From Bifidobacterium breve (GTDB taxonomy: Bacteria > Actinomycetota > Actinomycetes > Nanopelagicales > Nanopelagicaceae): a stretch of 59,192 nucleotides of DNA. Shown here piece by piece: positions 1-59,192 of the stretch. Each line of letters opens with the position of its first letter. The stretch's first letter is position 1. Where the stretch lies: assembly GCA_945889195.1 (NCBI GenBank), contig CAMDBB010000008.1, forward strand, positions 1 to 59,192. Reading direction: 5' to 3'. Under the pieces are notes generated by a model. It worked only from the letters and a program-made list of their open reading frames with translations. It was not told the origin of the DNA and made no database searches. The position numbers were made by a program, and so were the translations under genes.

Positions 1-230
1 GGATTGAGCTTCGCGCCTTGTTCTTTAACTCTTTCAAGAGTGCGCTGTGCCCAGGCAAATTCAAGGCCAAGAACGAGCAACCCGAGAATCACCAACGGAA
101 TGGTGAATGGTCCAGGAAGAACTGAGAGCAGCAAACCAATAACAATAAGCGTCGATCCGATGACCGAAACTATTGTTTTACGGAGAGCAGATGGAAGTAA
201 CTTCCAGCCTTTAGCTATCTCTCTCTTCAT
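1..230 (-). CDS. PGPGW-family putative transmembrane protein (partial)
   Basis: An open frame starts with ATG at 230 and runs off the left edge, giving 76 visible residues. After a basic start (MKREIAKGWKLLPSALRKT) there is a hydrophobic helix, a turn containing LPGPFTIPLVILG, a second helix and an amphipathic segment with WAQ. The LPGP turn between two helices is typical of the small actinobacterial PGPGW membrane proteins, whose function is not established. Its start overlaps the last 20 bases of the upstream TerC gene, so the two are probably translationally coupled and may share the TerC riboswitch. The C-terminus is missing. The assignment rests on the motif and topology only. Confidence 0.72.
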   Translation of the reverse strand, partial: MKREIAKGWKLLPSALRKTIVSVIGSTLIVIGLLLSVLPGPFTIPLVILGLLVLGLEFAWAQRTLERVKEQGAKLN

Positions 231-1209
231 CGCCCTTGCTTCCTGTAATGCGACCGACATGTGCCTTAGCTGATGGATCAGACTTAGTCTTCACCAAGCT
301 GGCTACTGTCGCTACAAGAAGAATCATACCGATTACACCCAGGCTGATTGAGGTAGGAATCTTAGGAATTGAGGCGAATTCTTCGTGAAGATAAGTCATG
401 ATCAACTTCACTCCGATAAACATCAAGATGATTGATAGCCCAAGAGATAGGTAAACCAAGCGGTCCAAGAGCCCCTTAACGAGGAAGTAAAGGGCGCGCA
501 GACCAAGAAGTGCGAAGGCGTTAGCTGAGAAGACCAAGAAGGTCTCCGAAGTCACACCGAACGTTGCCGGAATTGAGTCAAGGGCGAAGAGTAAATCTGT
601 TGAAGCAATGGCAACCATGACCATAAACATCGGGGTCGCATAGCGCTTACCGTTTTGGCGGATAAAGAGCTTCGTTCCGTGGAATTCATCGACCATAGCG
701 ATGCGCTTACGCATAATCTTGACCAACTTATTATCTCCTGGTGTTGGATCTTCATCCCAGTGCTTAAAGAGTCCAACGCCGGTCCAGATCAGAATTGCAC
801 CGAAGATGACAAAGGTGAAGGCAAAGGCTGCGAGCGCTGCTGCACCCACTGCAATAAAGATTGTGCGCAAGACAAGGGCCAAGATAACTCCGAAGAGCAA
901 GATGCGCTGGTGGTAGATGCTGGGAACTGCAAATTGCGCCAAGATAATGACGAAGACGAAGAGATTATCTACAGAGAGAGATTTCTCAACTAAGTAGGCG
1001 GCAAAGAACTCTGTTCCCTTTTGATTGCCATATTGCGCCCATACCCAGATACCAAAGGCGATGGCAAGGCCGATATAGAAAATTGACCAGCTCGCTGCCT
1101 CTTTGAATTTAACCTCGTGGGGCTTTGCGCTAACAGTTAAGAGATCGACCACGACGAGCAGAAGAATTGCTCCGACAGTAAGTGACCAGACTAGTAATGA
1201 AACATCCAT
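211..1209 (-). CDS. TerC family integral membrane protein, probable metal (Mn2+) exporter
   Basis: This 332-residue polytopic membrane protein belongs to the TerC/Alx family, linked to manganese export and, in some bacteria, tellurite resistance. Conserved acidic membrane motifs are visible: VVVDLLT in helix 1, LSVDNLFVF near residue 80 and STDLLFALDSIPA in the second half, followed by ALLGLRALYF. About eight to nine hydrophobic segments are present. A Shine-Dalgarno-like GGAGC lies just before ATG 1209. A probable yybP-ykoY riboswitch lies in the leader, which supports a manganese role. The 3' end overlaps the PGPGW gene by 20 bases. A second, damaged terC lies near 25.5 kb. Family membership is secure; the ion is inferred. 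Confidence 0.93.
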   Translation of the reverse strand: MDVSLLVWSLTVGAILLLVVVDLLTVSAKPHEVKFKEAASWSIFYIGLAIAFGIWVWAQYGNQKGTEFFAAYLVEKSLSVDNLFVFVIILAQFAVPSIYHQRILLFGVILALVLRTIFIAVGAAALAAFAFTFVIFGAILIWTGVGLFKHWDEDPTPGDNKLVKIMRKRIAMVDEFHGTKLFIRQNGKRYATPMFMVMVAIASTDLLFALDSIPATFGVTSETFLVFSANAFALLGLRALYFLVKGLLDRLVYLSLGLSIILMFIGVKLIMTYLHEEFASIPKIPTSISLGVIGMILLVATVASLVKTKSDPSAKAHVGRITGSKGDEERDS

Positions 1210-1245
1210 GAATAAGCTCCTTGACTCGCGTAATGAGAAACGTGG

Positions 1246-1338
1246 TCAAGGTCTTCCTAACCGAAATCGTATTTCGGCCAGCGCCCCGGGTTTTTACACC
1301 GTATTGACGAGGTAGCTGTATCTAGGTACTCCCCTTAA
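1246..1338 (-). promoter_or_regulatory. probable yybP-ykoY (manganese) riboswitch upstream of terC
   Basis: Read on the minus strand, the leader of the TerC gene has a closing helix TTAAGG (1338-1333) with CCTTGA (1251-1246). The first helix runs into GGGGAGTA, and a CGTCAATACG element follows at 1309-1300. A hairpin CCGAAATACGATTTCGG lies at 1277-1261, and the 3' side has AGACC. GGGGAGTA after the P1 helix, the GTCAATACG-like internal segment and the AGACC side are hallmarks of the Mn2+-sensing yybP-ykoY class, which commonly controls terC/alx and mntP genes. I see no clear terminator stem, so control may act on translation. The call comes from motif reading, not a covariance search. Confidence 0.72.
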
Positions 1339-1416
1339 ACATCACGGAGTCTAAATGCGACTTACGGGTATCGCAACTTGACCTCTATTATCAGGGTCTT
1401 AAGCCAAGGGGGAAAA

Positions 1417-2907
1417 ATGAGCACAATCGTCAATCACTGGATCAATGGTGCTGAATTTGTCAGTAAATCTGGAAGAACTTCTCCGGTCTATGACCCAGCA
1501 CTTGGAACAGAGACAAAGCGAGTTGCTCTAGCCGATCAAGCTGAAATTAACGCTGCCATCAAGGCCGCTAAAGATGCATTCCCAAAGTGGCGGGATGAAT
1601 CACTAGCAAAGCGCCAACAGATTGTCTTTAAGTTCCGCGAACTTCTCAATGAGAAAAAGCCAGAGCTTGCTGAAATCATTACCAGCGAACACGGCAAGGT
1701 GCTCTCAGATGCGCTCGGTGAAATCACCCGTGGCCAAGAAGTTGTTGAATTTGCAACAGGAATTCCTCACCTGCTTAAGGGTTTCTATTCAGAAAATGTC
1801 TCAACTGGCGTAGATGTCTATTCAACTCGTCAGCCACTTGGCGTCGTCGGAATCATCAGCCCATTTAACTTCCCAGCCATGGTGCCAATGTGGTTCTACC
1901 CAATCGCAATCGCTGCTGGAAATACAGTTGTACTTAAGCCATCTGAGAAAGATCCAACCGCTTCTATGTGGATCGCCAAGCTCTGGAAAGAAGCTGGCTT
2001 GCCTGATGGTGTCTTTAACGTGCTCAATGGCGATAAAGAATCTGTAGACGGACTGCTTAACAGCCCAGATGTCGAATCAATTTCATTCGTTGGCTCTACT
2101 CCAATCGCGCAATACATTTACGAGAACGCTTCCCGTAACGGCAAGCGCGTGCAGGCACTTGGTGGAGCAAAGAACCACATGCTCGTGCTTCCCGATGCAG
2201 ATCTTGAACTTGTTGCCGACTCAGCCATTAATGCAGGCTTCGGCAGCGCCGGTGAGCGCTGTATGGCAATCTCAGTAGTGGTTGCAGTTGAGCCTGTTGC
2301 AGATAAGTTGATTCCAAAGATTGTTGAACGTATGAGCAAGTTGCGCACAGGTGATGGACGTCGCGGCTGCGATATGGGTCCACTTGTTACCAAGGAACAC
2401 CGCGACAAGGTTGCTTCTTATATCGAAATCGCTGAAAAAGATGGCGCATCAGTTGTCGTTGACGGTCGTAATCCAACAGTTGATGGTGAGCCAAATGGTT
2501 TCTGGCTTGGGCCAACTCTCGTTGATAAGGTGCCAACTACCTCTAAGGTCTACACCGAAGAAATCTTCGGACCAGTACTTTCTATCGTGCGCGTAAAGAG
2601 CTACGACGATGGCGTAAAGCTGATCAATAGCGGTGCTTTCGGTAACGGCACAGCAATCTTCACCAACGATGGTGGCGCAGCTCGTCGCTTCCAGAATGAG
2701 ATTGAAGTAGGAATGGTCGGAATCAACGTTCCTATCCCTGTTCCTGTTGCTTACTACTCATTCGGCGGTTGGAAGCAATCACTCTTCGGCGATACCAAAG
2801 CGCACGGCGTTGAAGGCGTTCACTTCTTCACACGTGGCAAGGCGATTACATCTCGTTGGCTAGATCCAAGCCACGGCGGAATCAACCTCGGCTTCCCACA
2901 GAACTAA
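1417..2907 (+). CDS. iolA: CoA-acylating (methyl)malonate-semialdehyde dehydrogenase
   Basis: This enzyme oxidises malonate semialdehyde (or methylmalonate semialdehyde) with NAD+ and CoA to acetyl-CoA (or propionyl-CoA), the last step of inositol catabolism. The 496-residue protein has the ALDH fold, with the NAD-site region GIISPFNFPAMVPMWFYPIA and catalytic Cys in GSAGERCMAIS. The C-terminal FGGWKQSLFGD is typical of MmsA/IolA. I chose ATG 1417 because a strong AAGGGGG Shine-Dalgarno lies just upstream; an earlier TTG at 1378 would add 13 poor residues. It is the first gene of the inositol operon and is followed 8 bases later by iolB, which favours malonate semialdehyde as the substrate. 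Confidence 0.95.
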   Translation: MSTIVNHWINGAEFVSKSGRTSPVYDPALGTETKRVALADQAEINAAIKAAKDAFPKWRDESLAKRQQIVFKFRELLNEKKPELAEIITSEHGKVLSDALGEITRGQEVVEFATGIPHLLKGFYSENVSTGVDVYSTRQPLGVVGIISPFNFPAMVPMWFYPIAIAAGNTVVLKPSEKDPTASMWIAKLWKEAGLPDGVFNVLNGDKESVDGLLNSPDVESISFVGSTPIAQYIYENASRNGKRVQALGGAKNHMLVLPDADLELVADSAINAGFGSAGERCMAISVVVAVEPVADKLIPKIVERMSKLRTGDGRRGCDMGPLVTKEHRDKVASYIEIAEKDGASVVVDGRNPTVDGEPNGFWLGPTLVDKVPTTSKVYTEEIFGPVLSIVRVKSYDDGVKLINSGAFGNGTAIFTNDGGAARRFQNEIEVGMVGINVPIPVPVAYYSFGGWKQSLFGDTKAHGVEGVHFFTRGKAITSRWLDPSHGGINLGFPQN

Positions 2908-2915
2908 TTCGATAG

Positions 2916-3821
2916 ATGCCGTCTCAATCGCAGAAGTGGTTCTTCCGTTCATCGGAACTCGCCCACGGTGATTGGGATGTGCATATCGATGCTGCCAGCC
3001 CACCTGCAGAAGGTTGGAAATACACCGGCTTGCGCATTGGCACGCTCAATAAGCCACTGACGCTTCCAGCTGATGCCAATGAACGAATCATCTTTCTCCT
3101 TGAAGGAACCAGCGCCGTTGTTGAATATGTAGTTGCTGGTGGCGCACCTGCGAGCCAAGTCCTTGCTGGTCGCGCATCCGTCTTTCATGGACCAACAGAT
3201 CAGCTCTATCTGCCAATCAATACCTCAGCAACAATCACAGGCACAGGTCGCATTGCAGTGGGTGAAACTCCAGCAACTGTTGCAAAGCCTGTTCAATTTA
3301 CTCCCAAGGATAAAGTGCAAGTTGCTATCCGTGGCGCAGGTCGTGAATCCAGACAAGTACACAACCTGGGAATGCCTGACACCCTTGATGCCGATCGCAT
3401 GGTTGTCTGCGAAGTCATTGTCCCTGCAGGAAATTGGTCGGGTTCTCCTTCTCATAAACATGATTGTTATGTGCCAGGAAAAGAATCAACTCTGGAAGAG
3501 ATCTATTACTTTGAAAGCGCTGTCACTCGCGGTGCAACGACTTCGGCATCTTCACCATTTGGTTACTTTCGCGGAACATCAGCCGATAGCCGTCCCTATG
3601 ATGTTGCAGAAGAGATTCACTCAGGCGATGTTGCTCTCGTTCCTTACGGTTGGCATGGCCCAGCTGCTGCCGGTCCCGGTTACGACCTTTACTTCTTCAA
3701 TGTGATGGCCGGGCCTGACCCAGAGCGCGCATGGAATGCCACCGATCATCCTGATCAAGTGTGGATTCGACAGACTTGGCAATCACAGCAAACAGACCCA
3801 AGATTGCCCTACGGAGCATAG
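2916..3821 (+). CDS. iolB: 5-deoxy-glucuronate isomerase
   Basis: IolB isomerises 5-deoxy-D-glucuronate to 2-deoxy-5-keto-D-gluconate in myo-inositol breakdown. The 301-residue protein has the bicupin layout of the family, with the metal-binding stretch SPSHKHDCYVPG near residue 185 followed by an EEIYYFE segment, and later a YGWHGPAAAGPGYDLYFFNV motif that would complete the second cupin site. The length matches family members of about 270-300 residues. It sits 8 bases after iolA and 12 bases before iolD. No strong ribosome-binding site is visible, so translation is probably coupled to iolA. Confidence 0.93.
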   Translation: MPSQSQKWFFRSSELAHGDWDVHIDAASPPAEGWKYTGLRIGTLNKPLTLPADANERIIFLLEGTSAVVEYVVAGGAPASQVLAGRASVFHGPTDQLYLPINTSATITGTGRIAVGETPATVAKPVQFTPKDKVQVAIRGAGRESRQVHNLGMPDTLDADRMVVCEVIVPAGNWSGSPSHKHDCYVPGKESTLEEIYYFESAVTRGATTSASSPFGYFRGTSADSRPYDVAEEIHSGDVALVPYGWHGPAAAGPGYDLYFFNVMAGPDPERAWNATDHPDQVWIRQTWQSQQTDPRLPYGA

Positions 3822-3833
3822 AAAGGAATTGAT

Positions 3834-5747
3834 ATGGCGATGCGAAAGATGACTGTTAGCCAGGCGATTGTTGAATTCCTGGCCCACCAGTACACAGTCG
3901 ATGGCAATCATCGCGAACGCACAATTCCGGGAATCTTTGGAATCTTCGGCCACGGAAATGTTGCTGGTATCGGACAAGCGCTCAAACAATTCTCTGTCGA
4001 TAGCCCATCTCTGATGCCTTATTACCAAGCGCGTAATGAACAAGCGATGGTGCATGAATCATCTGCTTTTGCACGGATCAAGCGCCGTCGCGCTACCTTT
4101 GCATGCGCGGCCTCTGTGGGTCCAGGGGCCACCAACATGCTGACCGGTGCTGCAGTTGCAACAACAAATCGCTTGCCGGTGCTGTTGCTGCCATCTGACA
4201 CCTTTGCAAATCGCTCATCTGATCCAGTCTTGCAACAACTAGAAGTTCCACATGATGCATCTATCTCGGTCAACGATGCCTTTAAACCTCTTTCACGATT
4301 CTTCGATCGTGTGCAGCGACTAGAACAAGTCTTCTCTGCGCTCCTTGGTGCAATGCGCGTGCTGACAGATCCTGTCGAAACCGGCGCTGTCACAATCTGC
4401 CTTCCTGAAGATGTGCAGGCAGAAATCATTGAAGTCCCTGAAGAGTTCTTGGCAGATCGTGAGTGGCATATTCGTCGTCCCCGGGCAGAAAGCTCGGTTC
4501 TTGCCGAAGCAGCTCGCGTGATTGCATCTGCCAAAGCTCCACTCATCATCGCTGGTGGCGGAGTTATCTACTCTGATGCGCACCAAGCGCTCCAGAAGTT
4601 TGTTGAACAGACAAAGATTCCTGTCAGCGCATCACAAGCTGGCGTTGGTTCACTTAACTGGGATCACCCTCAGTATTTAGGCTCCGTTGGCGCCACTGGT
4701 ACAACGGCCTCAAATCGATTAGCAAAAGATGCTGATGTCGTCATCGGAATCGGCACTCGCTACAGCGACTTCACAACATCGAGCCGTACCGCCTTCCAAA
4801 ACCCAGATGTGCGCTTTATCAATATCAATATCGCCTCATTTGATGCCTTTAAGCACGGCAGCGCGCTGCCAGTTGTCGCAGATGCACGTGAAACGCTGAC
4901 AGAGCTCACATCTCTTCTCGCTACATTCCAAGTTTCTGCTGACTATGCAGCGCGCGCCACTAAAGAGAAGCGTGAATGGGATGCGCTACTTGATGCAGCC
5001 TTTGTCGATCAGAAGCGTGCGCTACCAAGCCAGACAGAAATCATTCATGCTGTGCAATCTGCATCTGATGCAAATGACACAGTAATTTGTGCGGCTGGTT
5101 CGCTGCCGGGAGATCTGCATAAGTTATGGCGCGTGCGTTCTCCTCTTGGCTATCACGTTGAATATGCCTTCTCTTGTATGGGATATGAAATCGCTGCTGG
5201 TTTAGGCGCAGCTCGCGCCGGCGCGATGCCAATCGTGATGGTCGGCGATGGTTCATATCTGATGATGCACACTGAAATTGTTTCAGCTGTTGCTGAAGGA
5301 CTTAAATTTGTCATCGTTCTGATTCAGAACCATGGCTATGCCTCAATCGGCCATCTCTCCGAAAGTATTGGTTCACAACGTTTCGGTACCAAATACCGAT
5401 TCCACGATGCACAAGGCAATAACTTTGAAGGTAGCCAGAAGTTGCCAGTTGATTTAGCTGCGAATGCTGCAAGCCTTGGAATTGATGTCATCAGCATCAA
5501 CGAATCTCCTTCTGCAATTGCCGATCTGCATGCAGCGGTAAGGAAGGCAAAGTCTTCAAAGACAGCTACCTTGATTCACATCAATAGCGACCCACTTCTC
5601 TATTCACCTTCCGGAGAAGGTTGGTGGGATGTTCCGATTGCGCCGATCTCAACCTTAAAGAGCACCCAAGATGCCTATGCAAAGTACTCAGTGGATATTA
5701 AGAAGCAACGCCCGTTGCTCGGCAATGGCATAAAAGATAAGAAATAG
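3834..5747 (+). CDS. iolD: 3D-(3,5/4)-trihydroxycyclohexane-1,2-dione acylhydrolase (ThDP-dependent)
   Basis: IolD opens the ring of 3D-trihydroxycyclohexane-1,2-dione to give 5-deoxy-glucuronate. The 637-residue protein has the three-domain thiamine diphosphate fold. The N-terminal domain carries GIFGHGNVAGIGQAL and the probable ThDP-activating Glu in NEQAMVHES. A central Rossmann-like domain has the IGIGTRYSDF segment. The C-terminal domain carries the GDG...N cofactor motif, from GDGSYLMMHTEIV to LIQNHGYASIG. A GAAAGGA ribosome-binding site precedes ATG 3834. Its place between iolB and iolE agrees with the pathway. Confidence 0.95.
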   Translation: MAMRKMTVSQAIVEFLAHQYTVDGNHRERTIPGIFGIFGHGNVAGIGQALKQFSVDSPSLMPYYQARNEQAMVHESSAFARIKRRRATFACAASVGPGATNMLTGAAVATTNRLPVLLLPSDTFANRSSDPVLQQLEVPHDASISVNDAFKPLSRFFDRVQRLEQVFSALLGAMRVLTDPVETGAVTICLPEDVQAEIIEVPEEFLADREWHIRRPRAESSVLAEAARVIASAKAPLIIAGGGVIYSDAHQALQKFVEQTKIPVSASQAGVGSLNWDHPQYLGSVGATGTTASNRLAKDADVVIGIGTRYSDFTTSSRTAFQNPDVRFININIASFDAFKHGSALPVVADARETLTELTSLLATFQVSADYAARATKEKREWDALLDAAFVDQKRALPSQTEIIHAVQSASDANDTVICAAGSLPGDLHKLWRVRSPLGYHVEYAFSCMGYEIAAGLGAARAGAMPIVMVGDGSYLMMHTEIVSAVAEGLKFVIVLIQNHGYASIGHLSESIGSQRFGTKYRFHDAQGNNFEGSQKLPVDLAANAASLGIDVISINESPSAIADLHAAVRKAKSSKTATLIHINSDPLLYSPSGEGWWDVPIAPISTLKSTQDAYAKYSVDIKKQRPLLGNGIKDKK

Positions 5748-5757
5748 GAGCCCACTC

Positions 5758-6672
5758 ATGACACAGCAAATCCGCGTAGGTACCGCACCCGATTCATGGG
5801 GTGTCTGGTTTCCCAGCGAACCTCATCAAGTGCCATGGGATCGCTTCCTTGATGAAGTTGTAGAAGCTGGTTACCACTGGATTGAACTCGGGCCATATGG
5901 ATATCTGCCAACAGATCCAAAGCAGCTAGAAGATGAACTTGGTAAGCGCAATCTCAAGATGACTGCTGGAACAGTCTTTACTGGATTCCATAAAGAGGAT
6001 GAGAGCCAATGGCAGCGCGCATGGGATCAAGCACTCGCTGTTGCAACGCTTGTTTCAAAGCTTGGCGTTGAACACCTCGTTGTTATCCCTGATCTATGGC
6101 GCGATGACAAGACCGGCCAAGCCCGCGAATCTCGCACCCTTACTAATGAACAGTGGAAGCGACTTGCTGCAGGACATAACAAGCTAGGTAAGGCGCTCCT
6201 TGAAGAGTTCGGTATTCATCAGCAATTCCACTCTCATGCAGATAGCCATATTGGTACCTATCAAGAAGTAGAGCGTTACTTGCAAGAGACTGATGCAAAG
6301 TATTCAAACCTCTGCCTCGATACCGGACACTTTGCGTACTACTTAGGTGACAACATCAAGATGATGAACGCCTATCCAGAGCGCATCGGTTACCTGCACT
6401 TGAAGCAGGTACACCCAGATATCTTGGCTGAGACTCTTAAGAATGATATTCCGTTTGGCGATGCTGTTGCCAAGGGAGTAATGACAGAGCCAGGCTTTGA
6501 AGGAGTACCAAAGTTTGCACCCATCATTGAGCGCGCACTTGAAATCAATCCAGATATCTTCGCCATCATTGAACAAGATATGTACGGCTGCCCTGTCGAT
6601 ATGCCATTCCCGATTGCACAACGCACTCGCGAACATATCTTGGCTGCCACCCGCGCTGCACGCGTGAAGTAG
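5758..6672 (+). CDS. iolE: myo-inosose-2 dehydratase
   Basis: IolE dehydrates 2-keto-myo-inositol (scyllo-inosose) to 3D-trihydroxycyclohexane-1,2-dione, the substrate of IolD. The 304-residue protein is a TIM barrel of the xylose isomerase-like/AP endonuclease 2 superfamily. The opening RVGTAPDSWGVW and the segment YHWIELGPYGYLPTDP are characteristic of IolE/MocC. Metal-ligand candidates are in QFHSHADSHIG and LCLDTGHFAYY, with EQDMYG near the C-terminus. A GGAG Shine-Dalgarno lies in the 10-base gap after iolD. Confidence 0.95.
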   Translation: MTQQIRVGTAPDSWGVWFPSEPHQVPWDRFLDEVVEAGYHWIELGPYGYLPTDPKQLEDELGKRNLKMTAGTVFTGFHKEDESQWQRAWDQALAVATLVSKLGVEHLVVIPDLWRDDKTGQARESRTLTNEQWKRLAAGHNKLGKALLEEFGIHQQFHSHADSHIGTYQEVERYLQETDAKYSNLCLDTGHFAYYLGDNIKMMNAYPERIGYLHLKQVHPDILAETLKNDIPFGDAVAKGVMTEPGFEGVPKFAPIIERALEINPDIFAIIEQDMYGCPVDMPFPIAQRTREHILAATRAARVK

Positions 6673-6678
6673 GCGTCC

Positions 6679-7869
6679 ATGGCTAAGAAGACCCTCGGCT
6701 ACGGCCTCATCAGCGTTGGCTGGATGGGTCGCGTACATAGCCGCGGGCTTTCACAGGTTCCAGAGCGTTACCCTGAACTTGGCGTTGTCATTCGTAAAGT
6801 GATTGCTGCTGACACTCTGGAATCTGCGCGCGATAACGCAGTAAACCTGATGGGGTTTGAGCAAGCAACCGAAAATTATCTCGATGTCATCAACCATCCC
6901 GATGTCGATATCGTCTCAATCTGTTCTCCAAACTTTCTCCACCACGAAATCGCAATGGCTGCTATCAAGGCAGGCAAAGATTTCTGGATTGAAAAGCCGA
7001 TGGGCCGTAGCGAAGTTGAATCTCGTGAAATTGCAGAAGGCGCAATCGCCAAAGGCCTGATAACTGCAGTGGGATTTAATTATCGCCAATCCCCTGCCAT
7101 CGCTCATGCGCGCGAACTGGTACGTGGCGGCAAACTTGGAAAGATCTATAACGTCGAAGTCAAGATGATTGCCGACTACGTCAACGATCCTGAAGGTGCC
7201 TTTACCTGGCGCTATGTCAATGAATTTGCCGGCTCCGGAGTTTTGGGTGACTTAATGTCACATGGCTTTGATCTAGCCCAGTATGTAGTTGATGACATCA
7301 CCGAAATCAACGCGCAATCTGAGATCTTTATCAAGGAACGTCGCGAGGCAGCTCCTGGCACTTCACACTTTGCCAAGAATGCATCGGGTGAACTTCGCAC
7401 AGTTGAAAATGAAGATTGGACTTCAGGCATGATGCGCTTTGCCAATGGCGCAAGCGGCACCTTTGAAAGTTCACGAATCAGCGTTGGTCCATCATGCGAA
7501 TACAGCATTGAAGTCCGTGGCTCATTGGGCACAATCCGTTGGAACTTTGAACGTCTGACTGAACTAGAAGTCGCCTACCGTGATGCCCCTGAATATGGCT
7601 TTACTCGTGCGCTTTCAGCCCCTGGCGATGGCCACTATGGCAACTTCCAACCTGGACGTGGAATAGCGATGAGCTTTGATGACCTAAAGACTATTGAGGC
7701 ATCACTTTTCATAAAGTCAGTACTAGAACGTAAGCAGCATGCACCATCGGCATCTGATTGCTACTCAGCAGCTGAATGTGTTGCAGCCGCAAAGCGCTCC
7801 ATTGCAACAGGATCTTGGCAGAAGGTAAACCCAGTCACCACCAATCGCACCACGAAGGGCCTCACATGA
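6679..7869 (+). CDS. Gfo/Idh/MocA family oxidoreductase in the inositol operon
   Basis: A 396-residue NAD(P)-dependent dehydrogenase with an N-terminal Rossmann fold (YGLISVGWMGRVHSRG) and the family catalytic EKP motif (DFWIEKPMGRS). The C-terminal alpha/beta substrate domain includes SHGFDLAQYVVDD. Family members oxidise or reduce polyols, inositols and sugars. From context it may act on another inositol isomer (for example scyllo- or D-chiro-inositol) or an inosose intermediate, but the sequence does not fix the substrate. It starts 6 bases after iolE, and its stop codon overlaps the start of the transaldolase-like gene (ATGA). Confidence 0.9.
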   Translation: MAKKTLGYGLISVGWMGRVHSRGLSQVPERYPELGVVIRKVIAADTLESARDNAVNLMGFEQATENYLDVINHPDVDIVSICSPNFLHHEIAMAAIKAGKDFWIEKPMGRSEVESREIAEGAIAKGLITAVGFNYRQSPAIAHARELVRGGKLGKIYNVEVKMIADYVNDPEGAFTWRYVNEFAGSGVLGDLMSHGFDLAQYVVDDITEINAQSEIFIKERREAAPGTSHFAKNASGELRTVENEDWTSGMMRFANGASGTFESSRISVGPSCEYSIEVRGSLGTIRWNFERLTELEVAYRDAPEYGFTRALSAPGDGHYGNFQPGRGIAMSFDDLKTIEASLFIKSVLERKQHAPSASDCYSAAECVAAAKRSIATGSWQKVNPVTTNRTTKGLT

Positions 7870-8942
7870 GCGAGTCACCATTTCTCTACATGAAGAAGAA
7901 TTCCAAGACTGTTCTGTGGAATGACTCGGCAGATCCAAAAGAGCTCAAAGATGCGCTTACCTGGGGAATCGTTGGGGCAACATGTAATCCAGTAATCGCT
8001 CTTACCGCACTGAAGGCTGATCAAGAACATTGGGTTGGCCGTATCAAGGATTATGCCAAGGCACATCCAACTGCCACAGATGATGCAATCGGCTGGGCGA
8101 TGGTCAAGGAACTTTCTATCAGCGCTGCGAAGTTATTTGAGCCAGAGTTTGAGAAACAGAACGGCCGCAATGGACGTCTTTCCATTCAAACAGATCCACG
8201 GAACTTCAGAGATGCAAAGGCGCTTGCTGACCAGGCGGTTGAGTTCTCTCAACTTGCTAAGAATATGATTGTAAAAATTCCAGTTACCTCTGAGGCAATT
8301 GCCGCCTTTGAAGAAGCTACCTATCAAGGCGTCAGCATTAATGCCACTGTCTCATTCTCAGTTGCTCAAACAATCGCGGTAGCTGAAGCAATCGAGCGCG
8401 GACTTAAGCGCCGTGAAGCAGAAGGAAAAGATATTTCTCAGATGGGGCCTGTCTGCACCATCATGGTTGGTCGCGTTGATGACTGGGTAAAGGTTGGTGC
8501 AGAGAAGATGGGTGCGAAGGTAGACCCTGAGATTCTTGAATGGGCTGGTGTTGCTGTCTTTAGACATGCTCACAAGGTCTATACCGAGCGCGGCTATCGC
8601 ACACGTTTATTGTCGGCTGCATTCCGTAATCACATGCACTGGTCTGAAATCATCGGTGGCGACTCTGTAATTTCACCTCCATACGCATGGCAGGTAAAGA
8701 TCAACGAAATGGGTATTACCCCGAACCTCAGTAGCGTTAATGAGCCAATAGAGGCGCGCATCCTTGATCCACTCCTTGAAAACTTCCCAGAGTTTAGAAA
8801 GATGTATGACGTTGATGGCTTAAAGGTAGAAGAGTTCACCCACTTTGGTGCAACTCTGCGTACCTTGCGCGGCTTTTTGCAATCAGTCAATGATCTCGAA
8901 TCATTTGTTCGTGATGTCACCGTCCCAAATCCAGATAAGTAA
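7866..8942 (+). CDS. transaldolase-family protein in the inositol operon
   Basis: A 358-residue protein of the transaldolase/class I aldolase superfamily. The visible signature is NMIVKIPVTSEAIAAFEE, whose Lys corresponds to the Schiff-base lysine of transaldolases, preceded by QTDPRNFRD and followed by GVSINATVSFSVAQ. It is clearly diverged from housekeeping Tal. The start ATG 7866 overlaps the preceding stop by four bases (ATGA). Because the operon has no iolJ aldolase, this protein is a candidate for the carbon-carbon cleavage step or another aldol step. That is inference from context only. Confidence 0.88.
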   Translation: MSESPFLYMKKNSKTVLWNDSADPKELKDALTWGIVGATCNPVIALTALKADQEHWVGRIKDYAKAHPTATDDAIGWAMVKELSISAAKLFEPEFEKQNGRNGRLSIQTDPRNFRDAKALADQAVEFSQLAKNMIVKIPVTSEAIAAFEEATYQGVSINATVSFSVAQTIAVAEAIERGLKRREAEGKDISQMGPVCTIMVGRVDDWVKVGAEKMGAKVDPEILEWAGVAVFRHAHKVYTERGYRTRLLSAAFRNHMHWSEIIGGDSVISPPYAWQVKINEMGITPNLSSVNEPIEARILDPLLENFPEFRKMYDVDGLKVEEFTHFGATLRTLRGFLQSVNDLESFVRDVTVPNPDK

Positions 8943-8951
8943 AGGAAAGCC

Positions 8952-9974
8952 ATGAGAACTCTGCCAAAGCCACATATCTTTATAGCTGCAGAATCCAAGC
9001 CGCTTCGCTGGGGAATCTTTGGCGCTGGCTGGATTAGTGAAGCGATGATAAAGACCGCTCAACTCAACTCCAACCAAGAGTTTGTGGCAATCGCATCACG
9101 TACGCCGGGCAAGGCTGAAGGCTTTGCACAGAAGTGGAACCTTCCTTCATTCCACAACTCTTATGAAGAGCTCGTTGCACGCGATGATATTGATGCGGTT
9201 TATCTAGGAACGTTGCCATCAGATCGCCTCGAAGTTGCCTTGATTGCCATCAACGCTGGCAAACATGTCTTAATTGAAAAGCCGATCACGATGGATCTCG
9301 CTGAAGCTGAGCAGATCTACGCAGCTGCCAAGGCGAAGAAGGTTTTGGCCCTGGAGGCGATGTGGACTCGCTTCTTGCCACAAATGGATATTGCCCGTCA
9401 GTTAGTTGCTGATGGAACTCTTGGTGAAGTAGAACTTGTTATTTCTAACTTCTGCCAAGCCAACTTAGCTGTTCCACGCTTATTTACCATCGGTGGCGGT
9501 AACCCAATTATCGATATGGGTATCTATCCAATCGCTTTTACACAACAGTTCTTAGGTGAACCAACAGAGATTCACTCATTCGGAAAGCTTCATCACAATC
9601 AAATCGATGAAGAGACCCATACCTTTATGCGTTATGCCGATGGCTCACGCGCAAACTTCGTTCTCTCAGCTCGCACAACTCTGCCCCATTGGGCCGGCGT
9701 ATCTGGCAGCAAGGGTGCGCTCACCTTCGGTACCCCATTCTTTACGCCCACATCAATCACTCTGCATGGACCTGAGTTCAACGGTGAGCAGACCACATGG
9801 GTTGATGACCTCGGGCTACCTGAACATTTGGGCCTGATTCACCAAGTTCATGCCTTTGCGCAGTACGTCGAACAAGGCCTCTTGGAATCACCTCTCTACA
9901 CCCATCAAGAATCTCTCAACAACATCAAGACTGCACTGACCATCGGAAACCAGATCGGAACCCGCTTTAAGTAA
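8952..9974 (+). CDS. Gfo/Idh/MocA family oxidoreductase (dihydrodiol dehydrogenase-like)
   Basis: A 340-residue dehydrogenase with the nucleotide-binding motif WGIFGAGWISEAM near residue 21 and the catalytic motif HVLIEKPITMD. The segment ALEAMWTRFLPQMDIAR is typical of the dimeric dihydrodiol/xylose dehydrogenase branch of the family. It begins 9 bases after the transaldolase-like gene with GGAAAG just upstream. It probably oxidises a cyclic polyol or sugar derivative linked to the inositol pathway. The exact substrate cannot be told from the sequence. Confidence 0.9.
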   Translation: MRTLPKPHIFIAAESKPLRWGIFGAGWISEAMIKTAQLNSNQEFVAIASRTPGKAEGFAQKWNLPSFHNSYEELVARDDIDAVYLGTLPSDRLEVALIAINAGKHVLIEKPITMDLAEAEQIYAAAKAKKVLALEAMWTRFLPQMDIARQLVADGTLGEVELVISNFCQANLAVPRLFTIGGGNPIIDMGIYPIAFTQQFLGEPTEIHSFGKLHHNQIDEETHTFMRYADGSRANFVLSARTTLPHWAGVSGSKGALTFGTPFFTPTSITLHGPEFNGEQTTWVDDLGLPEHLGLIHQVHAFAQYVEQGLLESPLYTHQESLNNIKTALTIGNQIGTRFK

Positions 9975-10010
9975 GTTCCACTACAACACAGTTAGGAATA
10001 GGCTCGGACA

Positions 10011-11018
10011 ATGACTCAGAAGCTAAGAATCGCAATTATCGGTGCTGGACGAATTGGGTATGTCCACGCCGGAAGCGTAAACGACACCCCTAACCTCGAA
10101 CTTATCTACGTGGTCGATCCCTTTGAAGAATCTGCAAGAAAGGTCATCGCTGACTTCGGCGGCAAGTATTCATCAGACCCTGTGGCAGTCATTAATTCTG
10201 GTGAGATAGATGCAGTCATTATTGGTTCACCTACGCCAACTCATATCCCACTTCTCCGTGAAGCGATCAACGCAGGTGTTCACGCACTCTGCGAGAAGCC
10301 ACTTGATTTAGATATTAAGAAAGTTGATGAGCTGCGTACACTTGCGAGCTCTGCAAAGATAAATATCACCCTCGGCTTTAACCGCCGCCAAGATCCACAA
10401 TTTAAAGCTGTAAAGCGCAAGGTAGAAGAAGGTCAAATCGGAACGATTGAGCAAGTCATCATGACAAGCCGTGATCCAGGACCTGCCCCACAGTCCTACA
10501 TCGCTGTCTCGGGTGGAATCTTCCGCGATATGACAATTCACGACTTTGATATGGCTCGTAACTTTGTGCCTAACATTGTTGAAGTATCAGCATTTGGCGC
10601 CAATAGCTTCTGCGACTACATCAAAGAAGAAGGCGACTTCGACAACGTTAGCGTTGTCATGAAGGGTGCCAACAACGAAATTATCACCATCATTAACTCA
10701 CGCCACTCTGCCTACGGATATGACCAGCGCATTGAAGTATTTGGTGACAAGGGCATGTTGCAGATCAGCAACCTTGGCCATTCAACTGTTCAGCTCTCTA
10801 ATAAGGATGCAACCGCAAGCGGTGAGCCGTATATGGACTTCTTCCTTGAGCGTTATGCCGCTTCATATCGCAATGAACTCAAGCTCTTTATCGAGGGAAT
10901 CAAGCAAGGCAAAGTCCTTGGCTCTACCTACGATGATGGCCGTGCGGCGCTTATCTTGGCTGATGCTGCACATGAATCTGCTCGAACAGGTAAAGCAGTC
11001 AAAGTTAACCTTAACTAA
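10011..11018 (+). CDS. iolG: inositol 2-dehydrogenase
   Basis: IolG oxidises myo-inositol to scyllo-inosose with NAD+, the entry step of the pathway. The 335-residue protein has IAIIGAGRIGYVHAG at the N-terminus, HALCEKPLDLDIKK as the EKP motif, and GFNRRQDPQFKAVKR followed by IHDFDMARNF, which is the usual IolG signature with its catalytic Asp/His. It is the last gene of the operon. It starts 36 bases after the preceding Gfo/Idh gene and ends tail to tail with the YciI gene, with no clear terminator between them. Confidence 0.93.
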   Translation: MTQKLRIAIIGAGRIGYVHAGSVNDTPNLELIYVVDPFEESARKVIADFGGKYSSDPVAVINSGEIDAVIIGSPTPTHIPLLREAINAGVHALCEKPLDLDIKKVDELRTLASSAKINITLGFNRRQDPQFKAVKRKVEEGQIGTIEQVIMTSRDPGPAPQSYIAVSGGIFRDMTIHDFDMARNFVPNIVEVSAFGANSFCDYIKEEGDFDNVSVVMKGANNEIITIINSRHSAYGYDQRIEVFGDKGMLQISNLGHSTVQLSNKDATASGEPYMDFFLERYAASYRNELKLFIEGIKQGKVLGSTYDDGRAALILADAAHESARTGKAVKVNLN

Positions 11019-11031
11019 AGTAAGTCAAGAG

Positions 11032-11355
11032 TTAGTGCAGAGGGCGTAGTTCTACTTTTCTATTACACGCCTTTGATGCTTCAAACGCTAATTTTTTAGC
11101 TACATCAGCATCAGGAGCTTCAATGAGCCATAGACCGCTGTAGTGCTCCTTGGTAGCAAATAGCGGTTTCCCAGTCTCTATATTTGCACCATATCGATTG
11201 TCTATAACTGTTGCCGTCTCAGGTGCCTGAAGTCCCCAGGCAAATATCCAATGTCCGTTTTCTCTTAAAGAATCGTTAAATGCATTGATCATTACCATTT
11301 CTTCTGGCGTTCCCGAGTTCGAGAGATCATCAATAACTGAAATTAGAAATCTCAT
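11032..11355 (-). CDS. YciI-like domain protein
   Basis: A 107-residue small protein with a dimeric ferredoxin-like fold signature of the YciI/DGPF group: MRFLISVIDD at the start, a central WIFAWGLQAPETATVIDN strand pair, GLWLIEAPDADVAKKLA and a terminal VELRPLH. Such proteins are of unclear function. A GGAAGT ribosome-binding site lies between this gene and the upstream 53-codon gene, only 5 bases away, so it is the last gene of a three-gene minus-strand operon with the SRPBCC and small membrane genes. Confidence 0.8.
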   Translation of the reverse strand: MRFLISVIDDLSNSGTPEEMVMINAFNDSLRENGHWIFAWGLQAPETATVIDNRYGANIETGKPLFATKEHYSGLWLIEAPDADVAKKLAFEASKACNRKVELRPLH

Positions 11356-11360
11356 ACTTC

Positions 11361-11522
11361 CTATTTCTTCCTATCCTTGATTGCACTTGCGATTCTGAAA
11401 AGTGAATACAGCACGATAATGAGCCCTATTCCTTGTAGCCCTGGGGAATCATCTGCCTCTCCCGCAACGATTGCAAAAGCTCCAACGGCAATCGATAACA
11501 TTCGCAAAATTAAAGTCTTCAT
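11361..11522 (-). CDS. small membrane protein, unknown function
   Basis: A 53-codon frame that reads MKTLILRMLSIAVGAFAIV, then AGEADDSPGLQG, then GIGLIIVLYSLFRIASAIKD and a basic RKK end. This gives two short membrane helices joined by an acidic loop. It lies exactly between two real genes, with 2 bases after the SRPBCC stop and 5 bases before the YciI start, and it ends in a positively charged tail. Both points support a real gene. I do not recognise the family. Confidence 0.7.
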   Translation of the reverse strand: MKTLILRMLSIAVGAFAIVAGEADDSPGLQGIGLIIVLYSLFRIASAIKDRKK

Positions 11523-11524
11523 TT

Positions 11525-12007
11525 CTAACCGTTCTCTGAAACGTGCTTAAGTCTGACAAGGCTCTTAGCTACTGCCATCTGGGTCCATGGGTAGGCTTTG
11601 CGAAAGTTGAGCCAGCTTTGCGCAATTGCCGGTGCGAAACTTCCATCAAAGCTCTCAGTTACCTGCGTTGAGCCATTTCCCATATCTACGAGCTCGTAGC
11701 GCCATCTCCATTGGCCAAAGTGTCGCCAGGCGATTACTTCGTTCTTCTTATACTCAACGACAGTATTGCTGATCCAGTATGTGATGCCCAACCGCATCTT
11801 CATTCCAAATTTAGAACCCAGGACCAAAGTTTCTGGGCCACTGATATTGGCAGTTATTGTTGCGCTGCCATCAATATCTTTATGGCGCTTTGGATTACTT
11901 ATGATTGAAAATATCGTGGACGGACTTGCCTGAATAAGGATTCGCGCAGATTTAATCTTTGGATTGCCAGTTTCTAGAATCTCAGCGCGCACCTTGTCGG
12001 TAGTCAT
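11525..12007 (-). CDS. SRPBCC family protein (polyketide cyclase/START-like)
   Basis: A 160-residue protein with the helix-grip fold pattern: IKSARILIQASPSTIFSIIS near the N-terminus, a central beta sheet (GSKFGMKMRLGITYWISN, VIAWRHFGQWRWRYELVD) and a C-terminal helix. Such proteins bind hydrophobic ligands. I start it at ATG 12007 rather than further upstream because a TACTCT box (12014-12019) sits 6 bases before the ATG with no Shine-Dalgarno, which suggests a leaderless transcript, and because the longer N-terminus is rich in basic, unlikely residues. It is first in a tight operon with the small membrane and YciI genes. Confidence 0.82.
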   Translation of the reverse strand: MTTDKVRAEILETGNPKIKSARILIQASPSTIFSIISNPKRHKDIDGSATITANISGPETLVLGSKFGMKMRLGITYWISNTVVEYKKNEVIAWRHFGQWRWRYELVDMGNGSTQVTESFDGSFAPAIAQSWLNFRKAYPWTQMAVAKSLVRLKHVSENG

Positions 12008-12142
12008 AGATTTAGAGTAACGAAGAGTCACCCTTTTTCCATACAATTGGAAAGGGCCCCGATCTCTCGAGGCCCTCCCATGCATATCTGCTGCAGCTCT
12101 TTTGACCATTACCAATAGATCGAGCCGAAACAGTTAAGACTA

Positions 12143-12217
12143 TGGTGGAGGCGACGGGATTTGAACCCGCTCCGATGACTTGGTAAACCAACAGGCTGCC
12201 AATTACAACACGCCCCC
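12143..12217 (-). tRNA. tRNA-like gene with abnormal anticodon arm (isotype uncertain)
   Basis: On the minus strand there is a good acceptor helix (GGGGGCG with CGCCTCC), A73 and an encoded CCA. The T arm is perfect, with GCGGG and CCCGT around TTCAAAT, and the D loop has AATTGG. The middle is poor: the D stem is weak, and the only 7-base anticodon loop with T33 and a purine at 37 is TTACCAA, implying anticodon ACC. Its stem (TTGGT/GTCAT) has a T-T mismatch and two G-T pairs. ACC is not a normal bacterial anticodon. It may be a decayed tRNA or a non-standard one; the other tRNA in the window has no encoded CCA. Confidence 0.6.
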
Positions 12218-12303
12218 AACACGCGAGCGAAGTTACGGCTTTCTCGACCCCAAAAATTTATTTTCGGTGGCATCTGTGGATAAGAATGCAAGTGATGAAA
12301 AGC

Positions 12304-12332
12304 AAAAAGGACTTGGCAATAAACCAAGTCCT
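12304..12332 (-). terminator. rho-independent terminator after the DUF2993 gene
   Basis: A perfect 9-bp stem AGGACTTGG/CCAAGTCCT with a 7-base loop is followed on the minus strand by TTTTTGCTTTT. It lies about 80 bases downstream of the DUF2993 stop codon and upstream of the tRNA-like gene. Confidence 0.85.
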
Positions 12333-12405
12333 AATTACTACCAAGCCACCGTACTCAATTATTGCATAAGTACTTGGTTACTCGCAGTAACTATTATGTG
12401 AAGAA

Positions 12406-12428
12406 GAGTCGCCCTATAGGCCAGATCC
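12406..12428 (-). repeat. copy of the 3' end of rnpB
   Basis: These 23 bases match the 3' end of the RNase P RNA gene at 13207-13229 at 21 of 23 positions, in the same orientation, 801 bases away. The copy encodes the last residues (GSGL) and stop codon of the DUF2993 protein. It may be the scar of a duplication or an attachment-site-like repeat. Confidence 0.75.
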
Positions 12429-13082
12429 AAGATTGCCCAGTTGAATGTTGTTTCCCGACATTTTGACAGAAAGTCCCTCACTGCTGAGTGAGACAGATTT
12501 AACTTTAAGCCCCTTAGGGGGCGTCAAACTCCTTTGGCTCCTACTCTTAATTTGATTTTGAAGATCGGCCGGCAATGATGAAGCAGGGATTTGATTGCCA
12601 AAGATTGAAACACTCTGAAGTTCAAAATAAAGCTGGCTATTTGAGTGCTTTGGAATCAGGATTGCTGTGCCCATTCCACCTGCTCCGGCAGAAACTTGCA
12701 ATGTGTTTCCCACAATTTGCGCATCATTAAATTCGGATGACTTTGTAAGAGTCAGCGCAGGAATAGTGGCAGTTACTTCCAAAGAGCCAATAAGGGTCGG
12801 TTTTGCTTTACTGATTCTTGATGCAGATATGTCTAGCGAAGTCTTTGTGCCGCTCTCTTTTAGAGCAAAGCTCTTGATGTTTATGTCGGCAGATTTTATT
12901 GAATCAGAGGTGAGATTGCTCGGTACATCTGCCAGTGGAACAGAGGCGCTAATGCCTGAAGCATTGGGAATCTCTCGCTGAACCTTAGTAGTGATCTGCG
13001 ATGAAATGTATTGCTGCACCCCAAGTACCCCACCTAAGACAACTGATGCAGTTGCCGAGATTGCAATAGTTTTGATTCTCAT
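12414..13082 (-). CDS. DUF2993 (LmeA-like) membrane-anchored or exported protein
   Basis: A 222-residue protein with an N-terminal signal/anchor helix (IAISATASVVLGGVLGVQQY) and a following domain of repeating beta strands rich in Ser/Thr, e.g. SADINIKSFALKESG and LEVTATIPALTL. This is the pattern of the actinobacterial DUF2993/LmeA family, periplasmic proteins that bind phospholipid; mycobacterial LmeA supports lipoglycan maturation. Its last codons lie inside the rnpB-like repeat, so its natural C-terminus may have been altered. It is followed by a strong terminator. Family call is fairly sure, function here inferred. Confidence 0.82.
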   Translation of the reverse strand: MRIKTIAISATASVVLGGVLGVQQYISSQITTKVQREIPNASGISASVPLADVPSNLTSDSIKSADINIKSFALKESGTKTSLDISASRISKAKPTLIGSLEVTATIPALTLTKSSEFNDAQIVGNTLQVSAGAGGMGTAILIPKHSNSQLYFELQSVSIFGNQIPASSLPADLQNQIKSRSQRSLTPPKGLKVKSVSLSSEGLSVKMSGNNIQLGNLGSGL

Positions 13083-13164
13083 TCGCGGAAATTAATTGCC
13101 CAAGCAGAACAGGGCCTTAACCATTGGTGTGAATACCCTGTGAAACTAGAGTTGAAAATGGAGA

Positions 13165-13192
13165 AGCCCCCCGCCTAATTCAGCGAGGGGCT
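13165..13192 (-). terminator. terminator hairpin after rnpB
   Basis: The stem AGCCCCTCGC pairs with GCGGGGGGCT (one mismatch) around the loop TGAATTAG, 15 bases after the rnpB 3' end, and is followed on the minus strand by CTCCATTTTC. The T-run is short. Confidence 0.7.
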
Positions 13193-13206
13193 CCATGGTG
13201 TTATAT

Positions 13207-13229
13207 GAGTCGCCCTATAAGCCGGATCC
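13207..13229 (-). repeat. rnpB 3'-end repeat, native copy
   Basis: This is the 3' strand of helix P1 and the preceding conserved GGATCCGGCTTATAG of RNase P RNA. It is the source copy of the 21/23-base match at 12406-12428. The P1 5' strand at 13554-13562 also carries the complementary 9 bases. Confidence 0.75.
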
Positions 13230-13565
13230 TGTCGTTCTTGCGAACGGATCACCATCCATCTAGATCTGTAATTACTTACAGATTCAAGCGACCTACCCGA
13301 TAGCTTGAGCGCGAGCAACGCACTATCTTCTTGGTCTTGCTTCAGGTGGGGTTTACATAGCTACGTATATTGCTACACGTACTGGTGGTCTCTTACACCG
13401 CCGTTTCACCCTTACCAATCTCTAGCAAGCTAGATATTGGCGGTTTGCTTTCTGTTGCACTTATCCCGTGGATTGCTCCAGGTGGGCGTTACCCACCACC
13501 TTGCTCTGTGAAGTCCGGACTTTCCTCGGTGCCTTGCGACAACGCGGTGATCCGGGCGACTCTTC
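13207..13565 (-). ncRNA. rnpB: RNase P RNA (bacterial type A)
   Basis: RNase P RNA is the catalytic RNA that matures tRNA 5' ends. The 5' strand GAGTCGCCC (13562-13554) pairs perfectly with GGGCGACTC (13215-13207) as helix P1. The conserved core is visible: GAGGAAAGTCCGGAC after the 5' part, ACGGGATAAGTGCAACAGAAAG (in pieces) in the middle, GGTAAGGGTGAAACGG, and the 3' segment GGATCCGGCTTATAG. The length of about 355 bases is normal for actinobacterial type A RNA. A -10-like TACAAT lies about 7 bases before the probable start. Short reading frames within it on the plus strand are not genes. Confidence 0.96.
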
Positions 13566-13571
13566 GTGCTG

Positions 13572-13600
13572 ATTGTAGTCCAAGAATAAAGCCTTACGAT
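13572..13600. promoter_or_regulatory. overlapping divergent promoters of rnpB and hutG
   Basis: For rnpB (minus strand) a -10 TACAAT lies at 13577-13572. For hutG (plus strand) a -35 TTGTAG lies at 13573-13578 and a -10 TACGAT at 13595-13600, 16 bases apart and 6 bases before the ATG. The -35 of one and the -10 of the other share the same bases. Confidence 0.55.
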
Positions 13601-13606
13601 TAGCAA

Positions 13607-14506
13607 ATGATGAGCGCAAATCTGCCGCATGATCCAAAGTGGAAGCGCGCCAATACTTTATTTGCCTCCCCTGATCAAAGTGCTGACATCGCATTAGTCG
13701 GAGTACCAGCACATAAAGGTTCAATTTCTCCGACTAACGCAGATCAAACTCCAGATGCAATCAGAAGTGCGTTGGCGCGTTATTCAACTTATTCAACTTC
13801 GCAGGGCGTTGATTTAAGCGGTCAATCATTTATCGATTTGGGAAATATTGAATCACCTGATGGTCCTGAAGGCATCGTACGAGTTGGTGCTTTTGTGAGT
13901 GGATTATTGGCAAAACACAAGTTAGTAATTGCACTTGGTGGTGATAACTCAATTACCTACTCAGTTGCATCTGGTTTATGGCCAGACTTATCAAAGATCG
14001 GATTGATCACTTTCGATGCACACCATGATCTTCGTGATGGCCAATCAAATGGTTCACCTGTTTGGCAATTGATTCAGGCTGGTTTACCAGGAAAAAACAT
14101 TGTGCAGATTGGAATTGCCGACTTTGCCAACAGCGCGGAGTACGGCCAGCGCGCAAAAGAAAATGGCATCACAGTGTTTTCACGTGCGCAGTTGCGTGAG
14201 ATGACGATTGCTAAAGTATTAAAGAAGGCGTTGGAAATTGCCGGTGCTGATGGTCATGAGATTTATGTTGATCTAGATGTAGATGTATGTGATCGCAGCG
14301 TTGTTCCGGCATGCCCAGCAGCAATGCCAGGTGGAATTTCTGCAGATGAACTGCGTCAAGCAGCGCTTCTACTGGGTGCTGATAAGCGAGTTCGTGCCAT
14401 CGACATTACCGAGATAGATGCTGCAGCTGATTCAGATGATCAACGCACTGTGCGCTTAGCTGCTCTCTTGGTTCTTGAAGCAGCCGCAGGCTTTGCAACT
14501 AGATAA
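13607..14506 (+). CDS. hutG: arginase/agmatinase superfamily enzyme, probable formimidoylglutamase
   Basis: A 299-residue ureohydrolase. The manganese ligands are visible in GGDNSITY, FDAHHDLRDG and VDLDVDVCD, with IDITEID near the C-terminus. Ureohydrolases of this type cleave arginine, agmatine or N-formimidoyl-glutamate. The tail-to-tail overlap with a histidine ammonia-lyase relic supports formimidoylglutamase of histidine degradation. Translation seems leaderless, from ATG 13607 or 13610. No other hut genes are in the window, so the pathway may be incomplete here, and agmatinase remains possible. Confidence 0.8.
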   Translation: MMSANLPHDPKWKRANTLFASPDQSADIALVGVPAHKGSISPTNADQTPDAIRSALARYSTYSTSQGVDLSGQSFIDLGNIESPDGPEGIVRVGAFVSGLLAKHKLVIALGGDNSITYSVASGLWPDLSKIGLITFDAHHDLRDGQSNGSPVWQLIQAGLPGKNIVQIGIADFANSAEYGQRAKENGITVFSRAQLREMTIAKVLKKALEIAGADGHEIYVDLDVDVCDRSVVPACPAAMPGGISADELRQAALLLGADKRVRAIDITEIDAAADSDDQRTVRLAALLVLEAAAGFATR

Positions 14507-14696
14507 GTTCTTTAACGACTTCTCTTGCAGCAGAAACAATTGATCCTGAATTAACCAAAGTTGTCGCCGCTTCAAGTTCTGGAGATAAGAAACGATCTGG
14601 CCCAACTCCCGGAACAACTTTTCTCAACTCTTTAACAACTCGACCTGTTGCAGGTGATGGGTTCAAACCTTCGCGGAGTTCAATGGCACGCGCTGC
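14499..14696 (-). pseudogene. hutH: C-terminal remnant of histidine ammonia-lyase
   Basis: Read on the minus strand, 65 codons plus a stop code for a segment starting AARAIELREGLNPSPATG and containing PGVGPDRFLSPELEAA, ending in REVVKELI. This is the pattern of the C-terminal end of HutH. The rest of the roughly 500-residue enzyme is absent: upstream, the similarity stops near 14696 and the frame meets a stop at 14747-14745, inside the 3' end of the sugar isomerase gene. The relic's stop overlaps the end of hutG by eight bases, as expected for a once-functional convergent pair. It marks the edge of the adjoining sugar island. Confidence 0.75.
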
Positions 14697-14737
14697 GGGT
14701 GAACAATATCGGGCGTACGGGAAATGGATAGGGGCTG

Positions 14738-15613
14738 CTAACCCTTAAGAGCCGCCTCAATATTGCGCATAGAAACCCCTGATTTTTCTTCAGCCGGCTC
14801 ACGCGCTTTATCTTGTTCGCTCATCATCCAATCCGAGAAACCAAACTTTTCAAGTTCTGCAAATAGCCCAACTAGGTCAAGTGCGCCTTCGCCAGCTGGC
14901 ACAAAGAGAAAGTGATCTTCAACAGCTACGTGCATACGTTCGTATTCACCAGCTATAAGTTTTTTCAGAATCTCTGGATCAACATCTTTAATGTGAACAT
15001 GTGTAACACGTTTTCCGTATTCGACTACGCCAGCAACGGGATCTCCCCCACCAACCAGCCAATGTCCAACATCAAGACACATGCCAACCAAATCGAAATC
15101 AAGAAGGGCCATTAGCTTTCTGGTCTCTTCAGGAGTTTCAATATAAGTGGCTGCGTGTGGATGGAATGAAGAACGAATTCCGGCGGCTTTCGCTAACTGC
15201 GCGAATTTAGCGATGTGATCAGCTAAGCGCTGATATCCAGTTTCATTTAGGTGCGGACCTAGATGAGCGCGACCTGCATAAATATCTCGTTCTGAAGTTC
15301 CATCAACGGCAAATACCAACATTTCAACTTTGGCACGAATAGCCGCGTCAACGATCTCTTGCGAATGAGCATCGGCAGTTGGAAGTGGGCCGTTCTCATC
15401 GCAGGCAATATCCAGGTACTGCTCGGCAGTAGCCAAGTTGTTCTTCTTCATTTGGTCTAAGAACTTATCCGAATTTGCCTGCTCAACTGAGATCTGGATT
15501 CCTTTGAAACCATAAGCCGCAATGCGACTCAAGAAATCTTCGGACTTTGCCATCTCAAATTTCCAGTTGAGGGCAACGATTCCGACTTTAGCTTTTGCCA
15601 AGCCTTGACTCAT
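14738..15613 (-). CDS. sugar phosphate isomerase/epimerase-like TIM barrel
   Basis: A 291-residue xylose isomerase-like TIM barrel protein (AP endonuclease family 2). Metal-ligand candidates are in SSFHPHAATYIETPEE, VGMCLDVGHWLVGGGD, VTHVHIKDVDPEI and the terminal EQDKAREPAEEK. The family includes sugar epimerases, inosose isomerases and keto-glycoside lyases. It is the last gene of the minus-strand group with the glycosidase (2-base gap) and LacI regulator. With the nearby Gfo/Idh enzyme it could process an oxidised sugar, but the substrate is not determined. Confidence 0.88.
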   Translation of the reverse strand: MSQGLAKAKVGIVALNWKFEMAKSEDFLSRIAAYGFKGIQISVEQANSDKFLDQMKKNNLATAEQYLDIACDENGPLPTADAHSQEIVDAAIRAKVEMLVFAVDGTSERDIYAGRAHLGPHLNETGYQRLADHIAKFAQLAKAAGIRSSFHPHAATYIETPEETRKLMALLDFDLVGMCLDVGHWLVGGGDPVAGVVEYGKRVTHVHIKDVDPEILKKLIAGEYERMHVAVEDHFLFVPAGEGALDLVGLFAELEKFGFSDWMMSEQDKAREPAEEKSGVSMRNIEAALKG

Positions 15614-15615
15614 TT

Positions 15616-16911
15616 CTATTTCACCTCATGCAGCAAGTCGATAAGAATTGTTGACCAACTGAAGTCAGGTGCGCCACGTCCAAATGCGGTTTGTGGGTTG
15701 TAGTACTCGCGGAAGCCGCTCTTTTGCACCATTGCAATGCTTTGGTTTGCAATGTGACGGGCTAGATCGTTGCGACCATGGCGAGTTAAACCGCGAGCGA
15801 TATACCAATTGCTATTCATCCACGAAGGACCGCGCCAAACAAGTGTTCCTCCCACTGTATCTGGGCGATAAGTCGGATGGTTCATAGCAGTGCTTGGGAT
15901 TGGATAGTCAGCCCAATACTCTTCAGGATTTAAGATTCGTGCGATCAGTAAATCTGCCTTGCGCTTATCTAGATCAGGCAAGAGCAGTGGCATCAAACTC
16001 ATAAAGGTGTTTACGCGCAGTTGCTTATTCTCTTTACCGTTTACGCCGTAATAAAGACCATCTTCTTCATTCCAGCAAAGTTCATCGAGTGATTTGCGAG
16101 CCTTGGCTGCTCGAGCTTTGTATTCGTCGTGTCCGGCTTGATCTCCAACTTGCTTGCAGAGATCGGCAAGTACATGGAGATTTTCAATGTAAATTGTATT
16201 GGTCATTACATCGGCAACGACAAAGTGATTTAGCTCAATCATCTTCTTTGGATCACGATCAAACTTGTCATATGGATCGCAGATTGAATGCCAGCCACGA
16301 TCCCAAGACTCGTGTTCTTCATCCTGGATATTCATGATTTCATCCCAGACTGGAGAATGATCAATACCGGTCTCATCTGGTTGAACTACACGAACCAATC
16401 CATCACCATATGGATTGCGCACGGTATGAAGCCATTCGTAGAACCGCTTCACAGCTGGCAAAACTTCGTTGATGAATTCAACTCCACGACCACGCTTTGC
16501 AACAGCGCTTACCGCTTCAGCCAAGAGTGGTGGTTGCATCTCATCAGAAAGGTATCGACTGCGGAATGCGATCGCATAGGTTGAAACCATCTCTTCATAG
16601 GCATCGCGCTGCCAAAATGTTACGTGTGAGACAAAGCCATCCGAGTGCTGGTTCTTTAGCAAGCTCTTCAGCTCTGCCTCAGCTTTTTGAAGGTCTACAT
16701 GGCTAAGTGCGATTGCGTGGAAGCAAGAATCCCAGAACCACTGAAATGGGTAGGTAACAGAAGAAGGACAGGTGAAATCAAAGTCATGACCGCACCAGTC
16801 GGCGTGGCCGCGTTGGCGATTACGTTCATGTATCGCTGCGACTTCATCCTTTACCCACTTAATATCCGCCTCAGTTGGAGAGTGGTCCTTGAGTGTCATC
16901 TTGCGCTCCAT
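15616..16911 (-). CDS. MGH1-like/GH63-type glycoside hydrolase (cytoplasmic)
   Basis: A 431-residue (alpha/alpha)6-barrel glycosidase. Signature segments are YPFQWFWDSCFHAIAL near the N-terminus, VQPDETGIDHSPVWD in the middle, and GGTLVWRGPSWMNSNWYIAR with FREYYNPQTAFGRGAPDFSW near the end. This resembles mannosylglycerate/glucosylglycerate hydrolases and other GH63-like enzymes. There is no signal peptide, so it should act inside the cell on an imported glycoside. A GAGGAAAG ribosome-binding site precedes ATG 16911. It lies between the LacI gene and the TIM-barrel isomerase. The natural substrate, perhaps a compatible solute or disaccharide, is a guess. Confidence 0.88.
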   Translation of the reverse strand: MERKMTLKDHSPTEADIKWVKDEVAAIHERNRQRGHADWCGHDFDFTCPSSVTYPFQWFWDSCFHAIALSHVDLQKAEAELKSLLKNQHSDGFVSHVTFWQRDAYEEMVSTYAIAFRSRYLSDEMQPPLLAEAVSAVAKRGRGVEFINEVLPAVKRFYEWLHTVRNPYGDGLVRVVQPDETGIDHSPVWDEIMNIQDEEHESWDRGWHSICDPYDKFDRDPKKMIELNHFVVADVMTNTIYIENLHVLADLCKQVGDQAGHDEYKARAAKARKSLDELCWNEEDGLYYGVNGKENKQLRVNTFMSLMPLLLPDLDKRKADLLIARILNPEEYWADYPIPSTAMNHPTYRPDTVGGTLVWRGPSWMNSNWYIARGLTRHGRNDLARHIANQSIAMVQKSGFREYYNPQTAFGRGAPDFSWSTILIDLLHEVK

Positions 16912-16939
16912 TCATCTTTCCTCGTTGTTTTCTTATCTT

Positions 16940-16982
16940 TATTTGGTATCTATTTGGTATCTATTTGGTCTTTTATTTGATC
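16940..16982. repeat. 11-bp tandem repeat between LacI and glycosidase genes
   Basis: The unit TATTTGGTATC occurs twice exactly (16940-16950, 16951-16961), then as TATTTGGTC (16962-16970) and as a degenerate TATTTGATC (16974-16982) that overlaps the stop codon of the LacI gene. It fills the leader of the glycosidase gene. Confidence 0.8.
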
Positions 16983-17980
16983 TTCATCGTTGATTTTCGT
17001 AAAACCAACTCTGAAGGGATTACCCGTTTCTTTCTAGCCTTTGAACCTTTTATCAAATCATCGAGTATCGCCATCGCCTCAACGCCGAGGTCATATTGAT
17101 TCTGATTAATAGTGGTTAGCCCCGGAGTCACATAGCCACTCAAGGCAATATCGTCGTAACCCACAATTCCAACCTCTTGCGGGATTTTGATCTTCATCTC
17201 AATCAGCGCATGCATTGCGCCAATGGCGGTCAAGTCGTTGTGCGCAACGATTCCAAATGGCGGCTTGAACTTCTTGGCAATTTCTTCGGCAACTCTGGCG
17301 CCGGCTTCAAGTGTGTCGTCACTAAACAAAATCTCTAACTTGGTTTTTCCAGCACCGCGTTTTACGCCTTCTAAACGTAGTGATCCAAATCCTTTTTCGA
17401 GTGAATTGCCGATGTAAATAATCTTGGGATATCCACACTTAACTAAATGAGCGGCAGCGATTTCACCGCCCTCAAAGTCTTGGCTAGATACCGTTGGTAA
17501 ATCGGTATCCTCTTTTTGAACGTTAACCAGAATAATTTTCGCTCTCTGAGATAAGAGTTTCTCACGATGGCGCTTTAAGACTCCATCGGCACAGACGATT
17601 ATTCCGGCAGCTCTATGGCTTGCCAGGAAGTCTAGGTATGAAATTTCGCGTTCTGAATCTTCAGCCGAATTGCACAAAATCAGGGAATATCCTCTTCGCT
17701 GAACTTCATCTTCAATACCGCGCACCATTTCTGGATAGAAAGGGTTTTGGATATCGGTAAGAATCAAGCCAATCATTGTTGAACTTTGGCGCCGTAACGA
17801 CTGAGCAATCGATGATGGCTGGTATTGAAGTTCAGTTATGCTCTTATTAACTTTTGCTCTCGTCTTGGCGGCTACGTAGCCAACTCCAGCTATTACTCGG
17901 CTCACAGTGGCAGTACTAACGCCGGCATGGGAGGCGACATCGGAAATTGTTGCCTCTGTAATTCGCTTCTGACTACCCAT
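16973..17980 (-). CDS. LacI family transcriptional regulator
   Basis: A 335-residue repressor-type regulator. The N-terminal helix-turn-helix is clear in TISDVASHAGVSTATVSRVI, followed by the hinge region YQPSSIAQSLRRQSS and a periplasmic-binding-protein-like sensor domain (GLILTDIQNPFYPEMVRGIE, PFGIVAHNDLTAIGAMHALI, VGIVGYDDIALSGYVTPGLT). I chose ATG 17980; a GTG at 17989 is an alternative. It is transcribed away from the Gfo/Idh gene at 18127 and together with the glycosidase and isomerase genes, so it probably controls this sugar island, including its transporter. Confidence 0.95.
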   Translation of the reverse strand: MGSQKRITEATISDVASHAGVSTATVSRVIAGVGYVAAKTRAKVNKSITELQYQPSSIAQSLRRQSSTMIGLILTDIQNPFYPEMVRGIEDEVQRRGYSLILCNSAEDSEREISYLDFLASHRAAGIIVCADGVLKRHREKLLSQRAKIILVNVQKEDTDLPTVSSQDFEGGEIAAAHLVKCGYPKIIYIGNSLEKGFGSLRLEGVKRGAGKTKLEILFSDDTLEAGARVAEEIAKKFKPPFGIVAHNDLTAIGAMHALIEMKIKIPQEVGIVGYDDIALSGYVTPGLTTINQNQYDLGVEAMAILDDLIKGSKARKKRVIPSELVLRKSTMKIK

Positions 17981-18126
17981 GAAAATCACCCGCCTGCGCT
18001 AAAGATTTGCCTCAAAAACCCTAGATTTACGCTGTATGAATTCGATACCATACCACTCTGCAACTAGGAATTCACTAGCAATCGCAAGATGCTTTTGCCG
18101 ATGAATTTCAATAATCGAAGGAATTT
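17981..18126. promoter_or_regulatory. divergent control region of the sugar island
   Basis: This 146-base region separates the LacI gene from the divergent Gfo/Idh gene. It contains an inverted repeat GTAT-7-ATAC at 18034-18048 and GCAA-7-TTGC near 18087-18103; either could be an operator. A GAAGGA ribosome-binding site precedes ATG 18127. No conserved LacI operator was identified with confidence. Confidence 0.35.
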
Positions 18127-19245
18127 ATGAATCGCGTACGTGTGGGTTTAGTCGGCGCAGGTGCAGTGGCATCTTCGGTACATCTACCAATTTTGACTCG
18201 CCGTAGCGATCTCTTTGAAGTCGTAGCGTTAGCTGATTTAAATTTAAAGGCCACACACGTGCTCGCCGATCGATTCGGGATCTCGCGCGAGAATTGTTTT
18301 GATTCACCAATGAAGTTGATTGCTTCAGGTTCAATCGATGCCATTATGGTTTTGAATTCCGGCTCACATGCTGAAGTAGTTGTAAGCGCACTTAACGCTG
18401 GCCTCAATGTTTTCTGTGAAAAGCCACTTGCATATGCCAAGCGCGAGATGAAGGAAATAGAGGCGGCTCTTAAATCATCAGGTAAGTCGCTGATGATCGG
18501 CTATATGAAGACTTTTGATTCTGCGGTAATTGCAGCTAGAAAAGCAATCACGAGCCGTCCTCGCACAGTTGATGTCCTTGTCTTGCACCCAAGTGGAGAT
18601 AGCCAATTGGTTACCTCTGAACTTTCAGTAGATCTCCCACAATCTCCAGCAGGGCTTAATGAAATTTTCTCCAAGGTAAAGAACGAAATTCAGGTTGAAG
18701 CCCTCGGTGAAGCTGCTGCAAAATCTTTTGGAGATTTGTACACCGACATTATCCTTGGCAGTGTCATCCACGAGTTCTCAGTGCTCCGTGCCTTAGATGT
18801 TCATATAACTGAAGTTGACTTTGTAGATCGCTGGCCAAATCCAGGTCATAGCGAATCAATTATTATTCACGCCCGAACCGCAGATGGCGTTCGAGTTACT
18901 ATTCGCTGGTTCTACCTTGATCAATACCCTGCCTATCAAGAAGAAATCCGCTGGGTAAATGAGGAGGAAGGCCATCACATAATCTTCCCTAGCCCTTATA
19001 TCTTGCGTATTCCTACCCAGTTGATAACTACTCGCCGCAGAGGCATTGATCACGAAATGGTTCGAACTAATTCATATACCGCCTCATTTGAAAATGAATT
19101 AGTTGCCTTCCATCACTTAGTCATGACTGGCAAGCAGGATGCTGATCCAATTGCGGATGGGTTAGAGGATTTAGAGATCGCTCAAATGATTGCAAGGAAG
19201 ATCGCTGAGCGAGAAGGTACGCCGGTCAAAGGCGATATTGCCTAG
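18127..19245 (+). CDS. Gfo/Idh/MocA family oxidoreductase (sugar island)
   Basis: A 372-residue dehydrogenase with VRVGLVGAGAVASSVHLPIL as the nucleotide-binding start, the catalytic NVFCEKPLAYAKREM motif and MIGYMKTFDSAVIAAR after it. Its C-terminal domain is longer than usual and contains IILGSVIHEFSVLRALDVH. It is divergent from the LacI regulator and converges on the PHP gene with a 2-base gap. It could oxidise the imported sugar, or its hydrolysis product, to a keto form before the TIM-barrel enzyme acts. This pairing is common in bacterial sugar loci; the substrate is unknown. Confidence 0.88.
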   Translation: MNRVRVGLVGAGAVASSVHLPILTRRSDLFEVVALADLNLKATHVLADRFGISRENCFDSPMKLIASGSIDAIMVLNSGSHAEVVVSALNAGLNVFCEKPLAYAKREMKEIEAALKSSGKSLMIGYMKTFDSAVIAARKAITSRPRTVDVLVLHPSGDSQLVTSELSVDLPQSPAGLNEIFSKVKNEIQVEALGEAAAKSFGDLYTDIILGSVIHEFSVLRALDVHITEVDFVDRWPNPGHSESIIIHARTADGVRVTIRWFYLDQYPAYQEEIRWVNEEEGHHIIFPSPYILRIPTQLITTRRRGIDHEMVRTNSYTASFENELVAFHHLVMTGKQDADPIADGLEDLEIAQMIARKIAEREGTPVKGDIA

Positions 19246-19247
19246 CT

Positions 19248-20453
19248 TTACTTCTTAAATCCGATGGCGTGATACATGCCGTTGGAATCAGTCAGTGAGT
19301 AAAGTCCACTTTCTCCACTGACGGTTGTGAAATCTTTGGTAATCAGAGTTTTCTTTCCAGATGGGGCAAGCAAGGTCATTCCATCTCCCCCATCAACGAC
19401 CATCTCATCCTCTAGTGGAAACACGACAGGTGCTTTTGGATCGGCCGATATCGCCACTCGTCCATCACTTAGCGCAGCTAAAACTTGGCTCTGAGTAACT
19501 TCATTATCCTCAGTATCGATCTCAACCCAAGTAGTTGGTTCGCCAGGCAGACCATCTGATGTGTAACGATGGAAATCACTTCCGCCAATTGGAATCTTTG
19601 AACCGTTATCGCGCCACCATTCAAATGGCTCAGTTGTCTTGCGGTCCCAGGATGAGTGCCAAAGTTCAGTTAGATCTATTCCACTTGGCGTATCTCTGCG
19701 CCAGTGGCAAGGAGCTGAGAGCGGATGATTAATTGAGAGAAGCCCACCTTGGTTCTTGGTCTGACTTAGCCAGCGATCCGTTGCTTCGCGATAATCAACC
19801 CAATCGCTATGTCCAAAAGAATTTGCATGTCCGCTATCGGTTGTTACTTCTTGTCCGGCCAATAGGTTGATACCGCTAAATTTTGAAACTTCAGGCAAGA
19901 ATCTATGGTGGCTAGTTGTGTTGTGATCTGTGATCGCTAGAAGTTCTAGCCCTCGTTCTGCCGCCAGGGATGCCAATTCATTTAAAGTTAGATCTCCATC
20001 AGAATGAACAGAGTGAGTATGGAAATCTGCAGGAAACCAGCGATAACCTGATCTCGACTTTAACTTTCGTCGTGGTGGGAGAATCGGTTTAGCAGAAGCA
20101 AGATTCGCATCTGGGAATACCGGCTTTCCTAAGGTAACTTCAACTTCGATCTTTACTCCATCTGGATCGACGCGATGTAAACCAAGTGAAACAAACCAAG
20201 TGCCGGCACGTATCGGACCCGGAAGATAACCAGGAGTTGAATCGACTTCACTTACTGCAACGTGGTCGCGTTCGCTGCCGGAGAAGCCACGGAAACCAAC
20301 TGGATCAAAGAGGCCAAGGTCGATTACCGATAGAAAACTATTGTGGCGCATGCTTACCGTTACGCCTTCGACACCTGCTGGCACATCAAATGGAACATAC
20401 TGATAAATAGAATCAGCGCGATCCTGGGGCGTATATACCTTTGAGTAAAGCAT
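19248..20453 (-). CDS. CehA/McbA-type PHP-domain metallohydrolase
   Basis: A 401-residue protein. Residues 1-130 form a beta-rich N-terminal domain; the PHP phosphoesterase-like domain follows. Metal-binding motifs are in order: ADFHTHSVHSDGDLTLNE, LLAITDHNTTSHHRF, LLAGQEVTTDSGHANSFG, LSINHPLSAPCH and IGGSDFHRY. Known CehA/McbA proteins include carbaryl hydrolases, but most are uncharacterised. It is followed by the ABC transporter genes on the same strand in the order SBP, permeases, ATPase, PHP, so it is the last gene of that operon. A role in hydrolysing an ester or phosphate bond of the imported compound is possible but not shown. Confidence 0.87.
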   Translation of the reverse strand: MLYSKVYTPQDRADSIYQYVPFDVPAGVEGVTVSMRHNSFLSVIDLGLFDPVGFRGFSGSERDHVAVSEVDSTPGYLPGPIRAGTWFVSLGLHRVDPDGVKIEVEVTLGKPVFPDANLASAKPILPPRRKLKSRSGYRWFPADFHTHSVHSDGDLTLNELASLAAERGLELLAITDHNTTSHHRFLPEVSKFSGINLLAGQEVTTDSGHANSFGHSDWVDYREATDRWLSQTKNQGGLLSINHPLSAPCHWRRDTPSGIDLTELWHSSWDRKTTEPFEWWRDNGSKIPIGGSDFHRYTSDGLPGEPTTWVEIDTEDNEVTQSQVLAALSDGRVAISADPKAPVVFPLEDEMVVDGGDGMTLLAPSGKKTLITKDFTTVSGESGLYSLTDSNGMYHAIGFKK

Positions 20454-20465
20454 GAGTTAAGCGAA

Positions 20466-21533
20466 TTAGTACAAATCTTCGCTTGTCTTATTGTAAAGAA
20501 GCGATCGGCCAGGTTCTGGCTTTAAGTGCACAGTGTCTCCCATTGCAGGTTCTGAACCATCTGGCGCAGTTCCGCGAACCAAAATTCCATTGCAGTCTGC
20601 GGTTACCAGATAGTGAGTGCCAAGGTTTTCGGTAACTTTCACAACGCCAGATGCGATCCCAGATCCTGGACCTGATACCAATGAAACATATTCGGGGCGC
20701 ACACCAAAGACGACCTGATCACCAGTACGAGCGGTAGAAGCATGTTCTGGAATGTCGAAGGTCATTGAGCCAATAACAACCTTGCCATCATTAACCAATC
20801 CATCAAGCAAATTCATTGGAGTAGATCCAATAAAACTGGCAACAAATATATTTGCTGGTTTATGGAAGAACTCGGCAGGGCTTCCTACCTGTTTAATGCG
20901 GCCCTTATCCATAACAGCCATGCGGTCTGCTAAGGCCAGAGCTTCTGATTGATCATGTGTAACCAAAATAGTTGTAACGCCGAGTTCGCGCTGTAACTGC
21001 TTTAGGAATGTTCTGGCCTCAAGGCGCAGACGTGCATCTAGGTTTGATAGTGGCTCATCGAAGAGATAAAGGCTTGGTGTACAAGCCATTGCACGCGCAA
21101 CTGCAACGCGCTGTTGTTGACCACCTGAAATCTGCCCCGGTTTGCGATCTAACAACATCTGAATAGAAAGAGCTTCGGATGCTTGTGTAACTCGTTTATT
21201 GATCTCTTCCTTCGAAAACTTTCTAACCTTCAGAGGATAAGAGATGTTCTCCAAAACGTTCATGTGTGGATATAGCGCATAGTCCTGAAAGACCATCGCA
21301 ATATTGCGCGCACCTGGAGTCAAGAAGGTTACATCTTTGCCTTCAAATGAAATTGTGCCGCTAGTGGAGGATTCAAGACCGCCCAAAGTGCGAAGCAAGG
21401 TGGTCTTTCCGCAGCCCGAAGGACCTAGCAGGGCGAAGAATTCGCCATCCTTGATCTCAAGGTCGAGCTCATCAAGGGCGCGTACGCCACCAGGAAATAC
21501 CTTGGTGATCTTTTCAATTGATACGAAGCTCAT
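20466..21533 (-). CDS. carbohydrate ABC transporter ATP-binding protein (MalK/UgpC-like)
   Basis: A 355-residue ATPase of the CUT1 sugar importer class. Visible motifs are Walker A GPSGCGKTTLLRTLGG, Q-loop MVFQDYALYPHM, signature SGGQQQRVAVARAMA, Walker B LYLFDEPLSNLDARLR and the switch His in LVTHDQSEAL. The C-terminal regulatory OB-like (TOBE) domain follows from about residue 235. It overlaps the permease gene upstream by a single base. It should energise uptake through the two permeases and the binding protein of the same operon. Confidence 0.95.
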   Translation of the reverse strand: MSFVSIEKITKVFPGGVRALDELDLEIKDGEFFALLGPSGCGKTTLLRTLGGLESSTSGTISFEGKDVTFLTPGARNIAMVFQDYALYPHMNVLENISYPLKVRKFSKEEINKRVTQASEALSIQMLLDRKPGQISGGQQQRVAVARAMACTPSLYLFDEPLSNLDARLRLEARTFLKQLQRELGVTTILVTHDQSEALALADRMAVMDKGRIKQVGSPAEFFHKPANIFVASFIGSTPMNLLDGLVNDGKVVIGSMTFDIPEHASTARTGDQVVFGVRPEYVSLVSGPGSGIASGVVKVTENLGTHYLVTADCNGILVRGTAPDGSEPAMGDTVHLKPEPGRSLLYNKTSEDLY

Positions 21534-22399
21534 TAGCCCTTAATCCCTCCATAGAAACGGAAACCATATTTTTTATTTACATAGAAGTACATAGCAAGAA
21601 CCGGAATTGTGTAGATCAAAGAAAAGGCAGCCACGGTACGGAATACCGCTTGTCCACCATCGTTATAGAAGCTATACATCATCACAGCCGCTGGTTGTTT
21701 ATTTATATCTCTTATCAAGATAAATGGGGCGAGGAAGTTGCCCCATGCCTGAACAAACGACCAGACGAAGATAACTGCTAGGCCTGGTCGAATAATTGGG
21801 GTAACCACATCCTTAAGGATGCGGAAAGAGCTTGCTCCGAATATCTGTGCTGACTCTTCATAGCTCTTTGGAATTGAGTCCGTGAAATCCTTCAAGATAA
21901 ATATCGCTGCAGGTATGAGGCCGCCTGTTAAAACCAGAACAACACCTTGATATGTATCAATAAGGTTTAATCGCAATGAGAGCAAGAAAAGCGGAACCAT
22001 CGCTGCGCTGCCGGTAACAATTGATGAGAAGAGAAGAAGTATGTATAGGAAAGCATCTCTACCCGCGAATTTGATTCGGCTCAGCACATAAGAAGCTGGA
22101 GCACCAACAAGAATTACTGCAAGGCCGCTTCCTGCTGAGAAAATTGCCGAGTTCATCAATGAGCGATAGGCATAAGGATTCTCTGCCATCTCAGAGAAGT
22201 TTCCTAGCCCCCAATTAGGCCATTTGATTCGGAAGGTTGGATCTGAATCAAAAGGCGCTAGGACTAACCACATCAAAGGGATCGCGAAGAAACTTACTGC
22301 CAATAGTACGAAGGCTAAGGTCGAAACCTTTTCAACTTTTGTGCGTTCATCGATGCGACGCTTATCTTGCAGTTGGATTTGCTTACCGAAGAGTCTCAT
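21533..22399 (-). CDS. carbohydrate ABC transporter permease (MalG-like)
   Basis: A 288-residue membrane protein with six predicted helices. The conserved cytoplasmic EAA loop reads EESAQIFGASSFRILKDVVT followed by PIIRPGL, placed in the C-terminal half as in MalG-type permeases. It overlaps its neighbours on both sides by one base (TAATG-like), which suggests strict co-translation. The start is at ATG 22399. Confidence 0.93.
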   Translation of the reverse strand: MRLFGKQIQLQDKRRIDERTKVEKVSTLAFVLLAVSFFAIPLMWLVLAPFDSDPTFRIKWPNWGLGNFSEMAENPYAYRSLMNSAIFSAGSGLAVILVGAPASYVLSRIKFAGRDAFLYILLLFSSIVTGSAAMVPLFLLSLRLNLIDTYQGVVLVLTGGLIPAAIFILKDFTDSIPKSYEESAQIFGASSFRILKDVVTPIIRPGLAVIFVWSFVQAWGNFLAPFILIRDINKQPAAVMMYSFYNDGGQAVFRTVAAFSLIYTIPVLAMYFYVNKKYGFRFYGGIKG

Positions 22400-23304
22400 T
22401 ACTTCTTACCCTTCCGAGACATGCGCAGAACTATCAATGAGATAACTAAGTTCAGGAAAAGCATGATCGCTGCAATCGCTGATCCATAACCAAAATCTAG
22501 ATAACGAAGTGCGCTGTCATAGATAAAGATGGGCAGAATCTGGGTCTCGCCTCCTGGGCCGCCACCTGTGAGCAAATAAGGCCCAAAGTCATTGAAGGTC
22601 CAAAGGGTGATCAAAAGAAGGTTTGTAAGAATGTATGAGCGCGCAGAGGGAAGAACGATATTTCGCAGTTGCTGCATCTTTGAAGCTCCTGCAACGCGCG
22701 CAACCTCAATATGTGATTTTGGAATCGATGCGATTGCGGCGCTAAAGAGCAGCATCGAAAAGGCGGTACCACGCCAGATGTTAAAGATAATGATCGAGAG
22801 CATTGGATAATCAAGTAACCAGTCGATATTTACACCCAAGATTGCATTGAGCGTGCCCTCCTCATTATTAAAGAAGGCAAACCATAAGAATGCAACGACT
22901 GAACCAGGAACGATCCAAGCAAAGATAACTATTAACTCAACGATGTTACGAATTCTTGGAGAAAGTTCATTTAATACCCAAGCAAGAATGAAGCCAAGTA
23001 ACGCTTGGCCGAAGATGGCAGAGCCCAATACATAAATGATAGTTAACTTGAGTGAACTTAAAAATTGTGGGTCGTTTAGCGCCTTAGTGAAGTTATCAAT
23101 TCCAACGAAACTGGGATTTAGCGCTTCGATACCTACGAGTTTGTAATCAGTTAAACCTAGGTAGAGCGTCCAGAAAGCCGGAATGAGGAGAAAGATTCCA
23201 ATAAAGATAAGCGACGGAGAGAGGAAAGCGGTCGCAGCGCCTTTACCAAGAACAGAGTTCCCGGGCCTTGCGGCCCGGGAACCCTTCATCGTCTTAGACT
23301 TCAT
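22399..23304 (-). CDS. carbohydrate ABC transporter permease (MalF-like)
   Basis: A 301-residue membrane protein with six predicted helices after a basic cytoplasmic tail. The EAA loop is EVARVAGASKMQQLRNIVLP near residue 220. The segment FIGIFLLIPAFWTLYLGLTD is typical of the first helix of MalF/UgpA-type subunits. It is 6 bases downstream of the solute-binding protein gene and overlaps the second permease gene. It forms the translocation channel of this importer. Confidence 0.93.
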   Translation of the reverse strand: MKSKTMKGSRAARPGNSVLGKGAATAFLSPSLIFIGIFLLIPAFWTLYLGLTDYKLVGIEALNPSFVGIDNFTKALNDPQFLSSLKLTIIYVLGSAIFGQALLGFILAWVLNELSPRIRNIVELIVIFAWIVPGSVVAFLWFAFFNNEEGTLNAILGVNIDWLLDYPMLSIIIFNIWRGTAFSMLLFSAAIASIPKSHIEVARVAGASKMQQLRNIVLPSARSYILTNLLLITLWTFNDFGPYLLTGGGPGGETQILPIFIYDSALRYLDFGYGSAIAAIMLFLNLVISLIVLRMSRKGKK

Positions 23305-23310
23305 GCAGCC

Positions 23311-24846
23311 TTAGTTGCTGGCTACGTTTGCTGCTCCAACAAGATCCTTCAATGCGGTCTCATAAGCTGCTGCAGTTTCTGCAACTGACTTACCTTGAAC
23401 GATTGAGGTTGTTGCCTTCTGTAGCAATACAGAAACAGCGTTGTAGTTAACACTTGCTGGACGGAAGAAGGTATTTGGAATTGCTTTCTCAAATACGAAC
23501 TTCAAGCAAGGGTCAGACTTGAGAACAGCTGTGTTCACATCTTGACGTTGTGAAATACGAACTGCTCCACCGATAGCCATGAATGAAGAAACAGGCTCTT
23601 TAGCGTTGATGAACTGTAGAAGCTCCCAAGCAGTTGACTTGTTAGCTGAATTTGGATTAAGTGCGTATCCACTTCCGCCTGACATGCTCATAAAGCTTTG
23701 GCCATTAACGCCTGACTTTGCTGTTTGTGCAGGGATCATCGCGAAGCCGACATTGGTATTGCGATCGGCCATCTTGAAGTTACCTGAAACAGGGTTGATA
23801 ACACCTCTCCAGAGGTAGTCACCTTCGATGATCATTGCAAGCTTTCCTTCAGCGAAAGCCTTAAATGATTCGTTGCGACCATTTTCTCCAGCAAGGAGCT
23901 GCCAGTCAGAGTTTCCGACCTTGTCCTTGTTGTACACAGAATCGTAGAAGCCAAGCATGTCGCGAACAGCCTTTGTATTTCCTGTCCACTTCTTGGTCTT
24001 ACCGTCGTAGATCAAGCTACCTGCTCCGCCAAGAAGGTTGAGGAAGCCCTGCATAGCAGTTGCTTCGCCCATTCCATCTCCAGCATTTAGCTGTAGAGGC
24101 ATTACAGAAGGAGTTTTGGTCTTGATTGTATTGGCAGCAGTTAGAAGTTCTGCCCATGACTTAGGTTGCCAGTTTGTTGGAAGTCCAGCATCAGCAAATA
24201 ACTTCTTATTGAAGTAGATGATGCGTCCGTCTGTTCCTTGTGGAACTCCGTAATTCTTTCCGCCGTAGCTCATTACACCTTGGACAGATGCTGGAATTTG
24301 CTTCCAACCTTCCCATGCGTTAACTGCCTTAGCTCCAACAACTGATTCAAGAGGCTTGATGTATCCGGCTTCAGCAAATTCTGCCACCCAGAAACCATCA
24401 AGTGCCATTACATCTGGACCACGCTTTGAAGCAAGGTCGAGAGCTAGCTGAGTCTTAAATTGATTGTCATCGATCCCTGCTGGTGTGAAGGAAACGTTTA
24501 CTTGCTTTCCTTTTTCAGCATTTGAAAGTTCGAATTGTGGAATTACATAGTTTTGAATCCATGTTGCGGTTTGGTTGTTCTTTCCACCAAGGATTGCGTT
24601 TGCGCTAATTGAGACGTTGTAAACCTTTGTATCTGTCCAGATCTTCTTTCCTGATACTGATTTACATTCGACTTTGATCTTTCCGACCTTTGCCTTAGCG
24701 CCAACCTTTACACATGTGCCGCCAACGCTTCCGGTTGCAGCAGATGCAGATGGAACAACAGATACAAGGAGTGCGCCAGCAAGGCTTGCCCCCAGTACTG
24801 CCTTAAATGTGCGACTTGATGTTCGCACCGAGAGTGTGTTTCGCAT
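23311..24846 (-). CDS. extracellular sugar-binding protein of the ABC transporter
   Basis: A 511-residue solute-binding protein of family 1. A signal peptide is clear (LGASLAGALLVSVVPSASAA). It is followed by a module of about 40 residues with two cysteines, GTCVKVGAKAKVGKIKVEC and GKKIW, before the binding fold begins. Binding-protein signatures include LALDLASKRGPDVMALDGFW and EGKLAMIIEGDYLW. No lipobox cysteine is present, so anchoring may depend on the extra module. It is the first gene of the transporter operon; the ligand is probably a sugar or glycoside handled by the adjacent glycosidase. Confidence 0.93.
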   Translation of the reverse strand: MRNTLSVRTSSRTFKAVLGASLAGALLVSVVPSASAATGSVGGTCVKVGAKAKVGKIKVECKSVSGKKIWTDTKVYNVSISANAILGGKNNQTATWIQNYVIPQFELSNAEKGKQVNVSFTPAGIDDNQFKTQLALDLASKRGPDVMALDGFWVAEFAEAGYIKPLESVVGAKAVNAWEGWKQIPASVQGVMSYGGKNYGVPQGTDGRIIYFNKKLFADAGLPTNWQPKSWAELLTAANTIKTKTPSVMPLQLNAGDGMGEATAMQGFLNLLGGAGSLIYDGKTKKWTGNTKAVRDMLGFYDSVYNKDKVGNSDWQLLAGENGRNESFKAFAEGKLAMIIEGDYLWRGVINPVSGNFKMADRNTNVGFAMIPAQTAKSGVNGQSFMSMSGGSGYALNPNSANKSTAWELLQFINAKEPVSSFMAIGGAVRISQRQDVNTAVLKSDPCLKFVFEKAIPNTFFRPASVNYNAVSVLLQKATTSIVQGKSVAETAAAYETALKDLVGAANVASN

Positions 24847-25052
24847 ATCTATTTCAGCTTTCTACTAGGGATAGAAATGGAACTGCTAGCGGGCCTCTCA
24901 ACGCCTATACTCGGGAAATGTGGTAACGATGACAGGTTTGCTTAGCGCTGAGTTTACGCATGGGAAGGTGGGGTAGGTCAATGGATTAGCGTAACAATTT
25001 GGTGAAGTCGGAGAAAACTCTTGGGGCGCTGGGCGAGAACTGAGGATGAGTT

Positions 25053-25943
25053 TTACTCTTTGCCCGACTTTTCCAGATCTCGGGTCGCATAGAGACTTGT
25101 CAGCGCTGTTATAGCCAAGGCGGAGACAATTACAGTCAGGCTCACCTCGAGCGAGATATCCGGAACCTTGACGCCATTTTCATGCAGCGCATGCATGATC
25201 ATCTTGACGCCGATAAATGCCAAGATAAATGAAAGGCCCCGTCCAAGGTGAATCAGGCGATCCATTGCACCTTGCAGCAAGAAGTAGAGCTGACGAAGCC
25301 CCATCAGAGCAAAGATATTTGCAGTAATTACAACGTAAGTACTTGTTGTTAGACCGAGGATTGCTGGAATTGAATCAAGGGCGAAGACTAGATCGGTTAC
25401 TCCTAAAGCAATTAGCGCAATAGCAAAAGTGCTTAGCCCACGGTTGCGAAGGAAGCTAATTAACTTACCTTCATCCTCTTCTACTTCTTCTTTTTCATTG
25501 ATTAGTTTCCAGGCGGTGAAGATTAAGAATGCACCAAAGACATAGAAGGCTGAGGTAAAGCGAGTTACAAGTGCGACTCCAGCAAAGATCAAAATCACGC
25601 GTAGAACAATTGCGATAAGGATTCCGAAGAGAAGAACAAGTTGCTGGGATTCTTTCTTTACCTTGAGCGTTGAAATCAAAATGATAAATACAAAGATGTT
25701 GTCGACAGAGAGTGCGTATTCAGTCAGCCAACCTGCAAAGAATTCAGTCCGCAGTTGATCTGATGTCCAACGTGGCATTAGCAAACCAAAAGTTATAGCC
25801 GCCGCAACATAAAAGAGCGTCCAACCGAGCGCCTCTTTTGTGCTGGTCTCCTTGTTGCGATGAGCAACAGCAAGAGCTAAATCAAAGATGATTACTGCGG
25901 CAAGACCACCGATAGTTAATAGCTACTCGGTTGAACTAATCAT
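25053..25943 (-). pseudogene. second terC interrupted by an in-frame amber codon
   Basis: The natural start is ATG 25943, which overlaps the stop codon of the RNase H/phosphatase gene (ATGA). From there the frame reads MISSTE, then TAG at 25925-25923, then LLTIGGLAAVIIFDLALA and continues without interruption to 25053 as a TerC family protein (LSVDNIFVFIILI, GVTDLVFALDSIPAILG). The codon after MISSTE is probably a former Tyr or Trp codon. The nearest usual start after the stop is TTG 25784 or ATG 25778, which would remove the first two helices and one conserved acidic residue. It may be a nonsense mutation, a sequencing error or a gene under suppression. Confidence 0.75.
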
Positions 25944-27025
25944 GGGCGGAAGTGTCCTGTCTCGTTAAGGCTACGCAGGGCGCGCAAGCCATCTGATGGC
26001 CAGATTGAAATAGAGGAAATTGAGCATGGTGTGGCATCCATATGGAAGACCGCATCTGCTGGAGCGCCGACCGCTAGCTTTGCAGCTGTCTTAATGACTC
26101 CATTGTGGGTAACAACAATAACTTTCTTGCCGGGATATTCAGCAACTAACTTTTCTAAAGCTTCTTCAATACGTAAAGATGCTTCGTCATAAGACTCTCC
26201 GCCTCCTGGTGCATAGGCAGTTGAGTTAAGCCACGCTTGATATTGATCTGGCTCTTCTGTGCGAACTTCATCTGTAGAACGTCCATCCCAAGTACCGAAT
26301 GAGAGTTCATACCAAGTTTCATCAAAAATAATCTCAAGCCCTGTGGTGCGTGCTATAGCTTCAGCTGTCTGTTTGGTGCGCTTCAGCGGAGATGCAATCA
26401 ATACTTCAGCGCCTAACTTAGCAGCCTCTGCTGCAACTAAATCTGCTTGCTCTAGACCATCTTGCATTAGCTCCGGGTCAATTGATCCTGTTCCAGAGAA
26501 TCTACGTTCTGGGGTCAAAACTGTTTCACCATGTCGGATAAAGTAGATAAAGGTCGGAACCTCAGCGCTACGCAAGCGATCTGTCAGAAAGTTTTGTTGG
26601 ATAACAGCTATCGGTTTATGTGCGCTCCCGCCATCAAGTGCCTTATTGGCTAGGCGATCGGCATGTGAATTTTCATCACGTGGAATCCATGAATAAGTCA
26701 CTAAAGAAGGGTCATGCGCTGCTCTGCATTGCTTGGCAAGATCGCGCATATCCGCATGCTTAATCTGCCAGCGCCCTGACATCTGCTCAACAACTAACTT
26801 CGAGTCCATAGCTACTTCAACAGTTGCCTGCGCATCCAATTGATGGATGTGAGAAAGCCCTGCCAACAATCCGCTGTATTCAGCGACATTGTTCGTTGCT
26901 ACTCCGATGACATCAAAGAGTTCGGCAACAATCTTGCCGCCTTCAGTGACAACGGCGCCATAACCTGCTGGCCCTGGATTTCCTCGAGAGCCACCATCTG
27001 CAGTTAGGCGAAAGCTACGTGCCAT
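25940..27025 (-). CDS. bifunctional RNase HI / histidine phosphatase (CobC-like)
   Basis: A 361-residue two-domain protein, the same architecture as mycobacterial Rv2228c. Residues 1-135 are RNase H type I: LTADGGSRGNPGPAGYGAVV, NVAEYSGLLAGL, VAMDSKLVVEQM and a final Asp in DENSHADRLA. Residues 155-361 form a histidine phosphatase domain with YFIRHGETVLTPERRFSG and VVTHNGVIKTAAK. The RNase H part removes RNA from RNA-DNA hybrids; the phosphatase domain resembles alpha-ribazole phosphatase. It overlaps the zinc-ribbon gene by one base (TAATG) and the terC start by four bases. Confidence 0.93.
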   Translation of the reverse strand: MARSFRLTADGGSRGNPGPAGYGAVVTEGGKIVAELFDVIGVATNNVAEYSGLLAGLSHIHQLDAQATVEVAMDSKLVVEQMSGRWQIKHADMRDLAKQCRAAHDPSLVTYSWIPRDENSHADRLANKALDGGSAHKPIAVIQQNFLTDRLRSAEVPTFIYFIRHGETVLTPERRFSGTGSIDPELMQDGLEQADLVAAEAAKLGAEVLIASPLKRTKQTAEAIARTTGLEIIFDETWYELSFGTWDGRSTDEVRTEEPDQYQAWLNSTAYAPGGGESYDEASLRIEEALEKLVAEYPGKKVIVVTHNGVIKTAAKLAVGAPADAVFHMDATPCSISSISIWPSDGLRALRSLNETGHFRP

Positions 27026-27753
27026 TAGCGCTCACGCACCAAGATGCAGCGACATTCTTCGCATCTAACAACTTCATCTTCGGCAAGGCCTGCGATGCGC
27101 TGCAGTTCAATTGTGTTGAGAGTCAGGTTGCAGCCTTTGCATTGGTTACCAGCAAGGGCGGCAGCACCGATTCCATTATTGGCTTCACGGATCTTCTCGT
27201 AGAGAGCGAGAAAGTCAGCGCTTACCGACTGGGTGGTCGACTTTCGGTCAGCTTCAATTCCTTCAAGTTCTGTGTGAATGGCAGCGAGTGCATTCTCTTT
27301 ACGGATATTCAGGTCCGCGATTTCAAGAGCGAGTTGGTTCTCTTGCCCCGATAAATCTGCAATTCGCTCTTTGATAGCATCCACGCGCATCATGATTTCA
27401 AGCTCAACTTCTTCAAGTTCAGCTCTACGGGCTCCAAGAGTTACAAGCTCGTGCTGTGTTTGTTCAAGTTCTTTTGGTGTGCCGGTGCCTGATGAGAGTC
27501 TCTTCTCATCACGTTCAATGCGAGTGACAATCTGTTCAACATCGCCCTCAGCACGGGTAAGTTCACGCTTCACATCGCTGAGTTCTGTCTCGGCGGCAAT
27601 ACGAAGATCACGGGCATTGTTCTGCCTAATGGTCAGGCTATAAATCTCTGCGAGTTCAGGAAGATTGGCAGCCTTGTTGCGAAGTGCGGCTGATTGAAAA
27701 TCGAACTTTTGAATATCCAAGATGGAACGCTGGTCGCTGGCGCTTGCTTTCAC
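27025..27753 (-). CDS. zinc-ribbon coiled-coil protein (C4-type zinc ribbon family)
   Basis: A 242-residue protein, related to mycobacterial Rv2229c. Residues 10-180 are a long heptad-like coiled coil rich in Glu, Arg and Leu. The C-terminus holds a C4 zinc ribbon, CKGCNLTLN and later CEECRCILV. In actinobacteria it sits directly upstream of the RNase H/phosphatase gene, as here. Its role is not well established; it may be an RNA- or protein-binding factor. The Nif3-like gene often found before it is absent, and a DUF2231 gene lies there instead. Confidence 0.88.
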   Translation of the reverse strand: MKASASDQRSILDIQKFDFQSAALRNKAANLPELAEIYSLTIRQNNARDLRIAAETELSDVKRELTRAEGDVEQIVTRIERDEKRLSSGTGTPKELEQTQHELVTLGARRAELEEVELEIMMRVDAIKERIADLSGQENQLALEIADLNIRKENALAAIHTELEGIEADRKSTTQSVSADFLALYEKIREANNGIGAAALAGNQCKGCNLTLNTIELQRIAGLAEDEVVRCEECRCILVRER

Positions 27754-27822
27754 GGCGTTCTCCTCTAGAGGTAAGTGGACTTCAATATTTAGTTCTGTGC
27801 GTACCTTACTTGATAAATCTCG

Positions 27823-28383
27823 CTATCCGTTATCGCTCTGATTTGCTCGCTCGACCGCCGTTGAATACTTGTATTTCCAGACGCTTTCAGCCCCAGAATG
27901 TCCCACAACATATGTCAGCGCAATACTGGTAATTGCAAGAGCAAGAAGGGCGAAGGAAGTTATCTTGGCCAAGACCTTCTTGCGCTTATAAATAGTAACG
28001 AGAACATGCAGGATAAGAGTTACTAACAAAGCAACAGAGACTGCAGCCAGCCTTTCGCCCCATTCAGCATGTTCTTTTGGCAGGAATGTAACCTTCGAAA
28101 GTTCTTCACCTGAAGACTTTGCGATGACGGCAAAGATAGTTGTAGCGGCTGTGGCAGGAATTAGGTAGAGGTGAAACTTGGTAATGAATCTCTTCTTATA
28201 GATTCCAAAGATCAGCAATAGCGATACCAGTGGCAGTAAGATGATAACCGCGTGAATAACTAGTGAGTGTGCGGGAAGTCCATCGATATCTGCCCATGTG
28301 CTATCTGGTAAGAGTGAGAGCCCGAGAAGCGCACCAATCGAAAGCGCTGAGACTAGTAAAAACTTACCCATCGCAGATCTCAT
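27823..28383 (-). CDS. DUF2231 membrane protein
   Basis: A 186-residue protein with four hydrophobic helices. The motif GLPAHSLVIHAVIILLPLVS fits the DUF2231 signature (a conserved His pair at the start of helix 2). A longer frame reaching 28473 would read through the tRNA-Val gene, so I place the start at ATG 28383 (or ATG 28371). Function of the family is unknown; a metal or haem-related role has been suggested for some members, but nothing here shows it. Confidence 0.75.
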   Translation of the reverse strand: MRSAMGKFLLVSALSIGALLGLSLLPDSTWADIDGLPAHSLVIHAVIILLPLVSLLLIFGIYKKRFITKFHLYLIPATAATTIFAVIAKSSGEELSKVTFLPKEHAEWGERLAAVSVALLVTLILHVLVTIYKRKKVLAKITSFALLALAITSIALTYVVGHSGAESVWKYKYSTAVERANQSDNG

Positions 28384-28403
28384 TTCGCTAGAGCTACTTT
28401 TTG

Positions 28404-28475
28404 TGGGCGGTGAGGGTTTCGAACCCCCGACATCCTCGGTGTAAACGAGGCGCTCTACCACTGAGCTAACCACCC
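28404..28475 (-). tRNA. tRNA-Val(TAC)
   Basis: The cloverleaf is complete on the minus strand: acceptor GGGTGGT with ACCGCCC, D stem GCTC/GAGC, anticodon stem CCTCG/CGAGG around TTTACAC (anticodon TAC, Val) and a T arm with GGTTCGAAACC. A73 follows but no CCA is encoded. A possible -10 TAGTAT lies about 12 bases upstream. Confidence 0.96.
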
Positions 28476-28540
28476 GGCGTGCTTGCGAATACTACTTTAT
28501 ATATCCGAAAGAACGAAAATCGTGCGTAATAAACGGTGAG

Positions 28541-29014
28541 TTAGAGGGCTGCGATAGCGCTCTTGTAATCACCATTATTGCGAGCATCTCCAAGGCCGTT
28601 GACAACGCTCCAGCGAATGACGCCCTGCTTATCGATTACAAATGTTCCGCGAAGTGCGCAACCAAGATCCGCATTGAAGATTCCATATGCCTGCGCTACT
28701 GCGCCATGTGGCCAAAAATCTGAGAGAACTGGGAACTTGTAGCCCTCTTGCTCAGCAAAAATCTTCTGAGTAAATGGTGAATCGCAAGAGATAGCAATTA
28801 CCTGTACATCATCATTCTGGAATGCAGCAAGGTCATCGCGGATTGCGCAGAGTTCGCCTGTGCAAGTTCCGGTAAATGAGAATGGGATGAAGAGAACGAC
28901 GACGTTCTTCTCACCCTTAAATGATGAGAGCTTTACCTTCGCGCCATGCTGATCCTTAAGATCAAAATCAGGTGCTAGTTCTCCGACGCTAATTCCTGCA
29001 GGTAGTTGAGTCAT
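28541..29014 (-). CDS. AhpE-type peroxiredoxin
   Basis: A 157-residue thiol peroxidase. The active-site region is FIPFSFTGTCTGELCAIRDD, with the peroxidatic Cys in TGTC. A second Cys four residues later (ELC) is a possible resolving partner. Downstream segments KFPVLSDFWPHGAVAQAYGI and FVIDKQGVIRWSVV are conserved in the family. It reduces hydrogen peroxide and organic peroxides in the cytoplasm. It is next to DUF3052 and aceE, the same order as in mycobacteria (AhpE = Rv2238c). Confidence 0.9.
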   Translation of the reverse strand: MTQLPAGISVGELAPDFDLKDQHGAKVKLSSFKGEKNVVVLFIPFSFTGTCTGELCAIRDDLAAFQNDDVQVIAISCDSPFTQKIFAEQEGYKFPVLSDFWPHGAVAQAYGIFNADLGCALRGTFVIDKQGVIRWSVVNGLGDARNNGDYKSAIAAL

Positions 29015-29023
29015 GGCGCGAAT

Positions 29024-29416
29024 CTATCGCTTGCCACCCTTACGTGCCACTAGACGTGTGGCGGTCCAGTCTTTTGCAACGGCAATGTTTGATGTCTGGC
29101 TCAAACCGCATGTGGGAGCCGCATCTTGAATATCGCTCGGTTCGACATGGCCATCTCGTCCCATCTTTGGGGTGAGCACCCAGATTGGGCCAGTCTCGGA
29201 AAGGTAGGTCATTGCATCCATTAACTCATCAACGAGATCGCCATCATCTTCGCGGAACCAGAGAAGGACTGCATCGACTACATCGGTTGTGGCACCTTCA
29301 AGAAACTCAGTGCCGACAATGCCTTTAATCTGTGTGCGCAATTCATCGTCACAGTCAGGTCCATATCCGACTTCGAGGACGACTTCTCCTTTAGCAAAAC
29401 CCATGCGTATTGCCAC
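29024..29416 (-). CDS. DUF3052 family protein
   Basis: A protein of about 130 residues, homologous to mycobacterial Rv2239c. The conserved run [17 protein letters not shown], then [39 protein letters not shown] and a C-terminal [12 protein letters not shown] are typical. The start is uncertain: GTG 29416 and ATG 29404 both fit the family N-terminus, and a longer frame to 29536 would overlap aceE. It is divergent from aceE and just upstream of the peroxiredoxin gene (9-base gap). Function is unknown. Confidence 0.82.
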
Positions 29417-29515
29417 GGGATAAGTCCAACGGATGAGACGGATATTTACAAGGGTTTTTCCTGCCTCAGAGCGTATTTTTTTGCTCTCACACCCATTTGG
29501 CGCGAGAATACGCCT

Positions 29516-32236
29516 ATGACCGAATTCGCTGGACATCCAGATCAGATAATCGACCAGTTAGTAGATACCGATCCCAGCGAGACAGCTGAATGGCAGGCAT
29601 CCTTCGATGCCGCGCTACAGGCTGCCGGTCCAGTCCGTGCCCGTTACTTGATGTTGTCACTTCTCAAGCGAGCGCACGAGAGAAATATCGGACTTCCGTC
29701 ACTTCGTACAACTGATTACATCAACACAATTTCTCCTGAGAACGAACCAGCGTTCCCAGGCGATGAAGATATCGAGCGTCGTATCCGTTCCTACGTTCGC
29801 TGGAACGCGGCAATGTTGGTGCACCGTGCGCAGCGTCCCGGAGTCGGAGTCGGCGGACACATCTCTACTTATGCTTCCTCTGCTGCGTTATATGAAGTTG
29901 GCTTTAACCACTTCTTCCGTGGACAAGATCACCCAGGTGGCGGAGACCAGATTTTCTTCCAAGGACATGCCAGCCCAGGAATGTATTCGCGTGCATTTCT
30001 TGAAGGTCGCTTCACTGAAGATCAGTTAGATGGATTCCGTCAGGAACTTTCACATACTGCGGGTGGTCTATCTTCATATCCACATCCACGTTTGATGCCT
30101 GACTTCTGGCAATTCCCAACTGTGTCTATGGGTATTGGTCCAATCAACGCGATCTATCAGGCGCGCTTTAATCGTTACTTACATAACCGCAACATCAAGG
30201 ACACCAGCGATCAGAACGTCTGGGCGTTCTTGGGCGATGGTGAAATAGATGAAGTCGATACCTTGGGTGCAATCGGTCTTGCCTCTCGCGAGAAGCTAGA
30301 TAACCTCACCTTCGTTGTTAACTGCAACTTGCAGCGCCTTGATGGTCCGGTGCGCGGAAACGGCAAGATTATTCAAGAGCTCGAATCAATCTTCGGTGGC
30401 GCAGGATGGAATGTCATCAAGGTTGTATGGGGCCGCGGTTGGGATCCACTGCTTGCGCAAGATCGCGAGGGTGCGCTCGTTAACATCATGAATACAACTC
30501 TTGATGGCGATTACCAGACATTTAAGGCTGAAAACGGCGCCTTTGTTCGCGAACACTTCTTTGCTCGCGATCCACGTACTGCTGCAATGGTTGCTAATTG
30601 GTCTGATGATCAGATTTGGAACCTCAAGCGCGGTGGGCATGATTACCGTAAGTTGTTTGCAGCCTATACAGCAGCAACAGAGAAGAACGGTCGCCCAACA
30701 GTTATCTTGGCAAAGACAGTCAAGGGATGGACTCTCGGTTCGCACTTCGAAGGTCGTAACTCAACGCACCAGATGAAGAAGATGACTCTCGAAGACATTA
30801 TTGAATTCCGCGATCGCCTTGAGATTCCTTTGGCCGATGACAAGCTTGATAAATACACACCTTCATACTTCAAGCCAGCGCCAGATTCACCTGAGATGAA
30901 GTATCTCGAAGACCGTCGCCGCGAACTTGGTGGAACTATTCCTCGTCGTCGCGCAGTTTCACGTCCGCTAGCGCAACCAGCTGATGATGCTTATGAATCA
31001 GTGCGTCGCGGTTCAGGTACTCAAGAAGTTGCAACAACTATGGCCTTTGTTCGCATGCTCAAGGATGTCGTGAAGGATCCAGGACTGGGCCACCGTTTGG
31101 TACCAATCATTCCTGATGAGGCGCGTACCTTCGGTATGGATTCACTCTTCCCAACGCTCAAGATTTACTCACCGCATGGTCAGCAATACCTTGCGGTAGA
31201 CCGTGAATTGATGTTGTCATACAAGGAATCAACATCAGGTGTCATCCTTCACGAAGGTATCAATGAAGCAGGATCCGTTGCATCCTTTACTGCAGTGGGC
31301 TCTTCATACTCAACACATGATGAACCGATGATTCCTATCTACATCTTCTACTCAATGTTCGGTTTCCAGCGCACAGGTGATGCCTTCTGGGCAGCAGCTG
31401 ACCAATTGGTTCGTGGCTTCGTTATGGGAGCAACTGCTGGACGCACAACTCTCAACGGTGAAGGTCTGCAGCATGAAGATGGCCATTCACACTTGTTAGC
31501 AGCTACCAACCCTGCTGTTGTTGCCTATGACCCAGCCTTTGCTTACGAAGTAGGACATATCTTTAAAGATGGTCTTCGTCGTATGTACGGAGAAAATAGC
31601 GAGAACATCTTCTACTACCTCACTATTTATAACGAGCCATATGTACAGCCAGCAGAACCAGAGAACTTAGATCTCGATGGTCTGCTCAGGGGAATTTATC
31701 TCTACTCACCTGCTGCCAAGCAGCGTAAGAAGAATGCGCAGATCTTGGCATCTGGCGTTGGAGTTAACTGGGCTGTGAAGGCCCAGAAGTTGCTCGCAGA
31801 AGATTGGGGCGTTGCTGCCGCTGTCTGGTCTGTGACTTCATGGAATGAACTTCGTCGCGATGGACTTGCTGTCGATCGCCACAACATGCTAAATCCAAAA
31901 GATAAGAAGACTGCCTACGTTTACGACAAGCTCAAGGGCACAGAGGGTCCAGTCGTTGCTGTCTCTGACTTTATGCGCGCAGTTCAAGATCAAATCTCTC
32001 CTTGGGTTCCAAATCAATTCCACTCATTAGGTACAGATGGATTTGGACTTTCCGATACTCGTGGCGCACTTCGCCGCCACTTCAAGGTCGATGCTGAATC
32101 AATCGTTGTAGCAACTTTGGCAGAGCTAGCAAAAGCTGGCGAAGTGAAGGAAGCAGTAGTTCAAGAAGCTATTGATAAGTACCGTATTTTCGATGTACGT
32201 TCAGCAGATGCTGGAAATACCGAAGGTTCAGGTTGA
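29516..32236 (+). CDS. aceE: pyruvate dehydrogenase E1 component (homodimeric)
   Basis: AceE decarboxylates pyruvate with thiamine diphosphate and acetylates the E2 lipoyl group, feeding acetyl-CoA into the TCA cycle. The 906-residue single-chain E1 is the actinobacterial/proteobacterial type. Landmarks are [25 protein letters not shown], in pieces near residue 105, the ThDP-binding [14 protein letters not shown] segment with the later [18 protein letters not shown], and a C-terminal pyrimidine-binding domain with [21 protein letters not shown] box 6 bases before ATG suggests a leaderless start. Its last codons overlap glgE. Confidence 0.96.
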
Positions 32237-34197
32237 TTAATCGAATTCCCGTCACCGACATCTCCCCTGTAGTTCTCTTCGGGGGAGATTTCGTTCCTGT
32301 AAAGGCAATCGCCGGTGAAGTAATTCCAGTCAGTGCAACCATATTCCGTGAAGGCCACGACGCTCTTGGCGCCGATGTAGTTCTCTATGACAGCGCTCAA
32401 AAAGAGATAGCCCGCGCAGTTATGACCGAGAAGTGGCACGGCGGGAATGTCTATGAAGGCGCTGTAACTATTCCGGCGCGAGGAGATTTCACCTTCACAA
32501 TCGATTCTTACGATCATCCCTTTGCTACCTGGCTCCATGATGCCGAGATAAAGATTCCAGCTGATATCGATGCTGAACTCATGTGTGCAATGGGCAAGAG
32601 GATATTTGAAGAGAAGTTAAGCCAAGATCCTTCTGCTAAAGCTCTACTTACACCTGCCATCAAAGCGCTCGGTGATTCCACGCTCTCTGCCATGAATCGT
32701 TTCTCGCAGACTTCAACAGAAGTCATTCGCTCATACTTCGCGACCAACCCCCTACGCAGACTTGTTTCATCGACAGAACACTTTCCTATCCGCGCAGATC
32801 ACGAGCGGGCGCTAGTTGGTTCTTGGTATGAGTTCTTTCCACGTAGCGAAGGTGCAAAAGTTGGCGCAGATGGCGCAGTAATTTCTGGCACCTTTAAGAC
32901 TGCAGAGCTCCGTCTACCTGCAGTTGCGGCTATGGGCTTCGATATCTTGTATCTGCCTCCTGTGCATCCGATTGGTACAAATTTTCGCAAGGGTAAGAAC
33001 AACACCCTGACGCCATCGGCGACAGATCCTGGAGTTCCTTGGGCGATTGGCAATAAAGAAGGTGGCCACGATGCCATCAACCCAGAACTGGGAACCCTCG
33101 CTGACTTTGAAAGCTTTGTGAAGAGTGCAAAGAAGAACGGCCTTGAAGTAGCGATGGACTTTGCGCTCCAGGCATCTCCTGATCATCCGTGGGTGAAAGA
33201 GCACCCTGAATTCTTCACAACTCGTGCAGATGGCTCAATTGCATACGCTGAGAATCCACCAAAGAAGTATCAAGATATCTATCCCATTAACTTCGATAAT
33301 GACTACGACGCAATCCTCAAAGAGTCACTTCGCATCTTACATTTCTGGATCTCTAAAGGAATCTCAATCTTCCGTGTAGATAATCCACATACCAAGCCAG
33401 TGCATTTCTGGGCTGATGTCATGAAGACCGTTCGCCTTGAGCATCCAGATGTCATCTTCTTAGCTGAAGCCTTCACTAAGCCTGCGATGATGCATGCGCT
33501 CGGCAAAGCTGGTTTTCATCAGTCCTATACATATTTCACCTGGCGCACCAGCAAGCAAGAGTTAACTGAATATGCCACCGAAGTTTCGCAACAGACCAGC
33601 GCCTTCTTTAGACCTAACTTCTGGGTTAATACTCCAGATATCTTGCCCTTCCATCTGCAATCTGGAAATCCCGCCATCTTTGCAATTCGCGCAGCCCTCG
33701 CCGCCACGTTAAGCCCATCATGGGGAATGTATGCAGGCTATGAACTGTATGAACACCGTCGCTTTAAAGAGGGTGGCGAGGAATATATCGACTCTGAAAA
33801 GTATGAGATCAAGGTGCGTGATTGGGAAGGTGCAACCAAGAAGAAGCTGACCTTGGCGCCATTTATTACTCAACTCAATGCCATTCGCAAGAAGAATGTG
33901 GCGCTGCAGCGCCTTCGCAACCTACGTTTTCACACAACCGATAATGATGCCATCCTCGCTTATTCCAAGCGCGAAGGAGATAACTTAATTTTAGTTGTCA
34001 TCAATCTCGACCCAACTTTTGCACAAGAAACTGTTGTGCACTGGAATATGGCAGAACTAGGACTGCAAATAGATAACTTTGCGGTAACGGATTTGATTGA
34101 TGGCGCTAAATATGACTGGTCTGCGCACACATATGTCCGACTAGATCCAACAAGGTTGTCTGGGAAAGTTGTTCACATTGCGCAGGTAAAGCTTTAA
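32233..34197 (+). CDS. glgE: alpha-1,4-glucan:maltose-1-phosphate maltosyltransferase
   Basis: GlgE extends linear alpha-glucans using maltose 1-phosphate, as in the trehalose-to-glucan route of actinobacteria. The 654-residue GH13_3 enzyme has an N-terminal beta-sandwich domain, then the catalytic barrel with [16 protein letters not shown], the nucleophile region [15 protein letters not shown], the acid/base region [14 protein letters not shown], and [12 protein letters not shown]. The start is TTG 32233, overlapping the aceE stop by four bases (TTGA). glgB follows directly; TreS and maltokinase are not in the window. Confidence 0.95.
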
Positions 34198-34205
34198 GAT
34201 TGCTC

Positions 34206-36143
34206 ATGTCTTTCTTCTCCCGCCTCTTTGGCGGCGCAAAACCCAGCGGAGAAAACACCTTTATTGGCCATGGCAGCTATCTCAATCCCTATTCAACTTT
34301 AGGCGAACTCGATTTTCATCTCATCTCTGAAGGTCGCCACGAAAGACTCTGGGAAGTCCTAGGCGCACACGTAAAACGCGAAAGCGATGGCGCTCTTATC
34401 GGAACTGCATTCTCGGTTTGGGCTCCGAACGCTCAAGCAGTCAGCCTTGTTGGTGACCATAACTTCTGGGATCGCAATACCCATCCGATGGTGCGCGCTG
34501 GTTCTACTGGAATCTGGGAAATATTCATTGCTGATGTTGGACCAAATACTTGTTACAAGTTTGCTATCTGCACCAGCAGTGGCGCCTGGGTAGATCATGC
34601 CGATCCCATGGCGCGTGCAACCGAGCATCCACCACGTACCGCATCAGTTGTTACTGAAAGTAGCTACACCTGGAGCGATACCGATTGGATGAATAAACGT
34701 GCTCAGTATCAACCTTGGCGCTCACCTGTCTCTGTCTATGAAGTCCATGCCGGTTCTTGGCGTCCCGGGCTTTCTTATATTCAGATGGCGCAAGAGTTAG
34801 TTACATATGTACAGGAACAGAACTTCACACATGTGGAATTTCTGCCGATTACCGAACATCCATATTCACCATCTTGGGGATATCAAGTCACCTCTTTCTT
34901 TGCACCTACTTCACGCTTTGGTTCACCTGATGAATTTAGATTCCTCGTTGATGCGCTCCACCAGGCAGGAATCGGCGTCATCCTTGATTGGGTACCAGCT
35001 CACTTTCCAAAAGATGAATGGGCGCTAGCTAATTTCGATGGCACGGCTCTCTACGAGCATGCCGATCCACGTCTGGGTGAACATCCCGACTGGGGCACGC
35101 TCATCTTCAACTTTGGTCGTAATGAAGTACGCAACTTCCTTGTCGCTAGCGCGCTCTACTGGTTAGAGGAGTTCCATATCGATGGCCTGCGCGTGGATGC
35201 TGTGGCGTCAATGCTCTACCTCGATTATTCGCGCAAAGAGGGCGAATGGCTGCCTAATAAGTTTGGTGGGCGTGAAAACCTCGAGGCAGTTCAACTGCTG
35301 CAAGAAGCCACATCTACTGCATACAAGCACTACCCCGGCATCATGATGATTGCTGAAGAATCAACTGCATGGGGTGGAGTCACAAAAGATACCTCTGGAG
35401 GCGGCCTTGGCTTCGGCTTTAAGTGGAATATGGGTTGGATGCACGACACCCTTGAATACCTGCAACATGAGCCAATCCATCGCGTGTATCACCACAACGA
35501 AATCACATTCTCAATTCTTTATGCCTGGTCTGAAAACTTCATGCTTCCACTTTCACATGACGAGGTTGTGCACGGTAAAGGTTCTCTCGTCAATAAGTTC
35601 CCGGGCGATCGCTGGCAGAAACTTGCAACGCTTCGTGCGCTCTATGGCTTTATGTGGGCTCACCCTGGAAAGAAGTTGCTCTTTATGGGGCAAGAGTTTG
35701 CACAAAATGATGAGTGGAGCCAAGAAGCTGGCTTACAGTGGCATCTGACTGAATTTGCTGAACACCAAGGTGTGCAGAAGGTTGTCAGCGATATCAACGC
35801 TAACTACAAGCGCATTCCTGCTCTGTGGGAGAAAGATATCGTTGCAGACGGTTTCCAATGGATTATTGGCGATGATGGAGCCGGAAATACTCTGGCATTC
35901 ACCCGTTGGTCAGATAAGGGAGCTCCACTTGTCGCAGTAACAAACTTTTCACCGGTCCCCCACGAGCAATATCAACTCAGGCTTCCAGTCTCAGGAATCT
36001 GGCACGAAGCGCTTAACACCGATGATCTGAAATATGGCGGCAGTGGCGTTACAAATAAAGACTTTACTGTGGATGTAGATACCAACCTCTATGCCACGGT
36101 GCGCATTCCGCCGCTTGCTACAGTCTGGTTTGAAAGAGTTTAG
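34206..36143 (+). CDS. glgB: 1,4-alpha-glucan branching enzyme
   Basis: GlgB introduces alpha-1,6 branches into glucans made by GlgE. The 645-residue GH13 enzyme has an N-terminal CBM48-like domain ([20 protein letters not shown]), the barrel with [18 protein letters not shown], nucleophile Asp in [20 protein letters not shown], acid/base Glu in [13 protein letters not shown], and [17 protein letters not shown] 34206 is chosen; TTG 34200 is possible. The end overlaps the convergent MFS gene by four bases. No terminator is seen between them. Confidence 0.95.
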
Positions 36144-37348
36144 CTCTTAGCTTGCGAGTCATCTTTTAGCGTGTTTGCAAAGAATATAACTGATAACAAC
36201 ATGGCAGTTGGAATCATCATCGCCAATGCAATCGAACCTGTGAGCTGAATGGTCCAAGCGACAATCCACTTAATGACAAATGTCAGAACGTTATTTACTA
36301 CGCCAAATTGCCCCACAACAATTGCGCTAGGCAAACTTGAACGGCGAGTTGCAGCTCTAAAGAAGGCAGGTGCAACAAAGGATGAACCAAGCCCGCCAAG
36401 TGCAAAGCCCAGTACGAAGAGCCAATAAGACCACCATTTCATCTCTATCGGCAGATGCGTGGCAACGATAATGCAAGATCCAAATCCAATAGCGCCCAAA
36501 ACAGCTGCGCGCTTTGCCCATGACTCAATAGGGGCATATGGCAAGAGTTTATGGAATAAGAGTCGACCAAAGATCATCGTGGCAGTAAAGACAATGTAAG
36601 GCACTGTGCTTGCACCGGCTGATACTTCAAGACGATCCTTGGTAAAAATTGCTCCCCAGTCACCAACTGCAAATTCCAGATAGACCGCACATGCCCAGCC
36701 CAGACTTACTGGCCAATCGATGCGAAAGGAGCTGAAGACTTGCTTAATTGAATAATCAGTTTCGACATCTGTATTTGCAGTAAGTAGCACTGGATGAAGA
36801 GAGAGAACAATTCCGAGCATGGCAACTGTGAGAATCAAGGAGAGCGTCGTTACATGAGTAGCGAGGCTGACTCTATCTACCAAGAGACCTGAAGCTATCG
36901 CTGTAACAAGTGCACCGGAACTCCAATATCCAGCGCTACTAATCATGATGTTTTTGCCACTGCGATCGTCGAAGTGGAATACCTGACTAGTAAGACCCAC
37001 ATGAATTGAAGTGATACCGAATCCAAAGGCGATACTAAAGATTAAGAATGGGATGGTAGAACTTAAGTGAACTAAGGCAATGAGCGATGCAAAGAGAACT
37101 ACGATTGAAACGACAATTACCTTCTTGGCGCCAATTCGATGAGTGATATGGCCAGCTACAAGTAATCCGAAGAATGCTCCGATAGAGCCGGTACTCATCA
37201 ACGAGCCAAAAGCGCCATTTTCTAGCCCTAGATTCTCACGTACCTCAGGAAAACGGGGAACCCAAGCCATGATGCCAAAGCCAAAGAGAAAGAAGAGTAG
37301 ATGGATCAGCTTCTGTTCGCGGCCATGGCCAATATCTATTTGTGACAT
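36140..37348 (-). CDS. MFS transporter
   Basis: A 402-residue major facilitator protein with about twelve hydrophobic helices. The loop between helices 2 and 3 carries [13 protein letters not shown], the usual MFS motif A position. The segment [20 protein letters not shown] resembles the fucose permease/DHA-like branch. Nothing indicates the substrate. It is 3 bases after the thioredoxin-TPR gene on the same strand, so they are probably co-transcribed. Confidence 0.88.
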
Positions 37349-37351
37349 CGC

Positions 37352-38212
37352 TTAGAAGAGTGCGTTCGCTAGTTGTGCGCGAGCTTTGATGACAAGTGGA
37401 TCAGCAGGATCTACCAAGGTAAAGAGTTCGAGGAGATGATTCTTTACGCGATTCTGTTCATCTCCGACAAGAACGACAAGCAAGCGAAGTAATCTGTCGA
37501 AGGCAGAGTCCAAGTAGCCACTCATGACTTCAATATCTGCACATTGCAGTTGTAAATCAATATCTTCTGGGCGCTCGATTGCCTCTTCCATAATCTTTGC
37601 ACCATCAAGATCGATAGTGCGAATCAGCAATTGCACTTGGGCAAGGCCTAACTTGGCATATTGATCGTTTGGCTTACGTGCAACCAAGCGCTTATAGGCA
37701 GCCTCTGCGGTTGGATAGTCGCCTTGATCAAGAGCTGCTAGCGCCGCTTCTTCTTCAGGTTCTGCTTGCTCAACTGGCTCTTCGCCAATTCCTTGTTGCG
37801 CAGCGAGTGACAAAATCTTGGCAATTACCTCTCGCAATTGCGCTTCAGTGAGAGGTTGCTCAAGGAAAGGAATTGCTTTGCCACCGATAAAGACGATTCC
37901 AAATGGGATTGTTCGTACTTGCAGCGCCTGCGCTACAGGTGCTTGTTCTTCAACGTTGACGTGAGCCAATACCCACTTACCTTTATCGTCGCTCTCAATT
38001 GTTCCAAGTGCGCGCAGCATCGTGACTGAATCTGCAGAACGTGGGCTCCAACAGAGAATAACTACAGGTTTTCCTTCAGATAATGGAAGAACTTCTGTCT
38101 GCAAATTCTGAGGAGTGATTTCAAGGCCCGGCATCGGAGTCGATGTATCAGCAGGAGGCTTTCCAAGTGAACTTAAATCAACGGCTTGTGAGAAGTTTGG
38201 CGGTAGCGTCAT
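37352..38212 (-). CDS. thioredoxin-fold/TPR protein (CnoX/YbbN-like)
   Basis: A 286-residue protein. Residues 35-135 form a thioredoxin-like domain (KPVVILCWSPRSADSVTML) in which the usual CXXC is replaced by SPRS, so no disulphide chemistry is expected. Residues 155-286 hold TPR-like repeats (ALDQGDYPTAEAAYKRLVA). This matches the actinobacterial CnoX/YbbN-type co-chaperone group. It lies between the DUF4032 gene and the MFS gene on the same strand. Confidence 0.85.
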   Translation of the reverse strand: MTLPPNFSQAVDLSSLGKPPADTSTPMPGLEITPQNLQTEVLPLSEGKPVVILCWSPRSADSVTMLRALGTIESDDKGKWVLAHVNVEEQAPVAQALQVRTIPFGIVFIGGKAIPFLEQPLTEAQLREVIAKILSLAAQQGIGEEPVEQAEPEEEAALAALDQGDYPTAEAAYKRLVARKPNDQYAKLGLAQVQLLIRTIDLDGAKIMEEAIERPEDIDLQLQCADIEVMSGYLDSAFDRLLRLLVVLVGDEQNRVKNHLLELFTLVDPADPLVIKARAQLANALF

Positions 38213-38222
38213 CTTGATGTCC

Positions 38223-39473
38223 TCACTGCTGAATCATGCCATCTTTACGTACATCTACGCCAGAATCGCGGCGATAGGGCAATACTTCCGCAACATAGGA
38301 TTTAGCAGCAAATTCAAGGCCCACATCATGGCCAGCCTTCTCACTTAAGTACCAACGATGCTCAAGCACCTCATGGAAAAATTGAGCAAGTTCAATTCTG
38401 CCCTCTAGTTCAGATGGAATTTGATTGACTGTTGGTCGGAATACTTCATCAAGCCAACGTTTTGCAGATTCTGCAATCGGTGGCTTCGGTGCTTTCTCGC
38501 GGCCGCGATAACGATCAAAGGATGCTAATAAGCGCTTTGCCTGTAACTCTTCTGTATCTAACCCCATCAATTCACGAAGTCTGTTCTTGTGATAACCAGC
38601 TGCGACAAGTTTTGGTTGGAAGATCAGTTTTTCAGCGCCATCACTTTCTTGCACAACAACTGAAACTTCTTCAACTGCAAAACCAAGGTCATGTAACTGG
38701 CGCATGGCGCGTTCGACTGCATGGCGATCTTTAGGGTCAAGCACTTGTCTATCTTTAAGCGCTCCCCACAAACGGTGATATCTCTTAATCAGCGCCGAGC
38801 TTGCGCGTATCGGATCGAGGCCAGGATAGAGAACTCCTGATAGCTGTAGATCTTCTAGCTCTGCTGCAACGTTGAAGTGCGCAATCTCTAAATCGTGTTC
38901 GCGTTGACCATCACTTAAAGACTTTTGAAACTCGCCAGTTTCAGCATCAACAAGATAGGCGGCATAACCTTCTGCATCACGGCGAAAGAGAGTATTGGAA
39001 AGTGAACAATCGCCCCACCAGAAACCTAGGAGATGAAGGCGCACCAGCAACAAGGCCAGCGCATTAGCCATCAAGGTGACATCTTCAGCGGTGACGGTCT
39101 TATCGCTTAGGACAACGCGATACGGAAGTGAGTAAGGAAGGAAGCGGGTAACAAGTGCGCAGGGAAGCTCTTCTCCACCATTATTTGTGCGGCCCTCAAT
39201 AACAGCGATGGATTGCACATTTGGAGCATCTAGGTGGGTGAGCTCGCGCAGAATTTTGTACTCGCGATTGGCGAATTCCGAGACTGTTTCCTTGACTGCA
39301 TAGACCTCTGAGTCAGGATCATCGGTAGAGCGGACCAAGCGCACGATGTGGCGGGAGATACCGCGCTTTTCGGCCAAGAGCGGATCTTCAGGCCATTCCT
39401 CAAGTGAGACGTTCCAGGGTAGGCCAGTGACAGCTGCGATTTCCTCACCGAGTCCTGTAATCCGTAGCGCCAT
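38223..39473 (-). CDS. DUF4032 protein with kinase-like N-terminal part
   Basis: A 416-residue actinobacterial protein. The N-terminal half has a small-kinase-like pattern (EVYAVKETVSEFANREYKIL as a possible ATP-Lys strand, and LLGFWWGDCSLSNTLFRRD as a catalytic-loop-like segment, then YLVDAETGEFQ as a DFG-like segment). The C-terminal half is the DUF4032 region. Its substrate is unknown. It starts 34 bases from the divergent AI-2E-type gene. Confidence 0.83.
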   Translation of the reverse strand: MALRITGLGEEIAAVTGLPWNVSLEEWPEDPLLAEKRGISRHIVRLVRSTDDPDSEVYAVKETVSEFANREYKILRELTHLDAPNVQSIAVIEGRTNNGGEELPCALVTRFLPYSLPYRVVLSDKTVTAEDVTLMANALALLLVRLHLLGFWWGDCSLSNTLFRRDAEGYAAYLVDAETGEFQKSLSDGQREHDLEIAHFNVAAELEDLQLSGVLYPGLDPIRASSALIKRYHRLWGALKDRQVLDPKDRHAVERAMRQLHDLGFAVEEVSVVVQESDGAEKLIFQPKLVAAGYHKNRLRELMGLDTEELQAKRLLASFDRYRGREKAPKPPIAESAKRWLDEVFRPTVNQIPSELEGRIELAQFFHEVLEHRWYLSEKAGHDVGLEFAAKSYVAEVLPYRRDSGVDVRKDGMIQQ

Positions 39474-39496
39474 AGGTCATATTCTCTCGTACGCTT

Positions 39497-39507
39497 TACA
39501 ATAAATC
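39497..39507 (+). promoter_or_regulatory. leaderless promoter of the AI-2E family gene
   Basis: TACAAT at 39497-39502 lies 5 bases before ATG 39508, with no Shine-Dalgarno. This spacing puts the transcription start at or next to the start codon. Confidence 0.55.
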
Positions 39508-40623
39508 ATGGCCATTTCAGACCGCATCAAGAAAAAAACAAAGGAATCCGTCACAGTCTCTGATTTTGGGGCTGCAGGTGCTCCAATCGACCGCGGTAAC
39601 CCCTTTTACTTTGGATTTGTTGCAACAATCGGTGCTTTAACAGCTTTTGTATTAATGCGCGCACTCGCTAGCGCGAGTCAGGTATTTGTCTTGATTTTGG
39701 TAGCACTCTTCTTAGCAACCGGTCTTAATCCAGCTGTCGAAGCAATTCGTCGCCGTGGTCTTTCACGTACTGGTGCGGTCACAATTATCTTCTCTGGCGT
39801 TCTATTTATGGTCATTCTCTTTGGTGCACTTGTTGTTCCACCTCTTGTTACACAAGGGACAGAGCTCATTGAAAGCGCCCCAGCGCTTCTTGATAACCTA
39901 AAAAACAATGCGACTATCGCATCTATCAATGATCAATACGGAATCATCGATACGCTTCAGAAGAAGTTAAATTCTGTAACATCAGATGGAACGTTATTAA
40001 TTACTGCATTTGGTGGAGTCATCGGTGTAGGCAAGAGCGTCTTATCTGGAACATTTACCGCGCTCACCATCTTGGTCTTAACGCTCTATTTCATTACATC
40101 TTTGCCACAGGCGACTGAGCTTGGCTTGAAGTTAGTACCAGCAAGCCGCAGACCACGGGTTGCATCTCTTACCGAAGCCATCATCGCTCGAGTCGGCGCC
40201 TTTGTTGGCAGCCAGATTCTGATCTCATTTCTAGCTGCGCTCTTCATGACCTTATTTGGGTTGGCGCTAGGACTGCCATCGCCTATCGCAATCGGAATCA
40301 TCATCTTTATCTGTGGCCTTGTTCCGCTGATTGGACATTTCATCGGCGCTGCCATCTTCACCTTAATTGCGCTGACTGAGACTGTGGCAATAGGTGTCAT
40401 CGCATTTATTGGTTATGTGGTCTACGTCCAGATTGAAAATTACTTGCTAACTCCCAAGGTGATGAAGCGAAACCTGAATGTTCCAGGCGCAGTCACAATT
40501 GTCTCGGCGCTAATCGGAACTTCGCTCTTAGGACTTGTCGGAGGGCTGCTAGCAGTACCAGTTGCTGCATCAATTATTTTGATTCTTGAAGAAGTTGTCT
40601 TTCCGCGCTCAGAACGTACTTAA
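39508..40623 (+). CDS. AI-2E family (PerM-like) transporter
   Basis: A 371-residue membrane protein with about eight helices and the large amphipathic central domain of the family. The C-terminal half holds GLALGLPSPIAIGIIIFICG, LVPLIGHFIGAAIF and VYVQIENYLLTPKVMKR, the most conserved stretch. Members are named after the TqsA exporter but many move other solutes or ions. The end overlaps the convergent hydrolase gene by four bases. Confidence 0.9.
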   Translation: MAISDRIKKKTKESVTVSDFGAAGAPIDRGNPFYFGFVATIGALTAFVLMRALASASQVFVLILVALFLATGLNPAVEAIRRRGLSRTGAVTIIFSGVLFMVILFGALVVPPLVTQGTELIESAPALLDNLKNNATIASINDQYGIIDTLQKKLNSVTSDGTLLITAFGGVIGVGKSVLSGTFTALTILVLTLYFITSLPQATELGLKLVPASRRPRVASLTEAIIARVGAFVGSQILISFLAALFMTLFGLALGLPSPIAIGIIIFICGLVPLIGHFIGAAIFTLIALTETVAIGVIAFIGYVVYVQIENYLLTPKVMKRNLNVPGAVTIVSALIGTSLLGLVGGLLAVPVAASIILILEEVVFPRSERT

Positions 40624-41330
40624 ATTTCAGTAGGAAGTGGCAATCTTGCTGGTGCAACAATCTGAGTGATCTCAGTTAAGACTCGATGCACCATCGGTTC
40701 TCCAACCCAGAGGTGCTTAGCACCAGTAACTGGAATCAATTTGATTTGTGGAATAACGGCAAAGCGCTCTGCTGCTTGAGCTGGCTTGAGGTAATCATCA
40801 TGTTCAGGAATTAACGCAGTAATGGCTCGGCCATCGTGCGCCCAAAATTCCAGATCGCCATCGACAATATCGAGTAGCGTTGGGCTTAAGAGAATTAGAC
40901 CCTTTATGCGTGGGTCGCGCGCATGGCTAATTGCAATACTTGTTCCAAATGACCAGCCAACTACCCATAACTCTTTGAGTTGTAAGACATCGAAGCAGTA
41001 ACGAAGCATTGCTTCCACATCGTACTTTTCTGCTCGGCCATTGTCGTAACTGCCGGTACTGGTTCCTGCTTCGCTCGTGGTCCCACGTGTATTAAAGCGA
41101 ACGACTGTTATGCCGGCCATCGCAGGAAGTCGATTGGCAGCCTTCTTATAGATATGGCTATCCATCATTCCCCCACCTGTGGGATTGGGATGGCAACAAA
41201 GAATGGCTGCAGTTGGGTTATCAAGTGGGGCGCTGACTTCAGCGATGAGAGTCTGTCCATCTTCGGTGGTGACTGTAAATGGCGTGCGCAGAGCAGGAAG
41301 CACGGTGCTGGGGCGGATTGGTTCCGACAT
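40620..41330 (-). CDS. alpha/beta hydrolase family protein
   Basis: A 236-residue alpha/beta hydrolase. The nucleophile elbow is VGWSFGTSIA (Ser). The oxyanion region is LCCHPNPTGGGMMDSHIYK, and the final His lies in VTGAKHLWVGEP. The N-terminal segment contains TVTTEDGQTLIAEVSAP. It resembles the group of small hydrolases annotated as dienelactone hydrolase or acyl-CoA/peptide hydrolase homologues. The substrate is unknown. It is divergent from the aldehyde dehydrogenase gene by 22 bases. Confidence 0.85.
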   Translation of the reverse strand: MSEPIRPSTVLPALRTPFTVTTEDGQTLIAEVSAPLDNPTAAILCCHPNPTGGGMMDSHIYKKAANRLPAMAGITVVRFNTRGTTSEAGTSTGSYDNGRAEKYDVEAMLRYCFDVLQLKELWVVGWSFGTSIAISHARDPRIKGLILLSPTLLDIVDGDLEFWAHDGRAITALIPEHDDYLKPAQAAERFAVIPQIKLIPVTGAKHLWVGEPMVHRVLTEITQIVAPARLPLPTEI

Positions 41331-41352
41331 AGTTGCAGTCTAGTCTTTGCCT

Positions 41353-42834
41353 ATGAGCCTCTCCAAAGCGCAGACATTTGATTCGCTCAACCCTGTGACC
41401 GATGAAGTAATTGCATCGCACCCGATCACAGATGAAGCAGAAGTGCGTGCAGCAGTTGCCACAGCGCGCGCTGCATCAGTGCAATGGCGAGAAATCGGAT
41501 TTAGCGGACGTAAGAAGGTGCTGCTTAAGTGGAGTACCTATCTCATGGCTAACGTTGATGAACTTGCTGATCTCGTCTCACTTGAAACTGGAAAGCCAAC
41601 GAGCGATGCCAAATTAGAGGCAGCGCTTGCTGCAGGACATATTGCATGGGCTGCTCGCCATGCAGAGTCTGTAATGCGTACTTCCTATCGCTCTCCAGGT
41701 CTATTGATGGCAAATATGTCAGCAACCGTTGAAAGATCTCCTGTCGGAGTTGTCGGCGTGATTGGCCCTTGGAATTATCCAGTCTTTACTCCCCTTGGCT
41801 CGATCGCCTATGCACTTGCCGCCGGAAACACCGTTGTCTTTAAACCAAGTGAATACACACCAGGGGTCGGCCAATACTTGGCACGCACATTTCTCGATGC
41901 GACTTTATTTGCAGATGTCTTCATCTGCGTTACAGGCCTTGGTGAAACCGGAAAGTTTCTCTGCGAAAGCGGCGTCGATAAGTTGGCTTTCACTGGTTCA
42001 ACTCGAACAGCAAAGATTGTTGCGGCAACCTGTGCAGCTCAGATGACTCCAGTAGTTCTTGAATGTGGCGGTAAAGATCCAGTAATCGTGGCCCACGATG
42101 CCGATATCGCGCGCGCCGCAGATGCCACCGTCTGGTCAGCTTTTTCCAATGCCGGTCAGACATGTATCGGCGCTGAACGCGTGTATGTCGATGAGCGAGT
42201 AGCTGATAAATTCATTGAGAAAGTTCTTGAGATTGCCAAGACCATTAAGCCAGGCGCTCCTGGGGACGGTAAATACGGTCCAACCACAATGCCGAAGCAG
42301 ATTCCCATTATCCAGAGCCATATTGATGATGCCATCGCCCGTGGTGCCACAGTATTAATGGGTGGATCAAATTCAGTAAAAGCCCCCTTTGTTGAACCAG
42401 TGATCTTCTGCGACGTTCCAGAGGATTCGATTGCCATGACTGAAGAGACTTTTGGACCAACAATTGCAATCAACCGCGTGCAATCAATGGCTGAAGCGAT
42501 CAAACTATCGAATGACACTCGCTATGGGCTAGGTGCATCAGTCTGGTCTAAGCGACGCGGTAAGCAGATTGCATCACAGCTACATACAGGAATGGTGGCA
42601 ATCAATTCCACTATCTCTTTTGCTGCCGTTGACTCAGTACCTTTTGGTGGCGTGAAAGATAGCGGATACGGAAGAATTCATGGACCAGAAGGTTTGCTTG
42701 AATTTACCTATCCTCGCACTGTTGTGCGTGCTCGTTTTCAGCTACCGATTGCATTTACAAGTTTTAGCAGAACTGCAGGAAGCGATAAGTTAATTGTTGC
42801 GGTGACGAAGTTTCTTAAGGGTCGCTTTAGTTAA
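41353..42834 (+). CDS. aldehyde dehydrogenase family protein
   Basis: A 493-residue NAD(P)-dependent dehydrogenase. Motifs are VVGVIGPWNYPVFTPLGSIA at the nucleotide-binding site, the GSTR motif (FTGSTRTAKIVA), general base Glu in LECGGKDPVIV and catalytic Cys in NAGQTCIGAERVY. The terminal FGGVKDSGYGRIHG is usual. ATG 41353 is chosen, with TAGTCT 6 bases upstream and no Shine-Dalgarno. It resembles the succinate-semialdehyde/aliphatic aldehyde branch. The physiological aldehyde is not evident. Confidence 0.92.
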   Translation: MSLSKAQTFDSLNPVTDEVIASHPITDEAEVRAAVATARAASVQWREIGFSGRKKVLLKWSTYLMANVDELADLVSLETGKPTSDAKLEAALAAGHIAWAARHAESVMRTSYRSPGLLMANMSATVERSPVGVVGVIGPWNYPVFTPLGSIAYALAAGNTVVFKPSEYTPGVGQYLARTFLDATLFADVFICVTGLGETGKFLCESGVDKLAFTGSTRTAKIVAATCAAQMTPVVLECGGKDPVIVAHDADIARAADATVWSAFSNAGQTCIGAERVYVDERVADKFIEKVLEIAKTIKPGAPGDGKYGPTTMPKQIPIIQSHIDDAIARGATVLMGGSNSVKAPFVEPVIFCDVPEDSIAMTEETFGPTIAINRVQSMAEAIKLSNDTRYGLGASVWSKRRGKQIASQLHTGMVAINSTISFAAVDSVPFGGVKDSGYGRIHGPEGLLEFTYPRTVVRARFQLPIAFTSFSRTAGSDKLIVAVTKFLKGRFS

Positions 42835-42840
42835 AGACTT

Positions 42841-43158
42841 CTAATAGCGAGGCGCGTTGCGAGTACGTTCAGTACGAGGGCCGCGGTTATTGCGTTTAGT
42901 CCAACAGGCGTTATGCCAATGCCTACGGTTATCTTCGTCACCATCGAGCCATGCAACAGTGTGAGGTGTTGCCATAGGAATTAATTGATCGCATCCAGGG
43001 CAGCGATAAGGTTTATTTGCAGCTGACCCTGTTAACTTTCTTACAATCCATAAGCCATTCTCATCTTCTTCAAAACTTTGATTGGAAGGATTGAGCGGGC
43101 GATCTTCATCGTTATCTTTCGGCCTGCGATTTTTGGGATAATTCTTACGCGGGCTCAT
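42841..43158 (-). CDS. conserved actinobacterial zinc-ribbon-like protein
   Basis: A 105-residue basic protein. The central part holds CPGCDQLIPMATPHTVAWLD and then HWHNACWTKR, a probable Cys/His metal site (C-x2-C then H and C). Both ends are disordered and rich in Arg/Asn. The family is often annotated ATP/GTP-binding protein in streptomycetes, without visible nucleotide motifs here. I start it at ATG 43158, with an alternative at 43176. It is 47 bases from the divergent ABC gene. Confidence 0.75.
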   Translation of the reverse strand: MSPRKNYPKNRRPKDNDEDRPLNPSNQSFEEDENGLWIVRKLTGSAANKPYRCPGCDQLIPMATPHTVAWLDGDEDNRRHWHNACWTKRNNRGPRTERTRNAPRY

Positions 43159-43205
43159 GGGACCATTTTCTCGCACTTTTACCCAGTCAATGACAAGATA
43201 GCCAT

Positions 43206-44060
43206 ATGAGCACAGTCATCAGCGTCGCCGGCTTGAAGAAGAGCTACGGCGCGAATCAGGCGGTCAACGGGGTCGACCTGCAGATATCTCAAGGTGAAAT
43301 CTTTGCGCTCCTCGGGCCCAATGGGGCCGGCAAAACCACCACCGTAGAGATCCTCGAAGGCTTTCGCGATCGAGATTCAGGTGAGGTGAAGGTCTTAGGT
43401 TTTGACCCAGCGACTAAGGGGTCTGCAGCACAAGCATGGCGCGATCGCATCGGCATCGTTCTGCAATCAACTGAAGATGCTGGCGATCTGACTGTCTATG
43501 AATCAGTCTCGCACTTTGCCAAGTACTACAAAAATCCTAAAGACCCACGTGAAGTAATTGATCTTGTTGGATTAGGCGAAAAAGTAGATGCTTTGGGTCG
43601 TACCTTGTCAGGTGGACAGCGTCGCAGACTCGATGTCGCTCTCGGCATTATTGGTAGCCCGGAGGTGATTTTTCTTGATGAACCGACAACTGGTTTTGAC
43701 CCAGAAGCGCGTCGCGCCTTCTGGTCTCTGATTCGAAACTTACGTGATGAAGGCGCCACAATTTTGCTGACCACTCACTACCTCGATGAAGCAGAAGCTC
43801 TCGCTGATCGAGTCGCTGTCATTAACCATGGACAGATTATTGAAGTCTCCACACCTGAACTTCTTGGCGGGCGAGCCACCTCTCTCGCCACAGTCACTTG
43901 GCGCGAAGATGGATTGACAAAATCTGAGAAGAGCGAGAACCCCACTGCACTTGTTTCACAGCTTTCTTCTCGATTTAAGGGAGAAGTTCCTGAGCTCAGC
44001 GTCAAGCGCGCATCGCTCGAAGATATATATCTTGAGATGATTGGAGGCGCGAATGAGTAA
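43206..44060 (+). CDS. ABC transporter ATP-binding protein (drug/antibiotic export type)
   Basis: A 284-residue ATPase of the DrrA-like class. Motifs are Walker A GPNGAGKTTTVEILEG, Q-loop IGIVLQSTEDAGDLTVYESV, signature LSGGQRRRLDVALGI, Walker B VIFLDEPTTGFDPEARR and switch His in TTHYLDEAEALADRV. It pairs with the permease gene that begins inside its last codons. The exported substrate is not evident. Confidence 0.93.
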   Translation: MSTVISVAGLKKSYGANQAVNGVDLQISQGEIFALLGPNGAGKTTTVEILEGFRDRDSGEVKVLGFDPATKGSAAQAWRDRIGIVLQSTEDAGDLTVYESVSHFAKYYKNPKDPREVIDLVGLGEKVDALGRTLSGGQRRRLDVALGIIGSPEVIFLDEPTTGFDPEARRAFWSLIRNLRDEGATILLTTHYLDEAEALADRVAVINHGQIIEVSTPELLGGRATSLATVTWREDGLTKSEKSENPTALVSQLSSRFKGEVPELSVKRASLEDIYLEMIGGANE

Positions 44061-44844
44061 ACCAACTGCGCTCTCAATCGGTATTCAACGTGGTGGCCTT
44101 GAGATTAGACAATTTATGCGTCAACGTGAATCAGTTGTCTTCACAATGCTCTTTCCACTTATTCTCTTGGCAATCTTTGGATCTGTCTTTTCAAATCAGA
44201 TTGCTGAAGGCGTAACTTTTAGCCAATACTTCGTCGCTGGCATGATTGCTTCCGGGCTGGTTAATACCGGCTTCCAACAATTAGCCATCATGATTCCTAT
44301 GGAACGTGACTTCGGAACGTTAAAACGCTTACGTGGTACTCCTATGCCGGCCAGCAGCTACTTCATTGGTAAATCCATATTGGTAATGCTAAGCATGCTG
44401 GTTCAAGTCTTCTTATTGCTAACCGCAGGCGTTGCCTTCTTTGGCGTTAATCTGCCAACGAGCGCTGATAAGTGGCTCATTCTCTTAGCTCTCCTTGTCA
44501 TCGGCAGCGCCTGTTCAACAATTCTCGGTATTGCATTCTCTAACGTTCCAAAGACTGGCCGTGGTGCATCTGCTGTTGTCTCACCTGTTGTGATTGTGCT
44601 GCAATTCTTTAGCGGCGTCTTCTTTATCTTTACCGATCTGCCACAGTGGATGCAACAAGTTGCCGCAATCTTTCCTTTGAAATGGATGACCCAAGGTGCA
44701 CGTTCGGTCTTCTTGCCGGATTCTTTTGCGGCACAGGAAGTTGCCGGCTCTTGGGAGACTGGCCGTACCTTTGCCATTATCGGCGCCTGGTTGGTCGTAG
44801 GAATTATCTGGGCAATTCGTAGCTTTAAGTGGGAGCGCCAGTGA
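44053..44844 (+). CDS. ABC transporter permease (ABC-2 type)
   Basis: A 263-residue membrane protein with six helices of the ABC-2 exporter class. The conserved stretch RDFGTLKRLRGTPMPASSYF near residue 85 and the sequence VVSPVVIVLQFFSGVFFIFT in the second half are typical. ATG 44053 overlaps the ATPase stop by eight bases, and a GGAGG ribosome-binding site lies 5 bases before it, which supports this start over an earlier TTG. The 3' end overlaps the next gene (GTGA). Confidence 0.92.
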   Translation: MSKPTALSIGIQRGGLEIRQFMRQRESVVFTMLFPLILLAIFGSVFSNQIAEGVTFSQYFVAGMIASGLVNTGFQQLAIMIPMERDFGTLKRLRGTPMPASSYFIGKSILVMLSMLVQVFLLLTAGVAFFGVNLPTSADKWLILLALLVIGSACSTILGIAFSNVPKTGRGASAVVSPVVIVLQFFSGVFFIFTDLPQWMQQVAAIFPLKWMTQGARSVFLPDSFAAQEVAGSWETGRTFAIIGAWLVVGIIWAIRSFKWERQ

Positions 44845-45470
44845 AGAAACTAGCCCTCCTCATTTCTGTAGCCCTAATCGCTTCATCAAGCAGCGCACTT
44901 GCAGCAACCAAGAAGCCGACGCCTACTCCAACTGTTAAGAGCACAGCAAAGGCAACCGCTAAACCCACCGTGAGCGCATCACCTACGGCAACTACTACTG
45001 CAAAGGCGACCGTCAAACCTAAGCCAAAGCCAAAACCGAAGAAGACTGCGCGCAAGACCCCGTCGCCAAAACCAAAGTGGCCTCCTGCTGGTTTTGCGAT
45101 TGAATCAGGTGTCTATGCCAAGGTACCTAGTAGCAAAGAGTTGATTGGAATTCTCTCTGCTCGCAACGTTCTGGCTTCGCAAGTAGAAGCATGCACAAAG
45201 TTTGTCTGTGGCGCAGTCCTCGTTGCATCTGAACCAGGATGTCGTTGGTGGGAAGTTAACTCACGAGTTTATGGCCAGGATAAGAGCGTCATTGGCTCAC
45301 TTCAGACTATCTCTGGAGCATCAAAACCTAAAGAGATAAAGACAATTCTTTTGATCTCACCCGAGCCTTTGGCATCTCTGGAGTACATCACTGGTATCGA
45401 AGTGGTCTGCCATCAAGAAGAGAAGCCTTCTGGTTATCCATCCGTCACCTTTACGAGGGTGCCGAGCTAA
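44841..45470 (+). CDS. secreted protein with Pro/Lys/Thr-rich linker, unknown function
   Basis: A 209-residue protein. A signal peptide (KKLALLISVALIASSSSALAAT) is followed by a low-complexity region of about 55 residues rich in Thr, Ala, Pro and Lys, with PKPKPKPKK and PSPKPKWPP. A globular C-terminal domain of about 125 residues follows, with Cys residues in VEACTKFVCGAVL, EPGCRWW and EVVCHQEE. I do not recognise the fold. The linker resembles wall-spanning segments of actinobacterial exported proteins. The start is GTG 44841, overlapping the permease stop by four bases. Confidence 0.75.
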   Translation: MKKLALLISVALIASSSSALAATKKPTPTPTVKSTAKATAKPTVSASPTATTTAKATVKPKPKPKPKKTARKTPSPKPKWPPAGFAIESGVYAKVPSSKELIGILSARNVLASQVEACTKFVCGAVLVASEPGCRWWEVNSRVYGQDKSVIGSLQTISGASKPKEIKTILLISPEPLASLEYITGIEVVCHQEEKPSGYPSVTFTRVPS

Positions 45471-45796
45471 TGCTGGGCGGTACCAACAACTACCTCTTCT
45501 TTATGAGCTTGGCCGGTTTTCCTGTTGTTCTCTTTCTCATCCTGATTCTCAAGTGGGCGACCAAGCCAGGTAAATCTCTGATTGCTCGTCGAGCAGTGCA
45601 GGGCGGCGAAGGTGATTATGGATCTCTAGTGGCAGTTGCCAGCCCAAGTAATCATATTGAAGGCGAAATGCTGCGACAGAAGTTACTAGCGGTAAAAATC
45701 AGAGCAACGCTGACTCAGACCAATGATGGTCCTCGCATCTTTGTCTTTCCTGAAGAAGAGAGCGCAGCTCGCGCGCATCTTAAGAGTTTCTCTTAG
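45470..45796 (+). CDS. small membrane protein with DUF2007-like domain
   Basis: A 108-residue protein: one N-terminal helix (YLFFMSLAGFPVVLFLILIL), then a basic segment and a domain of about 60 residues, LVAVASPSNHIEGEMLRQKL and then RIFVFPEEESAARAHL. This resembles the DUF2007-like domain that also appears as putative signal-transducing. ATG 45470 overlaps the previous stop by one base (TAATG). It ends with a four-base overlap with the convergent adenosyltransferase gene. Confidence 0.65.
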   Translation: MLGGTNNYLFFMSLAGFPVVLFLILILKWATKPGKSLIARRAVQGGEGDYGSLVAVASPSNHIEGEMLRQKLLAVKIRATLTQTNDGPRIFVFPEEESAARAHLKSFS

Positions 45797-46365
45797 CGGT
45801 TAGCTCCCGGAACCCACAACTGATCGCCGATGCTTTTATTGGCATGGCGAGCAAGTACAAAGAGTAGGTCAGAGCAACGGTTGAGATACTTTGCAGTTAA
45901 AGGATTAACTCCTCCGCCAAATGCGTGGATCGCAGCCCAGGTACGACGCTCTGCGCGACGCACAACAGTGCGAGCAACATGTAAGTGAGCTGCTGCAGGT
46001 GTGCCTGAAGGAAGCACAAATGAACGTAGCGCTTCTAAATCTTTGTTGTAGTGATCTATCTGAGCTTCTAGATATGTCACCTGAGATTCCAAGACGCGAA
46101 GTGGTTCAAATGCCGGTGCATCTACGACCGGTGTACATAGATCTGCGCCTACATCGAAGAGATCATTTTGAATGCGCACCAAGAGCGCGCGAACATCATC
46201 GGTTAGCTCATCAGTTGCCAAGACAACTCCGATAGTGGAGTTTGCTTCATCAACTGTTGCATACGCTTCAAGACGAGGATCGTTCTTAGAGGTGCGGCTC
46301 ATATCTCCGAGAGAGGTAGTGCCGTCATCGCCTGTCTTAGTGTAAATACGCGTTAAATTAACCAT
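45793..46365 (-). CDS. PduO-type cob(I)alamin adenosyltransferase
   Basis: A 190-residue enzyme that adenosylates cob(I)alamin to make coenzyme B12. The start RIYTKTGDDGTTSLGDMSR is the ATP-binding loop of the PduO type. Further signatures are EAYATVDEANSTIG, LPSGTPAAAHLHVARTVVRRAER and YLNRCSDLLFVLARHAN. It lies 28 bases from the divergent murA start, the same arrangement as in mycobacteria. The presence of this gene implies use of adenosylcobalamin; no cobalamin-dependent gene is in the window. Confidence 0.94.
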   Translation of the reverse strand: MVNLTRIYTKTGDDGTTSLGDMSRTSKNDPRLEAYATVDEANSTIGVVLATDELTDDVRALLVRIQNDLFDVGADLCTPVVDAPAFEPLRVLESQVTYLEAQIDHYNKDLEALRSFVLPSGTPAAAHLHVARTVVRRAERRTWAAIHAFGGGVNPLTAKYLNRCSDLLFVLARHANKSIGDQLWVPGANR

Positions 46366-46393
46366 GTCCGTAGCCTATAAGTAGTATTCAGAT
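46366..46393. promoter_or_regulatory. divergent leaderless promoters of murA and the adenosyltransferase
   Basis: The plus-strand -10 box TAGTAT (46382-46387) lies 6 bases before murA ATG. On the minus strand TATAGG/TAGGCT lies about 6-8 bases before the ATG at 46365. The whole spacer is 28 bases, so the promoters must overlap. Confidence 0.45.
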
Positions 46394-47668
46394 ATGGCAT
46401 CATCGAAAGCGGCAGAGCTAGACCGCTTCAGAATCACCGGTGGATGCCGCCTCCAAGGCGAAGTCAGCGTTACTGGGGCGAAGAATTCAGTCCTTAAGTT
46501 AATGGCTGCATCCCTGCTTGCAGTCGGTACAACGACTATTCGTAACGTTCCCGATATCGCTGATGTGGACATCATGGCTGACCTTCTTACTCGCCTTGGC
46601 TGCACCGTCAAACATGAAGGCTCTGTCGTCACTATCGACGTTCCTGCTGCTCCCCTGCACCGCGCTGATTACGATCTGGTTCGCAAGATGCGCGCATCAA
46701 TTAACGTACTTGGCCCACTCGTTGCTCGCGTTGGAAAAGCAGAAGTTGCACTCCCTGGTGGAGATGCCATCGGCTCACGAGGATTAGATTTTCATATTAA
46801 GGGTTTGGAATCTCTCGGTGCTAAAGCACATGTCGAACATGGATATGTCATTGCCGAAGCGCCGAAGGGACTTACCGGAACTTCTATTGAGTTGGATTTC
46901 CCATCAGTAGGTGCAACTGAAAACCTCATGACTGCCGCAGTTCTTGCTAAGGGCACGACTATTATCGATAACGCAGCACGCGAACCTGACTTAGTTGATC
47001 TCGGTGAATTCCTTATTGGGATGGGTGCAAAAATTGAAGGGCTCGGAACTCCTACAATCACCATTTACGGTGTGAAGGAACTTTATCCGACTGATCACAC
47101 AACAGTCACCGATCGCATCATCGCCGGCACATGGGCATTTGCAGCTGCCATGACACAAGGTGATATCACCATTCATGGTGGACGCGCGGATTACATGGAG
47201 GTAATGCTTGAGAAGTTAACCTCTGCAGGCGCAATCATTACTTCAATACATAACGGCATCCGCGTGCAGATGAACCAGCGCCCTAAGGCAATTGATGTTG
47301 CAACACTTCCCTATCCAGGTTTCGCCACCGACCTGCTGCCATTCATCATCGGTATGAATGCAATCGCCGAAGGCCACTCAATCGTTACTGAAAATGTCTT
47401 TGAATCACGCTTTATGTTCGTCAATGAACTGATGCGATTAGGCGCTCAAATCACTGTAGATGGCCACCACGCCTCTATCGACGGCATTCCACAGCTATCT
47501 GGCGCCCCAGTCGAAGCTACCGATATCCGTGCTGGTGCCGGTCTTGTATTAGCAGCGCTCGTATCTGACGGTGAAACAACCGTCGATGGCGCATTCCATA
47601 TCGATCGCGGATATCCAAACTTCGCCGAGCAATTGGTAAGCCTCGGCGCAAAGGTAGTTAGAGAATAA
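46394..47668 (+). CDS. murA: UDP-N-acetylglucosamine 1-carboxyvinyltransferase
   Basis: MurA transfers enolpyruvate from PEP to UDP-GlcNAc, the first committed step of peptidoglycan synthesis. The 424-residue protein has the EPSP-synthase-like two-domain fold. [19 protein letters not shown] at the start carries the Lys and Asn ligands. The active-site loop reads [15 protein letters not shown]; in most bacteria the residue after GG is Cys, here it is Asp. This substitution is known in actinobacteria such as mycobacteria and gives intrinsic fosfomycin insensitivity. A large hairpin terminator follows the gene. Confidence 0.97.
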
Positions 47669-47682
47669 TTCTTGGGTAAATT

Positions 47683-47719
47683 GAAATAGAGCTGAGGCAA
47701 TTTGCCCTAGCTCTATTTC
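47683..47719. terminator. bidirectional terminator between murA and the small membrane gene
   Basis: An 11-bp stem GAAATAGAGCT/AGCTCTATTTC (47683-47693, 47709-47719) encloses an inner stem GGCAA/TTGCC. It lies 14 bases after the murA stop and 12 bases from the end of the convergent membrane gene. The T-runs are weak on both sides. Confidence 0.7.
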
Positions 47720-47731
47720 ACTGGATGCTTT

Positions 47732-48091
47732 CTAAGCGCCTATTGCCATAAACTGGAAGTACCAAAGTGCGATGACTCCAACTGCTGTGATCGCCATGAA
47801 AATCTGAGGGGGTGCTTGGCGAGCATTTCGATTCCACTGAGAATCTTCGTTCTTTGGAATGTCCTTAACATATGCTGCGATATCCCCAAAGACTCCCATT
47901 GCAAACACTAAGAAGAATGCTTCAATAATGCTCACGATGATTTTCCAGCTAGTTTGGCCATCAGAAGAAAGTTCTGCAAATGCGGTAATTGCGAAAATGC
48001 CTACATTGGAAAAAAGTCCAATGAGCATGACCATTGACGCCTGGCCTGCTGCAATTTCGTAACGCTTTTCATTGATTTCACGTAGGTCCAT
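47732..48091 (-). CDS. small integral membrane protein, unknown
   Basis: A 119-residue protein with three hydrophobic helices (MVMLIGLFSNVGIFAITAFA; IIVSIIEAFFLVFAMGVFG; IFMAITAVGVIALWYFQFM) and a charged start DLREINEKRYEIAAGQ. I do not recognise it. ATG 48091 is chosen because the extra 24 residues of the longer frame, from 48163, are unlike a membrane-protein start, but the longer form is possible. It is alone between murA and the ATP synthase operon; mycobacteria have a different small gene near this position. Confidence 0.6.
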   Translation of the reverse strand: MDLREINEKRYEIAAGQASMVMLIGLFSNVGIFAITAFAELSSDGQTSWKIIVSIIEAFFLVFAMGVFGDIAAYVKDIPKNEDSQWNRNARQAPPQIFMAITAVGVIALWYFQFMAIGA

Positions 48092-48187
48092 AGTCTTGCC
48101 TATCTGGGAAGAACCAATTTGGTTGAACGTAAAGTACTCCGGCAGATACTGACCCTCAAGCACCTGTGAATGAATTTGAGGTGAATT

Positions 48188-48213
48188 GCCAAATCAGAGG
48201 TGTCCGATTTGGC
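48188..48213 (-). terminator. hairpin after the atp operon
   Basis: The stem GCCAAATC/GATTTGGC (8 bp) lies 12 bases downstream of the atpC stop on the minus strand. The loop is 10 bases. No strong T-run follows, so the terminator is likely but not certain. Confidence 0.5.
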
Positions 48214-48224
48214 TATTTATCCGT

Positions 48225-48476
48225 TTAGCCTACGGATTCAGTAAGAATTGATACGCGGTCGTTAGAGACTGATAAGAAGCCTCCGCTGACGTTAAATTCC
48301 TTAATTGATCCATCAGAGCTTTTAATGCTGACGGCTCCATCGACTAGTACGCCAAACAAAGGTGTGTGGCCTGGAAGAACTCCAAGCTCACCTTCTGTGG
48401 TGCGAGCTGAGACAAAAGTTGCCTCGCCTGTCCACACCTGTTGTGTTGGCGATACTAGTGCGACGTGAAGTGCCAT
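48225..48476 (-). CDS. atpC: ATP synthase epsilon subunit (short form)
   Basis: An 83-residue protein with the N-terminal beta-sandwich of epsilon: MALHVALVSPTQQVWTGEAT, the conserved GELGVLPGHTPLFGVL and VSGGFLSVSNDRVSILTE. Most epsilon subunits have about 120-135 residues with a C-terminal helical hairpin that inhibits ATP hydrolysis. Here the frame ends directly after the sandwich with TAA, and no extension is seen in other frames. It is the last gene of the operon, 3 bases after atpD. Confidence 0.92.
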   Translation of the reverse strand: MALHVALVSPTQQVWTGEATFVSARTTEGELGVLPGHTPLFGVLVDGAVSIKSSDGSIKEFNVSGGFLSVSNDRVSILTESVG

Positions 48477-48479
48477 GGT

Positions 48480-50809
<2,330 letters not shown>

Positions 50810-50812
50810 GGG

Positions 50813-52435
50813 TTACTTCTTCACCGCCACGATCTGCTCTTGGAGTTCACCCTCGAGTGGATCTTCCTCATTACCAGGGACAGCTGCTGCAGATGATTTA
50901 AAGATCTTCTTAAAGTCATCGATTGCAGCCTGGAGCTTTGCAACGGTTTCATCTTCGAGAACCTTGGTCTCAGAGATTGTTGTCATGATTTCCTTACGCT
51001 CGCGAGAGAGGAAGTCGATGAATTCAGCTTCGAAGCGACGGATATCTGCAACTGGAACAGAGTCAAGGTTGCCCGTTGTTCCTGCCCAAATTGAAGCGAT
51101 CTGCTTCTCAAGTGAGAATGGTGAGTACTGACCTTGCTTCAAGAGCTCGACCATACGCGCACCACGCTCTAGCTGAGCCTTTGATGCTGCATCGAGATCT
51201 GAACCAAAAGCTGCGAATGCTTCGAGCTCTCGGAACTGTGCAAGGTCAAGACGAAGACGACCAGCAATCTTCTTCATCGCCTTAGTCTGCGCAGAACCAC
51301 CAACGCGAGAAACTGAGATACCTACGTTAATCGCTGGGCGAACGCCTGCGTTAAAGAGGTCTGTTTCAAGGAAGCACTGTCCGTCAGTAATCGAAATAAC
51401 GTTTGTAGGAATAAAGGCTGAAACGTCATTTCCCTTAGTTTCAATGATTGGAAGACCAGTCATTGAGCCGCCACCGAGTTCATCTGAGAGCTTTGCACAA
51501 CGCTCTAGCAAACGTGAGTGTAAGTAGAAGACGTCTCCTGGGTACGCTTCGCGACCTGGTGGACGGCGAAGAAGAAGTGAGACTGAACGATATGCCTCAG
51601 CCTGCTTCGAAAGATCATCAAAGCCGCTAAGAACGTGCTCGCCGTTATACATCCAGTGCTGGCCAATTGCAGAACCGGTGTAAGGAGCGAGGTACTTAAA
51701 GCCTGCTGGATCTGATGCAGGGGATGCGACGATTGTTGTGTATTCCATTGCGCCGGCTTCTTCAAGTGCACCTCTTACAGATGCGATTGTTGAACCCTTC
51801 TGACCAATAGCGACGTAGATGCACTTAACCTGCTTCTTCTTATCGCCGGTGAGCCAGTTTTCGCGCTGGTTAATAATTGTGTCGATTGCAACCGCAGTCT
51901 TACCTGTCTGACGGTCACCGATGATGAGCTGGCGCTGTCCGCGACCAATAGCTGTCATTGCATCGATTGCCTTGATACCTGTTGCCATTGGCTCTTTAAC
52001 AGGTTGGCGCTGAACTACTGAAGGGGCCTGAAGTTCTAGGGCACGACGTGCATCTGGCTTAATTTCGCCCTTGCCATCAATTGGTCGACCGAGTGGGTCA
52101 ACAACGCGACCGAGGAATCCATCTCCGACTGGAACAGAGAGAACTTCACCTGTACGACGTACAGAGGTTCCTTCTTCAATTCCTGCGTAGTCACCCAAGA
52201 TAACAACACCAATTTCGCGCACGTCGAGGTTAAGTGCCAGACCTAACGTTCCGTTCTCGAACTGAAGTAGTTCGTTAGCCATTGTTGAAGGAAGTCCTTC
52301 AACGCGAGCGATTCCATCGCCTGCCTGGCTAACTGTTCCGACCTCGTCACGAGCCGCGGTGCCTGGATCGTATGACTTAACGAAATTCGCTAAGGCATCC
52401 CGAATTTCATTCGGTTGGATCTTGAGCTCTGCCAT
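50813..52435 (-). CDS. atpA: ATP synthase alpha subunit
   Basis: The regulatory nucleotide-binding subunit of F1, 540 residues. Walker A is [18 protein letters not shown]; also visible are [39 protein letters not shown] and the alpha-specific [17 protein letters not shown]. It lies 11 bases after atpH. The C-terminus is slightly extended, with Glu/Asp-rich residues, as in other actinobacteria. Confidence 0.98.
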
Positions 52436-52446
52436 GAGTTTCCCCT

Positions 52447-53280
52447 TTATTTGTTTCCAGCAAGTGCACGTCCGGCACCTGCAAGTCGATTTGAAACGCT
52501 TCCATCTACAAGTTCGTCTGCAAACTTCACAGATGCTCCACCAATAATTGATGGATCAACCTGAATGTTGACGCGGATTGGTTGCCCAACCAGCGATTCA
52601 ATGGCCGATGCCAGACGAGTTTTCTGTGAATCTGAGATTGCAGTTGCAACACGCACATTTGCAATAAGGCGATTACGTCGGTTTGCAAGACCGAAGAGAT
52701 AATCGTTAAAGCCAGCTTCGATACTGCGACCCCGAAGGTGTGAAATTAACGCCACAGCCAACTTAATAGTTGATGCCGCAGCCTTCTTTGAGAGAACTTC
52801 TGCAATAAGAGCTGATTTAGCATCAGTATTTCCAGTACCGACAAGCGCTTTTCGGAGCTCAAAGTTTTCGGCGATGACGCGTGAAGTTTCGAATAGCTCA
52901 TCTTCAACGCGATCTAGTTCGCCTGCAATATTGGCAGATGATGCCTCGGCTTCAATGGCTAGCTGCTCGAGGACATGAACAATGTCGCCTCCGGCAGACC
53001 AACGAAGCGTTGAAACATCAGTAAGTAGGGCAACAGTTGCAGCGCCAACGCTCTTGCCAAATAGCTCCTTGACGAGAGCGCCTTTGGCGGATGCATCGCG
53101 GGATGGATCTGCAAAGGCGCGGCGAAGAGAAGTGTTTTTAGCAAATACATCTGCTGCGAAGAAGAGTTCAGAGGAAAGTTCGGAGGCGCTGGCAGCGCTT
53201 GCGCCCTTTACGGCAGCGTCAAGCTTTGCGCGTGCAGCCACAAGTGACTGACGACTGCTTCCTCCGAGATGGACTCTCAA
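52447..53280 (-). CDS. atpH: ATP synthase delta subunit
   Basis: A 277-residue delta (OSCP) subunit linking F1 to the peripheral stalk. The C-terminal domain holds [20 protein letters not shown], then [20 protein letters not shown] and the conserved [20 protein letters not shown]. The length is greater than the usual 180 residues, as is common in actinobacteria, but it is not fused to b as in mycobacteria. It lies 21 bases after atpF. Confidence 0.94.
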
Positions 53281-53301
53281 CTGATTCTCCTACTTACTTT
53301 T

Positions 53302-53841
53302 CTAGTTCTTCTGGGACTTCTCGAGGTCTTCGATGAAGCGGTCCACAATCCGTGATTGACGGGCCTGGTCTTCTAGAGCTTCCCCGACAATCTTTGAAGC
53401 GAGTTCAACAGCAAGTGCGCCAACTTCATTGCGAAGAGATGTCACTGCTTGTTGGCGCTCTGCCTCAATGGATGCGTGTGCTGCAGCAGTAATGCGATTG
53501 GCCTCCTCTTGCGCCTTAGCGCGAAGTTCTTCGAGGATTGCAGCACCTTGAATACGTGCATCATCACGAAGTTTTGCAGCCTCACCCTGTGCAGATGAAA
53601 GTTGTTCGTTGTATTGAACGAGCGCGCGCTGCGCCTCGAGCTGTGCCTTTTCGGCGCGCTCGATGCCACCTTCGATTGCTTGTGTTCGTTCGGTAAATGC
53701 CTTTTCAAACTTAGGCACAACCGCCTTACGCAAGACCAGAAAGAGGAGGGTGAAGGCGATTGCTCCCACAATAAGTTCAGCAGTGTGCGGAACCAGTGGG
53801 TTGAGCTCTTCTCCCCCAGCGAGCAAATTAATTGAGCGCAT
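53302..53841 (-). CDS. atpF: ATP synthase b subunit
   Basis: The peripheral stalk subunit of Fo, 179 residues. One membrane helix (LIVGAIAFTLLFLVLRKAVV) is followed by a long charged coiled coil of about 130 residues (ERTQAIEGGIERAEKAQLEA). The N-terminus MRSINLLAGGEELNPLVPHT is short. It is 26 bases after atpE and 21 bases before atpH. Confidence 0.96.
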   Translation of the reverse strand: MRSINLLAGGEELNPLVPHTAELIVGAIAFTLLFLVLRKAVVPKFEKAFTERTQAIEGGIERAEKAQLEAQRALVQYNEQLSSAQGEAAKLRDDARIQGAAILEELRAKAQEEANRITAAAHASIEAERQQAVTSLRNEVGALAVELASKIVGEALEDQARQSRIVDRFIEDLEKSQKN

Positions 53842-53867
53842 TGTTGTCTCTATTTAATCTGAACTAA

Positions 53868-54071
53868 TTAGAGGACGAATGCGAGAACGAGACCGAAGAG
53901 TGCAAGAGCTTCAGCGAGCGCGAATCCTAGGAACGCGATTGGCTGGAGCACGCTACGCGCTTCTGGCTGACGAGCTACGCCGTTGATATACGCAGCGAAG
54001 ATCATTCCTGTTGCAATTGCTGGACCAATTGCTGATAGGCCAAAACCGACCAGGTTGAGTGTGCCTGTCAT
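53868..54071 (-). CDS. atpE: ATP synthase c subunit
   Basis: A 67-residue proteolipid of the c-ring with two helices. The polar loop reads ARQPEARSV, and the ion-binding carboxylate is the Glu of [13 protein letters not shown] in helix 2. The residues around it suggest proton use rather than sodium, though this is inferred. It is 41 bases after atpB, and a run of about 26 bases separates it from atpF. Confidence 0.97.
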
Positions 54072-54112
54072 TTTTTATTACCCTTTCATTAGGTTATTGC
54101 GTTATTTTCTTG

Positions 54113-54904
54113 CTAGTGCTCGTCGGCAAGGGCGCCGGCGATGTAGAGAGCTGTGAGCAGGGTAAATATGTACGCCTGCAGGCATTGCACCATAAATTCG
54201 AAGAATGTAAGGGCAATACCAAAAGTAAATGAGAAGGGGCTAAAGAGCTTCATGATCAAATGTTCATCGCGAAGCATGTAGTCGCCACCCATGATAAAGA
54301 CCAGCAATAACAAGTGGCCAGCGAACATATTTGCAAATAAACGTAATGAGAGCGTTAGCGGGCGAACCAAGAAGAAAGTTGCAATCTCAATGGGGGTGAG
54401 CAAGATATAAACCGGCTTGGGAACCCCAGGCATAAAGGCAATCTCTTTCAGGTACTTACCGAGCCCCTTCTTGCGAATACCCACGTAGTGGAATACGCAG
54501 AAGGTAAAGATGGCAAGTACATACGGGAATGCCACGTGTGACATCGCAGGAAATTGTAGGAACGGAACAATTCCGAAGATGTTATTGGTTAATACAAAGG
54601 TAAAGAGAGTGAATAGATATGGAACAAAGCGCATGAATTCGTGGCCAATGACGTCACGAGCAAGGTCATTACGAACGAAGGCGTACACGCTCTCACCCGC
54701 AAATTGCAGTTTTGAAGGAACGACTGCAGCTTTACGTGCAGAGAGGATGAAGAAGACTGAAACGAGAATTACTGAGAGAAAAACGAGGAGAACTGGCTTG
54801 GTTAGCCATTCGATTGATTCAAAAATTGGTGGGAGATTAAAGTCATTTGTGCTTGGTGGGACGAAGCCATCACCTTCAGCGTAAAAACGACCAGACGCGG
54901 GCAC
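54113..54904 (-). CDS. atpB: ATP synthase a subunit
   Basis: A 263-residue Fo channel subunit with about six helices. The essential Arg lies in RPLTLSLRLFANMFAGHLLL. Other conserved parts are FTLFTFVLTNNIFGIVPFLQ and QCLQAYIFTLLTALYIAGAL. It is the first gene of the operon; no atpI is found upstream, where only about 130 bases separate it from the next gene. Confidence 0.96.
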   Translation of the reverse strand: MPASGRFYAEGDGFVPPSTNDFNLPPIFESIEWLTKPVLLVFLSVILVSVFFILSARKAAVVPSKLQFAGESVYAFVRNDLARDVIGHEFMRFVPYLFTLFTFVLTNNIFGIVPFLQFPAMSHVAFPYVLAIFTFCVFHYVGIRKKGLGKYLKEIAFMPGVPKPVYILLTPIEIATFFLVRPLTLSLRLFANMFAGHLLLLVFIMGGDYMLRDEHLIMKLFSPFSFTFGIALTFFEFMVQCLQAYIFTLLTALYIAGALADEH

Positions 54905-55007
54905 GCATACTCCTTGAATTGAGAGGGTCTACCAGAATGAGCGCTTCGGGGAGAAAGCAGGGCAACCTTATGGGCAAAACCCACTCTCTGTGAAATCGAG
55001 TCGGCCT

Positions 55008-55021
55008 CCCCACGGGTGGGG
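55008..55021 (-). terminator. possible hairpin after the 117-residue gene
   Basis: CCCCA pairs with TGGGG around a CGGG loop, 14 bases after the stop of the gene at 55035-55388. It has no T-run; the role is uncertain, and it lies within the atpB leader. Confidence 0.3.
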
Positions 55022-55034
55022 CTCATCACTTCCT

Positions 55035-55388
55035 TTATGCGGGCGAAAGTAGCCCAGCTAGCTCGCTTTCAGGCTGGCGGATGGTGAAGATCCAGCGCTC
55101 AAAGGGGCCACTGGCAAAGGTCAGAACGCAGCCCTGGCCACGCCCCTTCATCGCCACGAAATCCTTATATCTACGACCTCGCAAGGTGCCCAAGAGCACC
55201 ACATAAGGAAAGGCAGTACCTGGGGCTCTTATTCCACGTAGGACATCAGATCGCCAGAGCTGTTCTACGGATTCAACGCTAGTGAGTGCAGAACGCGCAG
55301 CCCGTGGTGATGAGTGCAGGGCCCCCATCTTCTCCCAGAATGAGAGTTGGAGAATGAGCTCGTCACCTTCAATTACAACCTTTGCCAT
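55035..55388 (-). CDS. conserved actinobacterial protein, unknown
   Basis: A 117-residue protein. The segment LRGIRAPGTAFPYVVLLGTL, then RYKDFVAMKGRGQGCVLTFA and WIFTIRQPESELAGL, matches a small family of actinobacterial proteins with a GxRxPGT...GT pattern, of unknown function. The fold may be a compact beta barrel, but this is not certain. It lies between rpoC (after its terminator) and the ATP synthase genes, on the same strand. Confidence 0.75.
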   Translation of the reverse strand: MAKVVIEGDELILQLSFWEKMGALHSSPRAARSALTSVESVEQLWRSDVLRGIRAPGTAFPYVVLLGTLRGRRYKDFVAMKGRGQGCVLTFASGPFERWIFTIRQPESELAGLLSPA

Positions 55389-55405
55389 GTGCCAACTCTA
55401 TCTGA

Positions 55406-55446
55406 CAAAAAAGAGCCCGTCTGCGAATTAACGCGGACGGGCTCTT
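55406..55446 (-). terminator. rho-independent terminator of rpoC
   Basis: The stem AAGAGCCCGTC/GACGGGCTCTT, with an inner GCG/CGC pair, is followed on the minus strand by TTTTTT. It lies about 15 bases after the rpoC stop and ends transcription of the rpoBC operon. Confidence 0.95.
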
Positions 55447-55460
55447 CTCTATAACTTAAG

Positions 55461-58400
55461 TTATCGAGGAATCTCGACTTCATCGAGACGAACAGCTTCA
55501 CCTGAACCCTGTTGATCAAATGGAGTGAAGTCATATTCATCGTAGGCTGCGTAGACCGCTGCCTTCGCTTCTTCCGTTGGCTCAACTCGGATATTGCGGT
55601 AACGGGCAAGGCCTGTACCTGCAGGAATCAACTTACCGATGATGACGTTCTCCTTAAGACCGAGAAGTGGATCTGACTTCTCAGAGAGCGCAGCGTCTGT
55701 AAGTACGCGAGTTGTTTCTTGGAATGAAGCCGCTGACAACCATGATTCGGTCGCAAGAGATGCCTTGGTGATACCCAGAAGTTCTGGGCGACCAGATGCA
55801 GCCTTGCCACCGGTTGTCACAACGCGACGGTTTTCAGCTTCGAAGCGTCCACGTTCTACGAGTTCACCTGGAAGCATTTCAGTATCGCCAGCTTCAAGAA
55901 CTGTGATGCGCTTGAGCATCTGGCGAACAATTACTTCGATGTGCTTATCGTGAATGCCTACGCCCTGTGAGCGGTAAACAGATTGAATCTCGTTAACCAA
56001 GTGAACCTGAGTTGCACGTGGTCCGAGAATACGAAGTACCTGCTTTGGATCAATAGCGCCGACGACCATCTTCTGGCCTACTTCAACGCGAGTTCCTTCT
56101 TCTACAAGTAGCTTCTGACGGCGTGTGATTGGGTAAGCAACTTCTTCGCCACCATCATCTGGGGTAACGATGATCTTCTTACCCTTTGCATCTTCGCGGA
56201 ATGACACAACGCCTGCAGCTTCTGCGATTGGCGCAACACCCTTAGGTGTACGCGCTTCGAAGAGCTCGACGATACGTGGAAGACCGTGAGTGATGTCATC
56301 ACCTGCAACGCCACCGGTGTGGAAGGTACGCATTGTGAGCTGTGTACCTGGTTCACCGATTGACTGCGCTGCGATAATTCCGACTGCTTCACCAACTGCA
56401 ACGAGTTGACCTGCAGCAAGTGAGCGACCGTAGCAAGCTGCGCACTGTCCGACCTTGCTATCGCAAGTGAGAACTGAGCGAATCTTTACTTCGTCAACGC
56501 CTGCAGCAATAAGTGCATCGATAACTCGGTCTCCAAGATCTGAGCCAGCCTTAGCAAGTACTTCGCCATTGATTTCAATGTCATCAGCCAAAGTACGGCC
56601 GTAAACAGATGTTTCAACGTGATCGTGCTTAACAAGGTTGCCAGCTTGCTGACGTAGTGCGATTGGAAGTACGAGACCACGATCGGTTCCGCAATCTTCT
56701 TCGCGAATGATTACATCCTGTGCAACGTCGCAGAGACGACGTGTGAGGTAACCAGAGTCAGCGGTACGAAGCGCTGTATCTGCAAGACCCTTACGTGCAC
56801 CGTGTGTAGAGATGAAGTACTCAAGAACTGACAAGCCTTCACGGAAATTGGACTTAATTGGGCGAGGAATAATTTCACCCTTTGGGTTAGCCACGAGTCC
56901 GCGCATACCTGCAATCTGACGAATCTGCATCATATTTCCGCGAGCACCTGAATAAACCATCATCCATACTGGGTTGACGCGTGGGAAGTTATCTTCCATC
57001 GCCTTACCAACTTCAGCTGTTGCCTTAGTCCAGATTTCGATGAGCTCTTGGCGACGCTCGTCATCTGTGATGAGACCCTTTTCGTACTGTGATTGAACCT
57101 TGTCAGCCTGTGTTTCGTAGCCGTCGAGGATTTCACGCTTACGTGGTGGGGTTACAACATCTTCGATACCGATTGTTGCGCCTGCACGTGTTGCCCAGTG
57201 GAAACCAAGTGACTTCAACGCATCAAGCGTTGCAGCAACGGTGACCTTTGGATAGAACTCAGCGAGCTTGTCGACGATTGCACCGAGAGCCTTCTTGGTG
57301 ACATCGTGATCAATGAATGGGAAATCAGCAGGGAGGGCTTCATTGAAGAGTGCGCGACCGATTGTTGTCTCAAGAGTTTCTCCCTTGACGCGAATCTTGA
57401 TCTTTGCCTGGAGTGAAACAGAGTGCTGATCATGAGCCATGATCGCTTCTGCAACAGATCCAAATGCGCGGCCTTCGCCGAGTTCACCGATGCGTTCCAT
57501 GGTCAAGTAATAGAGACCAAGAACCATGTCCTGTGTAGGAGATGTGATTGGACGACCGTTAGCTGGTGACAAGATGTTATTTGAAGACAACATCAAGATA
57601 CGAGCTTCAGCTTGTGCTTCAGCAGAGAGTGGAAGGTGGACAGCCATCTGGTCACCGTCGAAGTCAGCGTTAAATGCTGTACATACGAGAGGGTGAATCT
57701 GAATTGCCTTACCTTCAACCAGCTGTGGTTCGAATGCTTGGATACCTAAACGGTGAAGTGTAGGAGCGCGGTTCAGTAGTACTGGATGCTCGGCGATAAC
57801 TTCTTCGAGGACATCCCATACAACTGGACGAGCACGTTCAACCATGCGCTTTGCAGATTTAATGTTCTGCGCGTGGTTAAGATCTACAAGACGCTTCATT
57901 ACGAATGGCTTGAAGAGTTCGAGCGCCATCTGCTTAGGCAGACCGCACTGGTGCAACTTCAACTGTGGACCAACAACGATTACTGAACGACCTGAGTAGT
58001 CAACGCGCTTTCCGAGCAAGTTCTGACGGAAACGTCCCTGCTTACCCTTGAGCATGTCTGAAAGTGACTTCAGTGCACGGTTTCCTGGGCCAGTTACTGG
58101 GCGACCACGACGACCGTTGTCGAACAACGCATCTACAGCTTCCTGCAACATACGCTTTTCGTTGTTAACGATAATTTCTGGAGCACCGAGATCAGCAAGA
58201 CGCTTCAAACGATTGTTACGGTTGATAACGCGGCGATAGAGATCGTTGAGATCTGATGTCGCAAAGCGTCCACCATCGAGCTGAACCATTGGGCGCAGAT
58301 CAGGTGGGATAACCGGTACGCAATCGAGAACCATGGATGCTGGGTGGTTGCTCGTTGTCATGAATGCATTGACGACCTTGAGGCGCTTGATAGCACGAGT

Positions 58401-59192
58401 CTTCTTTGCACCCTTTCCATTTTCTGAAAGGTCAGTAAGCATTGCATGTTCAGTTTCGAGATCGAAAGTTTCGAGGCGACGCTTAATTGCAGCAGCGCCC
58501 ATATCTCCCTTGAAGTACATGCCGTAACGGTCACGCATTTCACGGTAAAGGTTCTCATCACCTTCGAGATCTTGAACCTTGAGGTTCTTAAAGCGTGACC
58601 AGACATCTTCGAGACGTGTGAGTTCGCGCTCTGAACGCTCGCGGATTGACTTGAGCTCGCGCTCTGCAGATTCACGAACCTTGCGCTTTACATCTGACTT
58701 CGCATCATCGGCTTCGAGTTCAGCAATATCTGCCTCGAGCTTCTTGGTGCGTGCATCAAGATCAACATCGCGCTTTGTTTCGATCTTCTTGCGATCATTT
58801 GCGAGCTTCTTCTCGAGCTGTGGCATATCTTCTTCGCGAGCTTCAGCATCAACTTCTGTGATCATGTAAGCGGCGAAATAGATAACCTTCTCAAGATCCT
58901 TAGGAGCAAGGTCGAGTAGGTAGCCAAGGCGTGAAGGAACTCCCTTGAAGTACCAGATGTGGGTTACAGGAGCTGCAAGCTCGATGTGTCCCATACGTTC
59001 GCGACGAACCTTTGCACGTGTTACTTCAACACCGCAACGCTCGCAGATGATTCCCTTGAATCGAACGCGCTTGTACTTACCGCAATAACATTCCCAGTCA
59101 CGAGTTGGTCCGAAGATCTTCTCGTCGAAGAGTCCGTCCTTCTCTGGCTTGAGTGTGCGGTAGTTGATTGTCTCTGGCTTCTTTACTTCGCC
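55461..59192 (-). CDS. rpoC: RNA polymerase beta' subunit (5' end outside the window)
   Basis: The largest subunit of RNA polymerase; 1243 residues are visible and about 25 N-terminal residues lie beyond the right edge. The frame begins [20 protein letters not shown]. Zinc site 1 is in WECYCGKYK and [11 protein letters not shown]; the catalytic NADFDGD lies in [18 protein letters not shown]. The second zinc cluster is in CGTDRGLV and [16 protein letters not shown]. The sequence closely follows the mycobacterial pattern. An internal Met (58994) is not the true start because the conserved N-terminal region continues upstream. Confidence 0.98.

Follow-up and report, generated by a model that had tools for sequence, protein, structure and literature searches.

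A sugar import and hydrolysis island beside a myo-inositol operon in a freshwater actinobacterium: a possible front end for inositol glycosides

Which compound is imported and dismantled by the nine-gene sugar island found in this window, the whole analysed stretch of 59,192 nucleotides? The host is a streamlined freshwater bacterium, whose nearest named relative is Candidatus Planktophila lacus. Actinobacteria of this streamlined freshwater kind in the host family have small genomes, and what their importers carry has mostly been inferred. A sequence-only reading had placed together a LacI regulator, a full CUT1 importer, a glycosidase, a Gfo/Idh dehydrogenase, a TIM barrel and a PHP hydrolase; an ORF check of the window found the nine open reading frames at the coordinates then given, and the families were confirmed. 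One run on the minus strand contains the CUT1 solute-binding protein (23311-24846; PF01547, 114.8 bits), two permeases (22399-23304 and 21533-22399; both PF00528), an importer ATPase of the UgpC/MalK type (20466-21533; best NCBIfam model NF008653, UgpC subfamily, 388.8 bits vs. a cut-off of 432) and a CehA/McbA-type PHP hydrolase with an N-terminal beta-sandwich, a putative phosphoesterase (19248-20453; PF02811), with gaps of 6, -1, -1 and 12 bp. The CUT1 set is complete, with a binding protein, two permeases and one ATPase. The second minus-strand run holds a LacI-family regulator (16973-17989; PF00356 and PF13377), an MGH1-like glycoside hydrolase (GH), proposed here as an alpha-glycosyl-inositol hydrolase (15616-16911; PF22422, 283.5 bits), and an IolE-like AP_endonuc_2 TIM barrel (14738-15613; PF01261, 90.6 bits), with gaps of 61 and 2 bp. 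The Gfo/Idh dehydrogenase, distantly IolG-like (18127-19245, plus strand; PF01408), is divergent from LacI and convergent with PHP. The earlier label "GH63-like" is fair for the GH, the specific Pfam family being MGH1-like_GH. By eye, a signal-peptide-like N-terminus is present in the binding protein and absent from GH and PHP, in agreement with the description of a glycosidase without signal peptide, and GH is apparently cytoplasmic. The gene order is repeated in genome G007 (locus L023) and in a MAG (L034), and a near-identical set occurs in a Chloroflexota MAG (L049), thus the layout is not due to chance.

A myo-inositol operon on the plus strand (1378-11018) ends 3.7 kb from the island. 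Scored against NCBIfam, its eight genes are iolA (680.4 bits, cut-off 448.5), an iolB-like gene (201.5, just under the cut-off of 205), iolD (814.4, cut-off 715), an iolE-like gene (131.6, cut-off 290), a Gfo, a transaldolase-like gene, a second Gfo and iolG (10011-11018; 358.2, cut-off 355). Hence iolA, iolB, iolD and iolG all lie near the island, iolB alone of these four being under its cut-off. None of the eight genes encodes an importer. The operon Gfo at 6679-7869 reaches 258.6 bits against the levoglucosan dehydrogenase model NF052479, whose cut-off is 650. A perfect 7-bp inverted repeat is located upstream of iolA (1261-1277). The operon, a key clue, is absent from the sequence-only reading of the island.

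The island Gfo and TIM barrel look like distant inositol-pathway enzymes. The best NCBIfam model for Gfo is IolG (TIGR04380), at 94.2 bits against a cut-off of 355 and over residues 4-143 only; the protein retains the EKP motif and a His, and has an insert of ~40 residues relative to the iolG of the window. The TIM barrel scores 116.8 bits against IolE (TIGR04379, cut-off 290), which is its nearest match in both NCBIfam and PDB, and its stretches HPHA, CLDxGH, HVHxKD and SEQD resemble those of the IolE-like operon gene (itself at 131.6 bits).

The 151 genomes of the family were searched for orthologues with E-values of 1e-20 (GH and PHP), 1e-40 (Gfo) and 1e-50 (TIM). GH and Gfo occur together in 16 of them, and Gfo in 17, the additional genome being G148. 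Among the 16 GH genomes, TIM is present in 14 and PHP in 4, and neither was found without GH. The expected conservation of the gene set is thus borne out, independent occurrence in relatives being limited to the Gfo of G148. The half comprising importer and PHP is missing from most GH genomes of the family; the island therefore consists of a core (GH, Gfo and usually TIM) and a module (importer and PHP). All 16 GH genomes have iolD (15 over the cut-off; that of G037 is split into two pieces, each on its own contig), vs. 30 of the 135 others over the cut-off, with a Fisher p of ~6e-10, or 2e-8 with G037 scored as lacking, or 1.5e-9 if the fragments seen in both G011 and G117 are scored as iolD too; these Fisher tests, like those below, ignore shared ancestry. 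In 11 of the 16, iolD lies less than 14 kb from GH on the same contig, G124 being a further case inferred across a contig break; the distance is ~144 kb in G073 and G085, and the genes are on different contigs in G007 and G025. GH, TIM and Gfo of G010 adjoin iolD, iolB and iolC, all over cut-off, and clusters with iolD- and iolB-like neighbours were also found in G048, G058, G070, G088, G106 and G112. The island of G043, without TIM, begins one gene from IolE-like genes and iolA/B/D. In G148, whose iolD frame contains an in-frame stop, Gfo adjoins iolA/B/D and IolE-like genes, and the search at the E-values used gave neither a GH nor a TIM orthologue. In 4 of the 16 (G010, G037, G058 and G088), no other gene of the genome matches IolG better than the island Gfo.

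These data bear on a redox cleavage, in which Gfo would oxidise C3 of the sugar and TIM would eliminate the aglycone in the style of levoglucosan or C-glycoside routes, while GH and PHP serve other substrates or side groups. The best solved match of Gfo is DgpA (7xr9, E 1.7e-20), a C-glycoside 3-oxidase, but this match is limited to residues 1-140. The levoglucosan set described in PMC10066097 likewise combines a Gfo, a PF01261 barrel and an ABC importer. Both enzyme families are broad. However, the island Gfo gives 39.0 bits against levoglucosan dehydrogenase (NF052479, cut-off 650) and tracks the iol genes, even in G148; TIM is nearest to IolE, and a hydrolytic GH beside TIM makes such a cleavage unnecessary. 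We consider this route unlikely.

Outside the family, the sample comprised the best 80 of 426 relatives (79 loci), chosen by similarity. Homologues with ~50% identity occur in Chloroflexota, Acidobacteriota and Dormibacterota, beside PHP, a CUT1 importer, inositol genes or a GH38 alpha-mannosidase. In a Vicinamibacteria MAG (L051), iolD (930 bits), iolB (295), iolA (718), an ABC importer and iolG (304.8 bits for the piece given, cut-off 355) are followed by a GH ~50% identical. Among these best 80 of 426 relatives, iolD is present in 10 of the 12 non-family genomes with a GH of at least 48% identity (9 of these over the cut-off and the tenth in two pieces); G551 and G554 have no iolD over the cut-off. 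Within one class, iolD is present in 5 of 6 GH genomes, vs. 16 of ~143 others (p 0.0002, ancestry ignored), with G551 taken as a class member and the others being the remaining genomes irrespective of GH status. In the same best 80 of 426, PHP is found at 8 of the 12 nearest outside loci vs. none of 40 loci of other branches, and PHP or an inositol-type gene at 10 of 12 vs. 1 of 40 (L095, a weak iolD match), the rows being grouped by residue table and identities and leaving out 11 outside loci of the D type with 36-42% identity (2 with PHP, 2 with an inositol-type gene). The corresponding p values, 6e-7 and 4e-8, were computed with 41 others, L097, a D-type row, standing among them, and ignore ancestry. 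A phylum survey contributed little: of 396 genomes, 2 have GH at E<=1e-60, namely that of the window and another whose GH is 33% identical.

Clusters of relatives also contain other phosphoesterases. The importer cluster at L025 includes a fusion of GDPD and inositol monophosphatase, of which L042 and L044 have counterparts; GDPD is present in L059 and L066, and EEP in L047. Since L059 and L066 hold PHP as well, PHP is no simple stand-in for GDPD. Several GH loci, e.g. G073, G085 and L051, showed no phosphoesterase. ROK kinases occur in the same clusters and adjoin GH in L041, L044, L063 and L057. A GH38 alpha-mannosidase is found in the GH locus of L048, L050, L053, L055 and L056 (Pfam-checked for L050 and L055). 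In none of the 151 family genomes was GH38 present, so this mannose marker is lacking within the family.

The AlphaFold model of the binding protein (pLDDT 81) is closest mostly to di/oligosaccharide- and glycosylglycerol-type binding proteins, with matches to 5ci5, 8art (maltose), 1eu8 (trehalose/maltose) and 7ofy (sulfoquinovosylglycerol). This maltose/trehalose class of fold would suit ordinary uptake of an alpha-disaccharide of the trehalose or maltose type, whose proximity to iol genes would reflect chance or joint regulation; GH matches trehalase PF01204 (58.5 bits, over the cut-off of 21 and far below its PF22422 score), and GH and iolD are apart in some genomes. Against it stand the iol co-occurrence and adjacency inside and outside the family, and trehalose as substrate would leave the iol link out of account. 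We regard this explanation as distinctly improbable.

The active site of GH narrows the choice further. By alignment, its catalytic acid D184 and base E402 correspond to D182 and E419 of MhGgH, and the -1 sugar site is kept (W60, D61, Q126 and W359 for W42, D43, Q115 and W376). Among the glycerate contacts Y36 and W40 are kept, as is Y88 in the window protein, but W177 is replaced by D179 and Y375 by V358. R216 and Y222 lie in a loop that faces a gap in the window GH; in a second alignment, the 12 nearest outside loci carry residues other than Arg there, and in neither alignment was an Arg equivalent of R216 seen in these proteins. The roles of the MhGgH residues follow PMC6608630. GH forms a branch separate from the MGH and GgH references in a tree rooted on these two. 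The change of W177 to D tracks iolD, present at 18 of 20 D loci vs. 1 of 22 others (Fisher p 1e-8, ancestry ignored; L061 and L066, one genome, both counted and L104 left out), but the tree shows only 2-3 independent changes behind it and it is not significant once ancestry counts, so this association is a hint.

If the set scavenged galactinol or a similar inositol galactoside of plants or algae, the inositol link would hold as well, and the alpha linkage would suit an inverting enzyme of this group. However, the Glc/Man residues of MGH and GgH are retained in the sugar subsite, with which galactose is still compatible, and the phosphoesterases and GH38 are left without a role. We rate galactinol slightly less probable again than a plain disaccharide. 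Mannosylglycerate and glucosylglycerate, the leading substrates of the sequence-only reading, were set aside as very improbable for loss of most glycerate contacts and a score of 155.8 bits against GluglyHdase (cut-off 550), although the closest solved relatives of GH are Thermus TTHA0978 (2z07, E 3.4e-44), an MGH, and the mycobacterial GgH 6g3n/5ohc. What stands of that reading is conservation of the set and the probable import, hydrolysis and oxidation; its context changes to myo-inositol catabolism, and the best models of Gfo and TIM are IolG and IolE, with scores well below cut-off.

PHP belongs to the CehA/McbA metallohydrolases by its NF038032 score (154.1 bits, cut-off 80) and its metal motifs; H145, H147, D152, D176, H177, E202, H243, D293 and H295 are invariant in 13 aligned homologues. 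The best solved fold for its model (pLDDT 85) is 3e38 (Z 23.2, rmsd 3.8, 243 aligned). Removal of an ester or phosphate, as suggested in the sequence-only reading, is plausible. The namesakes CehA and McbA hydrolyse carbamates, in line with the literature matches listed, so PHP need not act on phosphate; nor is it essential to the GH reaction, as it is present in only 4 of the 16 family GH genomes.

We therefore return to the inositol reading. The link of the island to inositol is well supported, and we lean towards an island that takes up and breaks down an inositol alpha-glycoside, probably a phosphorylated one, as front end of the neighbouring myo-inositol pathway. Sugar identity, phosphate and reaction order we infer; the substrate is possibly an alpha-glucosyl- or alpha-mannosyl-inositol, perhaps phosphorylated, e.g. 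a phosphatidylinositol-glycan head group. Uptake of a small glycosyl-inositol would fall to the CUT1 importer with its binding protein, family and fold suggesting a disaccharide-sized solute. PHP would cut off the phosphoester part, a task that GDPD, the GDPD-inositol monophosphatase fusion or EEP may perform in relatives. The cytoplasmic GH, whose catalytic and sugar-site residues are seen, would hydrolyse the alpha-glucosyl or alpha-mannosyl bond with inversion, releasing sugar and a presumed inositol aglycone. Glucose or mannose as the sugar agrees with the retained -1 site, with the ROK kinases of the clusters and with GH38 at some outside loci. Gfo would oxidise the inositol ring and TIM would dehydrate or isomerise the ketone, feeding iolD, iolB and iolA, a chemistry suggested by the observed genomic iol link. 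To this extent the earlier proposal is supported: the glycoside probably enters the cell intact and is hydrolysed and oxidised there. Genome G000 already has an iolG over the cut-off and an IolE-like gene within its iol operon; therefore, with island TIM and Gfo both far below the IolE and IolG cut-offs, their role in G000 is redundant or different. A phosphatidylinositol-glycan head group seems the most natural source and is the weakest step of the proposal. Candidate sources are mannosylated phosphatidylinositol of actinobacteria, fungal mannosyl-inositol-phospho lipids and GPI glycans.

LacI may regulate the set. No strict CG-centred palindrome was found upstream of the island genes. A TGNNATCGNT-like word precedes the binding-protein gene at 24919 and stands again at 18035, in the interval that separates LacI from Gfo, and both G007 and G043 have counterparts; a matrix from these other genera only ranks such sites 2nd and 14th in the window. 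None of its best matches in the window lies upstream of iolA, where the perfect 7-bp inverted repeat is a different element, so the matrix lends no support to control of the iol operon by the island LacI.

It is possible, though rather doubtful, that this is an undescribed scavenging of phosphatidylinositol-glycan head groups, in which a new hydrolase subfamily with its own importer and phosphoesterase frees inositol from alpha-mannosyl- or alpha-glucosyl-inositol (phosphate), common to streamlined freshwater actinobacteria, Chloroflexota, Acidobacteriota and Dormibacterota. Among the matches listed from the open-licence PMC literature, there was no paper on bacterial glycosyl-inositol import and hydrolysis with iol genes. 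If the proposal is true, about one in ten family genomes (16/151) keep the core of an inositol-glycoside set that recurs in other phyla, which would point to a dissolved compound class rarely considered and give an aglycone to an MGH1-like branch now labelled by likeness to glycerate enzymes.

The island resembles several known systems in part. With the keto-sugar routes of the levoglucosan (LgdA-B1-C) and DgpA type it shares a Gfo/Idh, a PF01261 barrel and an ABC importer, but it has a hydrolytic GH, its genes track iolD and its Gfo is remote from levoglucosan dehydrogenase (39 bits vs. 650). Its GH has the Pfam family (PF22422), catalytic Asp/Glu pair, -1 subsite and length (~430 residues) of MGH and GgH, while most +1 glycerate contacts are lost, the branch is separate and the context is one of inositol genes. 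PHP carries the NF038032 domain over cut-off and the PHP motifs of CehA/McbA metallohydrolases, in a sugar/inositol cluster rather than a carbamate pathway. Finally, the IolG-like and IolE-like classes are those of iol operons, and iolA/B/D adjoin the genes or lie in the same cluster in relatives; the differences are the added glycosidase, PHP hydrolase and CUT1 importer of the disaccharide class, and a Gfo and TIM far below the IolG and IolE cut-offs.

The island at 14738-24846 lies beside a myo-inositol operon (1378-11018) that the sequence-only reading had not recorded, and the connection of the island with inositol is the main result here and is well supported. That reading had placed nine genes in the island and assigned each to a family; all nine were found in place in the window sequence, and profile matches confirmed the families. 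There are two minus-strand runs: one of binding protein, permeases P1 and P2, ATPase and a CehA/McbA-type hydrolase (PHP), the other of LacI, an MGH1-like glycosidase (GH, 15616-16911, minus strand) and an IolE-like barrel (TIM). LacI and the Gfo/Idh dehydrogenase (Gfo) are divergently oriented. A short tandem repeat of CAAATAGATAC-like units lies in the 61 bp (16912-16972) that separate LacI from GH. The window, contig C8, comes from a genome of 1.43 Mb that is 97.6% complete. The nearest named organism among the GH matches listed is Candidatus Planktophila lacus MMS-21-148 (L032, GH identity 95%), an acI-group actinobacterium from freshwater.

Eight genes form the iol operon. Against the curated NCBIfam cut-offs, iolA (680 bits, cut-off 448.5), iolD (814, 715) and iolG (358, 355) score above, iolB falls just below (201.5, 205) and an IolE-like gene reaches 131.6 of 290; two more Gfo/Idh genes and a transaldolase/FSA-family gene (7776-8942) complete the set. 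None of the eight encodes a transporter, and the importer-bearing island starts 3.7 kb from the operon end. No iolC was found among them. A search for IolC in ten genomes (E<=1e-40) gave no match in the window genome (G000), G007 and G033, all three of which have a transaldolase/FSA-family gene near iolD. Because this gene is present and IolC was not found, there are hints that 5-keto-2-deoxygluconate may be cleaved there by an aldol reaction without phosphorylation. The gene is also carried by G016, G040, G055, G061 and G083, while G043, G070 and G112, among the ten searched, have neither IolC nor such a gene near iolD. Upstream of iolA there is a perfect inverted repeat of 7 bp with a 3-bp centre (1261-1277), a candidate operator for a regulator other than the island LacI.

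Genes for TerC-family membrane proteins stand on both sides of the region, at 211-1209 (TerC/Alx family, 367.7 bits) and at 25053-25784 (assigned by eye from sequence). Between TIM and hutG, a 65-residue remnant of the hutH C-terminus (14502-14696, minus strand) is 97% identical to that of locus L017. Since hutU-hutI-hutH occupy the corresponding place in that locus (genome G085), with matching reading frames in L034, the window genome seems to have lost these genes here. In the binding protein, the signal sequence is separated from the ligand-binding domain by a small beta unit with two cysteines (residues 42-80; 24607-24723, minus strand), which is common to the family homologues L023, L029 and L034 and was not seen in non-family homologues.

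The island set is a conserved functional unit composed of a core and a module. Among 151 family genomes, the window genome included, GH occurs in 16 (E<=1e-20). Gfo is present in all 16 and in G148 (E<=1e-40). TIM (E<=1e-50) and PHP (E<=1e-20) are confined to GH genomes, with 14 and four of the 16, respectively. Because Gfo and TIM accompany GH in most genomes and PHP in 4/16, the core is GH-Gfo, mostly with TIM, and PHP with the importer is a module of few genomes; G106, G112 and G070 have another importer, accompanied by ROK kinases and by a fusion of GDPD with inositol monophosphatase. Cultured Ca. Planktophila lacus has the core of GH, TIM and Gfo, and a PHP orthologue was not found in it. 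iolD scores above cut-off in 45 of the 151 genomes. It is found in 16/16 GH genomes (15 above cut-off, and G037 as two pieces on two contigs) and in 30 of the 135 genomes without GH, or 32 with the fragments of G011 and G117, in tests that ignore shared ancestry. By coordinates, GH and iolD lie on one contig at most 14 kb apart in 11/16 (G000, G010, G033, G037 with its partial iolD, G043, G048, G058, G070, G088, G106 and G112). The linkage spans a contig break in G124; the two genes are on separate contigs in G007 and G025 and about 144 kb apart in G073 and G085.

Outside the family, a scan of 84,980 species genomes gave 426 GH relatives, the best 79 loci of which were considered. One Chloroflexota MAG (L049) has the order binding protein-P1-P2-ATPase-PHP-GH-LacI-Gfo-TIM, and two others (L055, L056) have GH, PHP, importer and a GH38 alpha-mannosidase. 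GH38, GH, PHP, binding protein and two permeases share a single locus in three Acidobacteriota MAGs (L048, L050, L053); a Dormibacterota MAG (L057) combines GH, ROK, LacI, PHP, importer, IolE-like and IolG-like genes; an Acidimicrobiia MAG (L047) has GH, LacI, Gfo, an EEP-family protein and an incomplete importer; and in a Vicinamibacteria MAG (L051) iolD, iolB, iolA, an ABC importer and iolG are followed by GH. In comparisons that ignore shared ancestry, PHP occurs in 8 of the 12 outside loci with GH identity of at least 48%, against 0/40 from other branches, PHP or an inositol-type gene in 10/12 against 1/40 (L054 and L075 having neither in the locus), and iolD in 10 of the 12 genomes. As a base rate, iolD was found in 21/149 genomes of one of these classes, five of the 21 being GH genomes.

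Gfo and TIM are both distant from the curated inositol enzymes, yet their best NCBIfam matches are IolG and IolE. Island Gfo is the top IolG match of the genome in G010, G037, G058 and G088 (73-92% complete). In G148, where GH was not found at E<=1e-20, Gfo adjoins iolA, iolB, IolE-like genes and an iolD with an in-frame stop. In the window genome, which has a true iolG, the substrate of Gfo and TIM may be a different inositol isomer or the glycosylated inositol.

The metal-site residues of PHP do not vary across 13 homologues. The best solved folds for its model are 3e38 (Z 23.2), 2anu (Z 21.7), RNase AM and 2yb1, described as predicted or known phosphoesterases/nucleases; its N-terminal part resembles the sandwich domain at the C-terminus of a subtilisin (3afg, Z 11.2, 90 aligned). 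Relatives lacking PHP carry GDPD-inositol monophosphatase (L025, L042, L044) or EEP (L047), and L059 and L066 have GDPD together with PHP. These folds and genes suggest that the substrate may carry a phosphoester; at some GH loci, such as those of G073 and G085 and L051, no gene of these types was seen.

The substrate of the island and the order of reactions are proposals. On the simplest reading, GH would be an exo-acting, inverting alpha-glucosidase or mannosidase whose aglycone is new and putatively inositol, as indicated by gene context. Residue roles follow PMC6608630. Of the glycerate contacts of the glucosylglycerate hydrolase MhGgH, Y36, W40 and Y88 are retained, and no residue matches R216 or Y222 in the alignment with the solved hydrolases; their loop is variable, is placed differently by a second alignment, and has no Arg there in the 12 nearest outside loci. 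Position 177 is Glu in 28/64 loci (L047-L110), forming a separate branch of the GH family, mostly SAR202/Dehalococcoidia (L062, L065, L067, L071-L073, L078, L079, L081 and similar). Its neighbours include no PHP or inositol-type gene, bar one weak match, and iolD was absent from those of its genomes that were searched; its substrate must differ from that of the window GH branch. Compared with the solved mannosyl-/glucosylglycerate hydrolases, the window GH keeps the same catalytic pair (D184, E402) and sugar-holding residues, but differs in the glycerate contacts W177 and Y375, which are replaced by D179 and V358.
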